Origin: Cymbomonas tetramitiformis
Lineage: Eukaryota > Chlorophyta > Pyramimonadophyceae > Pyramimonadales > Pyramimonadaceae
Direction of reading: 5' to 3'
Assembly (NCBI GenBank): GCA_001247695.2
Contig: LGRX02024693.1
Span: forward strand, 1 to 64,000
Length of the DNA stretch: 64,000 nt
Part shown: piece by piece, positions 1 through 64,000 of the stretch
Numbering within the stretch: the first letter of the stretch is position 1
Layout of the letters: each line of letters starts with the position of its first letter
Program-made: the position numbers and the translations under genes
Notes under the pieces: generated by a model
What the model was told of the DNA's origin: nothing
Database searches by the model: none
Seen by the model: only the letters and a program-made list of their open reading frames with translations

Positions 1-394
1 GCTCAGGTGGCGCAGGCGGCTCAGGCTCAAGCTCGCGCTTAGGCTCTGGGTTGTGTTCAGGCTCAGGCTCAGGCTCAGGCCTAAGCGCAGGTCAAGATCG
101 CACCAGGCCTCAAACAGGCTGTCACCGATGAAGAGGGTCTCTACAACGTTGGCCTTGGAACGCAGCTCCTCCCCGAGCGTAGCCGCCGCCTTTTTCCACC
201 AAGTTTCATCCCGAGCCTGCGCCGTACACATCCCGAGCCGCTCCCACGCTCAGTGCACGCGTCTTCCAGTTGAAAACGGCTGGCCCAGCTCCGTACTCCG
301 CGATCAGTGCCGCGAGCTTCAGGCGCGTAGATGCGACATAGACTTTGACCAGCCACCACGAAATGCCGCAACCAGCAGCGCAAACTTTAGCATG
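1..394 (-). CDS. Partial gene, possible SGNH/GDSL-type hydrolase exon(s), runs off the left edge
   Basis: The minus strand has two adjoining coding-looking stretches in different frames. From about 394 to 236 it reads residues such as KLAALIAEYGAG and VFNWKTRALSVGAARDVYG. From about 232 to the edge it reads DETWWKKAAATLGEELRSKA followed by ETLFIGDSLFEAW. The GDSL in a hydrophobic-strand context resembles block I of SGNH hydrolases, which use that Ser as nucleophile, but no other block is visible because the gene is cut by the window. The frame changes by one base near 233-236, so either a base is miscalled or a short splice is missed. The last 90 bases become a GCCTGA-type simple repeat. A CAG|GTGACC donor near 410 suggests that an upstream exon ends there. 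The family call is tentative. Confidence 0.35.
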
Positions 395-624
395 AAGGTG
401 GTCACCTGAGGCATCACGTCCATGGAGCTGCTCGCCTGCTGGTGCTGGAGAACCATGCCTTCAGAGGTGTGGAACAGACCTGCCGCCCCGCGTCCGCCCT
501 TCCACCATCTACCACTTGCGAAATGCGGGCAAGTGGCGGCCCGCAGCCCCCGGCCTGGGGGTGCTTGCAACGTCGTGTCTCCAGGTTTTTGGAGCTGCTG
601 TGTCGCAGACACGGACGCGTGGTG

Positions 625-1370
625 CTAACGTGCCGACTCCAGGGGTGCTGTGCAGCATGGGTCTGGTGCCAACACGCCGCTGTCCTGATGCTCACGTGCC
701 GACGGAACCAAAGTTCGGGCACAACCTTGGTTGGTGTGTGTCTCGGTGTGCTTGATGCGCTTGGCTTCGTCGGCGGCAGCGTTGGCCACGTCTGCGTGCG
801 GAGACACCTCCCAACCAGACATTAAGCACACCTTCACGGCTTGAAGGTACCGCGAATGACGTAAGACGGCACTCGCCTGGCGAGCCTCTGCCTTTCGCTG
901 AACGTGCGCGCGCGCGGAGTTCACCTGCCTGCATGGAGGCGAAAGGGAAAACAGAATCTGAAGGACGGCCAAGAAGCTATCCTTTCGGATTCGTAGACTG
1001 GCTTGCTAACGTAAGCGGCCCGTGCGCCCTCCTTGCTGTGAGGGATGCGGAGAGCAGTCAAAAGCGGGAAATCGTCCGGACCTACGCGAGGTGCAGGGGG
1101 TGGGTCCGGAAGGACGTCCATCCGCTCGCCGAATTCGCTTTCTGTCCCTTTCCCTCCTTTAGAGCTTCCCTTTCCTTCCGAAAACTCAGCTTTTTTATCC
1201 GCATCGTCAGCAAGCTTATCGAAGTCGCCCTGCACACCGCGATTGTGCTCGGGCTCCGCAAGCACCAGGAGATCGTTGTTGGACCCTGATGATGTGTCCA
1301 GGACGGTGTTCGGCACTTGGATCTGGCTGAAGGTGTCGGATGACACCACGATACCTGGACACGTCGCCAC
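625..1370 (-). CDS. Candidate upstream exons of the same minus-strand gene, unrecognised
   Basis: Two minus-strand stretches look like protein rather than random ORF. 921-1370 opens with MATCPGIVVSSDTFSQIQVP and continues through a Lys/Gly/Ser-rich segment to a proline run (LPDPPPAPRVGPDD). About 730-900 reads QRKAEARQASAVLRHSRYLQ and then an Ala/Lys/His segment. They lie in line with the fragment at 1-394 and may be exons of one gene. No conserved domain is recognised and exact splice sites were not settled. Opposing plus-strand ORFs in the same DNA are of similar length, so this is a weak call. Confidence 0.25.
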
Positions 1371-3116
1371 AATTCCGGGATGTTATCCTGATACCTCGCG
1401 CAAGGCCGCAATCCGGATGTGACACATGTTCCAGTTGCACCAGAAACAGGGCGGCCAAAATACGCTAGAGTGCCACAAGGCACCGGAGTACACAGGACCA
1501 CCACTGCCACCACACGCGGAAGTGGCGTACAGCAGCGCGAAAGACTTCGACAGAGTGCGATTCTGAATAAGCGAGAGAGCCTTCAATGGGAGAAGGTCAC
1601 GCGGCGGCCCAGCAGTAGATGACAGAGTAGAAACACCTTCCTGACCCAGAAGCGCCTCGAACCAGAGAGGCTGCCGACCGTAGCGTAAAGTATAGTTGTG
1701 CCGGGGAGATCGTGCTGTTGATGCGCTTTACACACTGTTATGCACTTTTCCTCAGCGGGAGTGCGTCAGAGAACGGAGTGGGGGAGGGCTGGGTATCACC
1801 AGCGCCAACGAAGCCGCAGAGAGCTGCAAAGAAAATAGTTCGCATCCACCAGCCAAAGCCGCCCCCACTTTCCCGAGGGGACGGGTGGTCTTTGCCTGGG
1901 TAAATGAGGCGGCCACTCATCATATCCACGCGGTCGAGCGCATCTGCGAGCGAGCCGCTTTCCATCACGGCACCTGGATATAAATTGGAGGAAGCCTGTT
2001 GATACTGCGGCTGCGCACCATCTCTGCACGAATTCCAAAGGGCAAGAAGCGGTGATTAAGAGTTTTCAAATGCGCGGCATCGGCGAGGCTAGGTAAGTGC
2101 CGGACAACAGTCTGATCGAGCACACATATATTTTGTAAGCACCCGGAAAAACAGGACGGCATCAAAACGAACGATCTTTGGGTTGAAGAGTAAAGTGGTT
2201 TGAGCCTCTGGCAGTGACGAGCTCTTGGGAAGCATATGCTGGCGACTTGGAATGATCTATGGCCAATGGTGAACTACGAGGGAATAGGCTGTGAAACTAT
2301 GACTGGACATTTACAAAGCCCTACTTTTTGTGGGCTTAAGTATCAAAGAAAGATACCAGCCTTCGAATAGTAAAACTACCGTCAGGATGTTGGACAGCTG
2401 TGCCGTGCTCAGAAATCTTTGAAATCATACAATAAAGAAAAATGCGTCAAATACGTAGCTTTATAAGGTCTGGAACCGGATGTTAAACCACGAACTGAGC
2501 CAAGGCGTGACTTGTACAATACATGTGTGAGTGTATCTCGCATAACAATGCTGGGGACGTTAAATATCCTTTGTTGATAAACATTCTATATGCAAACAAG
2601 CAACTTCTAATGATTAACTTTAGTCTGAAATGAAATATAATATTGTCGTCAAGCAATGTTCAAGCTGAAGAGCAATCATCATGCAACAATGACGCAAGGA
2701 AACAGAATGGACGTGGCAATACCTATTGTCTTGTACAGGATAGCTTGGAAGAGGATATCCTTGATTGTTCGCCGGTATCCACGACATTTTATTCACTGTC
2801 AAAGGAACGGCTAAGAGGCTGGGGAAGGCAATATGCAACTAAGGTGAGAACACACAGGCGATCGAGATCAAACCGATCATCTACAGTTCACGTATGATTT
2901 TAAATTTTCTCAGGTGTTATCTGCGCTGAGATCTCTGCTGCAATTTTTTATTATGCTGTATATTATGAGGACATTATTCTACTAGTCGTTCTCATCCGGA
3001 ACCTGTCGTGGGCTCGTTATGTTTGCTCATAGCAAAGTCACTTGAAAGTCGAAAGGAACCATCCTTCCGATTGACACAAACTCCGAAGAGCGAAGTTGTC
3101 TTTTGTTGGTCGAGAC
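1371..3116. other. Intergenic stretch, nothing recognised
   Basis: Base composition changes from GC-rich to AT-rich near 2050. Open frames are short and uncorrelated with splice signals. No RNA gene, repeat or domain was identified. Confidence 0.5.
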
Positions 3117-3124
3117 GTCGAGAC

Positions 3125-4054
3125 CAGTGTTGTCAGTAGGTCACTTATGGGGCACAGTATAGTCGACAATAGTAGGTACTATTTATGGGCTCGACAGTAT
3201 GTCGACAGTAGTTAGTGGGGTCAGTAACTTGCATGAAATTGACAGTAGGTGCGACAGTAGCAGTAGTTGCGACAGTAGCAGTAGTTGCGACAGTAGCTAT
3301 AGGGGTTATGGCAGTAGTTCGACAGTATATCGAGGTGCGCAGGCGGTGCGCGGGCGGTGCGCGGGCGGTGTGGGGGCGGTGCGCGTGCGGTGCGCGGTGA
3401 AATGTAATAATGCAGTGAGATGCAATAATGCGGTGAGATGACATTTTCGACATGAGGTAGTTGTCAAGGCACTGCCTGTCTTGACAATGCGCGATGGAGG
3501 CAGAGTTGTCGCAGCGGTACAGGCGCCTCGGTGGCCCCCCCGGAGAGCCGGGGGGGTCGCCGGGGCGCAGGCGAGGCAGGGGAGCTGATCTGGGACACGT
3601 CATTAGCATTTATGCTCCTCAGGATATTTTTCATATAAATATTTTGAATATTTTTGATATAAATATTTTAAAATATTTCTGAATATTTTTATATTTTTAT
3701 ATTTTACTTTTTTCAAGTATAAATTTAAATAAGCGGCGACTTGACAAGAACCCTTGTCCGCAGACGTGTCATCCGAGGTGGACCAACCAGAGTACTCCAT
3801 TTTTAGCAACGCAAGACCAGAAGAACAGTTACTCACCCTGAACGACTGTTGAAACGACAGTAGCTACTGTCTATGACAGTATCTACTGACGAAATTAGCT
3901 ACTGTCATCTACAGTAGCTACTGTCATTCTCGTGCAAGTTACTGACCCCATAACTACTGGTTTTTTCGACCAGGTCTACTGTCACAGTAGCTCTGGACTA
4001 CTGTCATACCTACTGTCGAACCTACTGTCATGACAGTAGCTACTGACAACACTG
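3125..4054. mobile_element. Non-autonomous hAT-like element (MITE), 930 bp
   Basis: The element is bounded by an exact 8-bp duplication GTCGAGAC at 3117-3124 and 4055-4062. It begins CAGTGTTGTCAGTAG and ends with the inverse complement. The two halves remain related inward: GGGGTCAGTAACTTGCA near 3217 is matched in inverse near 3936-3952, and many copies of GACAGTAG or its complement crowd both subterminal regions. An 8-bp target duplication and a CAGTG terminus are the signature of the hAT superfamily, whose transposases bind subterminal repeats. The centre holds a GC-rich tandem tract (GCGGTGCGCGG units, about 3345-3400) and an AT-rich tract (about 3620-3730). There is no transposase ORF, so it would depend on an autonomous relative elsewhere. 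Confidence 0.8.
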
Positions 4055-4062
4055 GTCGAGAC

Positions 4063-5172
4063 CTTCCCCGCGCCGGGGTTAATGCGCGGGAACCATTAAA
4101 TTTACCCCGACAGCCCCTCCCCCACCCCCTCCGCTCGCCTGGGTCAGTTCACAGTTGACGGTTCCTGACAGTTGAGTTCTGATGAGTTCACAGAATTCAG
4201 ATAACAGAATTGAGAATATTCATCACGCGACGGACACAGCTCAACAACGAGCAAGCGAAGGTGTTTTTCAAAGCGGGACACGGGAGGTAAAATATCCGGT
4301 TACAAATATGGGCGGAACATTTGTGCCTGTTCGGAATTCCGAGATCGCGCACAAAGAACGTACGACAAGTGATGATAAAGCTGAACGAGCGCACCGTGCG
4401 TTTGATAATCCACACACACTGCACAGGGGATTGGCTCCAGAGGATTCAAGTGACAGGGACTTGGGGCAACAGGTACACCCTGTCGCAGTTCTTGCCTCGC
4501 TATGGGCTTTCAGTCCTCACTAGGTCGTCGAAGGAGTAGTTGTCATTGGATTCTAGTTCCTGTGCCGCTGTAAAAGCTGATGTGCGATTTCGGTGCCATA
4601 CACCAAAACGGAAGGGGCAATATCACCCTCACGTTTCGGAGCAAGAGTTTTACCAACCATGAAACCAACACTTATAAAGGATCTCTTGCTGATTTGCAAG
4701 CGAAACTTTCCAGCGAATACTGTATATTTCAGGGCAGGAGCAGCATAAAAGGTCAGCATAACTGATACCTGGCTGGTTGTCAACCAGGTTGTGCGTAAAG
4801 CGCCGACTATGATAAAGAATGAGAAAGGCCTGTGGGTGAAGCCAGATAAGGTAACCTTCTGATCTGAATGGCGCGGGAATTAGGCCGATAACTTGGCCGT
4901 TTCTGTAGTTCAACGCCCAACAGGGGCCTTGCGCAAATGAGGCTCACTTTTCGCCATCCGTCGTTTCAGCAAAGCAAGCTTATGATATTATTCTCAAGTT
5001 AAAATCCGTTATTTGTTTGTCTCCAAATGATCTCTAAGAAACAGCAAGGGCAGTGTGTGGGCCAGCAGCTCACCCCAATATTAGGGTTTGTGCATTCACC
5101 AGTTGGTGTCTCACTCGTAACCATAACTATTTCCTACAGCGCGCTGACGTTTGCGTTTCGACTTCATAACAG
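4063..5172. other. Flank between the hAT-like element and the RS-rich gene
   Basis: An open frame at 4182-4523 (113 codons, plus) has no recognisable domain and no splice support. The first exon(s) of the downstream RS-rich gene may lie here but could not be picked out. Confidence 0.3.
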
Positions 5173-7081
5173 GAGACGCTTGCAAAAATGAAAGCTGAGT
5201 GGGAGGACGCCCAGAAGAGGTACAAAACTATATCTTCGCGGTGTCCCCGGTTTTCAAGAGCGACATACGAAATTCTTTGACTTTGGACTGAATTTCTATG
5301 AAGCTCGCCTTTGCAACACCGACATCACCAACAGGATATCAACAAAACAGCTGACAATTTCAGATACCTGCCAGTATCAAGCGTTTTTGGCAACGGACCA
5401 TTTCATCCACTCTCCTGTACTCGCAGGGAGAGAGATGATCATGAGGCCCGAGAACGCGAAGCGAAGCAGGCGCGCAGGTAAGCCATCTTAGAAATACTCA
5501 GCGTTGTGTAACGTGCACCCGGAGCGCAGTGCTTGGGCCTTCATCGTCTTCCGCGGCTCCCGCGCGCATTTGAACCACTCTTTGACACTCGGGCCTGTTT
5601 GGGAAGTGCCGCTAAACGCTTTTCACCCGTAAGATGCTTCCAAGTTGAACCCAGACTTTATTTTTCACTGAGTTGAAGGACGACGTGTCTTTCCTTCAAC
5701 TTAAGGAAAGCCTCCCAGATTTCCGGACTCTTGACCGAGAAAGAACGTTCTTGACGGAAGGTTGCGCGTGCGGTGGGGGGGGCGGCGCTTCAGTGCTGGC
5801 GATCTGCCACCCTTCGTCCCTTCTCCGAGCTTCGAGGGTGCACAAGCTGGATACTATTTCTCCACCGGTGGGTTGCCCCCCCCGCGTTTGCTCCGCTGTC
5901 ACCTTTGGGATCGCCAATATTTCCGCATTTTCCACTTCCTGTATGGCTCCTAGCTGTAGCGAATACCGCTGGTGACCTGCTGTTAGTCACGGATGGAATG
6001 CAGGAGCGAAAGGCACGGGTTATTATCTGGAGTCAGAGCAAGGCAGCAGCGCGGCAAGCGAAGCAAGCGGGGGCGCTGCTTGTGGCGGCTCCCGCTCTGA
6101 GGGCCCGCGCGACGACGCGGAACCCCGAGGTGACGACCGCCATCGCGTGCGCGATCGCGACCGAGGTCATCGACGAAACCGGAGTCGAGAGCGAAGTCGA
6201 GAGCGGAGTGGAGGGCGGCGAGAGCGAGACGGAGATCGGGATCGCGAATACGATCGCCACCGAAACTATCGGGAACGAGACACGGACCGTGGCCGGGACC
6301 TCGATCGTGGTCGCGACCGCAGCCGTGAGCGCGGCGGCGGGTGAGCTATCACCAATCGCCAAGCGAGGAAGCTCCAGCGCAACTGTTTTTTGTTTGATTG
6401 TTTTCCGAGCTTTCACTGGAGCATCCCCGAGGTTCGGCTCCGAGGCGACGCACATAGGGATCCACATACCATCCCTCCAGTAATGTGAAGATGTGCTGTC
6501 AAGTCTATCATACCAGTCGTACTCATCGGTCCCTACAGAATCGGAGTTTGATTTGGCTCGGGATCGTGCAGAAGGGCTGCCGAGCGCGAGCGAAGTCCTG
6601 AGCGGCGCTTCCAAGCTACGACGGACAAGCCGGCTGGGCAGACGAAGGTACGTTGCCGAGAGCTGCGAGCGGTGCCCGGGAGGAGCGGCGCAGAGAGCTC
6701 TTAACTATCACGTTGTTCTGTCGTTAAAACGTCAGTTATGATGTTCCTGGTACTTGTCGATGGCGGAATGGTGGAAGCGCAACTGATCGCTGTGGAGGGC
6801 CTTCTCGTGCGCGTGAAGTAGTACCTTTTGGCCCCGTCTTACCGGCTGGGCACGGTTTTCATGTTTCTTCTGGCTGTCCGTCTTGGCGCTGGTCCACCGC
6901 ATTGAGGGCCTGACAGAGCTGATAGATCTTTTTGTGTGCCAGGAGGTATATTGGTCTAGAGGCTTGGTAGGCTTACAGGTTTCTGCGCAAGTTCGTTGAG
7001 TGACGAGGCACAGTTCGGTTTGCGGAACAGGAGGAGAAGGAGCGAGCTGCACTTGAGCGGCTGATGGCCAAACGGCAGCAG
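5173..7081 (+). CDS. Arg/Ser- and Arg/Asp-rich coiled-coil protein, probable pre-mRNA splicing factor, multi-exon, partial
   Basis: Exons were read from coding frame plus GT-AG signals. 5173-5219 encodes ETLAKMKAEWEDAQKR. 5427-5477 encodes ERDDHEAREREAKQARR and joins the first in phase. A third exon, ending at 6340, encodes a long RD/RS tract with RDRDR, RSRERSRERSGG and RDRSRERGGG. It joins in phase to 6572-6647 (AAERERSPERRFQATTDKPA). 7014-7081 encodes RFAEQEEKERAALERLMAKR. The product is a charged coiled coil flanking an RS-like domain, typical of nuclear splicing proteins; the exact family is not identified. The start, the link between 5477 and the RS exon, the link between 6647 and 7014, and the 3' end are unresolved. 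A short frame ending at 7149 could be the C-terminus. Confidence 0.5.
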
Positions 7082-9432
7082 GTGACGCAGCACAGCGCCG
7101 ACCCATGCTCTTCAGCAGCATGTTTGATCCATCCAAGCAACGGATGTAGTTCTGTGGGATTGTCAGGCCGATTTGTGCTCTTGTCAATGTAGAGAAAGCT
7201 GAAGCAAGTAGGGGCTTTAGTGGTGAGGAAGGATGGGATACGGCTGGGTTGCACAGGGCACCGCGCCTGCAGTCGGGGGGGTGCCCAAGCGAGGTGGTTG
7301 GGCCGCAAGCAAGTATGGGCTGTGAGCCGAGCCATGCTTCTCCATGACCACTGTTCTTATTGTATCATATAGCAGGCAAAAAGGCATAGTGCAGCATAAG
7401 CTCGTACATATGAGCTTATTTTGAGCACCTGAAGAAAATTTCCGTTTTTTATTTTTCCAACTGCATCCTTGTTTGGTGCATCGCCCGTCTCAGTCTGTCT
7501 GGGTGAGATGATATGCCTGACCTGGTCCAAATGTGCTTTTTGGTATGACAAGCTGCAGTGCCACTTAGACAAGTGAATGTTTTCTGGAGACGTTACTTGT
7601 GCGCACTTGCATCATATCACCTTCCGGCGATTTCATGAAAAGGGATAGAAACATCATGTTTATAAGTTCAGCAGAGTCTTCGCCATCTTACAGGATTTTT
7701 TACTCAACGTATCCATCATGAAGGCTCAATGTTGACAGAAAGCTGTTTATAATCCATGTATGTGTGTGAAATTCCGGCATGATGGTTGCAAATTATCGCA
7801 GCCCCCCAATCAGTATATACAGTAAGGCAAGTCAAGAAGAATATACATATCGACAGAATATGCAGTATCTTCACAACAGCACTATTTCCCACACGATCTG
7901 TTGGATTGAAAATAATCGAACAGGTGTTACTCGCATTCTTCTGGCACCCGCTTCCCGACATAACCCTGCTAATGTGAAGTTGCTCACCCTCATGAGGCGC
8001 AGCTGAAAACTTATGAGAACAAAACGTGAGTGGAGTGTGGGCGAAAAGGGAGCAACATGTAATTAAGAACGCCGTACAATCGGAATCATCAATCAACGCG
8101 TGTGAGTCAAATTGTGATGGCACTTCGAGTATGTCTGCATATTGATGAAAAAACATATCATCGCATCGTTCTCATCCCGACGGCTCTTTGATGCATCGGC
8201 CGAGCATCAGCATCTAAGCGAGCAGTGGGTGTGATCATGGATGAATCCTGATGCCCTGAACGCAATGACCCAACCTTGCAAGCCACACAAGGCCACGGCA
8301 TGCCACAGGATATCCAACGATTGTTTATGCGCTGCTTTCTGATTCGAGCGCACCACCAAAATGCCCACCATGCATCGTAAAAGGTAGGGACAAAAATATG
8401 CTAATGTCATATACTGGCCTGTGCATGGCACTATATTAGTTCGCTCGCCGTGCAATGCCGCATACATCCCGCAAAGGCTACTCTCATTGGGTCTGACAAG
8501 CTACATAATACGGTACACTGCACACTGCACATACCAAAGGGATGCTTCAAAGGCGTGTGCTGATGATGGATATGCCCGCCTGCACGGCCATCGTCGCAGT
8601 GTGATGTGCAGAGATGTGCAGTGAGATGAGTACGAATCATGGTTGTGATCCTCGACCATAAACCCGACCTGAACCGCGAACGAACACGATTCTTGACCCG
8701 AAATCCAGGTTGAATCAAAGAATGGCTTTGGCACCAACATCAATAGCTGGTCAAAGTGCACGGGAATGTGTGGAGAGAGCTGCCCAGTGTCCGTGACCAT
8801 ATTGTCAGACGAGTCAGTGATCGACAAAAGGGGTCATTAATATATCTCAGTGCTAAAACATGGCATAACAGAATACCGCGAATGTGATAGCAGCATCGTT
8901 ATCACTGGCACATAAACAGATAGTGACAGGCGGTTAACTTCACACATTATTTTCGTCCTCGCATTTTCATCGCCCACATGGTTGCGCACGGATGCATGTC
9001 AGCAAGACGGATACACAATCCTAACGATCAACTGCATATATACCTGCCGAGTTCCAATTGGTGTATTGCCATTAAGGCGGGTTGCTGGATCCATAAGGAC
9101 ATGCAAATGTGCAAGTGACGGCCTGTAGCCACCGGTAATGGCATATCGGTGTCTCTTTTACATGGCGAAAAAATCGTCTGAAAGACATATGAACACCGCC
9201 ATAAGCCATATAAGGTCGCCATTTTCCGAGACCACCTACTTCAGCATTATATTACAGAGAGACATTCCAGGTGAGAAAGATATTGATGACTGAAGTCTTG
9301 ATGAAACCGGACAGGAATGAAAAAAATGTGCGATGTACAGTAGCATGCATCATTATATCTGGCTCAGAGGCTCACTCATAACGCGATTCTACGACCCCAC
9401 ATGTATGCGCTTAATAACGCTCATACTTATTA
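7082..9432. other. AT-richer intergenic stretch, no gene recognised
   Basis: There are only short ORFs without domains or consistent splice sites, and no tandem array or RNA gene was recognised. The composition continues into the transporter gene and its far side and contrasts with the GC-rich dynein locus. Confidence 0.5.
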
Positions 9433-11070
9433 CTAGTGCACATGCTTATAGGATGACCACGTCCAGAGCGATGCGGATATTACGATCAGACCTGCTCCAA
9501 GCAGGTTCAAATAGTTGATGTCGACATTGTGAAATCCAAACAGATTGCTCATGCACCACTGCGGAATAATCTTAATGCCCGCAACCATTCCCACGGTTCC
9601 GGCTGATGTCAGCGAGCATAACCATGTAATATTTACTTGAAATACAGCGATAATCAGGGCACCTCCAAGCAACTGCAGCCATACCGTCAAGTTGTCCAAC
9701 TCATTCCAAAATGGTTCATCTGGCCGCCTGCTGGCCATATGAGTATCATGGCCATAGTGCGATGAAATTACTTGCATAAGAATAGCACCCATGAAAGCCG
9801 TGACACTTGAAAATGCTAACTTGAGGGCGGTCAGCTCGTCTGCTTTGACGTTGTCATGAGCAATATGTTGGTGACGTCGTGATATTTGATCTTGGCAAGG
9901 AACAGGATGATACATTTCTGGCGATGGATTTCGCTGTGCTGGCGCATCTATTAATACATCGGTCGCATGTTTCAGAGTAGCGATACATGCACCGAGGAGG
10001 ATGGGACTAGAGAGATTGACAACGATTGCAAGAAGCGAAATTGAATGTGGCATTGTTTGGTTTAAGCGCAGCCCGAGTAATACACTGCCGACAACTGCAC
10101 CACAACATGCGAGAAACTTCGTTCCACTGGGGCGCTCGTCATTAATCACTCGAGCAGCCACAAAAGTCCAAAGCATATCCGTCGACTGCAGCAGCACGTG
10201 AACGCTCGTTGGTACCAGAAGAAGGCCCCAATTCGTGACAGCATACTTCATGCCGAACAAGATACCAACCGGCGCAACCGCTTTCATCTTAAATAGCATA
10301 TGTGATGACACACATGTACATCTCTCACTATCGGTTTCAGTCGTGAAGGGCGCGCTGGCGGTGCCTCCCATAAAACCGATGGGTGCACAATCATTGGCGC
10401 GTGTCGTCGTGACTAAACGACGCCCCACGTTTTGCGTTGGTGAGGTCGCTGGGTTTGGTTCTGTTAAAGTTGAAGGAGCTGCGGGCGACGATGGTGCCGA
10501 GGACGATACCGACGATACCGACAGCGACGACGCACCGATGCGAATGTAATCATTCTTGCCTATTGGTGCGTAACCCATCTCAGCCTTGAACTCGTTTCCA
10601 AAATATCCATGATCAGCATCGTCGTTAGCGGCCGTGATGATGGTTGCCTCAGTTATATGGCCGTCGCCGGCGCGACAATACGATTTTGCCGCAGAAGGCA
10701 ACATTAATGATATCGCCGACGGTAATACAGATGATGAGGTCGATCTTTTATCAACGTTACATACGTCGAAATCGCTGTCTGTGAAATTTTCTATGTTGTT
10801 AGCAGAGCTACGATTGCCGTGGACCATCATCGCTAGCGTTGTCCAACAATATTGCAAACCGCGTAGGCATGATAATAGTACGAAAACCATGCCAAGCTGG
10901 ATAGCCGCCGTAGCGACTGGATATGGGAAAGTCGTCGGTAAGAGTAGCCACTTGTTGTAGATGGGTATAAACGATACAGATAACCAGAAAATGAACATGG
11001 ATATCAATATTCTTATGCCTGTCGAGCGTGGATGCGGCGGATCTTGATGTTGTCGTCGGGCAGACATCAT
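9433..11070 (-). CDS. TPT/nucleotide-sugar transporter-like membrane protein (drug/metabolite transporter superfamily)
   Basis: An intronless 545-codon frame. After a short polar N-terminus comes a first membrane segment containing FWLSVSFIPIYNKWLLL, matching the opening of plant and fungal triose-phosphate/nucleotide-sugar transporters in which an N-K follows helix 1. A second helix (FPYPVATAAIQLGMVFVLL) follows. A long, low-complexity hydrophilic loop (residues about 75-225) is an insertion compared with usual family members of about 300-400 residues. The rest (GILFGMKYAVTNWGLLLVPT, a VHVLLQSTDMLW helix, and pairs of helices to the C-terminus) gives about ten segments in total, as in the DMT fold. 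The substrate cannot be told from sequence alone. Such proteins are antiporters in Golgi, ER or plastid membranes. The gene lies alone in AT-rich DNA with no operon-like neighbour. The first Met at 11070 precedes the first helix sensibly. Confidence 0.85.
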   Translation of the reverse strand: MMSARRQHQDPPHPRSTGIRILISMFIFWLSVSFIPIYNKWLLLPTTFPYPVATAAIQLGMVFVLLSCLRGLQYCWTTLAMMVHGNRSSANNIENFTDSDFDVCNVDKRSTSSSVLPSAISLMLPSAAKSYCRAGDGHITEATIITAANDDADHGYFGNEFKAEMGYAPIGKNDYIRIGASSLSVSSVSSSAPSSPAAPSTLTEPNPATSPTQNVGRRLVTTTRANDCAPIGFMGGTASAPFTTETDSERCTCVSSHMLFKMKAVAPVGILFGMKYAVTNWGLLLVPTSVHVLLQSTDMLWTFVAARVINDERPSGTKFLACCGAVVGSVLLGLRLNQTMPHSISLLAIVVNLSSPILLGACIATLKHATDVLIDAPAQRNPSPEMYHPVPCQDQISRRHQHIAHDNVKADELTALKLAFSSVTAFMGAILMQVISSHYGHDTHMASRRPDEPFWNELDNLTVWLQLLGGALIIAVFQVNITWLCSLTSAGTVGMVAGIKIIPQWCMSNLFGFHNVDINYLNLLGAGLIVISASLWTWSSYKHVH

Positions 11071-12317
11071 TCGAATATATGACGGAGTCGCTTATATGGT
11101 GTATTTATTTGTGTTGGCGAAATCGACTCTATGCCACGTCAATATCCATCGACGCTAGTACCTCGTTACGGAACATGCATACGCGCATGCCACTCCTAAA
11201 ATGTTTATGCTTTATTGTGCACACGCGTGTGTGTATGCAAGCCCGCCCGCCTGATCCTGCACGACTTTCTTCTTCAAAGGGATGTCGGTGGGGTAATTTC
11301 GGTTGGCGCAGCTCACGCTGTCCTCAGTCTGCTGGCTGTTTGTGCATGTGTGTGGATGCGTGTGCGCGCGTCCACGTGGCATGCAACCACGCGCAATGCT
11401 CGCACTAATATATTTATCAGCACATCGAAGGTGCATATATTCCTCTCATCAGACATTAATGAAGGGGCGCCCAATCAAACACGTCGCTCGTTATGTTATA
11501 CACGCTCAACTTCATTATTCAGGCGGCGGATATTTACGGACGCCGCGCGCACTAAACTAACGGTGTTAAACCGCAAAGAACACCAATCTTATGTCAAATA
11601 TGATAACCTATCTAAATATATTGTCCCAATCCCGATAATTAATAGGGGGGAGTAACGGTTCAAGAATAGATATCCCCCACGCAGGAGTCGCCTACGCCCT
11701 TGGGGACCCCTCTCTCCCCCCACCCCCCCCACCATCGCTCACCCCTAGAACAGGTTATCTAAGCATTAGTTCTCCGTCACTGATACACACCATTGTTGAG
11801 GGGGCGGGGGCATAATTAGTCGTGTAGGTCCAAATAAAATCCAATGGATATGGCAGTGGTTACCGTCAATAAATTTTGACCATCGTCCATAACCTCCCGC
11901 ATGGCGAATTCGGTACTAGTACGGGAATCAATGGCTTTGGACACCGTAAAGTATAGATACACGTTATAAATTGACTAATTGATTCTACAAGTGCATTGAT
12001 CGATATCATGTGCGTTTTTATGCAATGGCGAATGATGAGGATGCATGTGCGGACGCTGGATATATTTCGCTGAATCCCCCTAGAGACTTTCATTCTGCCT
12101 CTGGGGGGCACGATCCTCCCCCCCCACACACACACACCAGACAGTCACAGAGCCGTCGCTGCACCCACCCCAGAATACTCGTCTAATGTATGTTAGATAT
12201 GGAACGCCGATAAAATGATGCGTTGAATATGGATCATCAATCTAATATGTTAAATATACACCATCAATTCAACACCAAGTCATGCTGCACTACACTGGCA
12301 TGTTGTCATCATCGGCC
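11071..12317. other. Intergenic stretch left of the retrotransposon
   Basis: Upstream region of the transporter gene. It holds a C-run (about 11715-11732) and a CA run near 12124-12136. No supported gene. The retrotransposon target site begins at 12318. Confidence 0.45.
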
Positions 12318-12322
12318 CATCA

Positions 12323-13018
12323 TGTGCCCGGAGGCACAGCGTGAGCCGATATGCCTATGCGTCCGTATGTGTGTCATCGGGGGTAATCTGGGATTGACAC
12401 GATGACAGTGAAATTGGGCTTGAAATCACGATGAGAATGAGTACCAGATGTCCGGGGTATGACAGTATGACACTATGACACTATGACAGTATGACAGTAT
12501 GACACTATAGTAGTATGACAGTACTGTGGGGGGTGTCATCGTGGACTCAGTCAGACCCTCGAAGAATGGTCAGATTCGCATCGGGGTTGAAAAGACAATG
12601 AAATCGAATATCAGATATTAAGGTTATGACAGTATGACAGTATGACGCTATGACAGTATGACATGACAGTATGACAGTACAGTAGTATGACAGTACTGTG
12701 GGGCAGTCATCGTGTCAGCCTGTCGGCATAACATCTGAATCGAGAATGACGAATCGGAATTAGAAATGAGATCGGATCGGGAACTGAACGTTGAGCCGAA
12801 GTGTGACATCGGCTCTCGAGTGGTTGACCCTGCAACCCGAGTGACGAGTGAATAAGTAGAGCACTTGAGAAGTGTTTAGCCTTCAGAACTCGGAACCGAA
12901 TTATCGTTTGTACCTCAATCTGGCCCTGATCCAGTATATTATAAAATCCGAATTGTGTACCTTTGCACGTTCAATCAAAAACATATTTCCGAGCATTTGT
13001 CGTAGTGCCCCAGGCACA
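12323..13018 (+). repeat. 5' LTR of the retrotransposon
   Basis: 696 bp, TG...CA ends forming a short inverted repeat (TGTGCC/GGCACA). It includes two clusters of ATGACAGT-type microrepeats (about 12456-12530 and 12622-12700). A TATTATAAAA box-like sequence near 12937 could set transcription. It differs from the 3' LTR at about five positions (one indel and four substitutions by eye). Confidence 0.95.
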
Positions 13019-13020
13019 AT

Positions 13021-13034
13021 TGGTATCAATGAGC
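13021..13034 (+). other. Primer-binding site, initiator-Met tRNA type
   Basis: TGGTATCA begins two bases after the LTR end. These are the first eight bases of the usual complement to the 3' end of eukaryotic initiator methionine tRNA; the following ATGAGC is an imperfect continuation. Confidence 0.75.
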
Positions 13035-14250
13035 GTTACTTGAACACCTCCGCGCGTTCAACCACGGCGTTACCGTAACTTCCGTTATACTGCGGGGGGA
13101 GACTCGTACTTTTGGGAAACTTTGCGCTACTTTTACGTCAGAAAAGCCATTTTTTTTCAAAGAAGGAATCCATATACTGCTCCCAAAAGTCACAAAACAT
13201 CAGTATAACGTTCCCTTAACAGTGGGGGCCCAACCAGGCTCAGAAAAGTCAACATTCGTTTTCCGATCTTAAACTCCAAGTCTGCCCCAGGCTACAAACA
13301 ACCGTCAGGGAGCACCCTAAAGGGTTTCCCCGGTTTATAGTAGCCAGGAAAACCTCATAACTCACTTTCTAGAGCCTTAAAAAGGCGAAAAACAGCCAAA
13401 AACAGCCCAAAATAGCCGTTTTAGCCCGTTTTCAGCCTACCCCAAAACCTTCCACAGTAGCCCCCACCACCAAAAACTCCTTCCCCAGACCCCATAGGAC
13501 ACCCTAGAACCCCTCAATACCGCCCTCACGGCCACCAGCAGTTGGGAAAGCCCCTCAAAACAGCGCTTTTAGTGGCTTCTGGACAGTTCCTGGACAGTTT
13601 CTGGACACCTCTGGTTTACCCTCTGGCTGGAATATTTTGGGAGTGTACGAAGTCCGGTTACCTTCTGGGACCTTGCTGAGCTTTCTGGTTGCAGTTTCTT
13701 GACCCCTGCCTGCATACATAGGCACTTGAAATCTGTGTCGCGGAGCCCTGGCGAAATTTTGAGTACGCCAGTGTATGGCAGTTTCCCCACAACAGCACAG
13801 AAGAGAGTGGTGGAAACAGGGACCCCTCAAGTGGTTATTTCAACCAGACCCCACCTTCCCACCAGCAGGAGCCTTCGATAACTCCCCAGAGGGCCCCCTC
13901 CCACCTTCACCCTCCTCTTCAGACGACGAGGTGGAAGACAACTGAGCGCCTGGACAGCATACACCCTGGCTATCCCACCAGCGCGCCACTACCGTGAGTG
14001 GTACTACCAGGGGTTCACGGTTTTCGTCTTCAACTACCCGGACCCTTACCACCCAGCAATACCGGTGCTTCCTGGTGAAACCTTGGCCGACGCTCCACCG
14101 TCTCCAGAAGTCAGCCCTACACCTTCACCTCCTCCTTCCCCCCCTCACGAAAGCGACACTGAATAAATAAAAGGCGAGCACTTCCTACCTTCTGCTCACC
14201 TGTGGCTTTTGCCACACCCAGCGTGCGATCTGATCAGCTCAGCAGCCAGT
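13035..14250 (+). other. Retrotransposon leader with a possible small upstream frame
   Basis: About 1.2 kb between the primer-binding site and the gag start. Most has no coding signature. From 13882 to 14166 an open frame with no ATG encodes a tyrosine- and proline-rich tail, with HYREWYYQGFTVFVFNYPDP then a Pro/Ser run ending ESDTE. It lies in the gag frame, separated from it by a TAA. It may be a decayed or spliced leader peptide or the edge of an older gag start. Confidence 0.4.
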
Positions 14251-17200
14251 ATGTCGCAACATATATCAGAGTCCTTTCCCAGCATGGGGGTCAGTGCAGA
14301 GCCGTCACGCCCCCCATTGTTCTCGCCCCTCACCTTCCCATCGCCCGCCGCTTACGCTTCCGCTCACCCCATTCCACATCCGGGCACCACCATGCCCTAC
14401 ACAGCGGTGCCCCGCCCTTATACTATGCCGGATGGCACCCCCGCACAGGCTGTATGGAACGGCGTCAATTGGGTATTGCCCCAATCAGCGCCCCTCGCTG
14501 GGGGAGTATCACCAGTGCCGTTCACACTGGGAACCCATCACCCCGTGGGCGCATATCCCACACCGTTCCAACAACAGCTACAGCAGCAGCAGCAGTGGCT
14601 CGCGTACCAGCAGCAGCAACAGCAGTGGCTTCAACAGCAGCCACTGGAACCGATGCAGCAGCAGTTACAGCAGCAGCAGCTACAGCAGCAACAGCAGCAG
14701 CAGCAGCAGCAGCAACAGCAACCGCAGCCGCCACAACAGCCGCAACATCGACCACAGCAGCCCCATCAGCTGGCACCAGCCACCTCCGCGCTTCATGACT
14801 CAGGCGCGGATCCCTCATCGCTGCAGCACTTCATCAGCATCGGCGCCGCGGCCCTGCCGGACCCTCTGCAGGTACCCCTTGACAGCGGGGTTCAGCAGAA
14901 CGTCTTGGGCGGTACCCAGCTCTTGGTGCGTCACCTTCCCGCGGTGGCGACAACCTCAGAGACTCGCCGGCGTCGGCGTTCCCGAAGGGCATCTTCGGGC
15001 CCTGCGACACATGGCAAGCATCTTCCAGGCCCAAGCCACGCACCTGATCACTCTGACCCCGACTCCGGCACGGACATCAGCCGCACCAGCACGGGGACCA
15101 GAGGCAGCCGAAGCACGCAGGCACGGGCTGAGCGCAGGCGGAGGGCCGCCCACAGGTCCGGCTCTGACTCGGACGCGAGCAGCCGAAGTGAACACATTCG
15201 CAGAGAAGTCCTAGCGGCAGTACAGGCCCTGGACATCTCCGCGGTGCTCTCGAGAGGACTCGCGCTGCCTGGTGCGACGACATCGGCAGGAGCCTCCCCA
15301 CCAGGCGACCCTCAGGGCAGCGCACAGGGCCTGACGGCGGACCATCTACACGAGGCAGACGCCGTCGCCAGCGTAACCCCTCCAGTGCCTCAGACCGCCG
15401 CTGAGACCGCTCCCGCCGAACCTCCCACTCAGGGCCGGCCAAATCCCCATAACATGATGGTGGCCCGCCGGCGGCAGTCGATGGAGACGGTGGTGCACGG
15501 CGGTGGCAATCCCGACTCAGAGCCCAGAGACTCCAGTTCAAGCGACTCGCCACCAGGCCCCCCTAGTGATCCACCTCAGGATCCCCCTGACGATCCCGCA
15601 CCAGAGCCCTCCTACCCTCAGTACCCAGAGGTCAGAGCCCTCTTCGTCACCCACGATGGTGGGTCATTGTGGGTGCACCAGTCAGCTGGGGTGCGAGGCG
15701 CGGCAACCGTCTCCCTACCATGGGACGAACGCCGCCGGGCTGGGGTGCAGGGCGACGCCATCTTGTTCAGGATCATGCACCTGCTGGGAGCGCCGCTGAC
15801 TGCATATGCGCGCATGGGGGGCCGGCTACACCATGCACCCCTACCCCTTACCAACCCTCGTGTGGAGACCTGGGTCCTCATGGTCGACCGCGAGGTCATG
15901 GATATGGCAATGGGGGACCCAGCCGCGGCCAATGTGCGGTCTACCAGCATGGGGCAGCCAGTATGGGAGTGGATCCCTGCTACTGCGCGGGAGTCGGAGA
16001 TGCAGAACTTCGATCAGGACGGGCTCGCCGCGTGGTCGGAGGTCAGCAACTCCGATTGGTACCGGAGCATGAGCGTGGTGGCCGCACAACCATCCACACC
16101 CCTGCCCTTCCATACACCTCTCCCACTCCCCGCACCACCATCAGCCCCTACATTACCGCCCACTCCGACCGCAGTCCCCACAAATCCCGCGCCTGCGCCT
16201 CCGCCCGCGCATGCCCCGGGACCACCACCTCCTGCCCGTTTTCCCCATTCCGCCGCCGCAAACCCCGTTCACTCTGCCGCTGCCGCGAACCCCGTTCACT
16301 CTGCCGCCGCTGCGAACCCCGTGCTCTCTCCCAGCGCCACCCCCTTTGTTCCAGGCATCGTCCGTCTGCCGCAGGGCACTAACCTGCGAGCATCTCCAGA
16401 CGAGGTCCGCCTGGAGCACAAGACCAAAGAGATGGTGTTAAAGCTGGTCAAGAGCGTCACCAGGTTCCCCCGCTCCGCGTCCGACACAAAATCGGCCGAC
16501 AAGGAGGGCCTCCTGACGCAGTTGGAGCACTACTCCCACATGGTGCGGAAGGTATTCCAGGAGGCCATCGTGATCGAAGCACTGACCACTCCCAGTTGTA
16601 CGCCATCAGTATCAGAGTACCAGGCGAGTGTGTCAAGCCTTCTTTGGAGCTTCAAGGAGTACACTCTTCAAGACCAGCAGAGAAAGTTCTTGGAGCGCGC
16701 GGCGGGGACCTTTGGGTCCGAGCAAGCTTGGCACCAACGCTACGGGGAGCTGGACGTGTTCTTCAGCGATCTGGCGGTGTGCTCTCTGACGCAGGCCTAC
16801 CTGGAGAACGCACACGGCGAGGCCATTGCCCTGAAGCAGGCGGTGAACGAGACCGCGGCGGAGTATTTCTCGCGACTGGAGACCCGCATGGCCTCCGTCA
16901 ACTTCTTGGCCGGCAGAGTCCCAAATTGCGTGGAGATGACCAACTTGTCGATGCTCTCTACGTACCGCCGGGGGCTGAAATATGCACCCAAGGTGATGCG
17001 GCGCCTGAGAGCCATCCACTTGGATGTCTCCAAACCAGAAGAGTGGGAGAGGAAGGCCGTCGCTGACGACATCCCAGGCACCCACAACGCCTTGTTGAAG
17101 ATTCGGGAAGTTGCTGAGGAGGTGGAGAGTGACATTGACACGGAGGCGGCTCAGAGGCGCTCTCAAGACCGTCCTCCCCGTGCTGTTTCCTTCGCTAACC

Positions 17201-17664
17201 CACCACCTCGCACCCCCTTCTACAGGCGTACCCCCTCTTCGAGCCGCCCAGCTCTTGCCATGCTGGAGAACGGGCCTGCCACCACCGTCGCCGCGGCAGT
17301 GACTCCTTTGCCACCACCACCTGGCCTCTCCCGCCCTGACGCTCCGAAAGTCCGCCGGTGCTTCGCTTGCGGCTCTGCGGAGCACATCGTCCGTAACTGT
17401 ACGGACGAGGCTAAACTCAAGGAGTGGAGGGCCAATGCACCCGCTCGACTGGCGAACTCCCCTGGGTTTGTAGCCGCCGTCGTTTGGGCCATTGAGCAGC
17501 AGGAGGACATCTCCTCGGTGGATGGCGTCCCAGAGGAGTTCTCCGAGGAGGTCTTGGCTCTTGCTACCTGTGAGGACGAGCAGAGCTACCAGACCCTGGC
17601 GGCCCTTGCGGGCATCGAGCTTGTGGAGGGTGACGGCCTCCCCCCGGTGGAGAGCGATGAATGA
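14251..17664 (+). CDS. gag: Gag polyprotein of the retrotransposon
   Basis: 1,137 codons from the first good ATG (14251, MSQHISESFPSMGV) to TGA at 17662. It structures the particle and binds the RNA. The N-terminal third is low complexity, with a long glutamine run (about 14566-14740, CAG/CAA), then Pro-rich and Arg/Ser-rich segments. Three 8-residue tandem copies of a His-Ser-Ala-Ala-rich unit lie near 16250-16330. A helical capsid-like core spans about residues 720-950. A CCHC zinc knuckle CFACGSAEHIVRNC lies at about residue 1037 (17359-17400). The acidic tail ends VESDE. Length is large for a Ty3/gypsy gag, mostly because of the N-terminal extension. The frame continues open beyond the TGA, which is followed by CTG. 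Confidence 0.9.
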   Translation: MSQHISESFPSMGVSAEPSRPPLFSPLTFPSPAAYASAHPIPHPGTTMPYTAVPRPYTMPDGTPAQAVWNGVNWVLPQSAPLAGGVSPVPFTLGTHHPVGAYPTPFQQQLQQQQQWLAYQQQQQQWLQQQPLEPMQQQLQQQQLQQQQQQQQQQQQQPQPPQQPQHRPQQPHQLAPATSALHDSGADPSSLQHFISIGAAALPDPLQVPLDSGVQQNVLGGTQLLVRHLPAVATTSETRRRRRSRRASSGPATHGKHLPGPSHAPDHSDPDSGTDISRTSTGTRGSRSTQARAERRRRAAHRSGSDSDASSRSEHIRREVLAAVQALDISAVLSRGLALPGATTSAGASPPGDPQGSAQGLTADHLHEADAVASVTPPVPQTAAETAPAEPPTQGRPNPHNMMVARRRQSMETVVHGGGNPDSEPRDSSSSDSPPGPPSDPPQDPPDDPAPEPSYPQYPEVRALFVTHDGGSLWVHQSAGVRGAATVSLPWDERRRAGVQGDAILFRIMHLLGAPLTAYARMGGRLHHAPLPLTNPRVETWVLMVDREVMDMAMGDPAAANVRSTSMGQPVWEWIPATARESEMQNFDQDGLAAWSEVSNSDWYRSMSVVAAQPSTPLPFHTPLPLPAPPSAPTLPPTPTAVPTNPAPAPPPAHAPGPPPPARFPHSAAANPVHSAAAANPVHSAAAANPVLSPSATPFVPGIVRLPQGTNLRASPDEVRLEHKTKEMVLKLVKSVTRFPRSASDTKSADKEGLLTQLEHYSHMVRKVFQEAIVIEALTTPSCTPSVSEYQASVSSLLWSFKEYTLQDQQRKFLERAAGTFGSEQAWHQRYGELDVFFSDLAVCSLTQAYLENAHGEAIALKQAVNETAAEYFSRLETRMASVNFLAGRVPNCVEMTNLSMLSTYRRGLKYAPKVMRRLRAIHLDVSKPEEWERKAVADDIPGTHNALLKIREVAEEVESDIDTEAAQRRSQDRPPRAVSFANPPPRTPFYRRTPSSSRPALAMLENGPATTVAAAVTPLPPPPGLSRPDAPKVRRCFACGSAEHIVRNCTDEAKLKEWRANAPARLANSPGFVAAVVWAIEQQEDISSVDGVPEEFSEEVLALATCEDEQSYQTLAALAGIELVEGDGLPPVESDE

Positions 17665-20266
17665 CTGGCCGGCGGCCAGCCCCAGACCCTGCCCTTCGAG
17701 GAAGTGAGGTCTTGCCCTGATGATCAGACCCTCTCCGCCCTGGAGAAGCGGTCAGAACCAGTGGAACCCCGACGCGCCCGAGGACGCAGAGACCCTTGGG
17801 GCCAACGTCCCCATCCCAAGAGCGTGGCCTTCACCTCTGGGACCCGCTTGCGACGCACCTACCGCTCAGCTGGTGCCCCATCGCCGCCGAGGGATGACTT
17901 GTCCAGCCACCCTCTTGCAGGAAGCACCCCCTTCGATGAGCCGTCACTACCTCTTGATGACGGCCCTGCTTATACACAAGCGAGGATCGAGGGTCGGAGG
18001 GGACGGCGAGTTCCCCGGCACAGACCCCCCATTATGGGCAACAACCGCGGAGAGCCCCGCGACCTTCGCCCCCGACCGCGTGTTGTCCTGCCGCTGCCCA
18101 TCTATCAGTCCAACCTCGCAGACCCACGGAAAAGGCTAACTGCGTGGCACTGGAAGAGAGATCTGTACTCCCTCCCCCTCGAAGTCGCCATGCAGAAGGT
18201 CCGCAGAGCTCTGCGCAAGTCCCCAGAGGCTGCCAAGGACCTGGTGGATAAAATGTCGGAGCGCGTCCGCAGCCGCATACACTCTGGGAGTCGATCGCCA
18301 AAGGAGCGCGTGAATCGCGCCAACCAGCTGGCAGAGAGGATACGCATTGCCCGCGAACCCCAAGATCGCAAGGAGGGCCATCAGCGCATAGCATTGTGGC
18401 ACCTCCTCTCACACGACGGTCGCCAGCAAGTCCCCGAATCCTCTAACGCCAGCTCCCACGACCTCTACGCGGCTTGGAGAGAGCTGTCGCCTGCCGAGCA
18501 GCAAAAGGCAATCGCCACTTCGAGTCCAGACTCTTCCCCAGGTAGCAGGCTGTGGGAAAAGGAGGGCGCACGAAGAGCAGCAGCGAGGTCTTCGACATCC
18601 CTCTGCACCCTGGACACTGAAGTGGGCACGATACCTGGGACAGCGGGAGATGTGGGTTTACCTGGCGCCTGGTGCAGTCTGCACGCAGTACACCAGTACA
18701 AGATGAGGAAGCTGGGTCCCAGCCCCTTGGGAGCATCCCCTCCATCATCCTCGCTGGCCGAGCTCACAACAGAGACTACATCTTCGCACCATGATAACGC
18801 GCCGGCCACTCCGGGAGGAAACCCCGAGGGTTCATCCTACTGCTCAGAGGCGGAGGAGACCTCCGCACCCAGTTCGCTTAGCTTCACCCAGCAGATGACC
18901 ACCGTCAGAACGCATGAAGCGGATGAAGCGCCACCCTGTCTCGACAGCCACCCCATCGCTGAAGACCCTGAGGTGACGGAAGAGGAGTCCTCGGTCAATT
19001 CGCTCTGCTTCACCCAGCAGATGGCAGCAGCTGGGACCCCTCAGACGAGAACTGACCACCAGAGCTCCCACCAGCTCGCCCACAACTCCCCTGCTGGCAG
19101 CCCTCAGCATGACGAGGACCCTCTCACCCATGGCAGTCTCACCAATAGTGTCGCTACCCATGTGAGCCCCACGACAAGCGGCACTACCCACGTGAGCCCC
19201 ACAGTAAGCGGCACTACCCATGTTAGCCCTACCACCAGTGGCACTACACATGTGAGCCCTACTACCAGTGACACCACCCATGTGAGCCCTACCACCAGCG
19301 ACACCTACCACTCATGTCAGCCCCACCTCGAGCGAATGCACCTCAGCGGGCACCCTGCTGACGGCGAGTGCAGACAACCTCGTCAGTCATCCGACTGAAG
19401 ATGTTGATTTGCTGGATGAGGAGTTCTACGCCGCGTGTAGGCAAACGTTGGAAGAATGCCGCGAGGCCTCGGACAACCTCCTCCCCAACCTCAAGTGCAA
19501 AAGCATACGCACAGATGGGGGAGTTCAGTGGAAGACCGACATCGAGGGTACCCTTGCAGCGGCACATGACGAAGAAGGACCGCTACTGCTGGTATTCTAC
19601 GCAACCCTCAGAGGGCACACGGTCAAGGTGCTGATTGACTCGGGGGCCTCTGACAACTTCATCTCGGAGCAGAGCGCTAAGCGATGTGGCCTCACAACAC
19701 GAGCCGGTTCCGAGATGCGAGTCACCCTGGCGGATGGATCTGTGAAGATCACTGGCGCCACCGCGTACGCCAAGTTTAACACGCACACCACCACGGGCAC
19801 CTATACGGAGAACGCCCTTGCCCTCCGGATCCTACCGCTGGGCATACAGGTGGATGTTATCCTCGGCGGAAGGTGGCTGCGCAGTCACTCTCCTGTCACT
19901 CTGGGCTATGAAGGGAATGGCTCCGTCTCCTTCCTCAGGAAGTCCCGCAGTGGCAAGATTGGGGATCGCGTCACCATCACAGGCTGTTCTCCTGGGAAAG
20001 CATCTGGGGACAGGTCTCCGAAGGGCACGGCCTGCGCGGGATTGGTGGATGAGGTGTTCCTAACCCCTGCCCAGCTGAAGAAGTACCTGGTGTACGCGGA
20101 GACGCAGAAGCTACGCGGCAATGACGACCCGGAGATACAGCCCGCCTGGCTCATGGTGGCCGAGAAGTCCCCCGACGATACTGCTTCTGCCTTTGCAGCC
20201 ACGGCTATCGACTCTGAGAACGCCGAACCCGCTGCGGATACTGAAGATGCGGAAGTGAGCCCTGAG
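17665..20266 (+). pseudogene. pol: Pol, first part: linker region and aspartic protease, frame broken
   Basis: Directly after the gag TGA the same frame stays open to 19395 with no ATG until 17704, so gag-pol may be joined by stop readthrough. The linker is basic and Pro/Ser-rich and ends in tandem 9-residue units of the type THVSPTTSG. Between about 19300 and 19310 a small insertion shifts the frame; in the +1 frame the reading continues smoothly into 19409-20266. There the protease active site is clear: VLIDSGASDNFIS (19628-19666), with Asp-Ser-Gly, followed by hydrophobic strands and ILGGRWL, the usual second-half motif. A TAG at 20267 interrupts the frame before RT. Confidence 0.85.
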
Positions 20267-20269
20267 TAG

Positions 20270-21927
20270 ACCCTCAAGTTTCAGGACTTCTGGGGTGAGG
20301 AGTACAAGAAGGAGATGACGACTGCCCTACCGAACATCGATGGGCTCAGACATGACCCCCAAGATGAAGCCAACATTAACCTGGACCCCGAGCTGAGCAA
20401 GAAGGGACCTCCCTGCCAGCGCATCTACAAGAAGTCCGCAGAGGAACTCCGCCAACTTCGAGAACGCGTGGAGACTCTGATGTCCAAGGGCTACATCCGA
20501 CCCTCTTCCAGCCCTTATGCAGCTCCCTGTTTGATGGTCCCTATGTAAACCCGGGAACCCCAAGGAGCTGCGACTGGTGATCGATTACCGGCTCCTCAAC
20601 CGCCAGACAGTTAAGGACAAGTATCCTCTCCCAGACATCCAGATGATGTTCGACGAGATGCAGGGTGCGAAGTTCTTCTCTTCGTTCGACGCGGTGGCGA
20701 TGGCTTCTGGCAAGTACCGATGGCACCAGGAGATGTCGAGAAGACCGCCTTCACCACCCAGATGGGGTCATATGAGTGGTTGGTCATGCCGCAGGGGCTG
20801 CAGAATTCACCGTCTCAGTACCAGCGACGGATGCAGCGGGCCTTGGGCCATCTCCCATTTGTCCGGATCTTCATCGATGATGTGGTCGTCTTCAGCAACA
20901 CCGCTGCAGAGCACTACGAGCACGTCAAGCAACTGCTCCTGACATGCAGGGAGAAGGGCGTCTTCCTCAAGAGGTCCAAGTGCCAACTGTTGAAGAAATC
21001 CTTGCGGTTCCTTGGCCACTGTATCTCCGCAGATGGCTGCAGACCCCAACACGACAAGGTGGCTGCAGTGAGGGACTGGCCCGAGCTGGAAACGGTTACC
21101 CACGTCAGGCAGTTCTTGGGCCTAGCGGGGTATTACCGCAGGTTCATCCACTGCTTCTCCGAGATCGCTCAGCCCCTCACCCGGTTGACCAAGTCGGACG
21201 TACCCTGGGAGTGGGGTCCCATGCAGCAGTGGGCCTTCGAGGAGCTGAAGAAGGCCCTCACCTCAGCGCCAGTGCTCGCCTTGCCCAACATTAAGGGTGC
21301 CGCAGACGGCACAGCACCTTTCGTGGTGCAGACGGATGCTAGCGGCATCGCTCTTGGGGGAGTACTGATGCAAGACAATGGAGATGGTCTTGGGCTGCGC
21401 GTGATAGCATACGAGAGCCGCCAGTTCTCAGCCGCCGAGCAGAATTATCACACCGGCGAGCGTGAGCTAGGTGCTCTACACCACTGTACCACCGTCACCT
21501 GGCGGCATTACCTCATCTTCACCAACTTCCGCATCCAGGGTGATCACCGCCCCCTTGAATGGCTGATGGAACCTGGCAGAGAGCTTAGCCGCAGACAGGC
21601 ACGCTGGTACATGGATCTGGTGGAGGTGGGAGTCCCGAGAATGGAGTACATCAAGGGAGCGCTGCTGCTGGTACCAGACGCCCTGTCCAGAAGACCCGAC
21701 TTCAAAGACAAGGACGTTCGCGAGGGGTTGAAGGAGGCAGGAGTGATCGACCCCACCTCAGACCTGCCGAAAGACCCTCTGGCAACGCTGGAGTCTGAAT
21801 GCTTCTCCAGCTCACCACCCGCGGCTCATCCCCACTGGGCCCAGACGGTTGACTGTTGGCTCTCAGCAGTGGAAACCCTCTCCGTGGCGGAACAGGCCAT
21901 GGACATGGGGGAGACCATCGCTCTCGT
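20270..21927 (+). pseudogene. pol: Pol, second part: reverse transcriptase and RNase H, frame broken
   Basis: Reading continues after the TAG in the same frame with KKSAEELRQLRERVETLMSK and YIRPSSSPYAAP, the usual RT entry. Frame changes at about 20545 and about 20700 are needed to keep KPGNPKELRLVIDYRLLN and then FWQVPMAPGDVEKTAF in line. The RT catalytic box FIDDVVVF lies at 20870-20893 with its two Asp, followed by FLGHCIS and HVRQFLGLAGYYRRFI. RNase H starts at VVQTDASGIALGGVL and includes the Glu of ERELGALHH and the Asp of DHRPLEW. The frame is cut at 21928-21931 (TAAT), where the nested element begins. Its own apparent stop at 21967 lies inside the guest. Confidence 0.92.
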
Positions 21928-21931
21928 TAAT

Positions 21932-21954
21932 AACACACTATTCGATGAAAATGA
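21932..21954 (+). repeat. Left terminal inverted repeat of the nested element
   Basis: 23 bp, exact inverse complement of 30741-30763. The TAAT target copy lies immediately outside at 21928-21931. Confidence 0.95.
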
Positions 21955-22280
21955 TATTCTCATGTGAAAATGATATTGCCTTATTTACCTCATGATAGGA
22001 TTAAAAAGCCGCATTTTAACAGTCAAGAACATGCAAGTGCAGGTTGTGCATTAGATTTAATGGTTTTTATGGTACAAAATTGAGGTCAAATGCACTTTTT
22101 CGAAATCTAGGAGGAGTGAAAACACAAAGAACTTTTGACTCAGAATCTATATACACGTTATACACATATTATTTACATGTTTTTTTCGTCTTGCTTTACG
22201 CGTCCACATCAGGTGCTACCGCTACCGCTACGCAATTATCAAAAGCTTCGTCTTCATCGGAATCATCCGATTCATTCAAG

Positions 22281-25200
22281 TCACCTAGGTCCTTGCGCGT
22301 GCGTTTGATTGGATTGTTGTGCAAGCAAAGCGACGACTATCTGCGCGTATTGCTCGTTCGGTATACTCCGTTCGGGGTCTTTCGCATCCACATTCCATGC
22401 CAGCACTATTTCATTCTTATCGAACGTCTCGGTAGACGGTCGGTGCCCCGGTGGCGCTGCGAAAGCTCCTACGTGACTCGCAAGTTGCTTGCCGAGGTGC
22501 TTCTTCTTGGTGTCGGTGTGCTTTTTGGGTTGGAAATAGCGATATTGCAGCTGTTGAGTTGACGGATAGCGCGCCTCCACCTTCACCAAGTACAACGGAT
22601 CCGACCATTCGCTTCGCTTCAGTTGTACGCGGAAAGCGAACTTGTCGTTTTCAGATTCCACCGCGAGAGCCACCGCAAAGCTGCCGACTGTCATCTGGCC
22701 GTAGGTGACCTCCCACTGGGCGTTGTCCACGTACTGCTCTGCTCGCTTTTGGGCTCGACCTTGGTGTTTCCGTTTACCGTTGTACACTTCTATCGGCGCT
22801 CGATCAATTCGGCGTTGGATGCGCACGGGTATAGCGGGGACGGCGGCAGCCCCGGCAGCTTCTATCGCCAACGCGGGCGCCTCTATCAGTCGAACCAAGG
22901 TGGCATTGCGCTCGATGGCGATTTTCTCGGGATGCTGGAAGGGTATCGCGGGCGCTTGACATTCTCCACCAGCAGTTAGGTGGCGCTGTTTCTCGATGAC
23001 ATCCTCGCGCCAAAACTTTTCGTGCACCTCCGTGAGCTTTGTGCCCAAAATGTCCTTCAACGCCTGTAAGGTATGCTCAAGCTTTTCGATGCCTTCTTCG
23101 GTAAAAGGAATCGGCTTGATGTATCCAGGCCCCGCGACAGGGGGTATAGAAACAAGCTTTGGCAATGGAGTCTCGGGTAACCATTTTGGTGAAATGGAAT
23201 ACTGTTTGTACTGCATGCCCACTTCGCCGTGCTCGTTCATCTTGAACTTGAAAGCCTGCTGTGCCAAAATATTGTGGCAATCGAAGACGTGACCATCAAA
23301 CCAAGAGCTGAAGTCGAAGATCTTCTCGGTGTGCTCGCATATTACACCATCCGTAAAGCATTCTTGTGCGACCTCTATCATCTCGTCGAGCGTCCAAGCT
23401 TGCTTGCGTCGTAGACGCACGGAGAAGCGTGAAAACATCTGGTCAATGTTCTCGTGCGTATGTCCCACCAACAGAAAGTTGAGTTTCACCTTGCGAAAGA
23501 CGCCCGTGTGCACCAGCCAAGCTGCGTATGCCAACATCAACTTGCTCTTGTTGGTGCTCACATTGTCAAGCTGTACATACAATACTTCCGGCATCGGGTA
23601 TGAATTTTCCCCGTCCCCGTTGCGTCGATGCTCTTGAATGCGGAGGATATCCCGGTGCAAAACGTTGACAAGGAAGTTCGCATCGTCCTTGAAGTTGGCG
23701 TAGTTGAAATCCATGAAGCGGCCCACGTTCTCGATCATGCTCCCCATGTTGTGCACGTCAAGGAAGTCCTTAGAGTCCAGATGTTTAGGGATACGTCGAA
23801 AGTGTGGCAGTCGGGTGGTCCACTGCGTCATGCCATCGATGATCACCGAGGCATACTTATGCCAAGTTTTGTTCATGGCAATGCTCTTGGTCATATTCGC
23901 TTTACGACCATGTTTGTAGAACTTCTGGCGCTCCGCTCGTGCGATTGCCAGATGTTTGTTGAGAGGCCCGTTGTATTGCCCTGTGCATGATACACAAATT
24001 CGGGTCAGTGAACAAATTACATAAACATATAAACACATCACAAAGCTATTCATGAATATTCACCTTTTTGAGATTTGGTTAAGCCTTCCTTCAATAACTT
24101 GAAGGACGCGCAAACATCGCAGTGAGAAAATCGGTTCACCGATGGAATCTTTAGCCACTTGCTGCAATCTTCTTCAAATATTTTGTACCAGTAACTGAGA
24201 GAGAGTTTTTTGCTCTCCTCATTCTCACCCAAGCTCTGAAGGTACTCGTCCCACAGCTCTTCGATGGTCAATCCATCTGAAAGGTGCTTCTCGGGTTTGT
24301 GAGGTTGGGGTTGTCCGTATTCGTCCGCGTATTTCTCGAGCCATGCGACGACCGACTCGCGTTTCAGGGAAATCTTGCGGTTGTCCTCCTCGTACGTCAA
24401 TCCATGAACAAACGTGTGTCGGCCCTCGAGCACGCGTGTTCGACAGTCTTGAAGATACCCGTAGCTGATGCCGTAAGCCATATAGTAGAACTTAAAGCAC
24501 ACCTGTTACAAAAAAAAACCGTCACTCAAAAATTAATAACACATTATCTAGAAAATGCATAAGGGTTTTGGTAGGTTGCGCCAATTTAAGACGCTTGGGA
24601 GACACCCCCAACACTGCACGTCTGCAGGCGGGACGGCCGTCGCATGCTCGTCAGCACTCTCCAAACCACGCCTTAAATCTGCGCAACCTAGACCCTCAGT
24701 GGGAATCGAACCCACGAGTGCGAGGTTCATAGCCTAGCGCCGTACCAACTCGACCAACGCGTCGCGAATGTACTTTATGAAATTTATTTAGAAATTTATG
24801 ATACAATATTCCACATTCCTGTGATGACATTACACAATCTATCACAAGGTCCAAGAAAAATTTCGCTTTGGCCAGCGGCCGTTCATTAGCTAAAGAACGG
24901 TTCCCGCAGCCAAAGTGTCTCTGTGTGAGTCGCGCTTTGGCCAGAGGCCGTTCATTAGCTAAAGAACGGTTCCCGCAGCCAAAGTGTCTAATTGTGAGTC
25001 GCGCTTTGGCCAGAGGCCGTTCATTAGCTAATGACCGGTTCCCGCAGCCAAAGTGTCTAATTGTGAGTCGCGCTTTGGCCAGAGGCCGTTCATTAGCTAA
25101 TGAACGGTTCCCGCAGCCAAAGTGTCTAATTGTGAGTCGCGCTTTGGCCAGAGGCCGTTCATTAGCTAATGAACGGTTCCCGCAACCAAAGTGTCTAATT

Positions 25201-26118
25201 GTGAGTCGCGCTTTGGCCAGAGACCGTTCATTAGCTAATGAACGGTTCCCGCAGCCAAAGTGTCTAAGTGGGAGTCGCGCTTTGGCCAGAGACCGTTCAT
25301 TAGCTAATGAACGGTTCCCGCAGCCAAAGTGTCTAAGTGGGAGTCGCGCTTTGGCCAGAGACCGTTCATTAGCTAATGAACGAGTTCAAAAAAAAACATA
25401 CCTGCTTCTTGGCCAAAAAGTATTTGAAGTCGAATTTGTCTTCAGATCGTGAGCTGTTTTTTAGCAAGTCTTTGATGAAGTATTCCTTCCTATCTTTTTG
25501 CGACATACTAAAAATATTTTCGCGAAAGGACTTAATATCTGCCGATGAGAAAGATAGACAGCAGTACGACTTGCAATTGCACTTAATGGTTTCTGCCATT
25601 GATATACTGTCAGCCTGCAAACGTCGCTGCTTGATACTAATTACGCCTGTATATTGTTTCTTGCGTATGTCGGATTCGTACGGTTTGCGCGTTACAATCT
25701 GCTTGTTTACTTCACCGTTAATGCACCGAAGAGGGTCTTCATTAAGCAAGTCTAAACTTGTCTCTGAAAATTCTGATTCTAGTTTGCTTTTTATCTCTTG
25801 TAAGTCAATTTCGCGCAAAGCGCGTGTCCCGGAAACGCGTGAAGAATTAGAGCTAACTTCCGATCTAGACGTCAAAGGCGCGTTCCAAAGAACCAATTGC
25901 GTATTTGCGCTCGGGGCTGTGCTTGGAATTGGCTCATGATTGAAAAAGTCAGCCTCTATTTCCATAGAATCTTCAATAACTATTCTCGGGCACGGTTTGC
26001 AGATAATCTCGCAACCTTCATCAAAAGGAATAGAAAACATATTTTCGTCAAAATTAGACGTCATTAGCTTATGAAGCCGTCTTTTACGTTCTGAAAATGA
26101 TATGGACTTGCGAGTCAA
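22281..26118 (-). CDS. DUF7869-like protein, probable transposase of the nested element, three exons
   Basis: Exons 26118-25402, 24502-24064 and 23980-22281 join in phase (CAG|GTATGT donor at 25402; AACAG acceptor before 24502; AAG|GTGAAT donor; GCACAG acceptor before 23980) to give 951 codons. Exon 1 ends with a Cys cluster (CNCKSYCC) and a helix of FRENIFSMSQKDRKEYFIKD type. The junction reads KKQ-VCFKFYYMAYGIS. Exon 2 carries a CDVCASFK knuckle. Exon 3 has conserved acidic positions: IIDGMTQW (about 23838), QLDNVSTNKS (about 23565) and LVGHTHENIDQMFSR (about 23450). This Cys-helix, then D, DN and GHTHENID layout matches a widespread eukaryotic family labelled DUF7869, probably with an RNase H-like fold; the family name is from recall and the transposase role is inferred. 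The 899-bp first intron contains the 69-bp array and a tRNA-like sequence. Confidence 0.8.
24691..24766 (-). tRNA. tRNA-like sequence, probably a pseudogene, in an intron of the nested element
   Basis: The minus strand has an A box (TGGTCGAGTTGG, 24745-24756) and a perfect T arm (GTGGG TTCGATT CCCAC, 24699-24715), with a plausible anticodon arm whose loop reads CTATGAA (anticodon AUG, which would be unusual). The acceptor ends do not pair, so it is probably not a functional tRNA. Next to it a 34-bp imperfect inverted repeat (24570-24603 with 24656-24694) overlaps its 3' side. Confidence 0.35.
24863..25382. repeat. Palindromic tandem array A: 8 units of 69 bp inside the intron of the DUF7869-like gene
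   Basis: Cores start at 24881, 24950, 25019, 25088, 25157, 25226, 25295 and 25364, always 69 bp apart. Six copies hold the 20-bp palindrome CGTTCATTAGCTAATGAACG or extend it by a base pair on each side. The first two have AAAG in place of AATG; the third has GACC in place of GAAC. Outer CTTTGGC and GCCAAAG segments make each unit a larger imperfect hairpin. The array ends about 20 bases from the exon-1 donor at 25402. Because 69 is divisible by three, it creates a spurious 194-codon plus-strand frame. Confidence 0.95.
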
Positions 26119-26388
26119 CGGAGAATTTCTATCTTACTAAATCGATCGATTCTCGATTTAAGCGCAAATGACACCAGGATATCTTCAAATCATATCCTTG
26201 ATCTGAACAGACCGAATCAGGAAGCGACAGCAAATGTCATTTTTGATTAAAATTGACATCGATATTTGACATGTCATTTTCAGCCGCCAGAAATGATTTA
26301 CAATATTGTGCTAAAGTTACATCATTTTTTCAAAGTTCTTTCACACACACCCCTTCCACAGTTGACAGCCAATTTCTCTCATTTCGCA
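26119..26388. promoter_or_regulatory. Shared upstream region of the two divergent genes of the nested element
   Basis: 270 bp between the minus-strand ATG at 26118 and the plus-strand ATG at 26389. It is AT-rich with short inverted motifs (ATCGATCGATTCTCGAT, TGACATCGATATTTGACATG). The plus frame is open further upstream but the 26389 ATG (MATPETFQVLRE) gives the better start. Bidirectional promoter function is inferred from position alone. Confidence 0.55.
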
Positions 26389-29300
26389 ATGGCGACACCC
26401 GAAACATTTCAAGTACTGAGGGAAACACATGTTTTCCAGTACTATCTAGCTAACAAGTGGAGCATTGTCAGAACGCTTGAAACCGACGATCCTCCTGACA
26501 CCTTGCAAATAGTGATTCACTCTGATGACCCAAACGAGCAGAATGAAGAAGTGTTTTACAGTTTTCCTCCGTTTACCTCTTCGACTGTAGTCGAGGGTAG
26601 CCTCGTTCCTGAGAAACGCGTAGCGTACAGTATCATTGAGAACCAGAATCCAATTCTGTATTTCGTCGCATTCAGAAACAGAAAGCTTACTGTGATCGAA
26701 TTAGACAGCGCAAACTTTGAGGAAACCTTCAGCCTTCCAAAGCACACAAATCGGCTTATGGCTTTTCAAAATTTGAAAACTAGGGCAGCAGGAGAAAAAA
26801 AAAAGCAAAGAATTCTATCTAGCGAGCTATGTAAACCAGGCGTGGAAAGCGTCGATTACAGCTCCTTTCTGGCAAAGCAAGAGGCCAGCGCCAGTGATGG
26901 ATGACCTCGGAATTGCTGGCGAGATACCTGTTGTAGAGGCTTCGGTACGTCCCTTTCATGCCCTGCGCCTGGACCGGGGCGGAAAGCGTTCATTAGCTAA
27001 TGAACGCTTTCCGCCCCGAAACGCGCGCCCTGCGCCCTGACCGGGGCAGAAAGCGTTCATTAGCTAATGAACGCTTCCAGCCCCGAAACGCGCGCACTGC
27101 GCCCTGACCGGGGCGGAAAGCGTTCATTAGCTAATGAACGCTTTCAGCCCCGAAACGCGCGCACTGCGCCCTGACCGGGGCGGAAGGCGTTCATTAGCTA
27201 ATGAACGCTTTCAGCCCCGAAACGCGCGCCCTGAGCCCTGACCGGGGCGGAAGGCGTTCATTAGCTAATGAACGCTTTCAGCCCCGAAACGCGCGCCCTG
27301 AGCCCTGACCGGGGCGGAAGGCGTTCATTAGCTAATGAACGCTTTCAGCCCCGAAACGCGCGCCCTGAGCCCTGACCGGGGCGGAAGGCGTTCATTAGCT
27401 AATGAACGCTTTCCGCCTCGAAACGCGCGCCCTGAGCCCTGACCGGGGCGGAAGGCGTTCATTAGCTAATGAACGCTTTCGGCCTCGAAACGCGCGCCCT
27501 GAGCCCTGACCGGGGCGGAAGGCCTTCATTAGCTAATGAACAGTTTCGTCTTGTCCCAGGCTGCCAGGAGAACGGATGTGCAGCGTGCTGCCGAACGCGC
27601 CCTTCAAGGACCTAGTGGCTCCAGAGCGTTTACTGGAGCGGGCGCTAATGTGGATATGTCTCAAGTGGCCACCCCATCTGAGGCAAGGAAGGCAGCCGAG
27701 GTGGCTGCACATGGGTGGCACGCTAAGCTAACAGTGGAGCATGCAGCAAAGATGGATTATGAGGAGAAAGCAAAGCTGTGCAGGCAAATCGAGATGGAGC
27801 ACCGGTGGCCGAACCCGATGGATACCGACGAGGCGGCCGAGAAAGGGAGTGTGTTTCGTCTCCCCATTGAATGCCTGTACCACGCGACGGGGTACGAGGC
27901 CTGCCGGGATCAAGAGAGGGGCTGGGTGAACGAGATCAAGTCCAGCAGAAAGGAGAACCCGTGGGCCCCTTTCAATGCGGGTCTTGTTGCGATCGACGAT
28001 GTCAAAACCCGTGCCGAATTCTCCCTGAGAAAAGCTCTCGAGGGAAAATACAGAGGCAAGGTTTTTGGGCACCAGCACTGTTATCAAGCCACCGACGAGT
28101 GTCACGAGGAAATCCCGTTGGAGGTAGCTTTCTGGCACTTCGAGAGCAAGATCTACATCGGTCTCACGCCTGACATGATTCGGTTTTTAGGCGAGATGCA
28201 GAACCAAATCGATCAGAAGACGAAAGGCAAAGACAACACCCAGTTCATGCAAGGGCTTCGTTCGACCCTTTTCGAAAAGCATGGGGTCGTGTACAGGGTT
28301 TACCGAGAAGCGTTGATCTCCGAGTTCGTCGCCGGCGTCCCCGAGGACACCGAACGGGGTACCCCTTATCAACCTGGGTATTACGAGGTCGGAGGGCTGG
28401 TGCAAAAAATGGCGGAGTTCGAATCAGAGCATGGATTTTCAGTCCCGGATCCCGAGAAATATCCCAACGGATTCCAGTACATGGAGAATGTGCAGACGTT
28501 TGAGCGCGAGGGAGACCCTGAGCTCCTCCCCGAGGTAGAGGTGACGATGAAGACGCTGAACGATGACATCAACGCTCACCTCGATCGGGTCACAAGTTGG
28601 TACCCCGTAATGTCTCACTTGAACCAAGCTATGAGGACGCATGTGAAGCAAGTAGCGATGTCCAAGCATTCGGTGTTCGGCGAAACTCAAATCAACCACT
28701 ACTTCATGCACTGGACAATTGCCAATTTCCGGCCGCAGACGTGGGACCTCTGCGTTAGCATCATGGAGGCTTACAGAAGGTTTGGCTTTTGGCTTCGAAG
28801 ACCAAAAAGCGCAAGGCCTCATCTTCGCCCGCTAAGGGACCCGCCAAGAAAGCTGGCAAAAAGGGCACCTCCAACCGACAGGTAAATTACTTTAAACTTC
28901 TGCTTCAAACAGTGTTTACCCCCCCAAAGCATCCTTTTCTATATTTTAAGACATGCTAAAAATGTTTTTTTTTACTTGCAGATGGAAGACGAGGTGCAAC
29001 GAGGAGGCGGGGACCAAGGAGCGGGCTCGTCTAAAGGGGCAGGCATTTTGGTGGAAGAAGCTCAGTTTCTCCACAATGCCAAATCCATGGGTATGACGTT
29101 CTGGATTAACTTGGGCGGCTTGGCGGGGGAGGCGGAGTTCGACAAGGTGGACACGTATCTGCGCCAGATTATCAACAAGGAGTTGTCAGTAAAAGAGGGG
29201 GGCCTGATGATAAGCCAGTTCAAGAAGGAACGCATGGTGCAGAAGCACTTGGTGTCCGCGGCGGGATTGCAAACCTGGGACGAATTCAAGAACGAGTTCA

Positions 29301-30490
29301 CCCCCTACTGGAGCTCCCAAGAGAAAATCGAGTCGTTGATCGGCTGCTTACCTTCAACTCAGGGGGGAGCGCGCCGGGGGGGATCTGGGGAAGTTCCGCA
29401 CGCGATCTTGAATTACGTCGAGAACGCGCGGGCGAATCTCAAAGAAGCGCAGGCGCCAAGCGCGGGGCAAATCCAAGGCTTGCAACAGGTCGAGGTGAAA
29501 GTCGACATCAAACTCTATCGGGAGGCGCGGACCGAGGGGCCGGAGCTTAAGGTTCCAGGAGAGGCAGGCCTTGAGGACGACGAGCCCACACATGAGACGA
29601 ACGTGCCGATGTTCCCTCGTTGGAAGATCGTCAAGGGCAGCATGAGCGATATGAAGGACGTCCCGAGGCTGCCCTTCACGGGGACGATCATCGACTGCAA
29701 TTACGCCCTTGACAAGGAGAAGACTCCCGACGCGATGACCAAGGAGGAGGTGCAACCGTTCCTGGAGTCTTTCAACGCCAAGACCACCGCCCCGGCATGG
29801 ACTATCGCTATCTTTTGCGGTTTCGTCCAACAAAGCGATTTCCTGGAGGTGATTGACAATTACTGCTCCGGCCGCGCGGAGCGGTTCTTCTGGCACAAGC
29901 AGAACGTGCACATGAACCCCAACAAGTCCGTGCGCTACAATGACGTTGAATGTGGCGTCCTGGGGTACCATGTAAAGAGCGATGCCCAGGGGGAGTCTAC
30001 TAAAAAGCCGGAGTGGATGTTCAACTTTGATACTGGAGAAGGTGAACGTGTGAGCCGCGCGTCACTTTTGCGCGGCTTCCCGGTTGTGCACCAGATGTTC
30101 AAACGCGACAACAAAGCCGTGAATAACCATCAGAAACCCCAAGCTCTGTTGATGGAGCTGATCCAGTGCCACATGCTCGGTGACAATCCGGGCAAGATGG
30201 ATGAGAACGGCCATCCACTCAACTGGATTCTCGACGCTTGCTGCGGCGTCGGCTCGACGTCCATGGCCGCCATGTGGTGTGGTATGAACGCGATCGGCTT
30301 CGACCACGACCAGTTCATGGTCAGCTCTGCGCAGCAACGGCTGATCAATTTCGACAACGAGCCCGATCAGGACGCCGAGACGAAGCCAAAACAGAAGAGC
30401 GAACCGACGGCGAAGGGCAAGGAAGCGGCCACTGCCGAATCTGAGGAAGAAGAGAATGATGAAGATGACGCAGATGATAATGATGATTAA
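26389..30490 (+). CDS. Large unfamiliar protein ending in an N4/N6 DNA methyltransferase-like domain, three exons, two frame errors
   Basis: Exons 26389-26944, 27560-28881 and 28982-30490 are linked by TCG|GTACGT...TCCCAG|GCT and CAG|GTAAAT...TTGCAG|ATG, all phase 0. In exon 1 the natural reading changes frame at an A10 run (26795-26804), after which KEFYLASYVNQAWKASITA and KRPAPVMDDLGIAGEIPVVE run into the donor. In exon 2 a T4 run (28787-28790) needs one more base to reach a lysine-rich tail (KTKKRKASSSPAKGPAKKAG). With both changes the product is about 1,128 residues. The last 300 residues look like an N4/N6-type methyltransferase: IIDCNY at about 29687-29704 sits where DPPY is expected, a WHKQN segment with a conserved Glu follows, then LDACCGVGSTSMAA (30228-30269) and IGFDHDQ (30295-30315) as the SAM-binding part. 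It ends in a long acidic tail. The remainder is unrecognised. Confidence 0.72.
26971..27541. repeat. Palindromic tandem array B: 9 units of 67 bp inside the first intron of the plus-strand gene
   Basis: Cores start at 26988 and every 67 bp to 27524. Eight copies contain the same 20-bp palindrome CGTTCATTAGCTAATGAACG as array A; the ninth has one changed base. In the first unit the palindrome extends perfectly to 42 bp (26978-27019), flanked by GGGGCGGAAAG and its complement. Outside the core the unit (CCCCGAAACGCGCGCCCTG...) is unrelated to that of array A. The last core ends about 20 bases before the exon-2 acceptor. Confidence 0.95.
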
Positions 30491-30740
30491 AATAGTAGGA
30501 TTTGTCGACCGCCCTGACTGATAGTATCAGTCATGCCTCGACGGTATAGGGTGAAAAGTACTCTACTCGTAAACATTTGAATAAAGAATGATACATGTAT
30601 GCATATTTCGGTGTTTTCATTGTACGCATACTGCACTTTTCTACCGTGTTGCCTTTATGTATCCCTATTTCGCGCATAAATATCACTAAACCCTGATTTT
30701 TTTGAAATATATATAAATCCAAAAATGACATATGATAATG

Positions 30741-30763
30741 TCATTTTCATCGAATAGTGTGTT
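30741..30763 (-). repeat. Right terminal inverted repeat of the nested element
   Basis: 23 bp, exact inverse complement of 21932-21954. The TAAT target copy follows at 30764-30767. Confidence 0.95.
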
Positions 30764-33700
30764 TAATCCGAAGCTCTATAAGGGAATGAAGGAGGATCAC
30801 CTCGACTTCGACATGCCTGACTGGCCTGAAGCTGATAGCGCGAAGCCGACAGAAGCTCCACACGAACCCCCTGACAGAGCTCCGCCTCAGATAAGGATAA
30901 CGAGGAGTATGTCACGCGCTGGAAAAGCCTCTACGACCCCAGCGCCTCCACAGTTGGCGTCACCGAAGACGCGAACGCCTACATCACGAGCTGACGCATC
31001 GGAGGCGCCCACTGAGAAGGTGCCAGCGAGCTCACCACCCCCGCAGCAGGCGCCCCAGCAGTCAGCTCCATCCCCGGTCCTTCACCCGCAAAAACGGCAG
31101 ACTCCCCCCGAAGACTCGCAGAATTGGCGTGTCCGAGCAGAGTACTCCTCGAAGTACGCCGAGAAGTTTGGACCCTTCGATGTGGACGCCTGTTGTGACT
31201 TTGGCGGCCGCAACAGACAGGCGGATAGATTCTGGACAGACTGCCTTTCGGAGAAATGGAGGGGCCTTCGGGTTTGGTGTAACCCTCCATATAACTCCAA
31301 GCACATTACGGTGGAGGCGATTTTGAACAAGTATATCGCAGAATGGAAGGCAGACACAGAAAACACCTCAGCAGTCTTCGTTCTACCAGATCACCAGTCC
31401 AAGCTCCCCGCGTGGCGCAAACTTTTCAGAAAGGCCAATATGCAGATCGTGGAGGTCATCCCCACTCACGATGATAAGGGCGAGCCCAATCAGTTCTTCG
31501 AGAACCCAGATGGGAAGGCCTTCGACCTTCGTTGGCCTGTTCTGATAGTACACGCCCCTTCCGCAAAACCACAGCCGGCACGCGTGAGGCACCCGCGAAC
31601 GTCCCCCGCTGTGATAAGGACAGGTGAGGCAGCAGCCTTCAGAGACGCAACCTCCCAGCAGTCGGACTCAAAGTTCCTGCGTGCGTTGAAAGCGGAGTAC
31701 ACCCGAGAGAGGACACTTCGTTCGCTGCGGGAGAAAGTGAAGGCGGCACCACACCAATGCCTACAGGACTTCAGGCTGGTGGGTGAAGTGGTTTGGAGGA
31801 CCGCAGCAGGGAGATATCAGCTGGTGCTGGGGGAGGACTCTCCACTTCGAGAAGTAGTGATTCGCCATGCTCATGAGTCATTGTCCTCGGGCCATACTGG
31901 GCGAGACAAGACTCTGGAGAGGGTGCTGCGACGCTTCTATTGGCGTGGTGCCGCGGAAGATGTGGGCACCTGGGTTGCAGCCTGCGCAGTGTGCCAATCA
32001 GTGAGGCCGCGGGGAACTTACCCGGATGGGTTGCTAAACCCTCACAGCATCCCGAACAGGCCATGGCAGGATGTCGCGGTGGACTTCGTCACCGGCTTGC
32101 CGGTATCAGAGAGGGGCAATGATGCTTTCGTGGCCTTCACCTGCAAGCTGACGAAGATGGTCCACGTTGTGCCGATGAACTTCGGCGACAGCTCCGCAGC
32201 TGTGGTGGCCAGAATCTACTTTGACTCGGTGTGGCGCTTACATGGCGCGCCTATGAAGATTGTCTCTGATCGTGATCCACGGTTTCAAGATGCTTTCTGG
32301 CAGGAACTCATGAGACTAATGGGTGTGAAAGTGGCTCGTACCACGCCGTACAACCCTCGGTCTGACGGCCAGGCGGAACACAGCAACAGGGTTATTGAGG
32401 ACATGCTCAGGTCCTTTGTAGACGCCAATGTGGAGGACTGGGATCTGTTCACCACTAACGTGGAGTTCGCGATCAATGACTCCAGGAGTGAATCTACTGG
32501 CTTCACGCCGTTTGAACTGGTGTTCGGGTTCTCGCCGCTGTCGCAGTTGGATCTTTTCCTGGAGGCCGCGAAGTCCACCGCCGGACGACGAACTGGGGGA
32601 GTAGGCACCGCACACGAAGTGGCTGTGAAATTTTCGTCGCAGCTGCGGGACGCCAGGCAGCGGTTGGAGCTGGCTCAACAGCGACAGCGCGAACAGTTTG
32701 ATCGCAGACACGGGCAGCGGGAGTATGCTGTTGGAGATCTGGTCTGGATAGAGGCGAAACACCATACGGAGAAGGTGATGGATCGCTCCATCTGTAGGAA
32801 ACTGACCAAGCGCTGGCATGGACCAGTTCCTGTGACCGAACGCTTCTTCAGCGATATACAGATGACCATGCCCGAGGCCGACAGAGGAGCTCCAGTAGCC
32901 TACCGCCTACGCCTCCCTCCTCACTGGCGGATTCACGACGTGTTCGCTCAACATCGCCTCAAACCGTACACCAGCGGTCAAGATGCTTTTGCCGCACGCG
33001 ATCACCTAGCAGTACCTGAAGAGGTGGTAGTGGACGGTCAGAAGGAAGCACACGTTGAGCGCATCCTTGCACGTCGAGTGCGGTCTGTTCGAGGGAAGGA
33101 GGTGGAAGAGTGGAAGGTTCGCTGGACTGGCTACTCCAAAGCTCACGACCAATGGAGGACGCGTGACAAACTTGAACGCGGAAGTCCACTTCAACAACTT
33201 CGTGAATTCGAGCAAGCGAGGCTGCACATGGAAGCGCAAGTCCGCGACGAAGCCACTCGGCGACGCGAGCAGCGTGGCCGCCACTCCGCTCAAGCCGGAA
33301 TGACACTGGCCCACCTCATCACTAATCCCTGCGATGAACTGGACCAGCTCGAGCAGATGGAAGATGATATCCCCCTGCCGTGGGAACGCCAAGAGCGCGT
33401 GGAAGATGGGTCGTTGGCACTGGTGACAGAGCTGCTGGCAATTCAGGCAAAAACAACCCGCACGCCCAGGATTCTCGTACTTTTCAGCGGTACTGGCTCA
33501 GTAGAGAGGGAATTCCTAAATTGCTTCCCCTCCGCCTCAGTAGTGACCCTCGACTCCGGGCATATCTGGCAACCCACTCATGTGTGTGACATCCTGCAAT
33601 GGGACTACAGACAATACCCGCCTGGATTCTTCGATGTTGGTTGGGCAAGTCCCCCCTGCAGGCAGTACAGTCAAGCGCGCACCACTGGTGGACCCCCTGA

Positions 33701-34121
33701 CCTTCCCCAGGCTGACAAAATCGTACGACGAGCATTGCAGATCATTGACTACCTGGAGCCAAAACATTGGTTCATGGAAAACCCCAGGGGTCGCTTCCCT
33801 AACGCGCTACGGCTTCGCCCTATGATGCGCCAGCTTCCCCCACCGCTGGTGTGTACCTACTGCATGTACGGTACGCAGTACATGAAACCCACCTGCATAT
33901 GGACGAACTCAGCACCACCCTCGCCCCTGCTACGCTGTACTACTTCAACACCGTGTGCGTGCAGATGGGCAACCGGTGCTCATCCAGAGACTGCTCAGCT
34001 TGGACCTCACCCGCAGCAGACTGGAGCAGGTCGATCTGCGAGTGTATATCCCGTGCCAGCACTCCTGCTACGACAACTTTTCCGACATTTACGCCTCCGC
34101 GACACTGAAGACCCGCTTTAG
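30764..34121 (+). CDS. pol: Pol, third part: Dam-like domain, integrase, chromodomain, Dcm-like domain
   Basis: Resumes in the same codon phase after the nested element (TAAT at 30764-30767 then PKLYKGMKEDHLDF). Domains in order: a Dam-like N6-adenine methyltransferase domain (about 31120-31440) with FDVDACCDFGGRNRQA and the catalytic-type motif NPPYN at 31281-31295; the integrase zinc finger HAHESLSSGHTG plus CAVC (31868-32005); the integrase core with Asp in VDFVTG (about 32081), Asp in SDRDPRF (about 32265) and Glu in GQAEHSNR (about 32370); a chromodomain (about 33020-33180, HVERILARR, WKVRWTGY, WRTRDKL); and a C5-cytosine methyltransferase-like domain (about 33470-34080) with LFSGTGS, ASPPCRQYS and ENPRG, ending YPVPALLLRQLF. 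The two methyltransferase domains are not part of a standard chromovirus pol. This 1.1-kb-codon segment is unbroken, unlike the upstream pol. Confidence 0.92.
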
Positions 34122-34308
34122 ATTCCAAGTGGCACCCTTCTTCTTGAAAGTGGTGCCCTGGTAGCGGCAGGCAAACTATGCTCGAAGAGGAACCAGAGAA
34201 CCTAAGAACTGGAAAAGCAAGGAACCAGAAAACCTAAGAACTGGAACTTAGATGGGTACCTTAGCGGAGTGATCCCAGGAGGTAGACCACTCCTAAGGGG
34301 GGGAGAGT
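34122..34308 (+). other. Retrotransposon 3' untranslated region with polypurine tract
   Basis: Contains a direct repeat around GGAACCAGAgAACCTAAGAA (about 34190 and 34221) and the purine tract AAGGGGGGGAGAG at 34294-34306, directly before the 3' LTR. That is the expected plus-strand primer position. Confidence 0.8.
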
Positions 34309-35005
34309 TGTGCCCGGAGGCACAGCGTGAGCCGATATGCCTATGCGTCCGTATGTGTGTCATCGGGGGTAATCTGGGATTGGCACGATGACAGTGAAAT
34401 TGGGCTTGAAATCACGATGAGAATGAATACCAGATGTCCGGGGTATGACAGTATGACACTATGACACTATGACACTATGACAGTATGACACTATAGTAGT
34501 ATGACAGTACTGTGGGGGGTGTCATCGTGGAACTCAGTCAGACCCTCGAAGAATGGTCAGATTCGCATCGGGGTTGAAAAGACAATGAAATCGAATATCA
34601 GATATTAAGGTTATGACAGTATGACAGTATGACGCTATGACAGTATGACATGACAGTATGACAGTACAGTAGTATGACAGTACTGTGGGGCAGTCATCGT
34701 GTCAGCCTGTCGGCATAACATCTGAATCGAGAATGACGAATCGGAATTAGAAATGAGATCGGATCGGGAACTGAACGTTGAGCCGAAGTGTGACATCGGC
34801 TCTCGAGTGGTTGACCCTGCAACCTGAGTGACGAGTGAATAAGTAGAGCACTTGAGAAGTGTTTAGCCTTCAGAACTCGGAACCGAATTATCGTTTGTAC
34901 CTCAATCTGGCCCTGATCCAGTATATTATAAAATCCGAATTGTGTACCTTTGCACGTTCAATCAAAAACATATTTCCGAGCATTTGTCGTAGTGCCCCAG
35001 GCACA
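34309..35005 (+). repeat. 3' LTR of the retrotransposon
   Basis: 697 bp, same ends as the 5' LTR. It is followed at 35006-35010 by CATCA, the copy of the target site found before the 5' LTR. Confidence 0.95.
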
Positions 35006-35010
35006 CATCA

Positions 35011-36393
35011 CGTCTGTACCTCCTGGTACATTACAGCTTGTACATCCTGATACATTGCGGCATGTACCTCCTGGTATATTACGGCATGTACCTCCTGGTA
35101 AATTGCGGTATGTACCTCTTGGTGCATTCTGCCGAATGGGCGTAGGCACTCGTTTCCCCCGTTGAAACAGCAAAAAAATCTGAGTGTTTCCAGCAGCACG
35201 ACGCAGTCAAAACCTCGTTCTAATACCGAGTTGACGCGGTCTTCCTTGATGCGTTGGGTGCATCATTTGAATATATGTACAGGTTCGCGGTTGGAACCCG
35301 CTTGATCGGTCGATTTATCAAAGCACTGTTTAGTGCAGAGGTCTTGAAAGCAAACAATATAATAATCAAGTATTGCAACTGTCTTTGGCTTTATATATAA
35401 TCAGAAATACATGAATCGAATGGCATCCTCCTTAGTCTGTAAGAAGCTGATCCGATGTGTCACTGTCCAATCATATCCATCTGTAATCCTCCGATGTCAA
35501 TACAGTTTTTTGCATTTTGTACTCCGTATCCAGACGTCATCCCGTTTCGTGAAGACCGCAACTCTCCGCGTAGATTTGATGCGCAAGGTGGGAGAACTCC
35601 TGATCGTGTGATCCGACGTTGCCAAGGAGGAGCTCCAGGGGGGGGGAAACCCGCACGCACGATGTACAATATAAGCCATCGACAGTCCTCTTTTGCCATG
35701 ATCGATGCCTTACATAATATTGCAATAAGAATGCAACATGCAAAGATGCCAAATCTGCTAAGATTCCCCACACAAATCGCAAATCTGGCCTGCACAATGC
35801 GGAATAGCAAAATGCAAGAGCTGTCATGACAGTTACAATATCTTATCAGCACCGGATACTGCACTGTTGGTCACGATTTCGACCTTCAATTCGGTTGCTC
35901 GCCAGTCTCATGCCCAACAGCATGGGTCAGACCGCACTGATGGCACTGACAGCACAGACAGACAAATGTGGTCACCATACTGCAAATATATCTTGATGCA
36001 CGGACTGAAATCTCCGGGGGTGTCCAGAAGAATGGGCATACGGGAGCAAATGCATCCAGCTTCTGTAGCTTACGGCGATGTTCATTGTGCATTGTACAAA
36101 AGCCTGTACTAATTTTACAGCTAAGAGTTGACACCATCGCATAAGCATGGAATGCCTTAACATGAGGTTATTTCCAAAGAGGCACGGAACATGCTTGCGT
36201 TTGTTTCACCTTCCTTTGTATCTAGCAGTCCAGTGGCAACAAAACACGTCTGCTTGTAAACATCCTCCACTACTATTCTATTCGCATCATGCCTGTCTGC
36301 TAGCGGCCGCCAGCCTTGCTCCAAGGGAAATGAATCCATGTCATCTATGTGGACTGCATCCCTAGGTAGTCAAGGTCAAGGTGGCTTTCCTGT
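35011..36393. other. Intergenic stretch between retrotransposon and dynein gene, with a 24-bp tandem repeat
   Basis: Five copies of a 24-bp unit TGTACCTCCTGGTAcATTaC lie at 35014-35133, directly beside the retrotransposon target site. The rest is AT-rich with short ORFs only, resembling 7082-9432. The dynein stop codon at 36394 faces it. Confidence 0.6.
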
Positions 36394-39300
36394 CTAGTCG
36401 ATGGTGCATAACAGTGCACCGCCTCGAAGGATCCACCTGGACGGGTGGTCCTCTGTTCGGAGCTCAAATTTGTCAATGTAATTCAGTCCGGTCCGCTTCT
36501 TCACCCGGTATGCTGGCGCTTGGTAGTTAGTCAACGCAGCGTCCTTCTTCTTATCCTTTGCCTGCACACCCGTTACGTATAGCACCGGCAGGGGTACATA
36601 TAGCTTCTTGGGCTCCGAGTCCACCAGCCGGTTCTCCTTACCGTGCCATGCCATACCATCCAGGTACAGGCCGTAAATGAATACACCCTCTGCAGCGCCC
36701 TCTCGCAGCGTCTCAAACTCCTTTGGTGGATGTGTCACCTCCGAGTTCATCACCACGTCATCGAGCGCCCACTTGTCCACAGCATGCTTGCGGTTCACCT
36801 CCTGCTTCATCGCCGTCAGGAAGCCCTGAGGGTTGAACCACCCGGTGAGCCAGTACGCCTTTGGGCGCCCCGTGTTGACCCACTTAAACAGCTGGTCGAA
36901 GCGCTGGAGCAGCCCGTTGAACCAGTTGCCTAGAGTAGCACTCTCCCAGGACTTCTTCAGCCACGTGGCAGGGATTCTCGCATCGAACAGCATGTTCAGA
37001 GCCTCAATCAGATCCCCGCTGAGCGCAATGGTGCCTGCGATCGCCAGCCTCAGATTCTTCAGTGTCTTCATGGTGAGCAGGATGATGGTGTTCAGCCGGT
37101 CCACCTCCTGCCGCAAGTGGATGGTCAGAGGCATCGTGTTGCCGCCCGGCAACTTCTTCAGCTTCTCCTTGGTGTCCTCAACCCCGAATGCCGGCGGTAC
37201 CTTGCCGATCAGATCCTCCGCCGTCTTGTCCACAATCTCCTCGCGCGACAGTCCCCCGCCCGCGCCGCCCGTCTTGGGCATGGTCTCCATGATGGTGGCC
37301 GTGCCGTTGTTGACAGCCAGGGTGCGGAAAGTGAGGTCGGCGTTCGAGTGCAGCCCGAAGATCTCCGGGGACTCTTGGTCGGGCAGCTGCTCGATGGCCT
37401 GACGGAACATGGCGATCTCGGTTGTGTCCGGGATGACGTACCCAGGGTAGATCTCATACCCCTTCTCCAGCACCTGCGGCTGGAAGTACTTGTCCGCGTA
37501 GGTGTCCATGAGGAGCTCGTCGAAAGCGTCTGTGATGCGGCCGCCGTACTGGATGGCCGACACCATGTACCGCACGGTGGCCCACGTGGGCTGGTTGGCC
37601 TTCTTCGCGTCCATCTCGATCAGATGGTTCTGCAGGAACTGCGTGCACGCCGACAGATCCGACTGGTTGAACTCGTACGGCACGTTCCACCCGATGGGCC
37701 CGAACTTGCGGCGCTCCTGCACCACCGACTGCAGGAAGCACTGTACGAACAGCAGCTGCCGCCACTCGTAGCGCTGCACCACGTCGAGCATGTCCTGCGA
37801 GACCCATGTGTACGAGTTGCGCAGGCCGGCCTTCATGCCCACGGGCGCCTCGTTGGTGATCTTGATGCCCATCTGCAGCAGGCCGATGGGGAACTGCGGG
37901 TGAGGCTCCGCCGTGATCCACAGGCGGAACTCCTCGTTCAGCTCCTCCGCCTTCACCAGGAAGGCCTCCACCTCCTGCAGGTATGCCAGGCCGAGGTGCA
38001 TGTTCTGCAGCAGCACCCACTGGCCCTCCGTCGTGGCCGAGGCCATGTACTTGCGCGCGATGATGTCCTGCCCTTGCCCCATGGACACCCCGAGCACCTT
38101 GATCTTCTTCTTCTTCGCCAGGTCCTCGATCAGCTTCGTCGGGTCCGCCCCTGGGGACAGCAGGCAGATAAGCGGGCACCGCTCATGGCTCTCCATCCAC
38201 GTGGTCTCCATGTTCAGGGGCACGGACTGCACAAACTGCGGGCCGAGGGAGTCCGCGATGTAGTCCTGCGCGGCGATCAGGGTGCGGTCAGGGCGGATCG
38301 CCTTCACCACGCACATGCGCTCAAACTTGGACACCTTCTCCTCGTAGTCCGGCACCTTGCAGGTCTCCGGGGCCTCCTGGTCATACCACTGCCGCCACAG
38401 GCCGTCATTGCGGTACACGCTGTCCTGCAGGTCAAAGAAGGTCGGGTTGCTGGAGAGCGCCACCGCGTCCAGCCAGGCGGAGTCGGGGAGCCACTCCTTG
38501 GGCTTCTTGCGGACGCTGCCGATGTCCAGCGAGCCGCCGCCCTTGAGGAAAATGTTGATGTGCTCCTGCTTCACCACCTTGGCTGACGTCAGCACCTTGT
38601 TGGTGAGCATCAGCGCGAAGATCAGCTTGTGGCGCTCGAACAAACCGCGCTGGGTGTACAGGTAGATGCTGTACGTGAGGTACTCGATGATGTTGTTGAT
38701 GCGCTTGGAGGGCATCGTCGCCTTCGGGGAGAGGTCGATGGCCTGCTCGTACAGGTCGTTGAACTGCCGAAGCGAGGTCTGGTACATGCAGTTGACTGTG
38801 GTGAACTCGGCAATGAGGAAGTACACCAGCGTCGCCCGGTGCGCCACTGGGCGGAACTCCTCGCACGCCTCCGTGATCTTCTTGTTGGTCTCGGAGGCGT
38901 TGATCAGCTTCTCGTTCACTTCCTGCGCCGTCTGCTTCGTCACCGCCAGCACGTCGATCAGCTCCGTGTCATCCAGCAGGTTGCCCTGAGAGTTGGACAA
39001 ACGGTAGAGCAGGTCGTCCTCCAGCTGCTTGATCTTCTTCTTGTAATTGGTCACTTCCTCGATCAGGGCGAGGCGCTGCTCCTCCAGCTCGTGCTTCTCC
39101 TTCAGGATGAGCTTGCCCAGGAGCTGGTCCTCCAGCCCCACCATCGTCACCGTGAAGTCGATGATGGTCACCTTCGCAGACAGCTCCGGGGTGTAGTGCG
39201 GGTTGGGCAGGCGTGTCGTGCAGAAGAGCACAAAGCTGGGGGTGAAGTCCACCTCCTTGTCCGCCAGCGCGATGATGTAGCCCTTGCCCTTTTTGGTGTG

Positions 39301-42300
39301 CCGCTTCTCCAGCACCGGGTCCAGCACCGGGTCCAGCTCCTCCTCGATGTTCTCAATCAGCATCGGCTTGCCGTACGACAGGCAGTCCTCCAGATGGTTC
39401 CGGAACTGCCGCTCCCGCAGGTTGGTCACCCTCAGCAAGTTCTGCTCCTCGCGGTTCTTGATCCACACGAGGCCCTGGCCCTGGGGATCGATCAGCACCG
39501 GGTAGCGCGTGGCGCGCGTCACCATGATGCCGTTCTGGATGGAGAGGTCGTCCGTGGGCAGGCCCTGCAGGTTCCACTCGCTCACCTCGGCGTCCTCCAC
39601 CAGGAACTTGGTCACGTCCAGGTTCTCCGTGGTCGGTATGCCACGTGTCACGCAGTCGCCGTAGAAGTCGCGGGTCAGCATCAGCTCGCGGAACTCCTTG
39701 TTGAAGGGCCCGAGGTACGACACAAAGGAGGAGCTCAAAGCGCAGTCGCCCGTCAGCCGTTGGATCTGGTTCTCAAACTCCTGCGACTGCTGAGTCCAGC
39801 GCACCTCCTCCCCACCGAGCGCGTTGATGAGCGCGTTCGCGCTGTCCATCTTCTTCTGCGTCGCCGCGGCGTCATCCTCCAGGCGCTGCTTCTCCGCCAT
39901 CGCCTCGTCAAACTCCTTCTGCATTTTGTCCAGGTTCGCCTGCACCTCCGCCATCTTGTCCTCCGCGCCCTTCTTGTCCTTCATGGCCACCTTCAGCTCC
40001 AGCTCCGCCGCCCGCAGCGAGATGATCTTCGGCTCCACCACCACCGCAATCTCGTGATAGGTCACCATCGCCTTGGTCCAGTTACACAAGCCCGCCACGT
40101 TGCCCGACGCCTTCTTCGCCGACTCGTATGTGTAGTCGCTGGACTGGAAGTACGGGAGCAGCAGCTCGCAGGTCTCATCGCTGATCTGCTCCTTCGGAAA
40201 ACTCATCAGCGCAGCCAGGAATCCAGTGTCGCCCATCATCTTCACCGCCTCCGTGTAGGTGCCGAGGATCACCATCTCGCCCTTGATGTCCTGCCAGGAC
40301 ACCTTGTCGAGGGCCATCATGCGGAGCACCAGCACCGTGTCGAAGATGCGCTTGATGATGTCGGGGGGGTTCTTCAGCGCCTTCAACGCCTGAATGTCCT
40401 TCGCCGTGATGGAGTTCAGCGCGTCCACGGCAGCGTCCAGCGCGGGCTGCGCCGCCGCCAGGTCTTTCTCCGCGTCCTCCTTCACTGCAGAGATCTCATC
40501 CGCCTTCTTCGTCACCCCCTCCACGATCACCAGCACTTTGGCCTTCTCCTTCTCGGCCAGCGCCGTGCCCGCGCTGATCTCCTTCAGCAGGTTGGCGCTC
40601 ACCTTCTGCGCCTCCGCGAGGTCCGCGTTCTTGATGGCTAGCTCGCCCTTCATCTTGTTCACATCCGCTTTCGCTTCAAACAGCTTCGTCAGCCCACTGT
40701 TGATCTTGTCCGCCAGCACCCGCACCTCGGACAGCTTCCGGCCGTACAGCTCCTTGTACCCGGCAATAAAGGAGAGGTATGACTTGGGCGTGACGTACGC
40801 GCGGCGGCGGTATTTCTCAAAGTACTCGTCGCACGCAGCAACCACAAAGTTGTGCACCCCCCCCATGTGGAACACCAGCGCCTCCTTGGCGTCCGCGCTG
40901 CACGCCATCTCGAAGTCCCCAATGAACTTGTTGGACACCGCGGTGAGCGCCTGCACGGGCCAGGGCAGGAACCAGTCGATGGTGCAGCCGTTGATCAGGC
41001 CCGGGAACTGGGACGCGCGCGTGGAGAACTTGATCCCCACGGGGGAGAAGCACAGCGACAAGTGCAGGTTGTTGCGCACGCGGCCCATGAAGAACGCATA
41101 CAGGTTGTCCCACGTATCCACCGTGCCCGGGCTCTCCTTCTTCATCACCCCGCGGATGTCGTTCACGATCATGTCGAGCTCGTCCTTGGGGAACAGGCCA
41201 GCCACCTCGCCTGTCATCAGGATCTGGTTGATGTATTCCAGGAAGCCCTCTTGCTTCACCTCGGCGTCCGTGAAGATGAAGCACACCTTCTGGCCCTTGA
41301 AGCCCGCCAGCTTGTACAGCCCCTTGATGTCCTCAAACAGGTTCGTCTGGTTGTACGTCTTCGTGACGGTGATCTGGAACGTGAACGCCCCGGAGATGTA
41401 CGCCGCCAGCCGCGTGAGCGACTGCTTCCCGGACCCCCCAACGCCCACCAGGAGGGCGCTCCCGCGGTCCATGCACAGCAGCCGCGCCACCCGCATCAAG
41501 TGCAGCAGCGCGTCCTCGAACAGCACCAGCTCCAGCTTGATTGCCTTGGAGCCTTCGTTGAAAGCCTTCTGCCGGGACTCCACCACGGCGCGCAGCACCT
41601 CCAGGTTGTCCACGCTCTCGTAGAAGGAGGGGTTGGCATTGATCACCTCGCCCGTGTCCTCATCCACCTCCGGCTCCCGCAGGAAGTCCACAAAGTACAG
41701 TGGGGTGTCGCACTGCTTCCGCATATCGTCGCCGAAAGTCTCCTTGATCAAGCTCATGATCAGGTCCACGGTCCACTTCTTGTCCTCGGGGGTGGTGAGC
41801 TTGTCGCAGAACACGCGCTCGCACTCGTGCCGCCACAGCGCCACCAGGTAACCTTGCGGGGTGTCGATCTTCGCTCCGAAGGGGGGCAGCTCCGCGCCGA
41901 GGTTGTTGAAGCGGTCGCGGGATGCGAGGATTAGTCCCTGGAACACCTTGGAGAGCTCGCGCAGGTTGAACAGGTAGTGGAACTTCGCCGGCGTTGGGAG
42001 CATCTTCACCTGCACCTTGTTCCACAGCGTGATGGTGATGGGCACGATCTTCGTGGCGGACTCCACCGTGTCCTCGTCGAAGTTTGCCGCGTCAAAGCGC
42101 CCGGTCATCAGTGCCCCAAAGATGCTGTTGATGGCCGTCACGGAGGGCAGCGGCGTATACAGCATACAGAAGTGGCGCTTCAGGCGGTTGGGCATGTCGT
42201 TCTTGCCCCCTCCGGGGGTGTTCATTGCCGCGATGTACAGGCAGTCGACAATCATCTTCATGTCGCCGATGGGCTTCTCGAGGGAGTACATGCCGCCCTG

Positions 42301-45300
42301 CTCCAGCAGCTGCCGCACGATCTCGTTCGTCACCTGGTCGCCCCACTCGTTGTAGAAAGGCATGCTGACATCATCTACAAAGAAGATCATCTTCTTGCCA
42401 CCTGGCGGGCCGAAGGTGCGGCCCTGGCGCTTCTCCACGGACCCCTCCACCGCAAACTGGAAGATGTTGGGCGTGGTGAGGGAGGAGAAGGTGATGCTCT
42501 TCGCCATCATGTTCTCCGGGTCCGTCTTGCCGATGTACTGGTTCACGCATGTCGTCTTGGCAGTACCCGGGCCCCCGACCAGCAGCGTGGCCTTGTTCAC
42601 GGAGCACACGAGCCCGATCAGATGCTCGTAGCGCAGGCTGTCCAAGGTCGGGATGACCAGCTGCGCGTACTTGGGCTTTTCCTCGTGCTTGGGGTACTGC
42701 CACTTGGGCACCTTGGTTGACCAGTGGTCCCACTCGGTGGACTCCTCGTTCACAAAGTACTCAAAAAGCATGCTCTCCTCGTCAAAGTCAGGCATGTTGT
42801 CTATTCCCAGCTCAACGATCCTCTCATTGTACTTGGGCCGGTCCTCCAGGGGCAGCGCGCCGCCCACCGCCCACATCTGGCAGAACAGGAACATGCGCTC
42901 GTAATGGCCCTCGCTGAGGATCTCGTTGTTCTGCACCGCCGGGAGCAGGCACGCAGTGATCAGGTCCACCGTGCTGGTCATCTGGCAGAAGTCCCGGCTG
43001 ACGTGCTCCCAGGGGGCCCCCGGGCACACGGGCTTGCAGTGGATGCGGACGAGATCAAACATCGGCTGCACATACTTGTCGAACAACGGCCTGAGGATCG
43101 CCTGCTCCTGCTCGCGCCGAGTTTCGAGCCACGAGTGCGACATGGGCTCCCAGCCGAGCTCCACGTCTGAGACATAGATGATACCCGCGCGCGACACGGT
43201 GGCGGGGGAGGCGTTGTTCAGGTTCTCTGGCTCGAACATGGCCTTCATCAGGGGACTCATCAGGATGCGGTCCCCGTTCGCCAGGGTCAGCACCTTGTTG
43301 TCGTCCAGCACCGTGTTCAGGTTCTCGATCCAGATGGCGTCCACCGGGCCGTCCAGCACGATCCACGTGTTCTGGTTCTTGTTCTTCGCCGCGCGGCGCC
43401 ACAGCACCGCGAACACGCCGTCGGTCCAGTCGCCCGTGGCTGCATCCATGCGCCCGAACATCTGAGGCGCGGTGATCGCCTTCGGGTTCATGCGCCAGAT
43501 CACGTGCTTGTTCACCAGCTCCGTCAGCGCCGCCGCGAGGGTTTCCCCGATGGCCGTCTTCCCCGCGCCTGTGGGCCCCACCAGCATGATGCCGTGGCGC
43601 ACCTGGTACGTCTCATACAGTTGCACGCACTTGGCGAGCCACGTGGGCCACTGCTGCAGCCCCTTCTCGTCCACGCGCTTCTTCATGGCGCCCTCCACGT
43701 CCTCGAACACCGCCTTGTCCACTTTGATCCCCGGGAACAGGTCATCAATCAGGGACAGGAAGAGCGGCACGTCCTCCGCCACGAACTTGGACATGTTCAT
43801 GTCCCGCAGGGTGCGCATGGCGATCAGGGTCTCGCTCTTGTCCGGGTTGGCGCGCTTGGAGCTTCCCATGGTGCGCAGCACGGAGAGGATATTGCGCAGG
43901 CCGAAGTCGTAGTGCGCCTGCTTGGACAGCTGCTGCTCGCACAGCCCGTACAGCACGAAGAACTTCTTGGACAGGGGCTCGTTCTCCTGGTACCCGCACG
44001 CCGCCATCTTCACCTTCTTGATGATCTGGCGGTTGGGAACCATCATGGTCACGCCGCGGAAGAGGGACTTGAGGTTCTCCGGCAGCTCCTGGCGCCCGGC
44101 GTAGCCGGGGTTCATCGTGATGAAGAAGCCCACGCGCGGGTCTAGCGACACGACGGCGCCGTCCGTGAACACGAAGGTCTGCTTGCGCTCGCGGATCGCG
44201 GAGAGCACGCAGAACACCTGCTGGGCGCACACGCTGAGCACGTCGAGGTTGATGCGGTTGAACTCGTCGAAGCAGCCCCACAGGCCCGACTGCGCGAGGC
44301 CGCGGTAGATCTTGCCCATGCCCTTGTAGTCCATCTGGTCCGAGCAGTTGAACACCACCACGTACTTCCCGAGGGTGTTGCCCAAATCCTTTGTGGTCTC
44401 CGTCTTGCCGGTGCCCGCAGGGCCGGCGGGGGCGCCGCCCAAGAACATCCCGAGGGCCTGGGAGAGGGTGACGTAGCAGATGTCGGTGAGGGGCGTGATG
44501 ACGAGGCGCTCCTTCACGCCCAGGTACTCAAACGAGTACTCGAAGTCCACGTCACAGATGGAGATGATCACGGTGTCGCGCTCCTGCTTCCAGTAGAAGC
44601 GGCACTGCTTCATCCACTCAAAGTCATTGGGATCGCGGATCTTCTTCTTCACCAGCTCGTCCGAGGTGTCACGCTGGTGCACGTGCACCGTTATGCACGT
44701 CTCCAGGTTGGTGCGCTGGATCTTGACCAGGGTGTCGCGGCACGTGATCACGATCATCTCGCGCAGCATCGCGTCCACCTTCTTCAGCGTCTTGTTCATG
44801 ATGCTCTTGTCATTCTTCGCCATGGTCAGGCCGTTCTGCATGTCCGTGGTCCACATGAACTGGATGCCCAGCAGGGAGATCTGCGCCGGGTGCCCAAACA
44901 CAAAGTCCTCGAGCGGCATCTCGCTCACCACCGCCTGCGCCTTCTTGATGATGCCCTTCACCGCCGTCTGCATGCCGTCCACGAGGCTCTGCAGCCACAC
45001 CTCGATGTTCCCTTGCGCGAACACCGGGTTGTCCTCCATGTGTCCGTACGCATCCACCTTGATGAACTTCACGCATTCCGACTGCTGGCTGAACATCTCC
45101 AGCATCTTGCTCTTGTCCACCTTGTCGAAGGTCACCGCCGTGAGCGAGTCGAACAGCCCAGACTGGAAGTGGGGCACCACCGATGGGGGGTCGGAGCCGA
45201 GGGAGAGGATCTCCAGCAGCGTGGGGTCGGACACAAAGTAGAAGCGGGGGAACTCGGCGCGCTTCGTGTCCAGGAACGCCGTCAGCGACTTCTGGCACAG

Positions 45301-48300
45301 CTCCAGCTGCTCCGTCAAATGCGGCAGCAGGTTCTTCATCAGCTCGTTGTCGAAGCACGTCTGCACCACGTTCTTGGTCTCGATGGCGTTGGACACCACC
45401 TTCATGTAGTTCTTGTCGATGTTCTGGAATCGCTTCGCCTCCTGCGGCAGCTGCTTCACGATGTCGCCCCCGCTGAACACCGCCTCCATGTAGCACCACA
45501 TGTTCTGCACCACCAGCCACATCTCGATGATCTCGCTCACCGTGGAGAGCTTCACGATCCACCCCTGCACCTCCTCCCGGAAGGGCGCGCTGTAGCGGTT
45601 CGTCGCCATGGACCCGAGAGCCATCTGCGAGTCCTCCAGCTTCTCCACAATCTCGGCGGTCTCGCCAGCGCTGAGCAGCACGTTCCCGCGGTGTTTGTAC
45701 GGGGCGAACATCAGATCGCACTCGGCCCAGTCCGCGTTGATGGACTCGAGCTTGATCTCCACCTGCTCCTCCTTCACGGCTGCGGAGGTGAGCTCCTCCA
45801 GGTCCTCGTAAGACGCCAGCATGTTCGCATCGAGCAGATGCTGCAGCTTGAACACGTCCTCGCTCAGGCTGAAGCTCGTGCCAGTGATCGTCATCACCTG
45901 CTTCCAGTGGCGCTCGCGCATGGAGGGCGAGCACAGCGCCTGGATCAAGGGCAGGATCTCCAGGAAGTCGTCGATCTTCTTCTTAAGGTCCTTGAACGCC
46001 TGCCAGCCGCGCAGTGACTTCGGCAGCTTCTTGCACTGCGCCTGATACTGCAGCACCGCCTCCGTCATCTGGTCGATCTGCGCTTGCACATCAACCCAGA
46101 AGTAGTCTCCGTAGCCGTTGATCGTGTTGATGACGGTCACATACAGCGAGTAAAGGCGGTCCAGCAATGTGATCTCCTTCTCGGTGCGCTCCAGCTCCGG
46201 GTACTCCGTGACGGGGAGGCCGAAAAGCTCCTCTCCGGAGGAGTAGTTGATCCACTTACGCTTGCGCACGTCGAACAGCTGGTTGAACTTCTTCAGGCGG
46301 TCCACCGCCTCCGTGGGCTCCAGGCCCTCCACCATGGGGCCGCTCACATCAAACTCCTGTCGGAAGTTCACCACATCCACGATGAACAGCTTCACCTCCT
46401 TGAGCAGCTCGCGCTTGAAGCCCACCTGCAGGCGCGTCAGGTTGTCCGTGATGTCGATGGCGAGCTTGCGCAGCTTCTTCCAGGAGTACCGCAGGTCGCC
46501 CACCATGTCTGTCTCCTCCTTCGCGACCCGCACCTCGTAGCGCCCGAGCAGGGAGTAGATCTCCTCGATGGGCACCATCAGGTGGTCGATCTCCGACTCC
46601 CGCTCCCGCACTTCCTTCAGCACGCCCATGGCGGTCCGCACGTCCTCCAGGTCCTCCACCTTGCGGTTCAGCTTCAGCGTGGTCTCGCGCATGTAGTTGA
46701 ACATCTTCTTCAGGTCGTCGTGGCCCTGCTTGTGCAGGTTCTTCGCGAACTGCGCCTTCCACGTCGCCGCCTCCGACTTCAGGGAGTGCTTCATGGGCTG
46801 CGTCTCGAGCGACAACGCGCCGATGTTGTGCACCGGGGGGATCTGTGCGATCTCGTGCTCGATCGCCATGTACTTCTTGAGCTCCGCCTCGAACATCTCC
46901 AGGGACGGCTCCGTGGCCATGAAGTTCTCGTACTCCTTCTGCATGTCCTGCTTCCACAGGAAGCTGTACTTGTTGAAGTTGCCGATGTAGTCCATCACCT
47001 GCCGGAGCCACCCTCACCCTCGGGCCATCACCCATCGCCCTGCGTGGCGCACCCCTGGCCGCGCTTTCACATATTTTTTCCCCCATCCCTTCGGGCCATC
47101 ACCCCTCGCCCTAAGTGGCGCGCCCCTGGCCGGGCGTTCGATCCACCATCTTTGCCTCCCGATGCACACGACTCTGATCTGTCCCGCCTGCCCAACCCGG
47201 CTGTGCGGTCCCCGTGCATATGAGCACTTCACGAGACTCTCCCTCGGAGTAGATCACACATCACACAAGGTGCAGCCGCCGGCCCTTGCGAGCTGCTGCG
47301 GTGTGCCGCCCTCGGGCCGCCAGCCCCTGCGCCCTCACCTGGCTCTTGGTACCCTCGATGCTGCCCGTGAGCAGCAGCACCACCTTGACGATCTCCTTGT
47401 CCTTGGTGATCATGTCATAGAAGGTGTGCTTCTTGGGGCGGGCGGGGTCCTGGCCCCACATCTCGATGTCCACACTGCAGCGCAGCACCTTCTTGGCGCA
47501 CTGGTTGATGCTGAGCTGGATCTCCTCCAGGCTGGGGTTCATGCGCACGTCGGGGATGCTCAGCTCCACGTCCACGTCGAAGAAGGGCCGCTCCACAAAG
47601 AGGAAGCCGCCTGAGGAGCGCGACCCGAGCCGCTTCTTCATCTTGTTGAAGGTGTTCTTCGTGGCCGCCAGCACTGCCTGGTACATCAGCTTCTCGTAGT
47701 GCCTCGTGAACTCCTCGATCGCGTGGTCGGAGATGGGGACGTCCGTGTTCTCGCGCGGGTGGTGCACCACAATCTCAATCAGCTCGGCCACGGCGCGCTC
47801 CACCTCGCGGTTCATGATCACCAGCGAGGTGGCCATCTTGTTCACGTACTTGGCCTGCGTGGCCACAAAGTCCTCGAACGTGAAGGAGCGGTCGGAGGGC
47901 AAGTCGATGAGCAGCGTGCGGCTCACCATCTTGAGGTTCGCCTCGATCCGGTTGTCCGCGATGTCGTTGATCTTGTAGATCAGCTCCTCCAGGCAGCCCA
48001 TTCCCTGGTGGATGCGCGACAGGTAGCCGTCGATGTTCATGCTCGTCCACGTCAGGATGTACATCCCGGGGGAGATCTTGCGCTCCAGGTCGTCGATGTG
48101 CGGGCCGAGGAGCAGGTTCGCCACCGGGGAGATGCTGCCCATGACGCGCGCGTACTCCTTGAGGGCGTAGCCGAGCTTGTTGAAGTAGTACTTGAACTTG
48201 TCTGACTGCAGCAGCACCATCTTCGCGCTCTCCGGCACCTCCACATCCATGCGCTGCAGGTAGCGCGTCTCGCGCATCAGCTGCACAATCTCCTTGTCGA

Positions 48301-51300
48301 AATTCACCAGAAGCTTGCCGGACTCGGGGTGGCGCACGATGAGCGTCGCCTGCAGGCCGGCCTTGGCGTTCTCGATGGACTTGACCCAGCCCTGGTGCCA
48401 CAGCATCTCGAACTCGATCAGCGCGCGCGCCACGCGGTTGTACGTCTTCACGATGCGCTTCGACTCCTTGGTCGTCATGATGCCCTTGTTCGCGCTGAAC
48501 TTCTTCATCGGCTCCTCGATGCGCCGCAGCAGCTGCCGGCTCCACATGATGTTCCCGGCCACCGGCGGCGCGTTGCGCACCAGGGGCGGGCTGTGCTTGC
48601 CCTTCTCATAAATTTTCTGCACCGCCTCCAGGTCCAGGCCGTAGTTCTGGAAGATCACCATGTACTTGTCGTCCAAGTCCGCCTTGAGCGTGTCGCGCTG
48701 CAGGATGGCCTGGAACTGGCGCAGCAGGTTGAGCGCGTGCTCCGTGGAGGTGATGTTCTCGAACGACGAGTTGATGAAGCCCTGCAGCGTTGTCTCCAAG
48801 TCGTGGATGTTCACGTTGAACTCCAGGTAGTCCCGGTCGAATGCGTTTTTGGTGTAATCCATCAGGTCATAAGGTTTCCTGGCATTAAAATTGTGCCCCC
48901 CCCCACCGCAAGGTTCGCCTCAAGTTTTGTGGCAAAGCATAAGCATGGGGGGCAGATCTAGGGGGATACCACGTGGGCTGCTCAGCTCTGTGTCACGCGC
49001 TCGGCTGAGACGGGACATGCTACTCAGCGCATGGCTGGAGGAACACGACGCCTGCTGCAAGTGGCGCAGCTCCCAGTTTCGGCAGGTATGGGAACAGCGC
49101 TGCTAGCAACCCCCTATCACAGCGTCCAGGAGAATCGGTAGTAGCATCGGAGGCCAGTGGCACATTCTGGCCTCCGAAAATTCTCCGTGTCAATCCATCC
49201 TGTATCTGTGTTGCGCTTCCTGGGCAGCGCTTACTACGGTGCGTACCACCACGGCACTTGCGAGCCAAGGAAGGCCCTGCTGCACGAGGGAACGGAGGAA
49301 GAGCACAGTGTGTTTCAGCCTGGCACTCCGAATTCCTTGAGTTGCCCTGGATCCCCTGGGAACGCGATGTGGGAAGATGCACCAAAAGGTTTTGCACGGC
49401 GCTTTGTGTGCTAAAAAGCCCCGCTGAGGTACAACCGCTACAGCGATGGTCGAGTTACACACACAAGACTAGCATGAAAAGACCGGCTGTGCACTGCAAG
49501 CCTTGACAATGTTCACGACGGCATCGCTGATTGCTAGGTTCCTGCGGCGAGCCTTGCTGGTGTGCCATCTGTGAAGAACCATACCGCCGAGGTGCCAGCA
49601 CAAGAGTAGATGGAAGTGACTGGGTGTGGCGTTCCGTGCCCTGGGATCGCACTGCCGCAGTCAGCAGAACGCACACTGGCATATCACTGGAAGAGCGGAG
49701 AGGTGCTTACCGTCGGAAGTCATCGACGATGTGGAAGAAGGCCTTAATCATCTCCTCGAGGCCGTCAATGTGTGTGTGCTGCGCAAGTGTGGAGAACTGG
49801 TGGATGGTGGTGAACATGTCCAGCAGCTTGCTCACACGCTTGCAGAAAAGATCGAATTTGGAAAAGATTTTGCTCTCGTTGAAATCGAACTGCTTGCCCT
49901 TCGGCTGGCTCATCAGCCGGTCACGAGTCAGCTTGTATTGTTCCTGGTACGCCTCGTTCAGCTTCATACACAGCTCCAGATTCGCCAGCAGCGATGGCTT
50001 GTCCTGGTTCCAAAGCTGTCCTGGCGACAGCACGAAGTTCTTGCAGTTCGTGATCATCTGATTCGTGATCTTGCAGAACAGCGTGGTCATCCGCTCCGGC
50101 GTGTTGTAGTAGCGCGCGATGGTGTGCATCATCTTGATGTTATTCATCAGCGCAGGCAGAGAATCGATGATGATAACTGGCGTATCCATGTACATCGGCT
50201 CCAGGCTCTTCTCTAAAGTCGTCAGGTACTTGACATTATCCTTCGCCTCGTTCGCAGCATCCGTCACGCGCATGTCGATCGCCTTCCAGTTGCGGTGCGC
50301 CTGGCTTCGCGCCGCCATGCACACACCTAGCACCAGCTTGCAGGCTTTGCTCTTCAGCTGCTCAGTAATGGAGTTGAACTTGGCCATGCGAGTGCGCCAG
50401 AACTCGAGCTCCGTGTCCGGGCCGACGTCATCCGCCTGCTTACTGCTCTTCTTCATCCTGTGTCCCACGGACAATCCTTTCCTTCAATCACAGGTCATGG
50501 ATCTGGAGAGAGCGCAGGTTTTGGCAGTACATGTGCCTCGTACATGCAGTAGCAGTATCCCCAGGCTCTGGTCGTGAAGCAAGGGGTGAGAGAAACAACG
50601 ACCTTCCATATTGGAAGCTTGTTGTGAGGAAAGTTTTGGCTCTCTGGCAATCGTTCGTGCCTTTTGCTGTTCAGCTAAGGTTTTGGGCCACTCCAGCGCT
50701 GCCTGCAGGGACCTCGCCCTGCAAGGCTTGACGCTGTCACTCGGATCAATCGAGATATACCGACCAGGCATATGCGCCCGGGAATCTGGCGAGATAGCGA
50801 GGCTTCTGGTGCCTCAGGGGCATGCGACCTCCGGGCTCGGGGTCCCTGCCCACGCTAGGCGCTGCGAGCTAAGCCTTGTGGGACACCGTGTTGCTATGCC
50901 AGTGTGCAGACGATTGCTCCCTTTTAGAGCGCATGTAGCACTTGTGATGGGCTCGTGATGCTTCGGACAGGCTGGCCCTGTCGTTGGTACTGGCTTCCTC
51001 CGGACATGCACAGTATTCGAAGTTTCCACCAAAGAAGTGAGACTTAGTATACACGGCGGACGCATGCTCACTGGAATGCATTGAAGGGTGCCTGATTGCC
51101 TAGTTTGAGGCCGGTCCCAATTCTGGCGACTGTGCCTGGGCAGCGTCACTTCGTACGACGGCTGAGTCAACCTAAATCTAAATGCTTCCGTGAGGCCCGT
51201 CCACCGAGAAGAACGGCGGTTGAGTGTGAACTTTTACAGGAACCGAGCGGCTGCCTTCATATTCGACTATCTCGTTTCCCTTCATATATTGACTATCTAG

Positions 51301-53116
51301 AACCTAAGCAGACAGGGTCAATGGAGACGTACTGAGTCTCCCCCTCGTCCAAGATCTTCTCCACCTGCACACACCAATCGTGGAGAACACTCTCGAAGTA
51401 CTCAGCAGTTTTTACGTCCGTGGCGGCTTTGTTGAATGCCGCAGGTTTCAGCTCGATGCTGTTGATGAACTTGTCCTCTGGCTTCCTCAACTCCACCCCT
51501 GGAAATGCAGCGAGCGCACAGCGATTTCAAGTTAATACAGCTCCCGCTCTCCAACGTTATCTCCTGTGAGTTCTGGGACTTTGAGCAGCGCGAGCTCAAT
51601 CCTGCCAAGTTTCTCCATGCTATGAAAACACAGTAAACCAGTGATACCCCCGCTTCCATATAGATTCTATGCCCTTCCTCAAGTACGACTTCGCTTGGTG
51701 GCGAGTACGACTTTCAGGAATTGCTTGCACGGGTGATGGATGATTCAACCAATCGTGAAGCGGCACACGATGCAAAAGACAGCGCTTCTTGGAAATAGTC
51801 CGCTATGAATAGTCCGTGCTAAAGGTCAGCCACTTGTTGAAGCATAACACTGAGGAAACGAACCTCCTTGCAGGCTGCTAACCGCTTCCGTGAGCGTGCC
51901 ACAGAACTTTGTGATTCCTGTCAGAAATTCCTGAGTGTGCTCTTCGGAGTTCTTGCCCCAGTTTCCCTGTGCCTCGAGGATGGGGAGAAAAAGGTCTGCC
52001 AGGAGGGCTCTGAACGTTTCAAGCGTGCTATGAATGATCTCCCCGGAAAGGATGTCTTGTTCCGTCTTGTCTGTGACTCCCTTTGGGTTGTTGCGGAGGA
52101 AGTACACCGCTTTGCCTGATAGCTTTTCGACCTGGCAGGGCAACACGAAGTCCCCACAGGGTTCTTGACGAAGAAACCTGACTCTCGGCAAGCACGAAGG
52201 GGCTAGGATACTCTTTCACGCTACAGATTTTCGCTTGAGGAGACGTGTACCACGTAAAAGTGTCCGAGCAATGGAATGCACAACCTTGCCCTACCGGCTG
52301 TCCACACAAGTTGCCCTGCAATATGGCACCACATCTCCACAAGAACACAAGGCGCGTTGTGCACATGCCGGAGCAAAATAGCGGGCTATGCCAGGGGAAG
52401 GGTGCCGACATAGAGTTCGCCTTGCTTACCTCGCCCGTGGTCCAAAATAGTTTTTCCTCAGTTCCATTGAGTACATAGTGGCCATCCGGACCTTCTTGCT
52501 CCGGAATCTGCAGATACAAATACAAAACGTGAAACCTCGAATATCGTAGCATAGAGCGAAGTATTGCATCAAAAGCTTCAGGCACTACATCAACTATCAC
52601 AGGTGAGCCGGCCAGACCAAACGCTCATAGTTGGTTGGGCAGAAAGCGATAGTTTTGAAGGGCAGAGTTCAAGTCTATCAGCTCTTTCGGATGGCAAAAT
52701 TCCTAGCTGTCAGGAGTTAGCACTGATAGCAAAGTTGCATATTGGTAGCAAATGCACAATATTTCTCAAGTCAAGGGCGACGTTAGAAAGAGCCGTGTAC
52801 TTTGGGTTAGCGGGTGTGCAATACACACACCTGGTAATAAAATATGAGTTTCCAAGGACCGTTAGCCCGAAAAAAGTCGTCTAGCTGGGATACAAAACTA
52901 TTCCTGTTGAGGCAAATGAGGATATTAGCAAGGCCTAACTTCTCTACATTCGAACGCACGAAACAATACTACGAGTGCGCAAAACTTAAGGTTGGCCGGC
53001 ATAACACTTCAACTGATTCCAAATAGCGCCAAACTAAGATGAAGATGAATCGTATGGGAGGCGCACGTGATTTCCGCCTCGATAAAGTCGATTTCTCTGC
53101 TAAACGACTCGGCAAG
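36394..53116 (-). CDS. Axonemal outer-arm dynein heavy chain, gamma type (DNAH5/DNAH8-like)
   Basis: Force-generating subunit of the flagellar outer arm. Resolved exons (5' to 3'): about 52600-52430, 52131-51864, 51498-51333, 50457-49711, 48878-47339 and 46998-36394; all joins after the first are phase-checked. A further 5' candidate, 53116-53067 (LAESFSREIDFIEAEI), resembles the extreme N-terminus of DNAH5-like chains; its link and the start codon are unresolved. The tail carries ADDVGPDTELEFWRTRMAKF, TDAANEAKDNVKYLTTLEK and ARYYNTPERMTTLF. The four P-loops are GPAGTGKT (about 44403-44426, AAA1), GPTGAGKT (about 43560, AAA2), GGPGTAKTT (about 42555, AAA3) and GVGGSGKQS (about 41425, AAA4). 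AAA1 reads FNCSDQMDYKGMGKIYRGLA, the DNAH5/8-like version rather than the beta-chain one. A coiled-coil stalk spans about 40650-39780. The C-terminus ends RGGALLCTID. Resolved length is about 4,400 residues, as expected for the family. Confidence 0.96.
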
Positions 53117-53384
53117 CTGCGGGAGAAAGGAGCAGGGAATCAGAGTACAGAAACATGAACAACTGATTAAACGAAGTCAATCGGAATTTGGACGGCAGAA
53201 TTAAACACAGAAAAAATAGTCGCCAGCCAGACGCCATGCGCCCAAATACGCACGGCAAACCTAAACAACAAAAATTGAGTAATCTTGAGCAGGGCTTTGC
53301 AACGCGAGCACTGGGTGGGATGTGGAAAAGGTACTGCGTGTGCAGTATGACAACATCGTTTAAAAATCCTTCAAAAAACGCCAG

Positions 53385-53454
53385 GAAACTGTGCGTGAAT
53401 CGGCCAAGGAGATGAAACGTGATTATGTCACCTTGGCGACAATCCAGCGATGCC
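53385..53454 (+). CDS. Candidate isolated exon, unrecognised
   Basis: A GCCAG acceptor and a strong GTGAGT donor bound a 70-base frame encoding ETVRESAKEMKRDYVTLATI then QRC, charged and coiled-coil-like. It lies between the divergent dynein and sialidase-like genes and may belong to a small gene or to a 5' exon of the latter. No partner exon was found. Confidence 0.3.
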
Positions 53455-54647
53455 GTGAGTCCATGGTGGACAACCCTGACGAAAACTATCCAAGAGTAAC
53501 GCCAAGATCTCCACAGCCCTAGCTACACCTAAGAATTATCTCGATAATTTTCTTCCACTTTCGTAAGTTTCACTGGAATTTCATTATATCATATATCACT
53601 ACAAGACGACACCTCACGTGGGAGCCCCCATGAGGATTTTCTTCGAAGTTATGAAAAGCTAAAGCAGGTCAAAGCTCACATGTACGATAGAGTTCCGGCA
53701 ACAGCGCAGGTTTTCTTTCGTAAGGCTTTGCTCCACATTCGATTTGATTTCGTTTTTCGAAAATGGAAATCCAAATTCAATTATCCCAATTATCAATTAT
53801 CAATTGCCACGAAGGATGCAAACCAAAGTTGGTCCAAACATAGGACTTTTTCCAAAAAAAAATCAAAAAAAATCTCACGCAAAAGTGCACTTTTATCTTT
53901 ATCCTCAAATTGCGATGATGCGCACGATCTCTACTCGTGACACTCGACTGTAATCCTAATGTAATCGTAATGATAAGTTCAACTCGTGAATGAAGTTGCG
54001 TTGCGCCAGGTTTTCGGGTTTCGTTTTCAGTTGAGTTAGGGAATAGAGAAGCCCTCTTTTCGAAACCAACATGTTTCAGGTCCAAAACTCTTCTGCAGGA
54101 AGTAATATCGCAATCTCAATAGTACATGCGACGTAATTCATAATAGCGCTGATATCGTTTAAGTACCAATGCCCAAACGGTGAAAGCTCCAGCATACTGA
54201 AAAGTTAGGTTATAAAAGGAAAACATGCGCCGTAACTTTTGTATTTGCGCGCTATTCAGTGCGTCTTCAATCACCTGCGTCCTGGCGCAGAGTTTGTTTT
54301 TCGATGAGAAGGCGCTCAGAAGCGAAACCTCGTGCCGGCTTCACATTGAAGGTGGCCTTGGCTTTTTTGCGAACTTGCTTTTTTCGTTTGGATTAATGCC
54401 AGCCTGAAACTTTCGGATGCACTGTCAGGGGATGTGGATGGGGGAAAAGAAGTCAGTCGTTCTTGGGTTTTCCAGTATACCTCACGGATACGTTACACTC
54501 ACATGGGTAAGCTGAGCGGAATTCGATATCGGCCGAAGTAACACTATGTTTCCACGTCGCTCCGAATTTAAGGCTGAATCGCCCCATAACTTCTATGCGT
54601 GATCGAGCGGTACTACAGATTGTGGCTGACAAGGGGATGTATTGCAG

Positions 54648-57600
54648 CTATGATCGCCGCCCTTGATAACGGTACATTCTTCGTCGCCTGGCAGGTGAGA
54701 TGCACCTGTCGCGCGCTCTCCCTAGCACCACGTGGAATACTTTTCTGATCTGCTAATAGCCGTTTGTTGCATGGCCGCGTTTAGATGCGCTGCGCGAAGG
54801 GAGCGCGCAAGTATCCGAACTAAGCAAAGATCTCTCTCGCCGATAGCCTACCGTTGCATGTACCTCGTTATGCACACATAGGGACCTGTGTGCGCTCGTC
54901 GTCGTACGACAGACGGAACAAGGCGCAAGGCAAGCGCCATGCTCAGTATGGGTTGGCGTGCTGCAAGTAACAGGCGGCAAGCAGAACGGAAGGCAGCAGT
55001 GAGCAAGACATTCAATACAGCGTCGGGAATCTGAACTTCGCGGGCGCTCTACAATTTGGCGAGCCGAAACGAGCGCCTGTGGTATGGCTCCCGCAGCGCA
55101 CTCTACATGCTCATTGAGCACACGATATGCTTTATCAGCTATCCAGTGCCACCGCTTAAGACGGGTTGCGGTCACGATTGAGTTCTCGCGCATCACAAGA
55201 GAGCCCCGTGGGCCCGCTTCCTCACATACCTGCATCTTCTGACTTTTGACTCGTGAGCTACGCAGCTTGCTCAGCCACGCGCTTAGCGTGCCCGCTGAGC
55301 TGAGAGGTCGCGAATCTGCTTGCAGGGATCTGGCGAAGGCGCCGTGTGGGGTCCCGTGCTCCACGTCGATCATCATAATGCCTATCTCTGGCTGTTTTAT
55401 TCCGAAAGCCGGGGAAGCTGCAAGGTACCAGCTGCCAGCACTGAAGTGCATGGCTCGTTTAAGCTATCTTGCTCATCACCAAGTGGCCAGCCCCGCTTCC
55501 CGAGTCTCCTCGGGTAGCCCGCCAGGAGCAGCTGGCTCGTACCCAGACTCACGTCCTCGCTGTCTATTGCAGCCTGCCTGGTAATTCATCTCCAGCTCTT
55601 TTATCCCTGGTGAAGAAAAGCAGCGGGCTACAAATGTGGTGTTCGAACGCCAGGAGAATATGCCTTCGACATGCAACCGATGGAGCTGCTGTAGATGAGG
55701 CGTTTTGCGTCTAACACCCTTCTCTGTATGTGGAGGCTGCGCGGCAGGGGAGCGTGATGGAATGGGCGCCTGGAGGCGACATCATGGCCCTCCAAATGGA
55801 CCTTATGAGCGGCGCCTGGAGCAAAGCGCGAGCAATATATTCTCTCCAAGAAGACCGTGGCATCCCCAAGGTACAACCCCTCAAAGAGGTCCTGGCATCC
55901 CCAAGGTACAACCCTCCAAGAGGTCCTGGCATCCCCAAGGTACAACCCCTCTAAGAGGTCCTGGCATCCCAAGGTACAACCCTCAAAGAGGTCTTGGCAT
56001 CCCCAAGGTACAACCCTCCAAGAGGTCCTGGCATCCCTAAGGTACAACCCCTCCAAGAGGTCCTGGCATCCCCAAGGTACAACCCCTCCAAGAGGTCCTG
56101 GCATCCCCAAGGTATAACCCCTCCAAGAGGTCCTGGCGTGCCGAAGGTCGTATACCTCAAAAAGGCCAGGCATCCCAAATTTATATTCCATGAAACTTTT
56201 TGTTTCATAACCCAAGGTAGATTCCAACAGACGGTAGCGCAAAAAAGGTATTTTCTCCACAAAGACCACAGCGCACCTCGGGTATATTATCTCTCGAGGG
56301 CATAACCAGTACGATGCCCTCATGGCCTATCATGACCTCCGTTCGGAGAAGCCATGGTGCACCCGAGACCCTGCCTGCTGCGTGGACAATGCAATGCCCC
56401 ATTTGGCCTATCATGACCTCCGTTCCGGAGGCCATGGTGCACCCGAGACCCTGCCTGCTGCGTGGACAGTGCAATGCCCTCATGGCCTATCATGACCTCC
56501 GTTCGGAGAAGCCATGGTGCACCCGAGACCCTGCTTGTTGCGTGGACAACGGAAGCTGCAGTGGAGAGCTTACTGCCGTGCCTGAGGCGCTTGTCACCTC
56601 TGCGGCGCACCGGATGGCATACCCGAAGTATGTGTATTCTCACAGCAACGCCTTCTGCACGCCTCGGTCCGATGGCCTCCTAGCATCCATAGCAGGCTGA
56701 AGTACTTCCCAGGGAGGAGAGATTTCTGTGACAGTGGTGGTGCTTACAAGCACCAATTTCAACACCAAGCTTTTGAGTACTTCTAGGGAGGTGGTAGGCA
56801 GCTGGGAAGCTGAAGAGTCAGCCCAAACTGCAGGGGCTCACGCCGACCTGCAAGTTCCTTTACCCGAGGGAGTGGTGGGCGTGGGTAACTTTTTTAGTTG
56901 GTAGACTCGGAGCCCGAAAGTACTCGCACAATGATGAAGTTTGTATTTCGCAAAGCTTTCAAAGCTTTCCGAAAGACCTTTCACATTCACAAAACTCAGG
57001 TGATGGAGTGCAGGCCGTTCGATGCCTTGCACTTCCCATCATTTCAAGTGTCGCTCCACATCACTTTGTGATGTGTCCTATGTCAAAATGCCTTTCCATC
57101 TCCCCAACCTCTTCCACTTCCGTGACGTCACGGTGACCAGTCATGACGCGGGCATTCCATGCCGTCAGACTTTTGAGACTCTGTCTCACCCACCATGGTT
57201 CAGGTTGTCACAACGCGACCAATCAAAACTCAAGAAAGTCGTACTGCCGGATTCATCGGAACTCCGTCCCGAGGAAAATTCCCCAGTGAGCAAAAACCAC
57301 AAAATTCTCAAAAAAAATCGTCGGGCCTTCGGCGGGCCTCGGGCTCAATTTTTCAGGGTCAGAAATTCCCTCCCCCGTACTTCCAGCATAATTGCGAAAT
57401 AAATTTCTCAATTATCCACACATGTACTGACGGGAGTCTGCGCCACACTTCTTGACAACTTATCAATTTGCCCTGCCCGCCTTCAACCGTGAACCTCATA
57501 CCGATTTTTGTGGGCTACGTGCAGTCTTGGAGTGCCTCAGCACTACACCTCGTGCTTACGCTGAGTTGTGGGCATTAAGAGGGCTTGGAGCGAGTGCTTG

Positions 57601-60600
57601 TTACAGGTCACCGCAAATCAGGCACTAGTGTTGTCGACAGGGGAGTGGATTCTCCCCTTCTGGCGTGAGCGCGCGCTACTCTCCTTCTCTCCGGCTTGCA
57701 GGTGCCATGCCCGAGCGCCTCGAGCCCCGAGCCTGCCGCGCAAGTTTCCCCAACAATCGGATCCTAATTCTTGACTTAGCTCAAATGCACTACAGCCAAA
57801 ATGCTGGATCAAATTTCAACCCACTCATTGCTCGGTGTGAAGGCACACTATGAGAAGCCGCAACGCTGGACACTTGAGATGGCGTGATAAGGGATGATGA
57901 GTGACGCTGCTCACTGCATGGGTGTGGCGTGCACGTGGCGATCAGGGAGCTTGACGGAGACACTAGCGCAGGAGTGTTGATCTCCTATGACGAGGGGTTC
58001 ACCTGGGAGGCGCATGGCGAGATCACCCATCCTGAGTCGTGGCTAATAGAGAATGCGGTGTCAGAGATGCCTAACGGGGAGGTGGTTATGGTGAGCTGCC
58101 CATGCAACTGAGAAAAGGCATCCGCAATGTCCTGTGCCGCGAGGGACACCTGGGGACACACGTTGAGGATATCGGCCATCATGCACTGCACAATTTCCCC
58201 TTGAGAACGTTCAGGATCGCACTGTTCTAAAGCGCGAAGTTGGTACGTGCAGAGGGATTTCCGGTCGTAATAACCTTGCAATAACCACAGTTGTGCTTGG
58301 CCATCCTGATTGACCTTGAACAGCATTGCCAATTGGCTTCTCTGCGCACTTCGTCACTTTCAAAGGCGCTGAATTGGCACGTTGCCGTCAGGCCGATAGC
58401 GAATAGAACGCCATGTTTGAGTGCCATCCACCTCGCATCTGATGCGAAAGAAAGCGTTGTTGCAACTACGGTCGTCACTGGCACACTGGAGGCCGCTGCC
58501 CTGCAGTGCCGCATGCGTATCCTTTTTTCGCCCGTGTGGTTGATTTGGCATAAAAAGCTTGACGTCTAAGTGCCGGTGTGCTCTTTTCCAGGTTTTTCGA
58601 ACGGAGGTGGGCTTTGTTTATGTCAGTCGCTCCCATGACAAGGTGCCAAACCTCACGCGTTGGATGGAAAGTGTAGCCCCTTCGCAGTCTCTCTCTCTCC
58701 CCCCCACCCCTCGCAATGCCACGGAGGGAGAATGTGTCGCACAGAGGCAAGAGGGATGTAGCCCCCGTCTCTCTCCCCCCCCTTCGCAATGCCACGGAGG
58801 GAGAATGTGTCGCACAGAGGCAAGAGGGATGTAGCCGAGAGCACGGTGCGGGTCCGCAGGGTCGTACTTGGGTGCCTGCAGTGGCCATCAGCCAGCTCCC
58901 CAACCCGAACAGCAAGGTGGACCTCGCATGGGTCACTTCGGATGACAGAGGCGCTCTAGCTGTGGTCTTCAATGACCATCAGGTTGGCTTCGTGCACCGC
59001 CTTCCTACAGCTTCCGTGCATGGTCACATCACTGGCGCACTGCTCGAAATGTAGTCGCCGTCCCATCACAGCTCACTGCCATGATGTTCACTTGCTTGCA
59101 CGGATACATCATTAATGCATCTCTCAAAATATAGGCGGCGTTTCATCATAGCTCACTGGCATAGCTCGCGTTCCTAGTCACCATATTCTTTGTCATAGCT
59201 CACTGTCATACCTCGCTGGCATAGCTCATCATCAAGCCGTGGTACCTCACCAACATAGCCCACTACCCCAGTCCTCATGCGCTGCTTGGATTACTCCTGC
59301 GCACAGATTCGACGGCCAGGATTCAACGGCCAGGGCCGCCGGCATACGCGATCATCATTGGCATCGTCCGAATTGCCACCGAGGATTTATACACGTCCTG
59401 TGCCGCCCGCCTGGCCGAACTGCGCCCAGTAGATCCAGTCAAAGGGCATGGCCTGTGCTGGGCATGTTGCGACTGAGAGGGTTGATGGTAGAAGCACCGG
59501 GCGAGGTTCCGCAGGGAGTGGCTGATTGGCTGTGTGCCGATGCACAGGAAGCGCGCAGGGATCTACGAGTCGCGTTATCCTGGGACGCAGGTGCGAGGGT
59601 GGCGACGTGAGAGGAGGATGAGCCTTTCTCTTTTTGCTGCGAATATAGAATGGCCATAGCCGTAATGAGCAGCGATCTAACATACGTGAAAAAAGGCTTT
59701 GGAAGCGGATCGGCTTCGAGAAGGCCAAGCCACTTGTTGATTGGCTGTGCGTTAGACTGCCTCCGAGGCCAGAGAGAGAGAGAGAGAGAGACAGTATGCC
59801 AGTAAGGGTAATGTCGGTGATGCGAAATGATTGGAGATGGGGGGAGTGGAAGTCTTGGCCAGGGCGCACCTGGACTCGAGTGGCTACAATAGAGGTGAGG
59901 CGATAACCGTATTTGTATATTCGGTCCCCATCCCCCTTGACTCAATTGCTTCGAACGACCACTTGGCAGCGTATTGCGTGCACGTCGGGGCTGAGGGCGT
60001 CGTTGACCTTCTGGTGCTCCAATTAGGTGCATGACGGCTGTGCGGGTCCGCATGCATGAGACACGCCATGCATGAGACACGCCATGCACGCCTTTCGTCC
60101 AGTGGAAATGCCTCTCCGTTTAGCATTTGGCGGTCAGCTGTGCTATTGGGCACGCGCCTTGGTTGCGCTCTACGGTTTATTGCACTCAAACCAGGCACCT
60201 CTATACTAGGTTAATCTGCTCCAGCTCGCGGTGGGAAGGCCCGCAGGCGCGGAGATCTCGAATGGTGATGGTGGCAGGCAGGCGAAGAGGGCGTCCATCT
60301 GCATTACCCCACAATGGTGCAGTATGGCTGCTATCTAGTGGTGGTGTACTCGCGGTTTTATGCCAGAACCCGGCACTGGGCGCGCGAACATAGTAAGGAG
60401 CAGGTCCGAAGCCTACACCGATGCTTCGCGTGTCTTCAACAATTATCGCCGCAGCAACAATTTTCGCTGCTTCCTGCGATTTGTCACCTCCGGCAGGGAC
60501 TTGTTGCGTGAATGCCTAGGTAGAGAGCGCCGAAGTGTGGAGTTACGCCCGCTCCCCCGTGGCTCTGCGCAAAGTGTGGAGTTACGCCCGCTCCCCCGTG

Positions 60601-60923
60601 GCTCTGCGCAAAGTGTGGAGTTACGCCCGCTCCCCTGTGGCTTTGCGCGGCGATAGCCATGGGTCAAGGTGGCGTGTGAATACGTGACATGTTTTTGGAG
60701 TGGGGCTCATCCCTCTTTGAAGATGTGCATGGGGGTCGCGCCCCTCTCTCAGGGGATTCGAATCGCGGCGATCGATTTGCGGCATTTATCACCGCAGCCC
60801 TCATACTTCGACCACAGTGCGCTTCAAGACCCGGAGCAGCAGGAGGAGTTGCAGCAAATCAGGAACCAAGCAGATGCATTCCTCCAGCTCGGTGCTGCCC
60901 TTCCCCGTCCGCTCGTGGTGTAG
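54648..60923 (+). CDS. Sialidase/BNR-repeat-like glycosidase family protein, at least ten exons, 5' end missing
   Basis: Exons by frame and splice sites: 54648-54694 (MIAALDNGTFFVAWQ), 55326-55424 (AVWGPVLHVD, LWLFYSESRGSC), 55748-55870 (MEWAPGGDIMALQMDL, WSKARAIYSLQEDRGIPK), 57607-57664 (VTANQALVLSTGEWILPFW), 57972-58090 (VLISYDEGFTWEAHGEI, WLIENAVSEMPNGEVVM), 58592-58642 (VFRTEVGFVYVSRSHDK), 58860-58982 (GRTWVPAVAISQLPNPNSK, then ALAVVFNDHQ), 59548-59590 (EARRDLRVALSWDAG), 59863-59894 (GRTWTRVATIE), 60278-60403 (HYPTMVQYGCYLVVVYS) and 60753-60923 (GIRIAAIDLRHL to TAG). All joins from 55326 on are phase-consistent; an exon may be missing between 54694 and 55326, and between 57664 and 57972. 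S-x-D-x-G-x-T-W Asp boxes and the NPNSK and YPTMVQ motifs are typical of BNR/sialidase-family six-bladed propellers. Actual substrate is unknown. No signal peptide is seen because the start is missing. Confidence 0.82.
55857..56175. repeat. Minisatellite of 33-35 bp units, about nine copies, at the end of a sialidase-like exon
   Basis: Unit GGCATCCCCAAGGTACAACC followed by CCTCCAAGAGGTCCT. The first copy overlaps the end of exon 55748-55870, including its CCCAAG|GTACAA donor, and most later copies keep that donor sequence. Confidence 0.9.
56314..56560. repeat. Tandem repeat, about 80-bp unit, three copies (intron of the sialidase-like gene)
   Basis: The motif GGCCTATCATGACCTCCGTT recurs near 56324, 56404 and 56484, each followed by CCATGGTGCACCCGAGACCC. 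Confidence 0.85.
58685..58837. repeat. Direct duplication of about 80 bp in a sialidase-like intron
   Basis: Two copies of a segment running from TCTCTCTCCCCCCC through CGCAATGCCACGGAGGGAGA to GCAAGAGGGATGTAGCC. Confidence 0.85.
60530..60652. repeat. Tandem repeat of about 42 bp, three copies, in the last intron of the sialidase-like gene
   Basis: Units of AGTGTGGAGTTACGCCCGCT followed by CCCCGTGGCTCTGCGCAA; the last unit carries a few substitutions. Confidence 0.85.
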
Positions 60924-60989
60924 TCAGTTCAAGCGGCCATCAATACATCGGCCCAAACCAGGGTTTCTTTTGCACCGATTTTTATGAGC

Positions 60990-61232
60990 ATCTCGGGAAG
61001 GGTACTCGGTGGCATGGTGGGCAGGGTACTCAGTGTCATGTTGGGAAGGGTACTCGGTGTCATGTTGGGAAGGGTACTCAGTGTCATGTCGGGAAGGGTA
61101 CTTGGTGCCATGTCGAGAAGGGTACTCGGTGTCATATCGGGAAGGTCACTCGGTGTCACGTTGGAAAGGGTACTCGGTGTCACGTTAGGAAGGGTACTCG
61201 ATGCCATGGCGGGAAGGGTACTCAGAATCGAG
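60990..61232. repeat. 24-bp minisatellite, about ten copies
   Basis: Units of GGGAAGGGTACTCGGTGTCA plus TGTT, with small variations. It yields open frames on both strands because the period is a multiple of three; these are not taken as genes. Confidence 0.9.
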
Positions 61233-61680
61233 TAAGTTATGTTTCTTCATTCATACAACTGTGAGAATGAGTGGATGATAATATGGCTCGATACCATACA
61301 GCATGATGCGAGCAATAGCATGATCAAAGATCATCAAGCTTGGTGCCTAGGTTGATTGGCTGAGCAAGTTGTAATTTTGGGTTTGCCTCAGACCATGTTA
61401 TGATGCAACCCAATTGTTTGCAGGCCTCTATTTGGCATGGCGCATACTGCACTCTGTGGGGCAGTAGGCCTTGCTGGATGACTTGGACTTGATGGGCGAG
61501 GCGTGTGGTGTTGCAGCAACCTTTGGACAGCACTAGCGCGCGTTTTGGAAGCATTGCAACTTTAGGCACGTGTGGCTGGGTATCCATGACTTTCCATGAG
61601 GACGCTGTGTACATCCTGCTAGAACTCAAGCTTTACGTACAGCATCTTGATTACAGAACCATATATCTATATGTTTTATA

Positions 61681-61821
61681 GAGGGATATATAGATACGGA
61701 GATTGAGCCTCGGCTGCTACCCCTGCAGAGGTATATATAGATACGGAGATTGAGCCTCGGCTGCTACCCCTGCAGAGGTATATATAGATACGGAGATTGA
61801 GCCTCGGCTGCTAACCCTGCA
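61681..61821. repeat. 47-bp tandem repeat, three copies
   Basis: Copies start at 61681, 61728 and 61775 (GAGGTATATATAGATACGGA... CTACCCCTGCA), nearly identical. Confidence 0.92.
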
Positions 61822-61849
61822 GAGCCATCCCGCAGAGCAGCGCATATTA

Positions 61850-63600
61850 ATGGTTGAGAGGAACAAAGATTCCCGGCCACAACTGGTATCTGATTATGCT
61901 GCATGCATTGCACCCTTCCCGGTGGACGCAAGGCGATGCTGTCCCATTGCTGATGTCAACACGCGAGCCATTTCTGGCATTGGGAACTGTGTCTGCATCA
62001 CCAGTGCACACGCCTTAGTGCTGGCTTTCCCGACCTTTCCTTCCCGATCATAAACAAGCGTGTGTGTATGCCATAGGGGACGGCCACTGGATAGATGCGG
62101 CTGTCGCTGCTTTACCTTTCTGGCGGGTGCTGCCTCTTGAGAAATTAGGCAGAGCAGTATGCTTTTTTTGCAAGGAGAGGCAGGGTGGGGTGAACGCCTC
62201 ACTCTGTGTCCTCCCTGATCTCTGCGGGGTGCCCGCTTCTGGTCAATGCTTTTGTGCGTCTTCCACTGTCCGTCCATAGGTTTGCATGCATCGACCAATA
62301 GGTTCCATCCATTCGTCGACTGTGAAGCCGCCGGGGGGCATGTCGGCAGAAATCGCTTACTCAGACACCGGGGATTCAGCACGCATTGAGTTGCGTGAAG
62401 TTGCGCAGACTCGCGTGTTTGGCAGTGAGTGGTACATACATACATGCATCCATGCTGCTTTGCATTGGTTCAGAGGTGTGTGTGTTGGTGGTATCTTGGC
62501 ACAGCCCTGCCCTATTCCTGAATGCTTATCACATCCACTGGAATGATGGGTAGCGGGCTGTTGTCGGCGGGTCTCGTGCTGTTCAATGTATACACCACAT
62601 TGGCATGTGTGGCGTGCACAAAGAGGCTGGTTGTGCTGAAAGTATGTGCTTGTGAAGCTTGCAATGGATTCACATGACAGGTTGAACTTAGGCATGCACC
62701 TACTAGCATGGATTAAGAACAACTGTTTTTGTCGGACCTCATGCCATTCGGTGTGTGTCGAAGGCAGGGTGGGGTGACGGCAACACGCTGTGTTCTCCCC
62801 TGTTCCCCTGGAGCACCTCGGTGCCCGCTGTTTGCTGCTTTAATGAATTTTGCATTGCCTGTCTGTCCATCAGTTTGCATTCCTCGATCAACGGATCCCA
62901 TCAACCGGCGACCGGGGGGCAAGCTAGCGTAGCGGGGGGCATGCCAGCGGCTCCGTAAGCGCAATATCGTATGTTGGGCAATGATCAGCACATACTATCA
63001 TCCATGATGCTTTGTATTCGGTTCGAGATGTGTCGAAGTAGGTGATATCTTGTCACGGCTGTTCAGTGTGTGGCATATCCTTGGACCGATTCCTTTGGCA
63101 TCACATATTAACAAAGGATCGGCTGCACTATGTACCCTCACCAGGGATCAAAGGATTCAGCACACACTTCGGGACACTTTTCAGTGTTTTACACTTTACA
63201 CCATGGGGTGTCCATGCCATGTGGTGTGACTGCATTCATGGCATAATCATGGACCAACGGGTTCCATCCATCGACCGTGAGCCACTGGGGGGCATGCCAG
63301 CAGGGTCCACTTACTCCGTAACCCAGAGACCAACAATTGTTGGGCGATGATCGGTCACATCGTATCATTTTTCCATGCTGCTTTGCATCTGGGTTGAGAA
63401 TATGTATGAGTTGGTGGTATCTTGTCACGGCCCCGCCCTGCTCCTGATTTGCTTCTCACATCCACTGGGATGATGGTGGGCCGGCTTTTGTCGACTGATC
63501 TCATGCCATTCAGTGTGTGTTTTACACTTGATGGTGGAGAGGGGGACTTGTGTAAGTGGACCTGGATGCGGGGTATTGGCACCTCGTTTTTTCGGGGGTG
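61850..63600. repeat. Diverged long repeats of several hundred bases
   Basis: Recurring landmarks in the same order: GGCATG(T/C)C(G/A)GC near 62337, 62940 and 63294; GGCAGGGTGGGGTGA near 62182 and 62765; GTATCTTG(G/T)CAC near 62493 and 63417. Spacing is irregular (about 350-600 bp), as expected of an old, diverged repeat family. No coding potential is supported. Confidence 0.55.
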
Positions 63601-64000
63601 ACTGCAGTTTGGGAGCGGTTGGAGGGATGTGGCTGTCCATGTGGTACCCTTTCAGCGAGTACCTCATCTGCAAGGGCATGGCAGATTAGTCTGCTTCGTG
63701 CTTTCTCTCTCGTGCAGTGCCTCGTGGTTGTTCACTTGCTGGGGAATTAGTGCCCCTTAACCTGGTTATGAGGCTGTGGCACCTCGTTGTGAACGGGGAC
63801 AGCCGCTGAAATACCTACTTGGATGTGGCTGTCCCCATTAGAAACAACCAATCCTCCTCTGCACTTCTCCTTCTGAAACCCCAGCACCCGATGCCCCTCT
63901 CCCGTCGCCATAGTAGCTCACATTTGCTCCCTCCCTTCCCACCACTCTCTCCCTCGGCTCTCTCCCTTTACCTAAATGGCACTTCCAATAGACACTCTCC

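What the first reader, a model, noticed from the sequence alone, without database searches (positions are those of the whole stretch)
24863..27541. Two palindromic tandem arrays with one shared 20-bp core, each placed inside an intron of one of two divergent transposon genes
Array A (8 x 69 bp) fills intron 1 of the minus gene; array B (9 x 67 bp) fills intron 1 of the plus gene. They share only CGTTCATTAGCTAATGAACG; the rest of the units is unrelated. Homogenisation within arrays but not between them, with a preserved common core, suggests selection on the palindrome, for instance as a dimer-binding site for an element-encoded protein, a cruciform structure, or a dual regulator of divergent transcription and splicing. 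Intronic location lets the arrays persist without disturbing the proteins. I know of no described element with this layout.
Basis: partly seen in the sequence, partly recalled or inferred. Interest (0 to 1): 0.9.

Follow-up and report, generated by a model that had tools for sequence, protein, structure and literature searches.

The report
Paired operator-like arrays in transposon introns
A jumping gene that is very common in a marine green alga carries two clusters of a short mirror-like DNA word inside the introns of its two genes, and related jumping genes keep the same layout with their own version of the word, which points to a built-in control switch read by a protein the element itself makes.

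Summary
Array A (24864-25387, 69 bp) and array B (26960-27541, 67 bp) lie in predicted introns of two divergent genes and share only CGTTCATTAGCTAATGAACG (17 sites, 0 expected). They belong to an 8.8-kb DNA transposon (21932-30763; inverted ends, 4-bp target duplication) nested in a young Gypsy retrotransposon of, almost surely, Cymbomonas tetramitiformis. The minus gene is a DUF7869 protein modelled with an RNase H-like transposase fold; the plus gene resembles an N6/N4 DNA methyltransferase. The decisive finding is comparative: two sister families in the same assembly (transposase about 72% and 49% identical, synonymous sites near-saturated or saturated) also carry two intronic arrays. In each, both arrays share a family-specific palindrome (GTATCATTRGCYAATGATAC; GGTTCATGAGCCCATGAACC), while spacers are unrelated. 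Core-like sites also lie near the promoter. Different matched cores in one genome argue for an element-encoded, co-evolving DNA-binding protein, so operator arrays flanking a bidirectional promoter are most likely. Binding, splicing and function are untested. 'First introns of both genes' holds only partly: the 49% family uses a non-homologous minus-gene intron and two plus-gene introns.

The parts
12323..13018 (+). 5' LTR of the host Gypsy retrotransposon
   Evidence: 99.3% identical to 34309-35005
34309..35005 (+). 3' LTR of the host Gypsy retrotransposon
   Evidence: RT/RNase H at 20615-21967 and integrase/chromodomain in 30729-34121
21932..30763 (.). DNA transposon, 8832 bp, inserted in the retrotransposon pol gene
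   Evidence: inverted terminal repeats; TAAT at 21928-21931 and 30764-30767; joining the flanks leaves one open frame up to the pol stop
21932..21966 (+). left terminal inverted repeat AACACACTATTCGATGAAAATGA...
30729..30763 (-). right terminal inverted repeat
25402..26064 (-). minus gene exon 1 from its first ATG (26064); the ATG aligned with the sister family is at 26040
24503..25401 (-). minus gene intron 1, contains array A
   Evidence: GT-AG sites
24064..24502 (-). minus gene exon 2
22281..23980 (-). minus gene exon 3: DUF7869 domain
   Evidence: PF25273 163.6 bits; RNase H-like model
24864..25387 (.). array A, 69-bp units, 8 cores
26960..27541 (.). array B, 67-bp units, 9 cores
26945..27559 (+). 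plus gene intron 1, filled by array B
   Evidence: GT-AG sites
26389..26944 (+). plus gene exon 1 (apparent frame break at the A-run 26795-26804)
27560..30490 (+). plus gene downstream exons (intron with GT-AG sites near 28882-28981); 3' part resembles an N6/N4 DNA methyltransferase
   Evidence: PF01555 below cut-off here (22.3 of 26.7 bits), above it in the sister family (31.8); splice sites
26061..26074 (.). single core-like site TCATTAGCTTATGA, overlapping the first ATG of the minus gene and about 20 nt upstream of the ATG shared with the sister family
   Evidence: 1 mismatch to TCATTRGCYAATGA; mean 0 at 2 mismatches or fewer in 20 shuffles of the element; counterpart in sister family
26065..26388 (.). 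presumed bidirectional promoter region between the two genes
   Evidence: position only; inference

Best explanation
The arrays are clustered operators of a DNA transposon. A protein encoded by the element, acting as a dimer, recognises the palindrome as DNA. Two operator clusters, about 0.6-1.2 kb to either side of the shared promoter, plus a core-like site near the promoter, let that protein control both genes according to its concentration and hence to element copy number, possibly by bridging the arrays into a loop, and perhaps also serve as an internal aid to transposition. Introns tolerate expansion of the arrays without harming the proteins. Shown: element, nesting, arrays, conservation across copies, and family-specific co-divergence of the core. 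Predicted from sequence: the introns. Inferred: that the ligand is an element protein, that it is a dimer, and that the outcome is regulation. Which of the two proteins binds is open; the transposase N-terminus is my first candidate, the methyltransferase-like protein the second.
For: Main family: array A lies in the minus intron in 28 of 31 loci examined (L005-L034, L053), with both exons in view in 26 (L027 and L034 run off the locus on the exon 1 side). In 26 of 26 loci with the donor site in view, 19 nt of intron precede the first core; unit number there varies from 4 to 10. Core against spacer substitutions: 7/3860 and 313/9457 in 193 interior A units, 7/660 and 117/1551 in 33 B units (units are not independent; B units of four loci were chosen by spacer words, which if anything lowers spacer variation). 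Sister family S72 (two copies read across both arrays, two more for array A): array in the same minus intron (period 68) and in the plus intron (67), both of the form GTATCATTRGCYAATGATAC with some end changes. Sister family S48 (two copies read across both arrays): periods about 152 and 144, both built on GGTTCATGAGCCCATGAACC, in predicted introns of both genes. Spacers are unrelated between arrays and families, apart from A/T runs beside the S48 cores. Transposase exon: pS 0.73 (main-S72) and 0.775 (main-S48), pN 0.17 and 0.34, so unconstrained DNA is not expected to keep 14 of 14 core bases, as main and S72 array B do. The families lie in one assembly, so a single host factor would not explain different matched cores. 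A core-like site in the minus 5' region of main and, with the S72-type half-site GTATCATTG, of S72. Periods are close within each family (69/67, 68/67, 152/144). In S48 the asymmetric centre AGCC has one DNA orientation in 6 of 6 minus-array sites and 7 of 8 plus intron 2 sites, the eighth being symmetric.
Against: No binding, expression or splicing data exist here; S48 introns are my reading of splice sites and frames. No known DNA-binding domain was identified by profile search in either protein. The S48 core is not a perfect palindrome; S72 array A has centre GGCC in four of five units and array B AGCT in all (consensus 90% identical); two of eight A cores in the window carry TAAAGAACG. The S48 minus array is in a non-homologous intron, so arrays were partly re-formed rather than inherited. 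S48 has a further core at 8404 (C954) / 8792 (C17749) that I did not place in a gene. L031 may be a main-family copy without array A. Array B was read in the window and six other loci only. That all contigs come from one organism is assumed. Exchange between the two arrays limited to the core is not excluded.
Confidence: 0.55

Rival explanations
1. RNA-level function: each core folds into a hairpin in the pre-mRNA and controls splicing or stability of the transcripts.
For: Cores sit in predicted introns in all three families; units extend into longer inverted repeats of up to 44 bp that could form stems; in array B the last core lies close to the 3' splice site and holds a CTAAT branch-point-like word (sequence; the branch-point consensus is recalled).
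Against: In S48 the loop AGCC has the same DNA orientation in both arrays, so the two transcripts would carry different loops (AGCC and GGCU). In main array B the perfect palindrome falls from 44 bp in the first unit to 22 bp in most others while the core stays. Core-like sites also lie in the 5' or intergenic region. The CTAAT word is missing from the GGCC-centred cores of S72 array A.
Confidence: 0.15
2. Host transcription factor sites: a cellular activator binds the palindromes, making the arrays intronic enhancers.
For: Repeated sites near a promoter in a high-copy family would suit enhancers; ATTAG/CTAAT resembles homeodomain half-sites (recalled).
Against: Three families in one assembly keep three different cores, each matched between its two arrays; one host factor does not predict that.
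Confidence: 0.14
3. Mechanical origin without function: palindromes provoke replication slippage and expand into arrays wherever they are tolerated, that is in introns.
For: Palindromic repeats occur elsewhere in this genome, for example window 3853-3928 and L047 2833-3143; array length varies between copies.
Against: Does not explain the same family-specific core in two arrays with unrelated spacers, nor conservation of the core against near-saturated synonymous change.
Confidence: 0.08
4. Internal transposition sites: the arrays are bound by the transposase to assemble or stimulate the transposition complex, and gene control is secondary.
For: Terminal repeats contain AATGA words like the core half-site; internal enhancers are known in phage Mu and P element (recalled).
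Against: The half-site in the S48 core (CATGA) is not followed in the S48 left ends (AAAATGAC), so ends and arrays do not co-vary there.
Confidence: 0.08

Closest known systems
Spm/En and other CACTA transposons (TNPA and subterminal repeats)
   Same: Two element proteins, one a transposase; many copies of a short motif that differs between families and may co-evolve with an element-encoded DNA-binding protein (passages of PMC2613891). Recalled: Spm has a GC-rich repeated downstream control region governed by methylation and TNPA.
   Different: Motifs there are subterminal; here they are internal, in introns on both sides of a presumed bidirectional promoter, as tandem arrays. Ends are AACAC not CACTA, duplication 4 bp not 3.
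Phage Mu internal enhancer/operator and P element internal inverted repeats (recalled)
   Same: Internal binding sites near promoters used for gene control and/or transposition.
   Different: A few sites, no tandem arrays (recalled); no sequence relation tested.
Mariner-type transposases (Mos1, SETMAR)
   Different: 8% identity; 4-bp target duplications without TA. Foldseek gave no match at E 0.001 or better, and its first row by E-value is NurA at probability 0.25.
DUF7869 proteins of Chara, Riccia, Adiantum and metagenomes
   Same: Same Pfam family PF25273.
   Different: Their DNA context was not read; whether they have arrays is unknown.

Membership tests
Cut-and-paste DNA transposon with RNase H-like transposase | terminal inverted repeats | tested here: met
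   35 nt, 91% complementary; both ends in S72, left ends only in S48
Cut-and-paste DNA transposon with RNase H-like transposase | fixed-length target site duplication | tested here: met
   4 bp in 5 of 5 copies with both ends in view: TAAT, CTGT, CACC, TACC, CGCA; no S48 copy tested
Cut-and-paste DNA transposon with RNase H-like transposase | RNase H fold with conserved acidic residues | tested here: met
Tc1/mariner | TA target duplication | tested here: not met
   4-bp non-TA duplications
CACTA | CACTA termini, 3-bp duplication, subterminal repeats | tested here: not met
   AACAC ends, 4-bp duplications, arrays internal
Sola2 and other families with 4-bp duplications | transposase homology to the reference family | not tested
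   no reference transposase set was searched; the 4-bp duplication of Sola2 is recalled
Operator array of an element-encoded regulator | site sequence co-varies with the element family at several places in the element | tested here: met
   three families, both arrays each
Operator array of an element-encoded regulator | specific binding by the element protein | not testable with these tools
   needs protein and DNA

The most novel reading that the evidence does not exclude
A eukaryotic DNA transposon with a built-in copy-number-sensing switch: an element-encoded dimer binds two intronic operator arrays and a promoter-proximal operator, bridges them into a loop around the bidirectional promoter, and silences or tunes transposase and a DNA-methyltransferase-like partner. 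Operator and protein co-evolve, so each family in the nucleus is regulated privately.
Probability: 0.3. Interest if true: 0.85.

Novelty: new variant of a known kind. Interest (0 to 1): 0.72.

Why it matters
High-copy transposons must limit themselves, and several co-diverged families with matched site pairs in one genome make a natural specificity experiment: the prediction that each family's protein binds its own core and not the others can be tested directly. It also gives a structural reading (RNase H-like transposase) to a domain of unknown function that occurs in green algae and land plants.

Tried and rejected
Presence outside the host: the exact core was not found in viral contigs; a two-core pattern was not found in viral or GTDB genome contigs. 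Relatives of the DUF7869 exon in viral contigs: 3 pattern matches, none confirmed. The S72 plus-gene ORF had no match in phage records and only weak methyltransferase matches among solved structures (best E 0.069). Rfam: nothing at gathering threshold in the window; no tRNA by ARAGORN, so the tRNA-like stretch in intron A is by eye.

Branch-point idea (core contains CTAAT): rejected as a general explanation because the GGCC-centred S72 cores lack it and the main array A lies next to the donor, not the acceptor. Kissing-loop idea: S48 loops AGCC and GGCU would pair between transcripts, but S72 loops (GGCC, AGCU) would not pair fully.

Site at the start codon: I first read 26061-26074 as enclosing the start codon in two families; a check showed that in S72 the ATG in the site runs into a stop and the ATG shared by both families lies further downstream (26040 here), so the site is upstream of it.

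Shared recognition of arrays and termini: AATGA words occur in both, but S48 left ends do not follow the S48 core; left as a lead. Methyltransferase catalysis: the DPPY position reads DCNY/DCVY in main and S72 while LDACCGxGST and HQKP are kept (motif meanings recalled), so activity is doubtful.

A first profile of array units counted edge units and overstated spacer variation; it was replaced by interior units only.

Not done: genome-wide counts of A-type, B-type and sister-family cores, and a fourth family (P0009, 58% identity), because the genome search answered only four requests. Only the first places of the 12,214 core hits were listed; the six loci with array B read from those contigs (C23, C39, C62, C70 twice, C111) all align to this element beside the array on at least one side, one of them a deletion derivative. 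Literature: 0 papers hold DUF7869; 0 hold 'palindromic tandem repeats' with transposon and intron; the one paper holding all five terms is a bacterial genome; one search was seen as a listing. Passages only were seen of PMC10675990, PMC5741210 and PMC2613891.
Full report
WHAT IS THERE. The window is part of contig C15979 of an 851.7-Mb genome. The DUF7869 exon is 99% identical to a protein of Cymbomonas tetramitiformis, CYMTET_15056, and a long-read assembly of that alga of similar size (914.3 Mb, 68% interspersed repeats) is published (PMC10675990, passages), so the host is almost surely this green alga. A Gypsy retrotransposon with LTRs 99.3% identical (12323-13018, 34309-35005) is interrupted in pol by an 8832-bp DNA transposon (21932-30763) with 35-nt inverted ends and a TAAT duplication; joining the flanks leaves one open frame up to the pol stop. 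The insertion is therefore younger than a young retrotransposon.

THE ARRAYS. Both arrays are real, at the stated places, and share only the 20-bp core. They lie in introns with GT-AG sites in two divergent genes. The predicted spliced minus protein agrees with the deposited model P0001 at 695 of its first 700 residues; the published annotation combined transcript evidence with ab initio models (PMC5741210, passages), but I saw no transcript for this gene.

THE ELEMENT IS ABUNDANT AND ALIKE. A search with the DUF7869 exon gave 4296 first-look candidates; the 74 that were scored are 98-100% identical, and a search with the plus-gene exon gave 2424 candidates, 95 scored at 87-100%. The core has 12,214 sites with up to 2 mismatches in the genome, against 0 for the pattern read backwards. 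Array A is in the minus intron in 28 of 31 loci examined, with both exons in view in 26; L053 shows its last unit, with a ~540-bp insertion further on in the intron; L022 breaks off in exon 2; L031 keeps the stretch next to the array but has about 700 bp of unrelated sequence in its place, and may lack the array. In 26 of 26 loci with the donor in view, 19 nt of intron precede the first core, and unit number ranges from 4 to 10. Array B was read in the window and six other loci, all with plus-gene sequence on at least one side, one a deletion derivative.

SISTER FAMILIES: THE KEY TEST. A search with P0011 brought two sister families. In S72 (transposase 72% identical) the same minus intron holds five cores at 59-68-bp spacing and the plus intron six cores, mostly at 66-67 bp, of the form GTATCATTRGCYAATGATAC with some end changes. 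In S48 (about 49%) the minus gene holds three cores at about 152 bp and the plus gene one in intron 1 and, in copy C954, five at 143-144 bp in intron 2; these are GGTTCATGAGCCCATGAACC or one to three changes from it. A further S48 core (8404 in C954, 8792 in C17749) was not placed in a gene. The S48 minus array is in an earlier intron than in the other families, so a place in an intron is kept but not the very intron. S48 gene models are mine; its first plus exon has no detected similarity to the other families. Spacers of the six array types are unrelated apart from the core and, in S48, A and T runs next to it. Synonymous sites of the transposase exon differ at 73% (main-S72) and 77.5% (main-S48), against 17% and 34% at nonsynonymous sites. 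Unconstrained DNA of that divergence is not expected to keep a 14-bp identity, yet main and S72 array B share TCATTAGCTAATGA completely. Changes that distinguish the families are present in both arrays and in both halves of the palindrome. Exchange between the arrays restricted to about 20 bp is possible in principle but seems unlikely.

A THIRD SITE. Outside the arrays, the main element has one site with 1 mismatch to TCATTRGCYAATGA (26061-26074), and S72 has a counterpart at the aligned place whose left half is the S72-type GTATCATTG. In both it lies about 20 nt upstream of the ATG that the two families share (26040 here); in main it also overlaps an earlier in-frame ATG. S48 has GTTCATTGGTTTATGATTGAAC between the genes and another match in plus exon 1. 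Shuffled elements gave a mean of 0 to 0.15 sites at 2 mismatches or fewer (20 mononucleotide shuffles each).

HOW IT MOST LIKELY WORKS. The sequence pattern is that of binding sites: core kept, spacer free, spacing similar in the two arrays of a family (69/67, 68/67, 152/144). Because three families in one assembly keep private, matched cores, the reader of the site is most likely encoded by the element. The S48 orientation result favours DNA over RNA as the thing read. The sites flank a presumed bidirectional promoter with 1.6-1.9 kb between the innermost cores (1610, 1770, 1772, 1904 and 1904 bp in five copies), and a further site lies in the 5' region of the minus gene, so autoregulation, perhaps by looping, is the simplest use. 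This last step is inference.

KNOWN PARALLELS AND NOVELTY. CACTA elements also carry family-specific repeated motifs bound by an element protein, with co-evolution proposed (PMC2613891, passages), but in subterminal positions. I found no description of paired intronic palindrome arrays in a transposon (a limited open-access library, and several searches failed). I rate it a new variant of a known kind, with a minority chance of a new mode of transposon self-control.

Noticed in passing
20615-21967 and 30729-34121: The Gypsy pol reads RT-RNase H, a Dam-type adenine methyltransferase (PF05869, 33 bits), integrase, chromodomain, and a weak C5 DNA methylase match near the end (15.9 bits, below cut-off): a retrotransposon with two methyltransferase-like regions.
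   Followed up: partly
12413-12714 and 34399-34701; 3853-3928: LTRs contain arrays of TATGACAG-like units, and a palindromic repeat array with GTAGCTAC centres and TGACAG words lies at 3853-3928, outside the retrotransposon; half-sites look alike.
   Followed up: no
L047 2833-3143: A palindromic array (CGCTTGAAGTGGACTTCAAG) lies beside a truncated S48-type copy, suggesting palindromic arrays in other elements of this genome.
   Followed up: no
24560-24770: tRNA-like (SINE-like) stretch in intron A; the part nearest exon 2 is present in most copies read, the tRNA-like part is missing in many; ARAGORN finds no tRNA.
   Followed up: partly
26795-26804 and about 28770-28800: Two apparent frame breaks in the plus gene, one at an A-run; may be long-read errors or decay.
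   Followed up: no
L042 602-1216: S48 elements carry another tandem array (142-bp units) close to their left end, without the core.
   Followed up: no
36394-48919: Axonemal-type dynein heavy chain gene with a 3539-codon open frame downstream of the nested elements.
   Followed up: no
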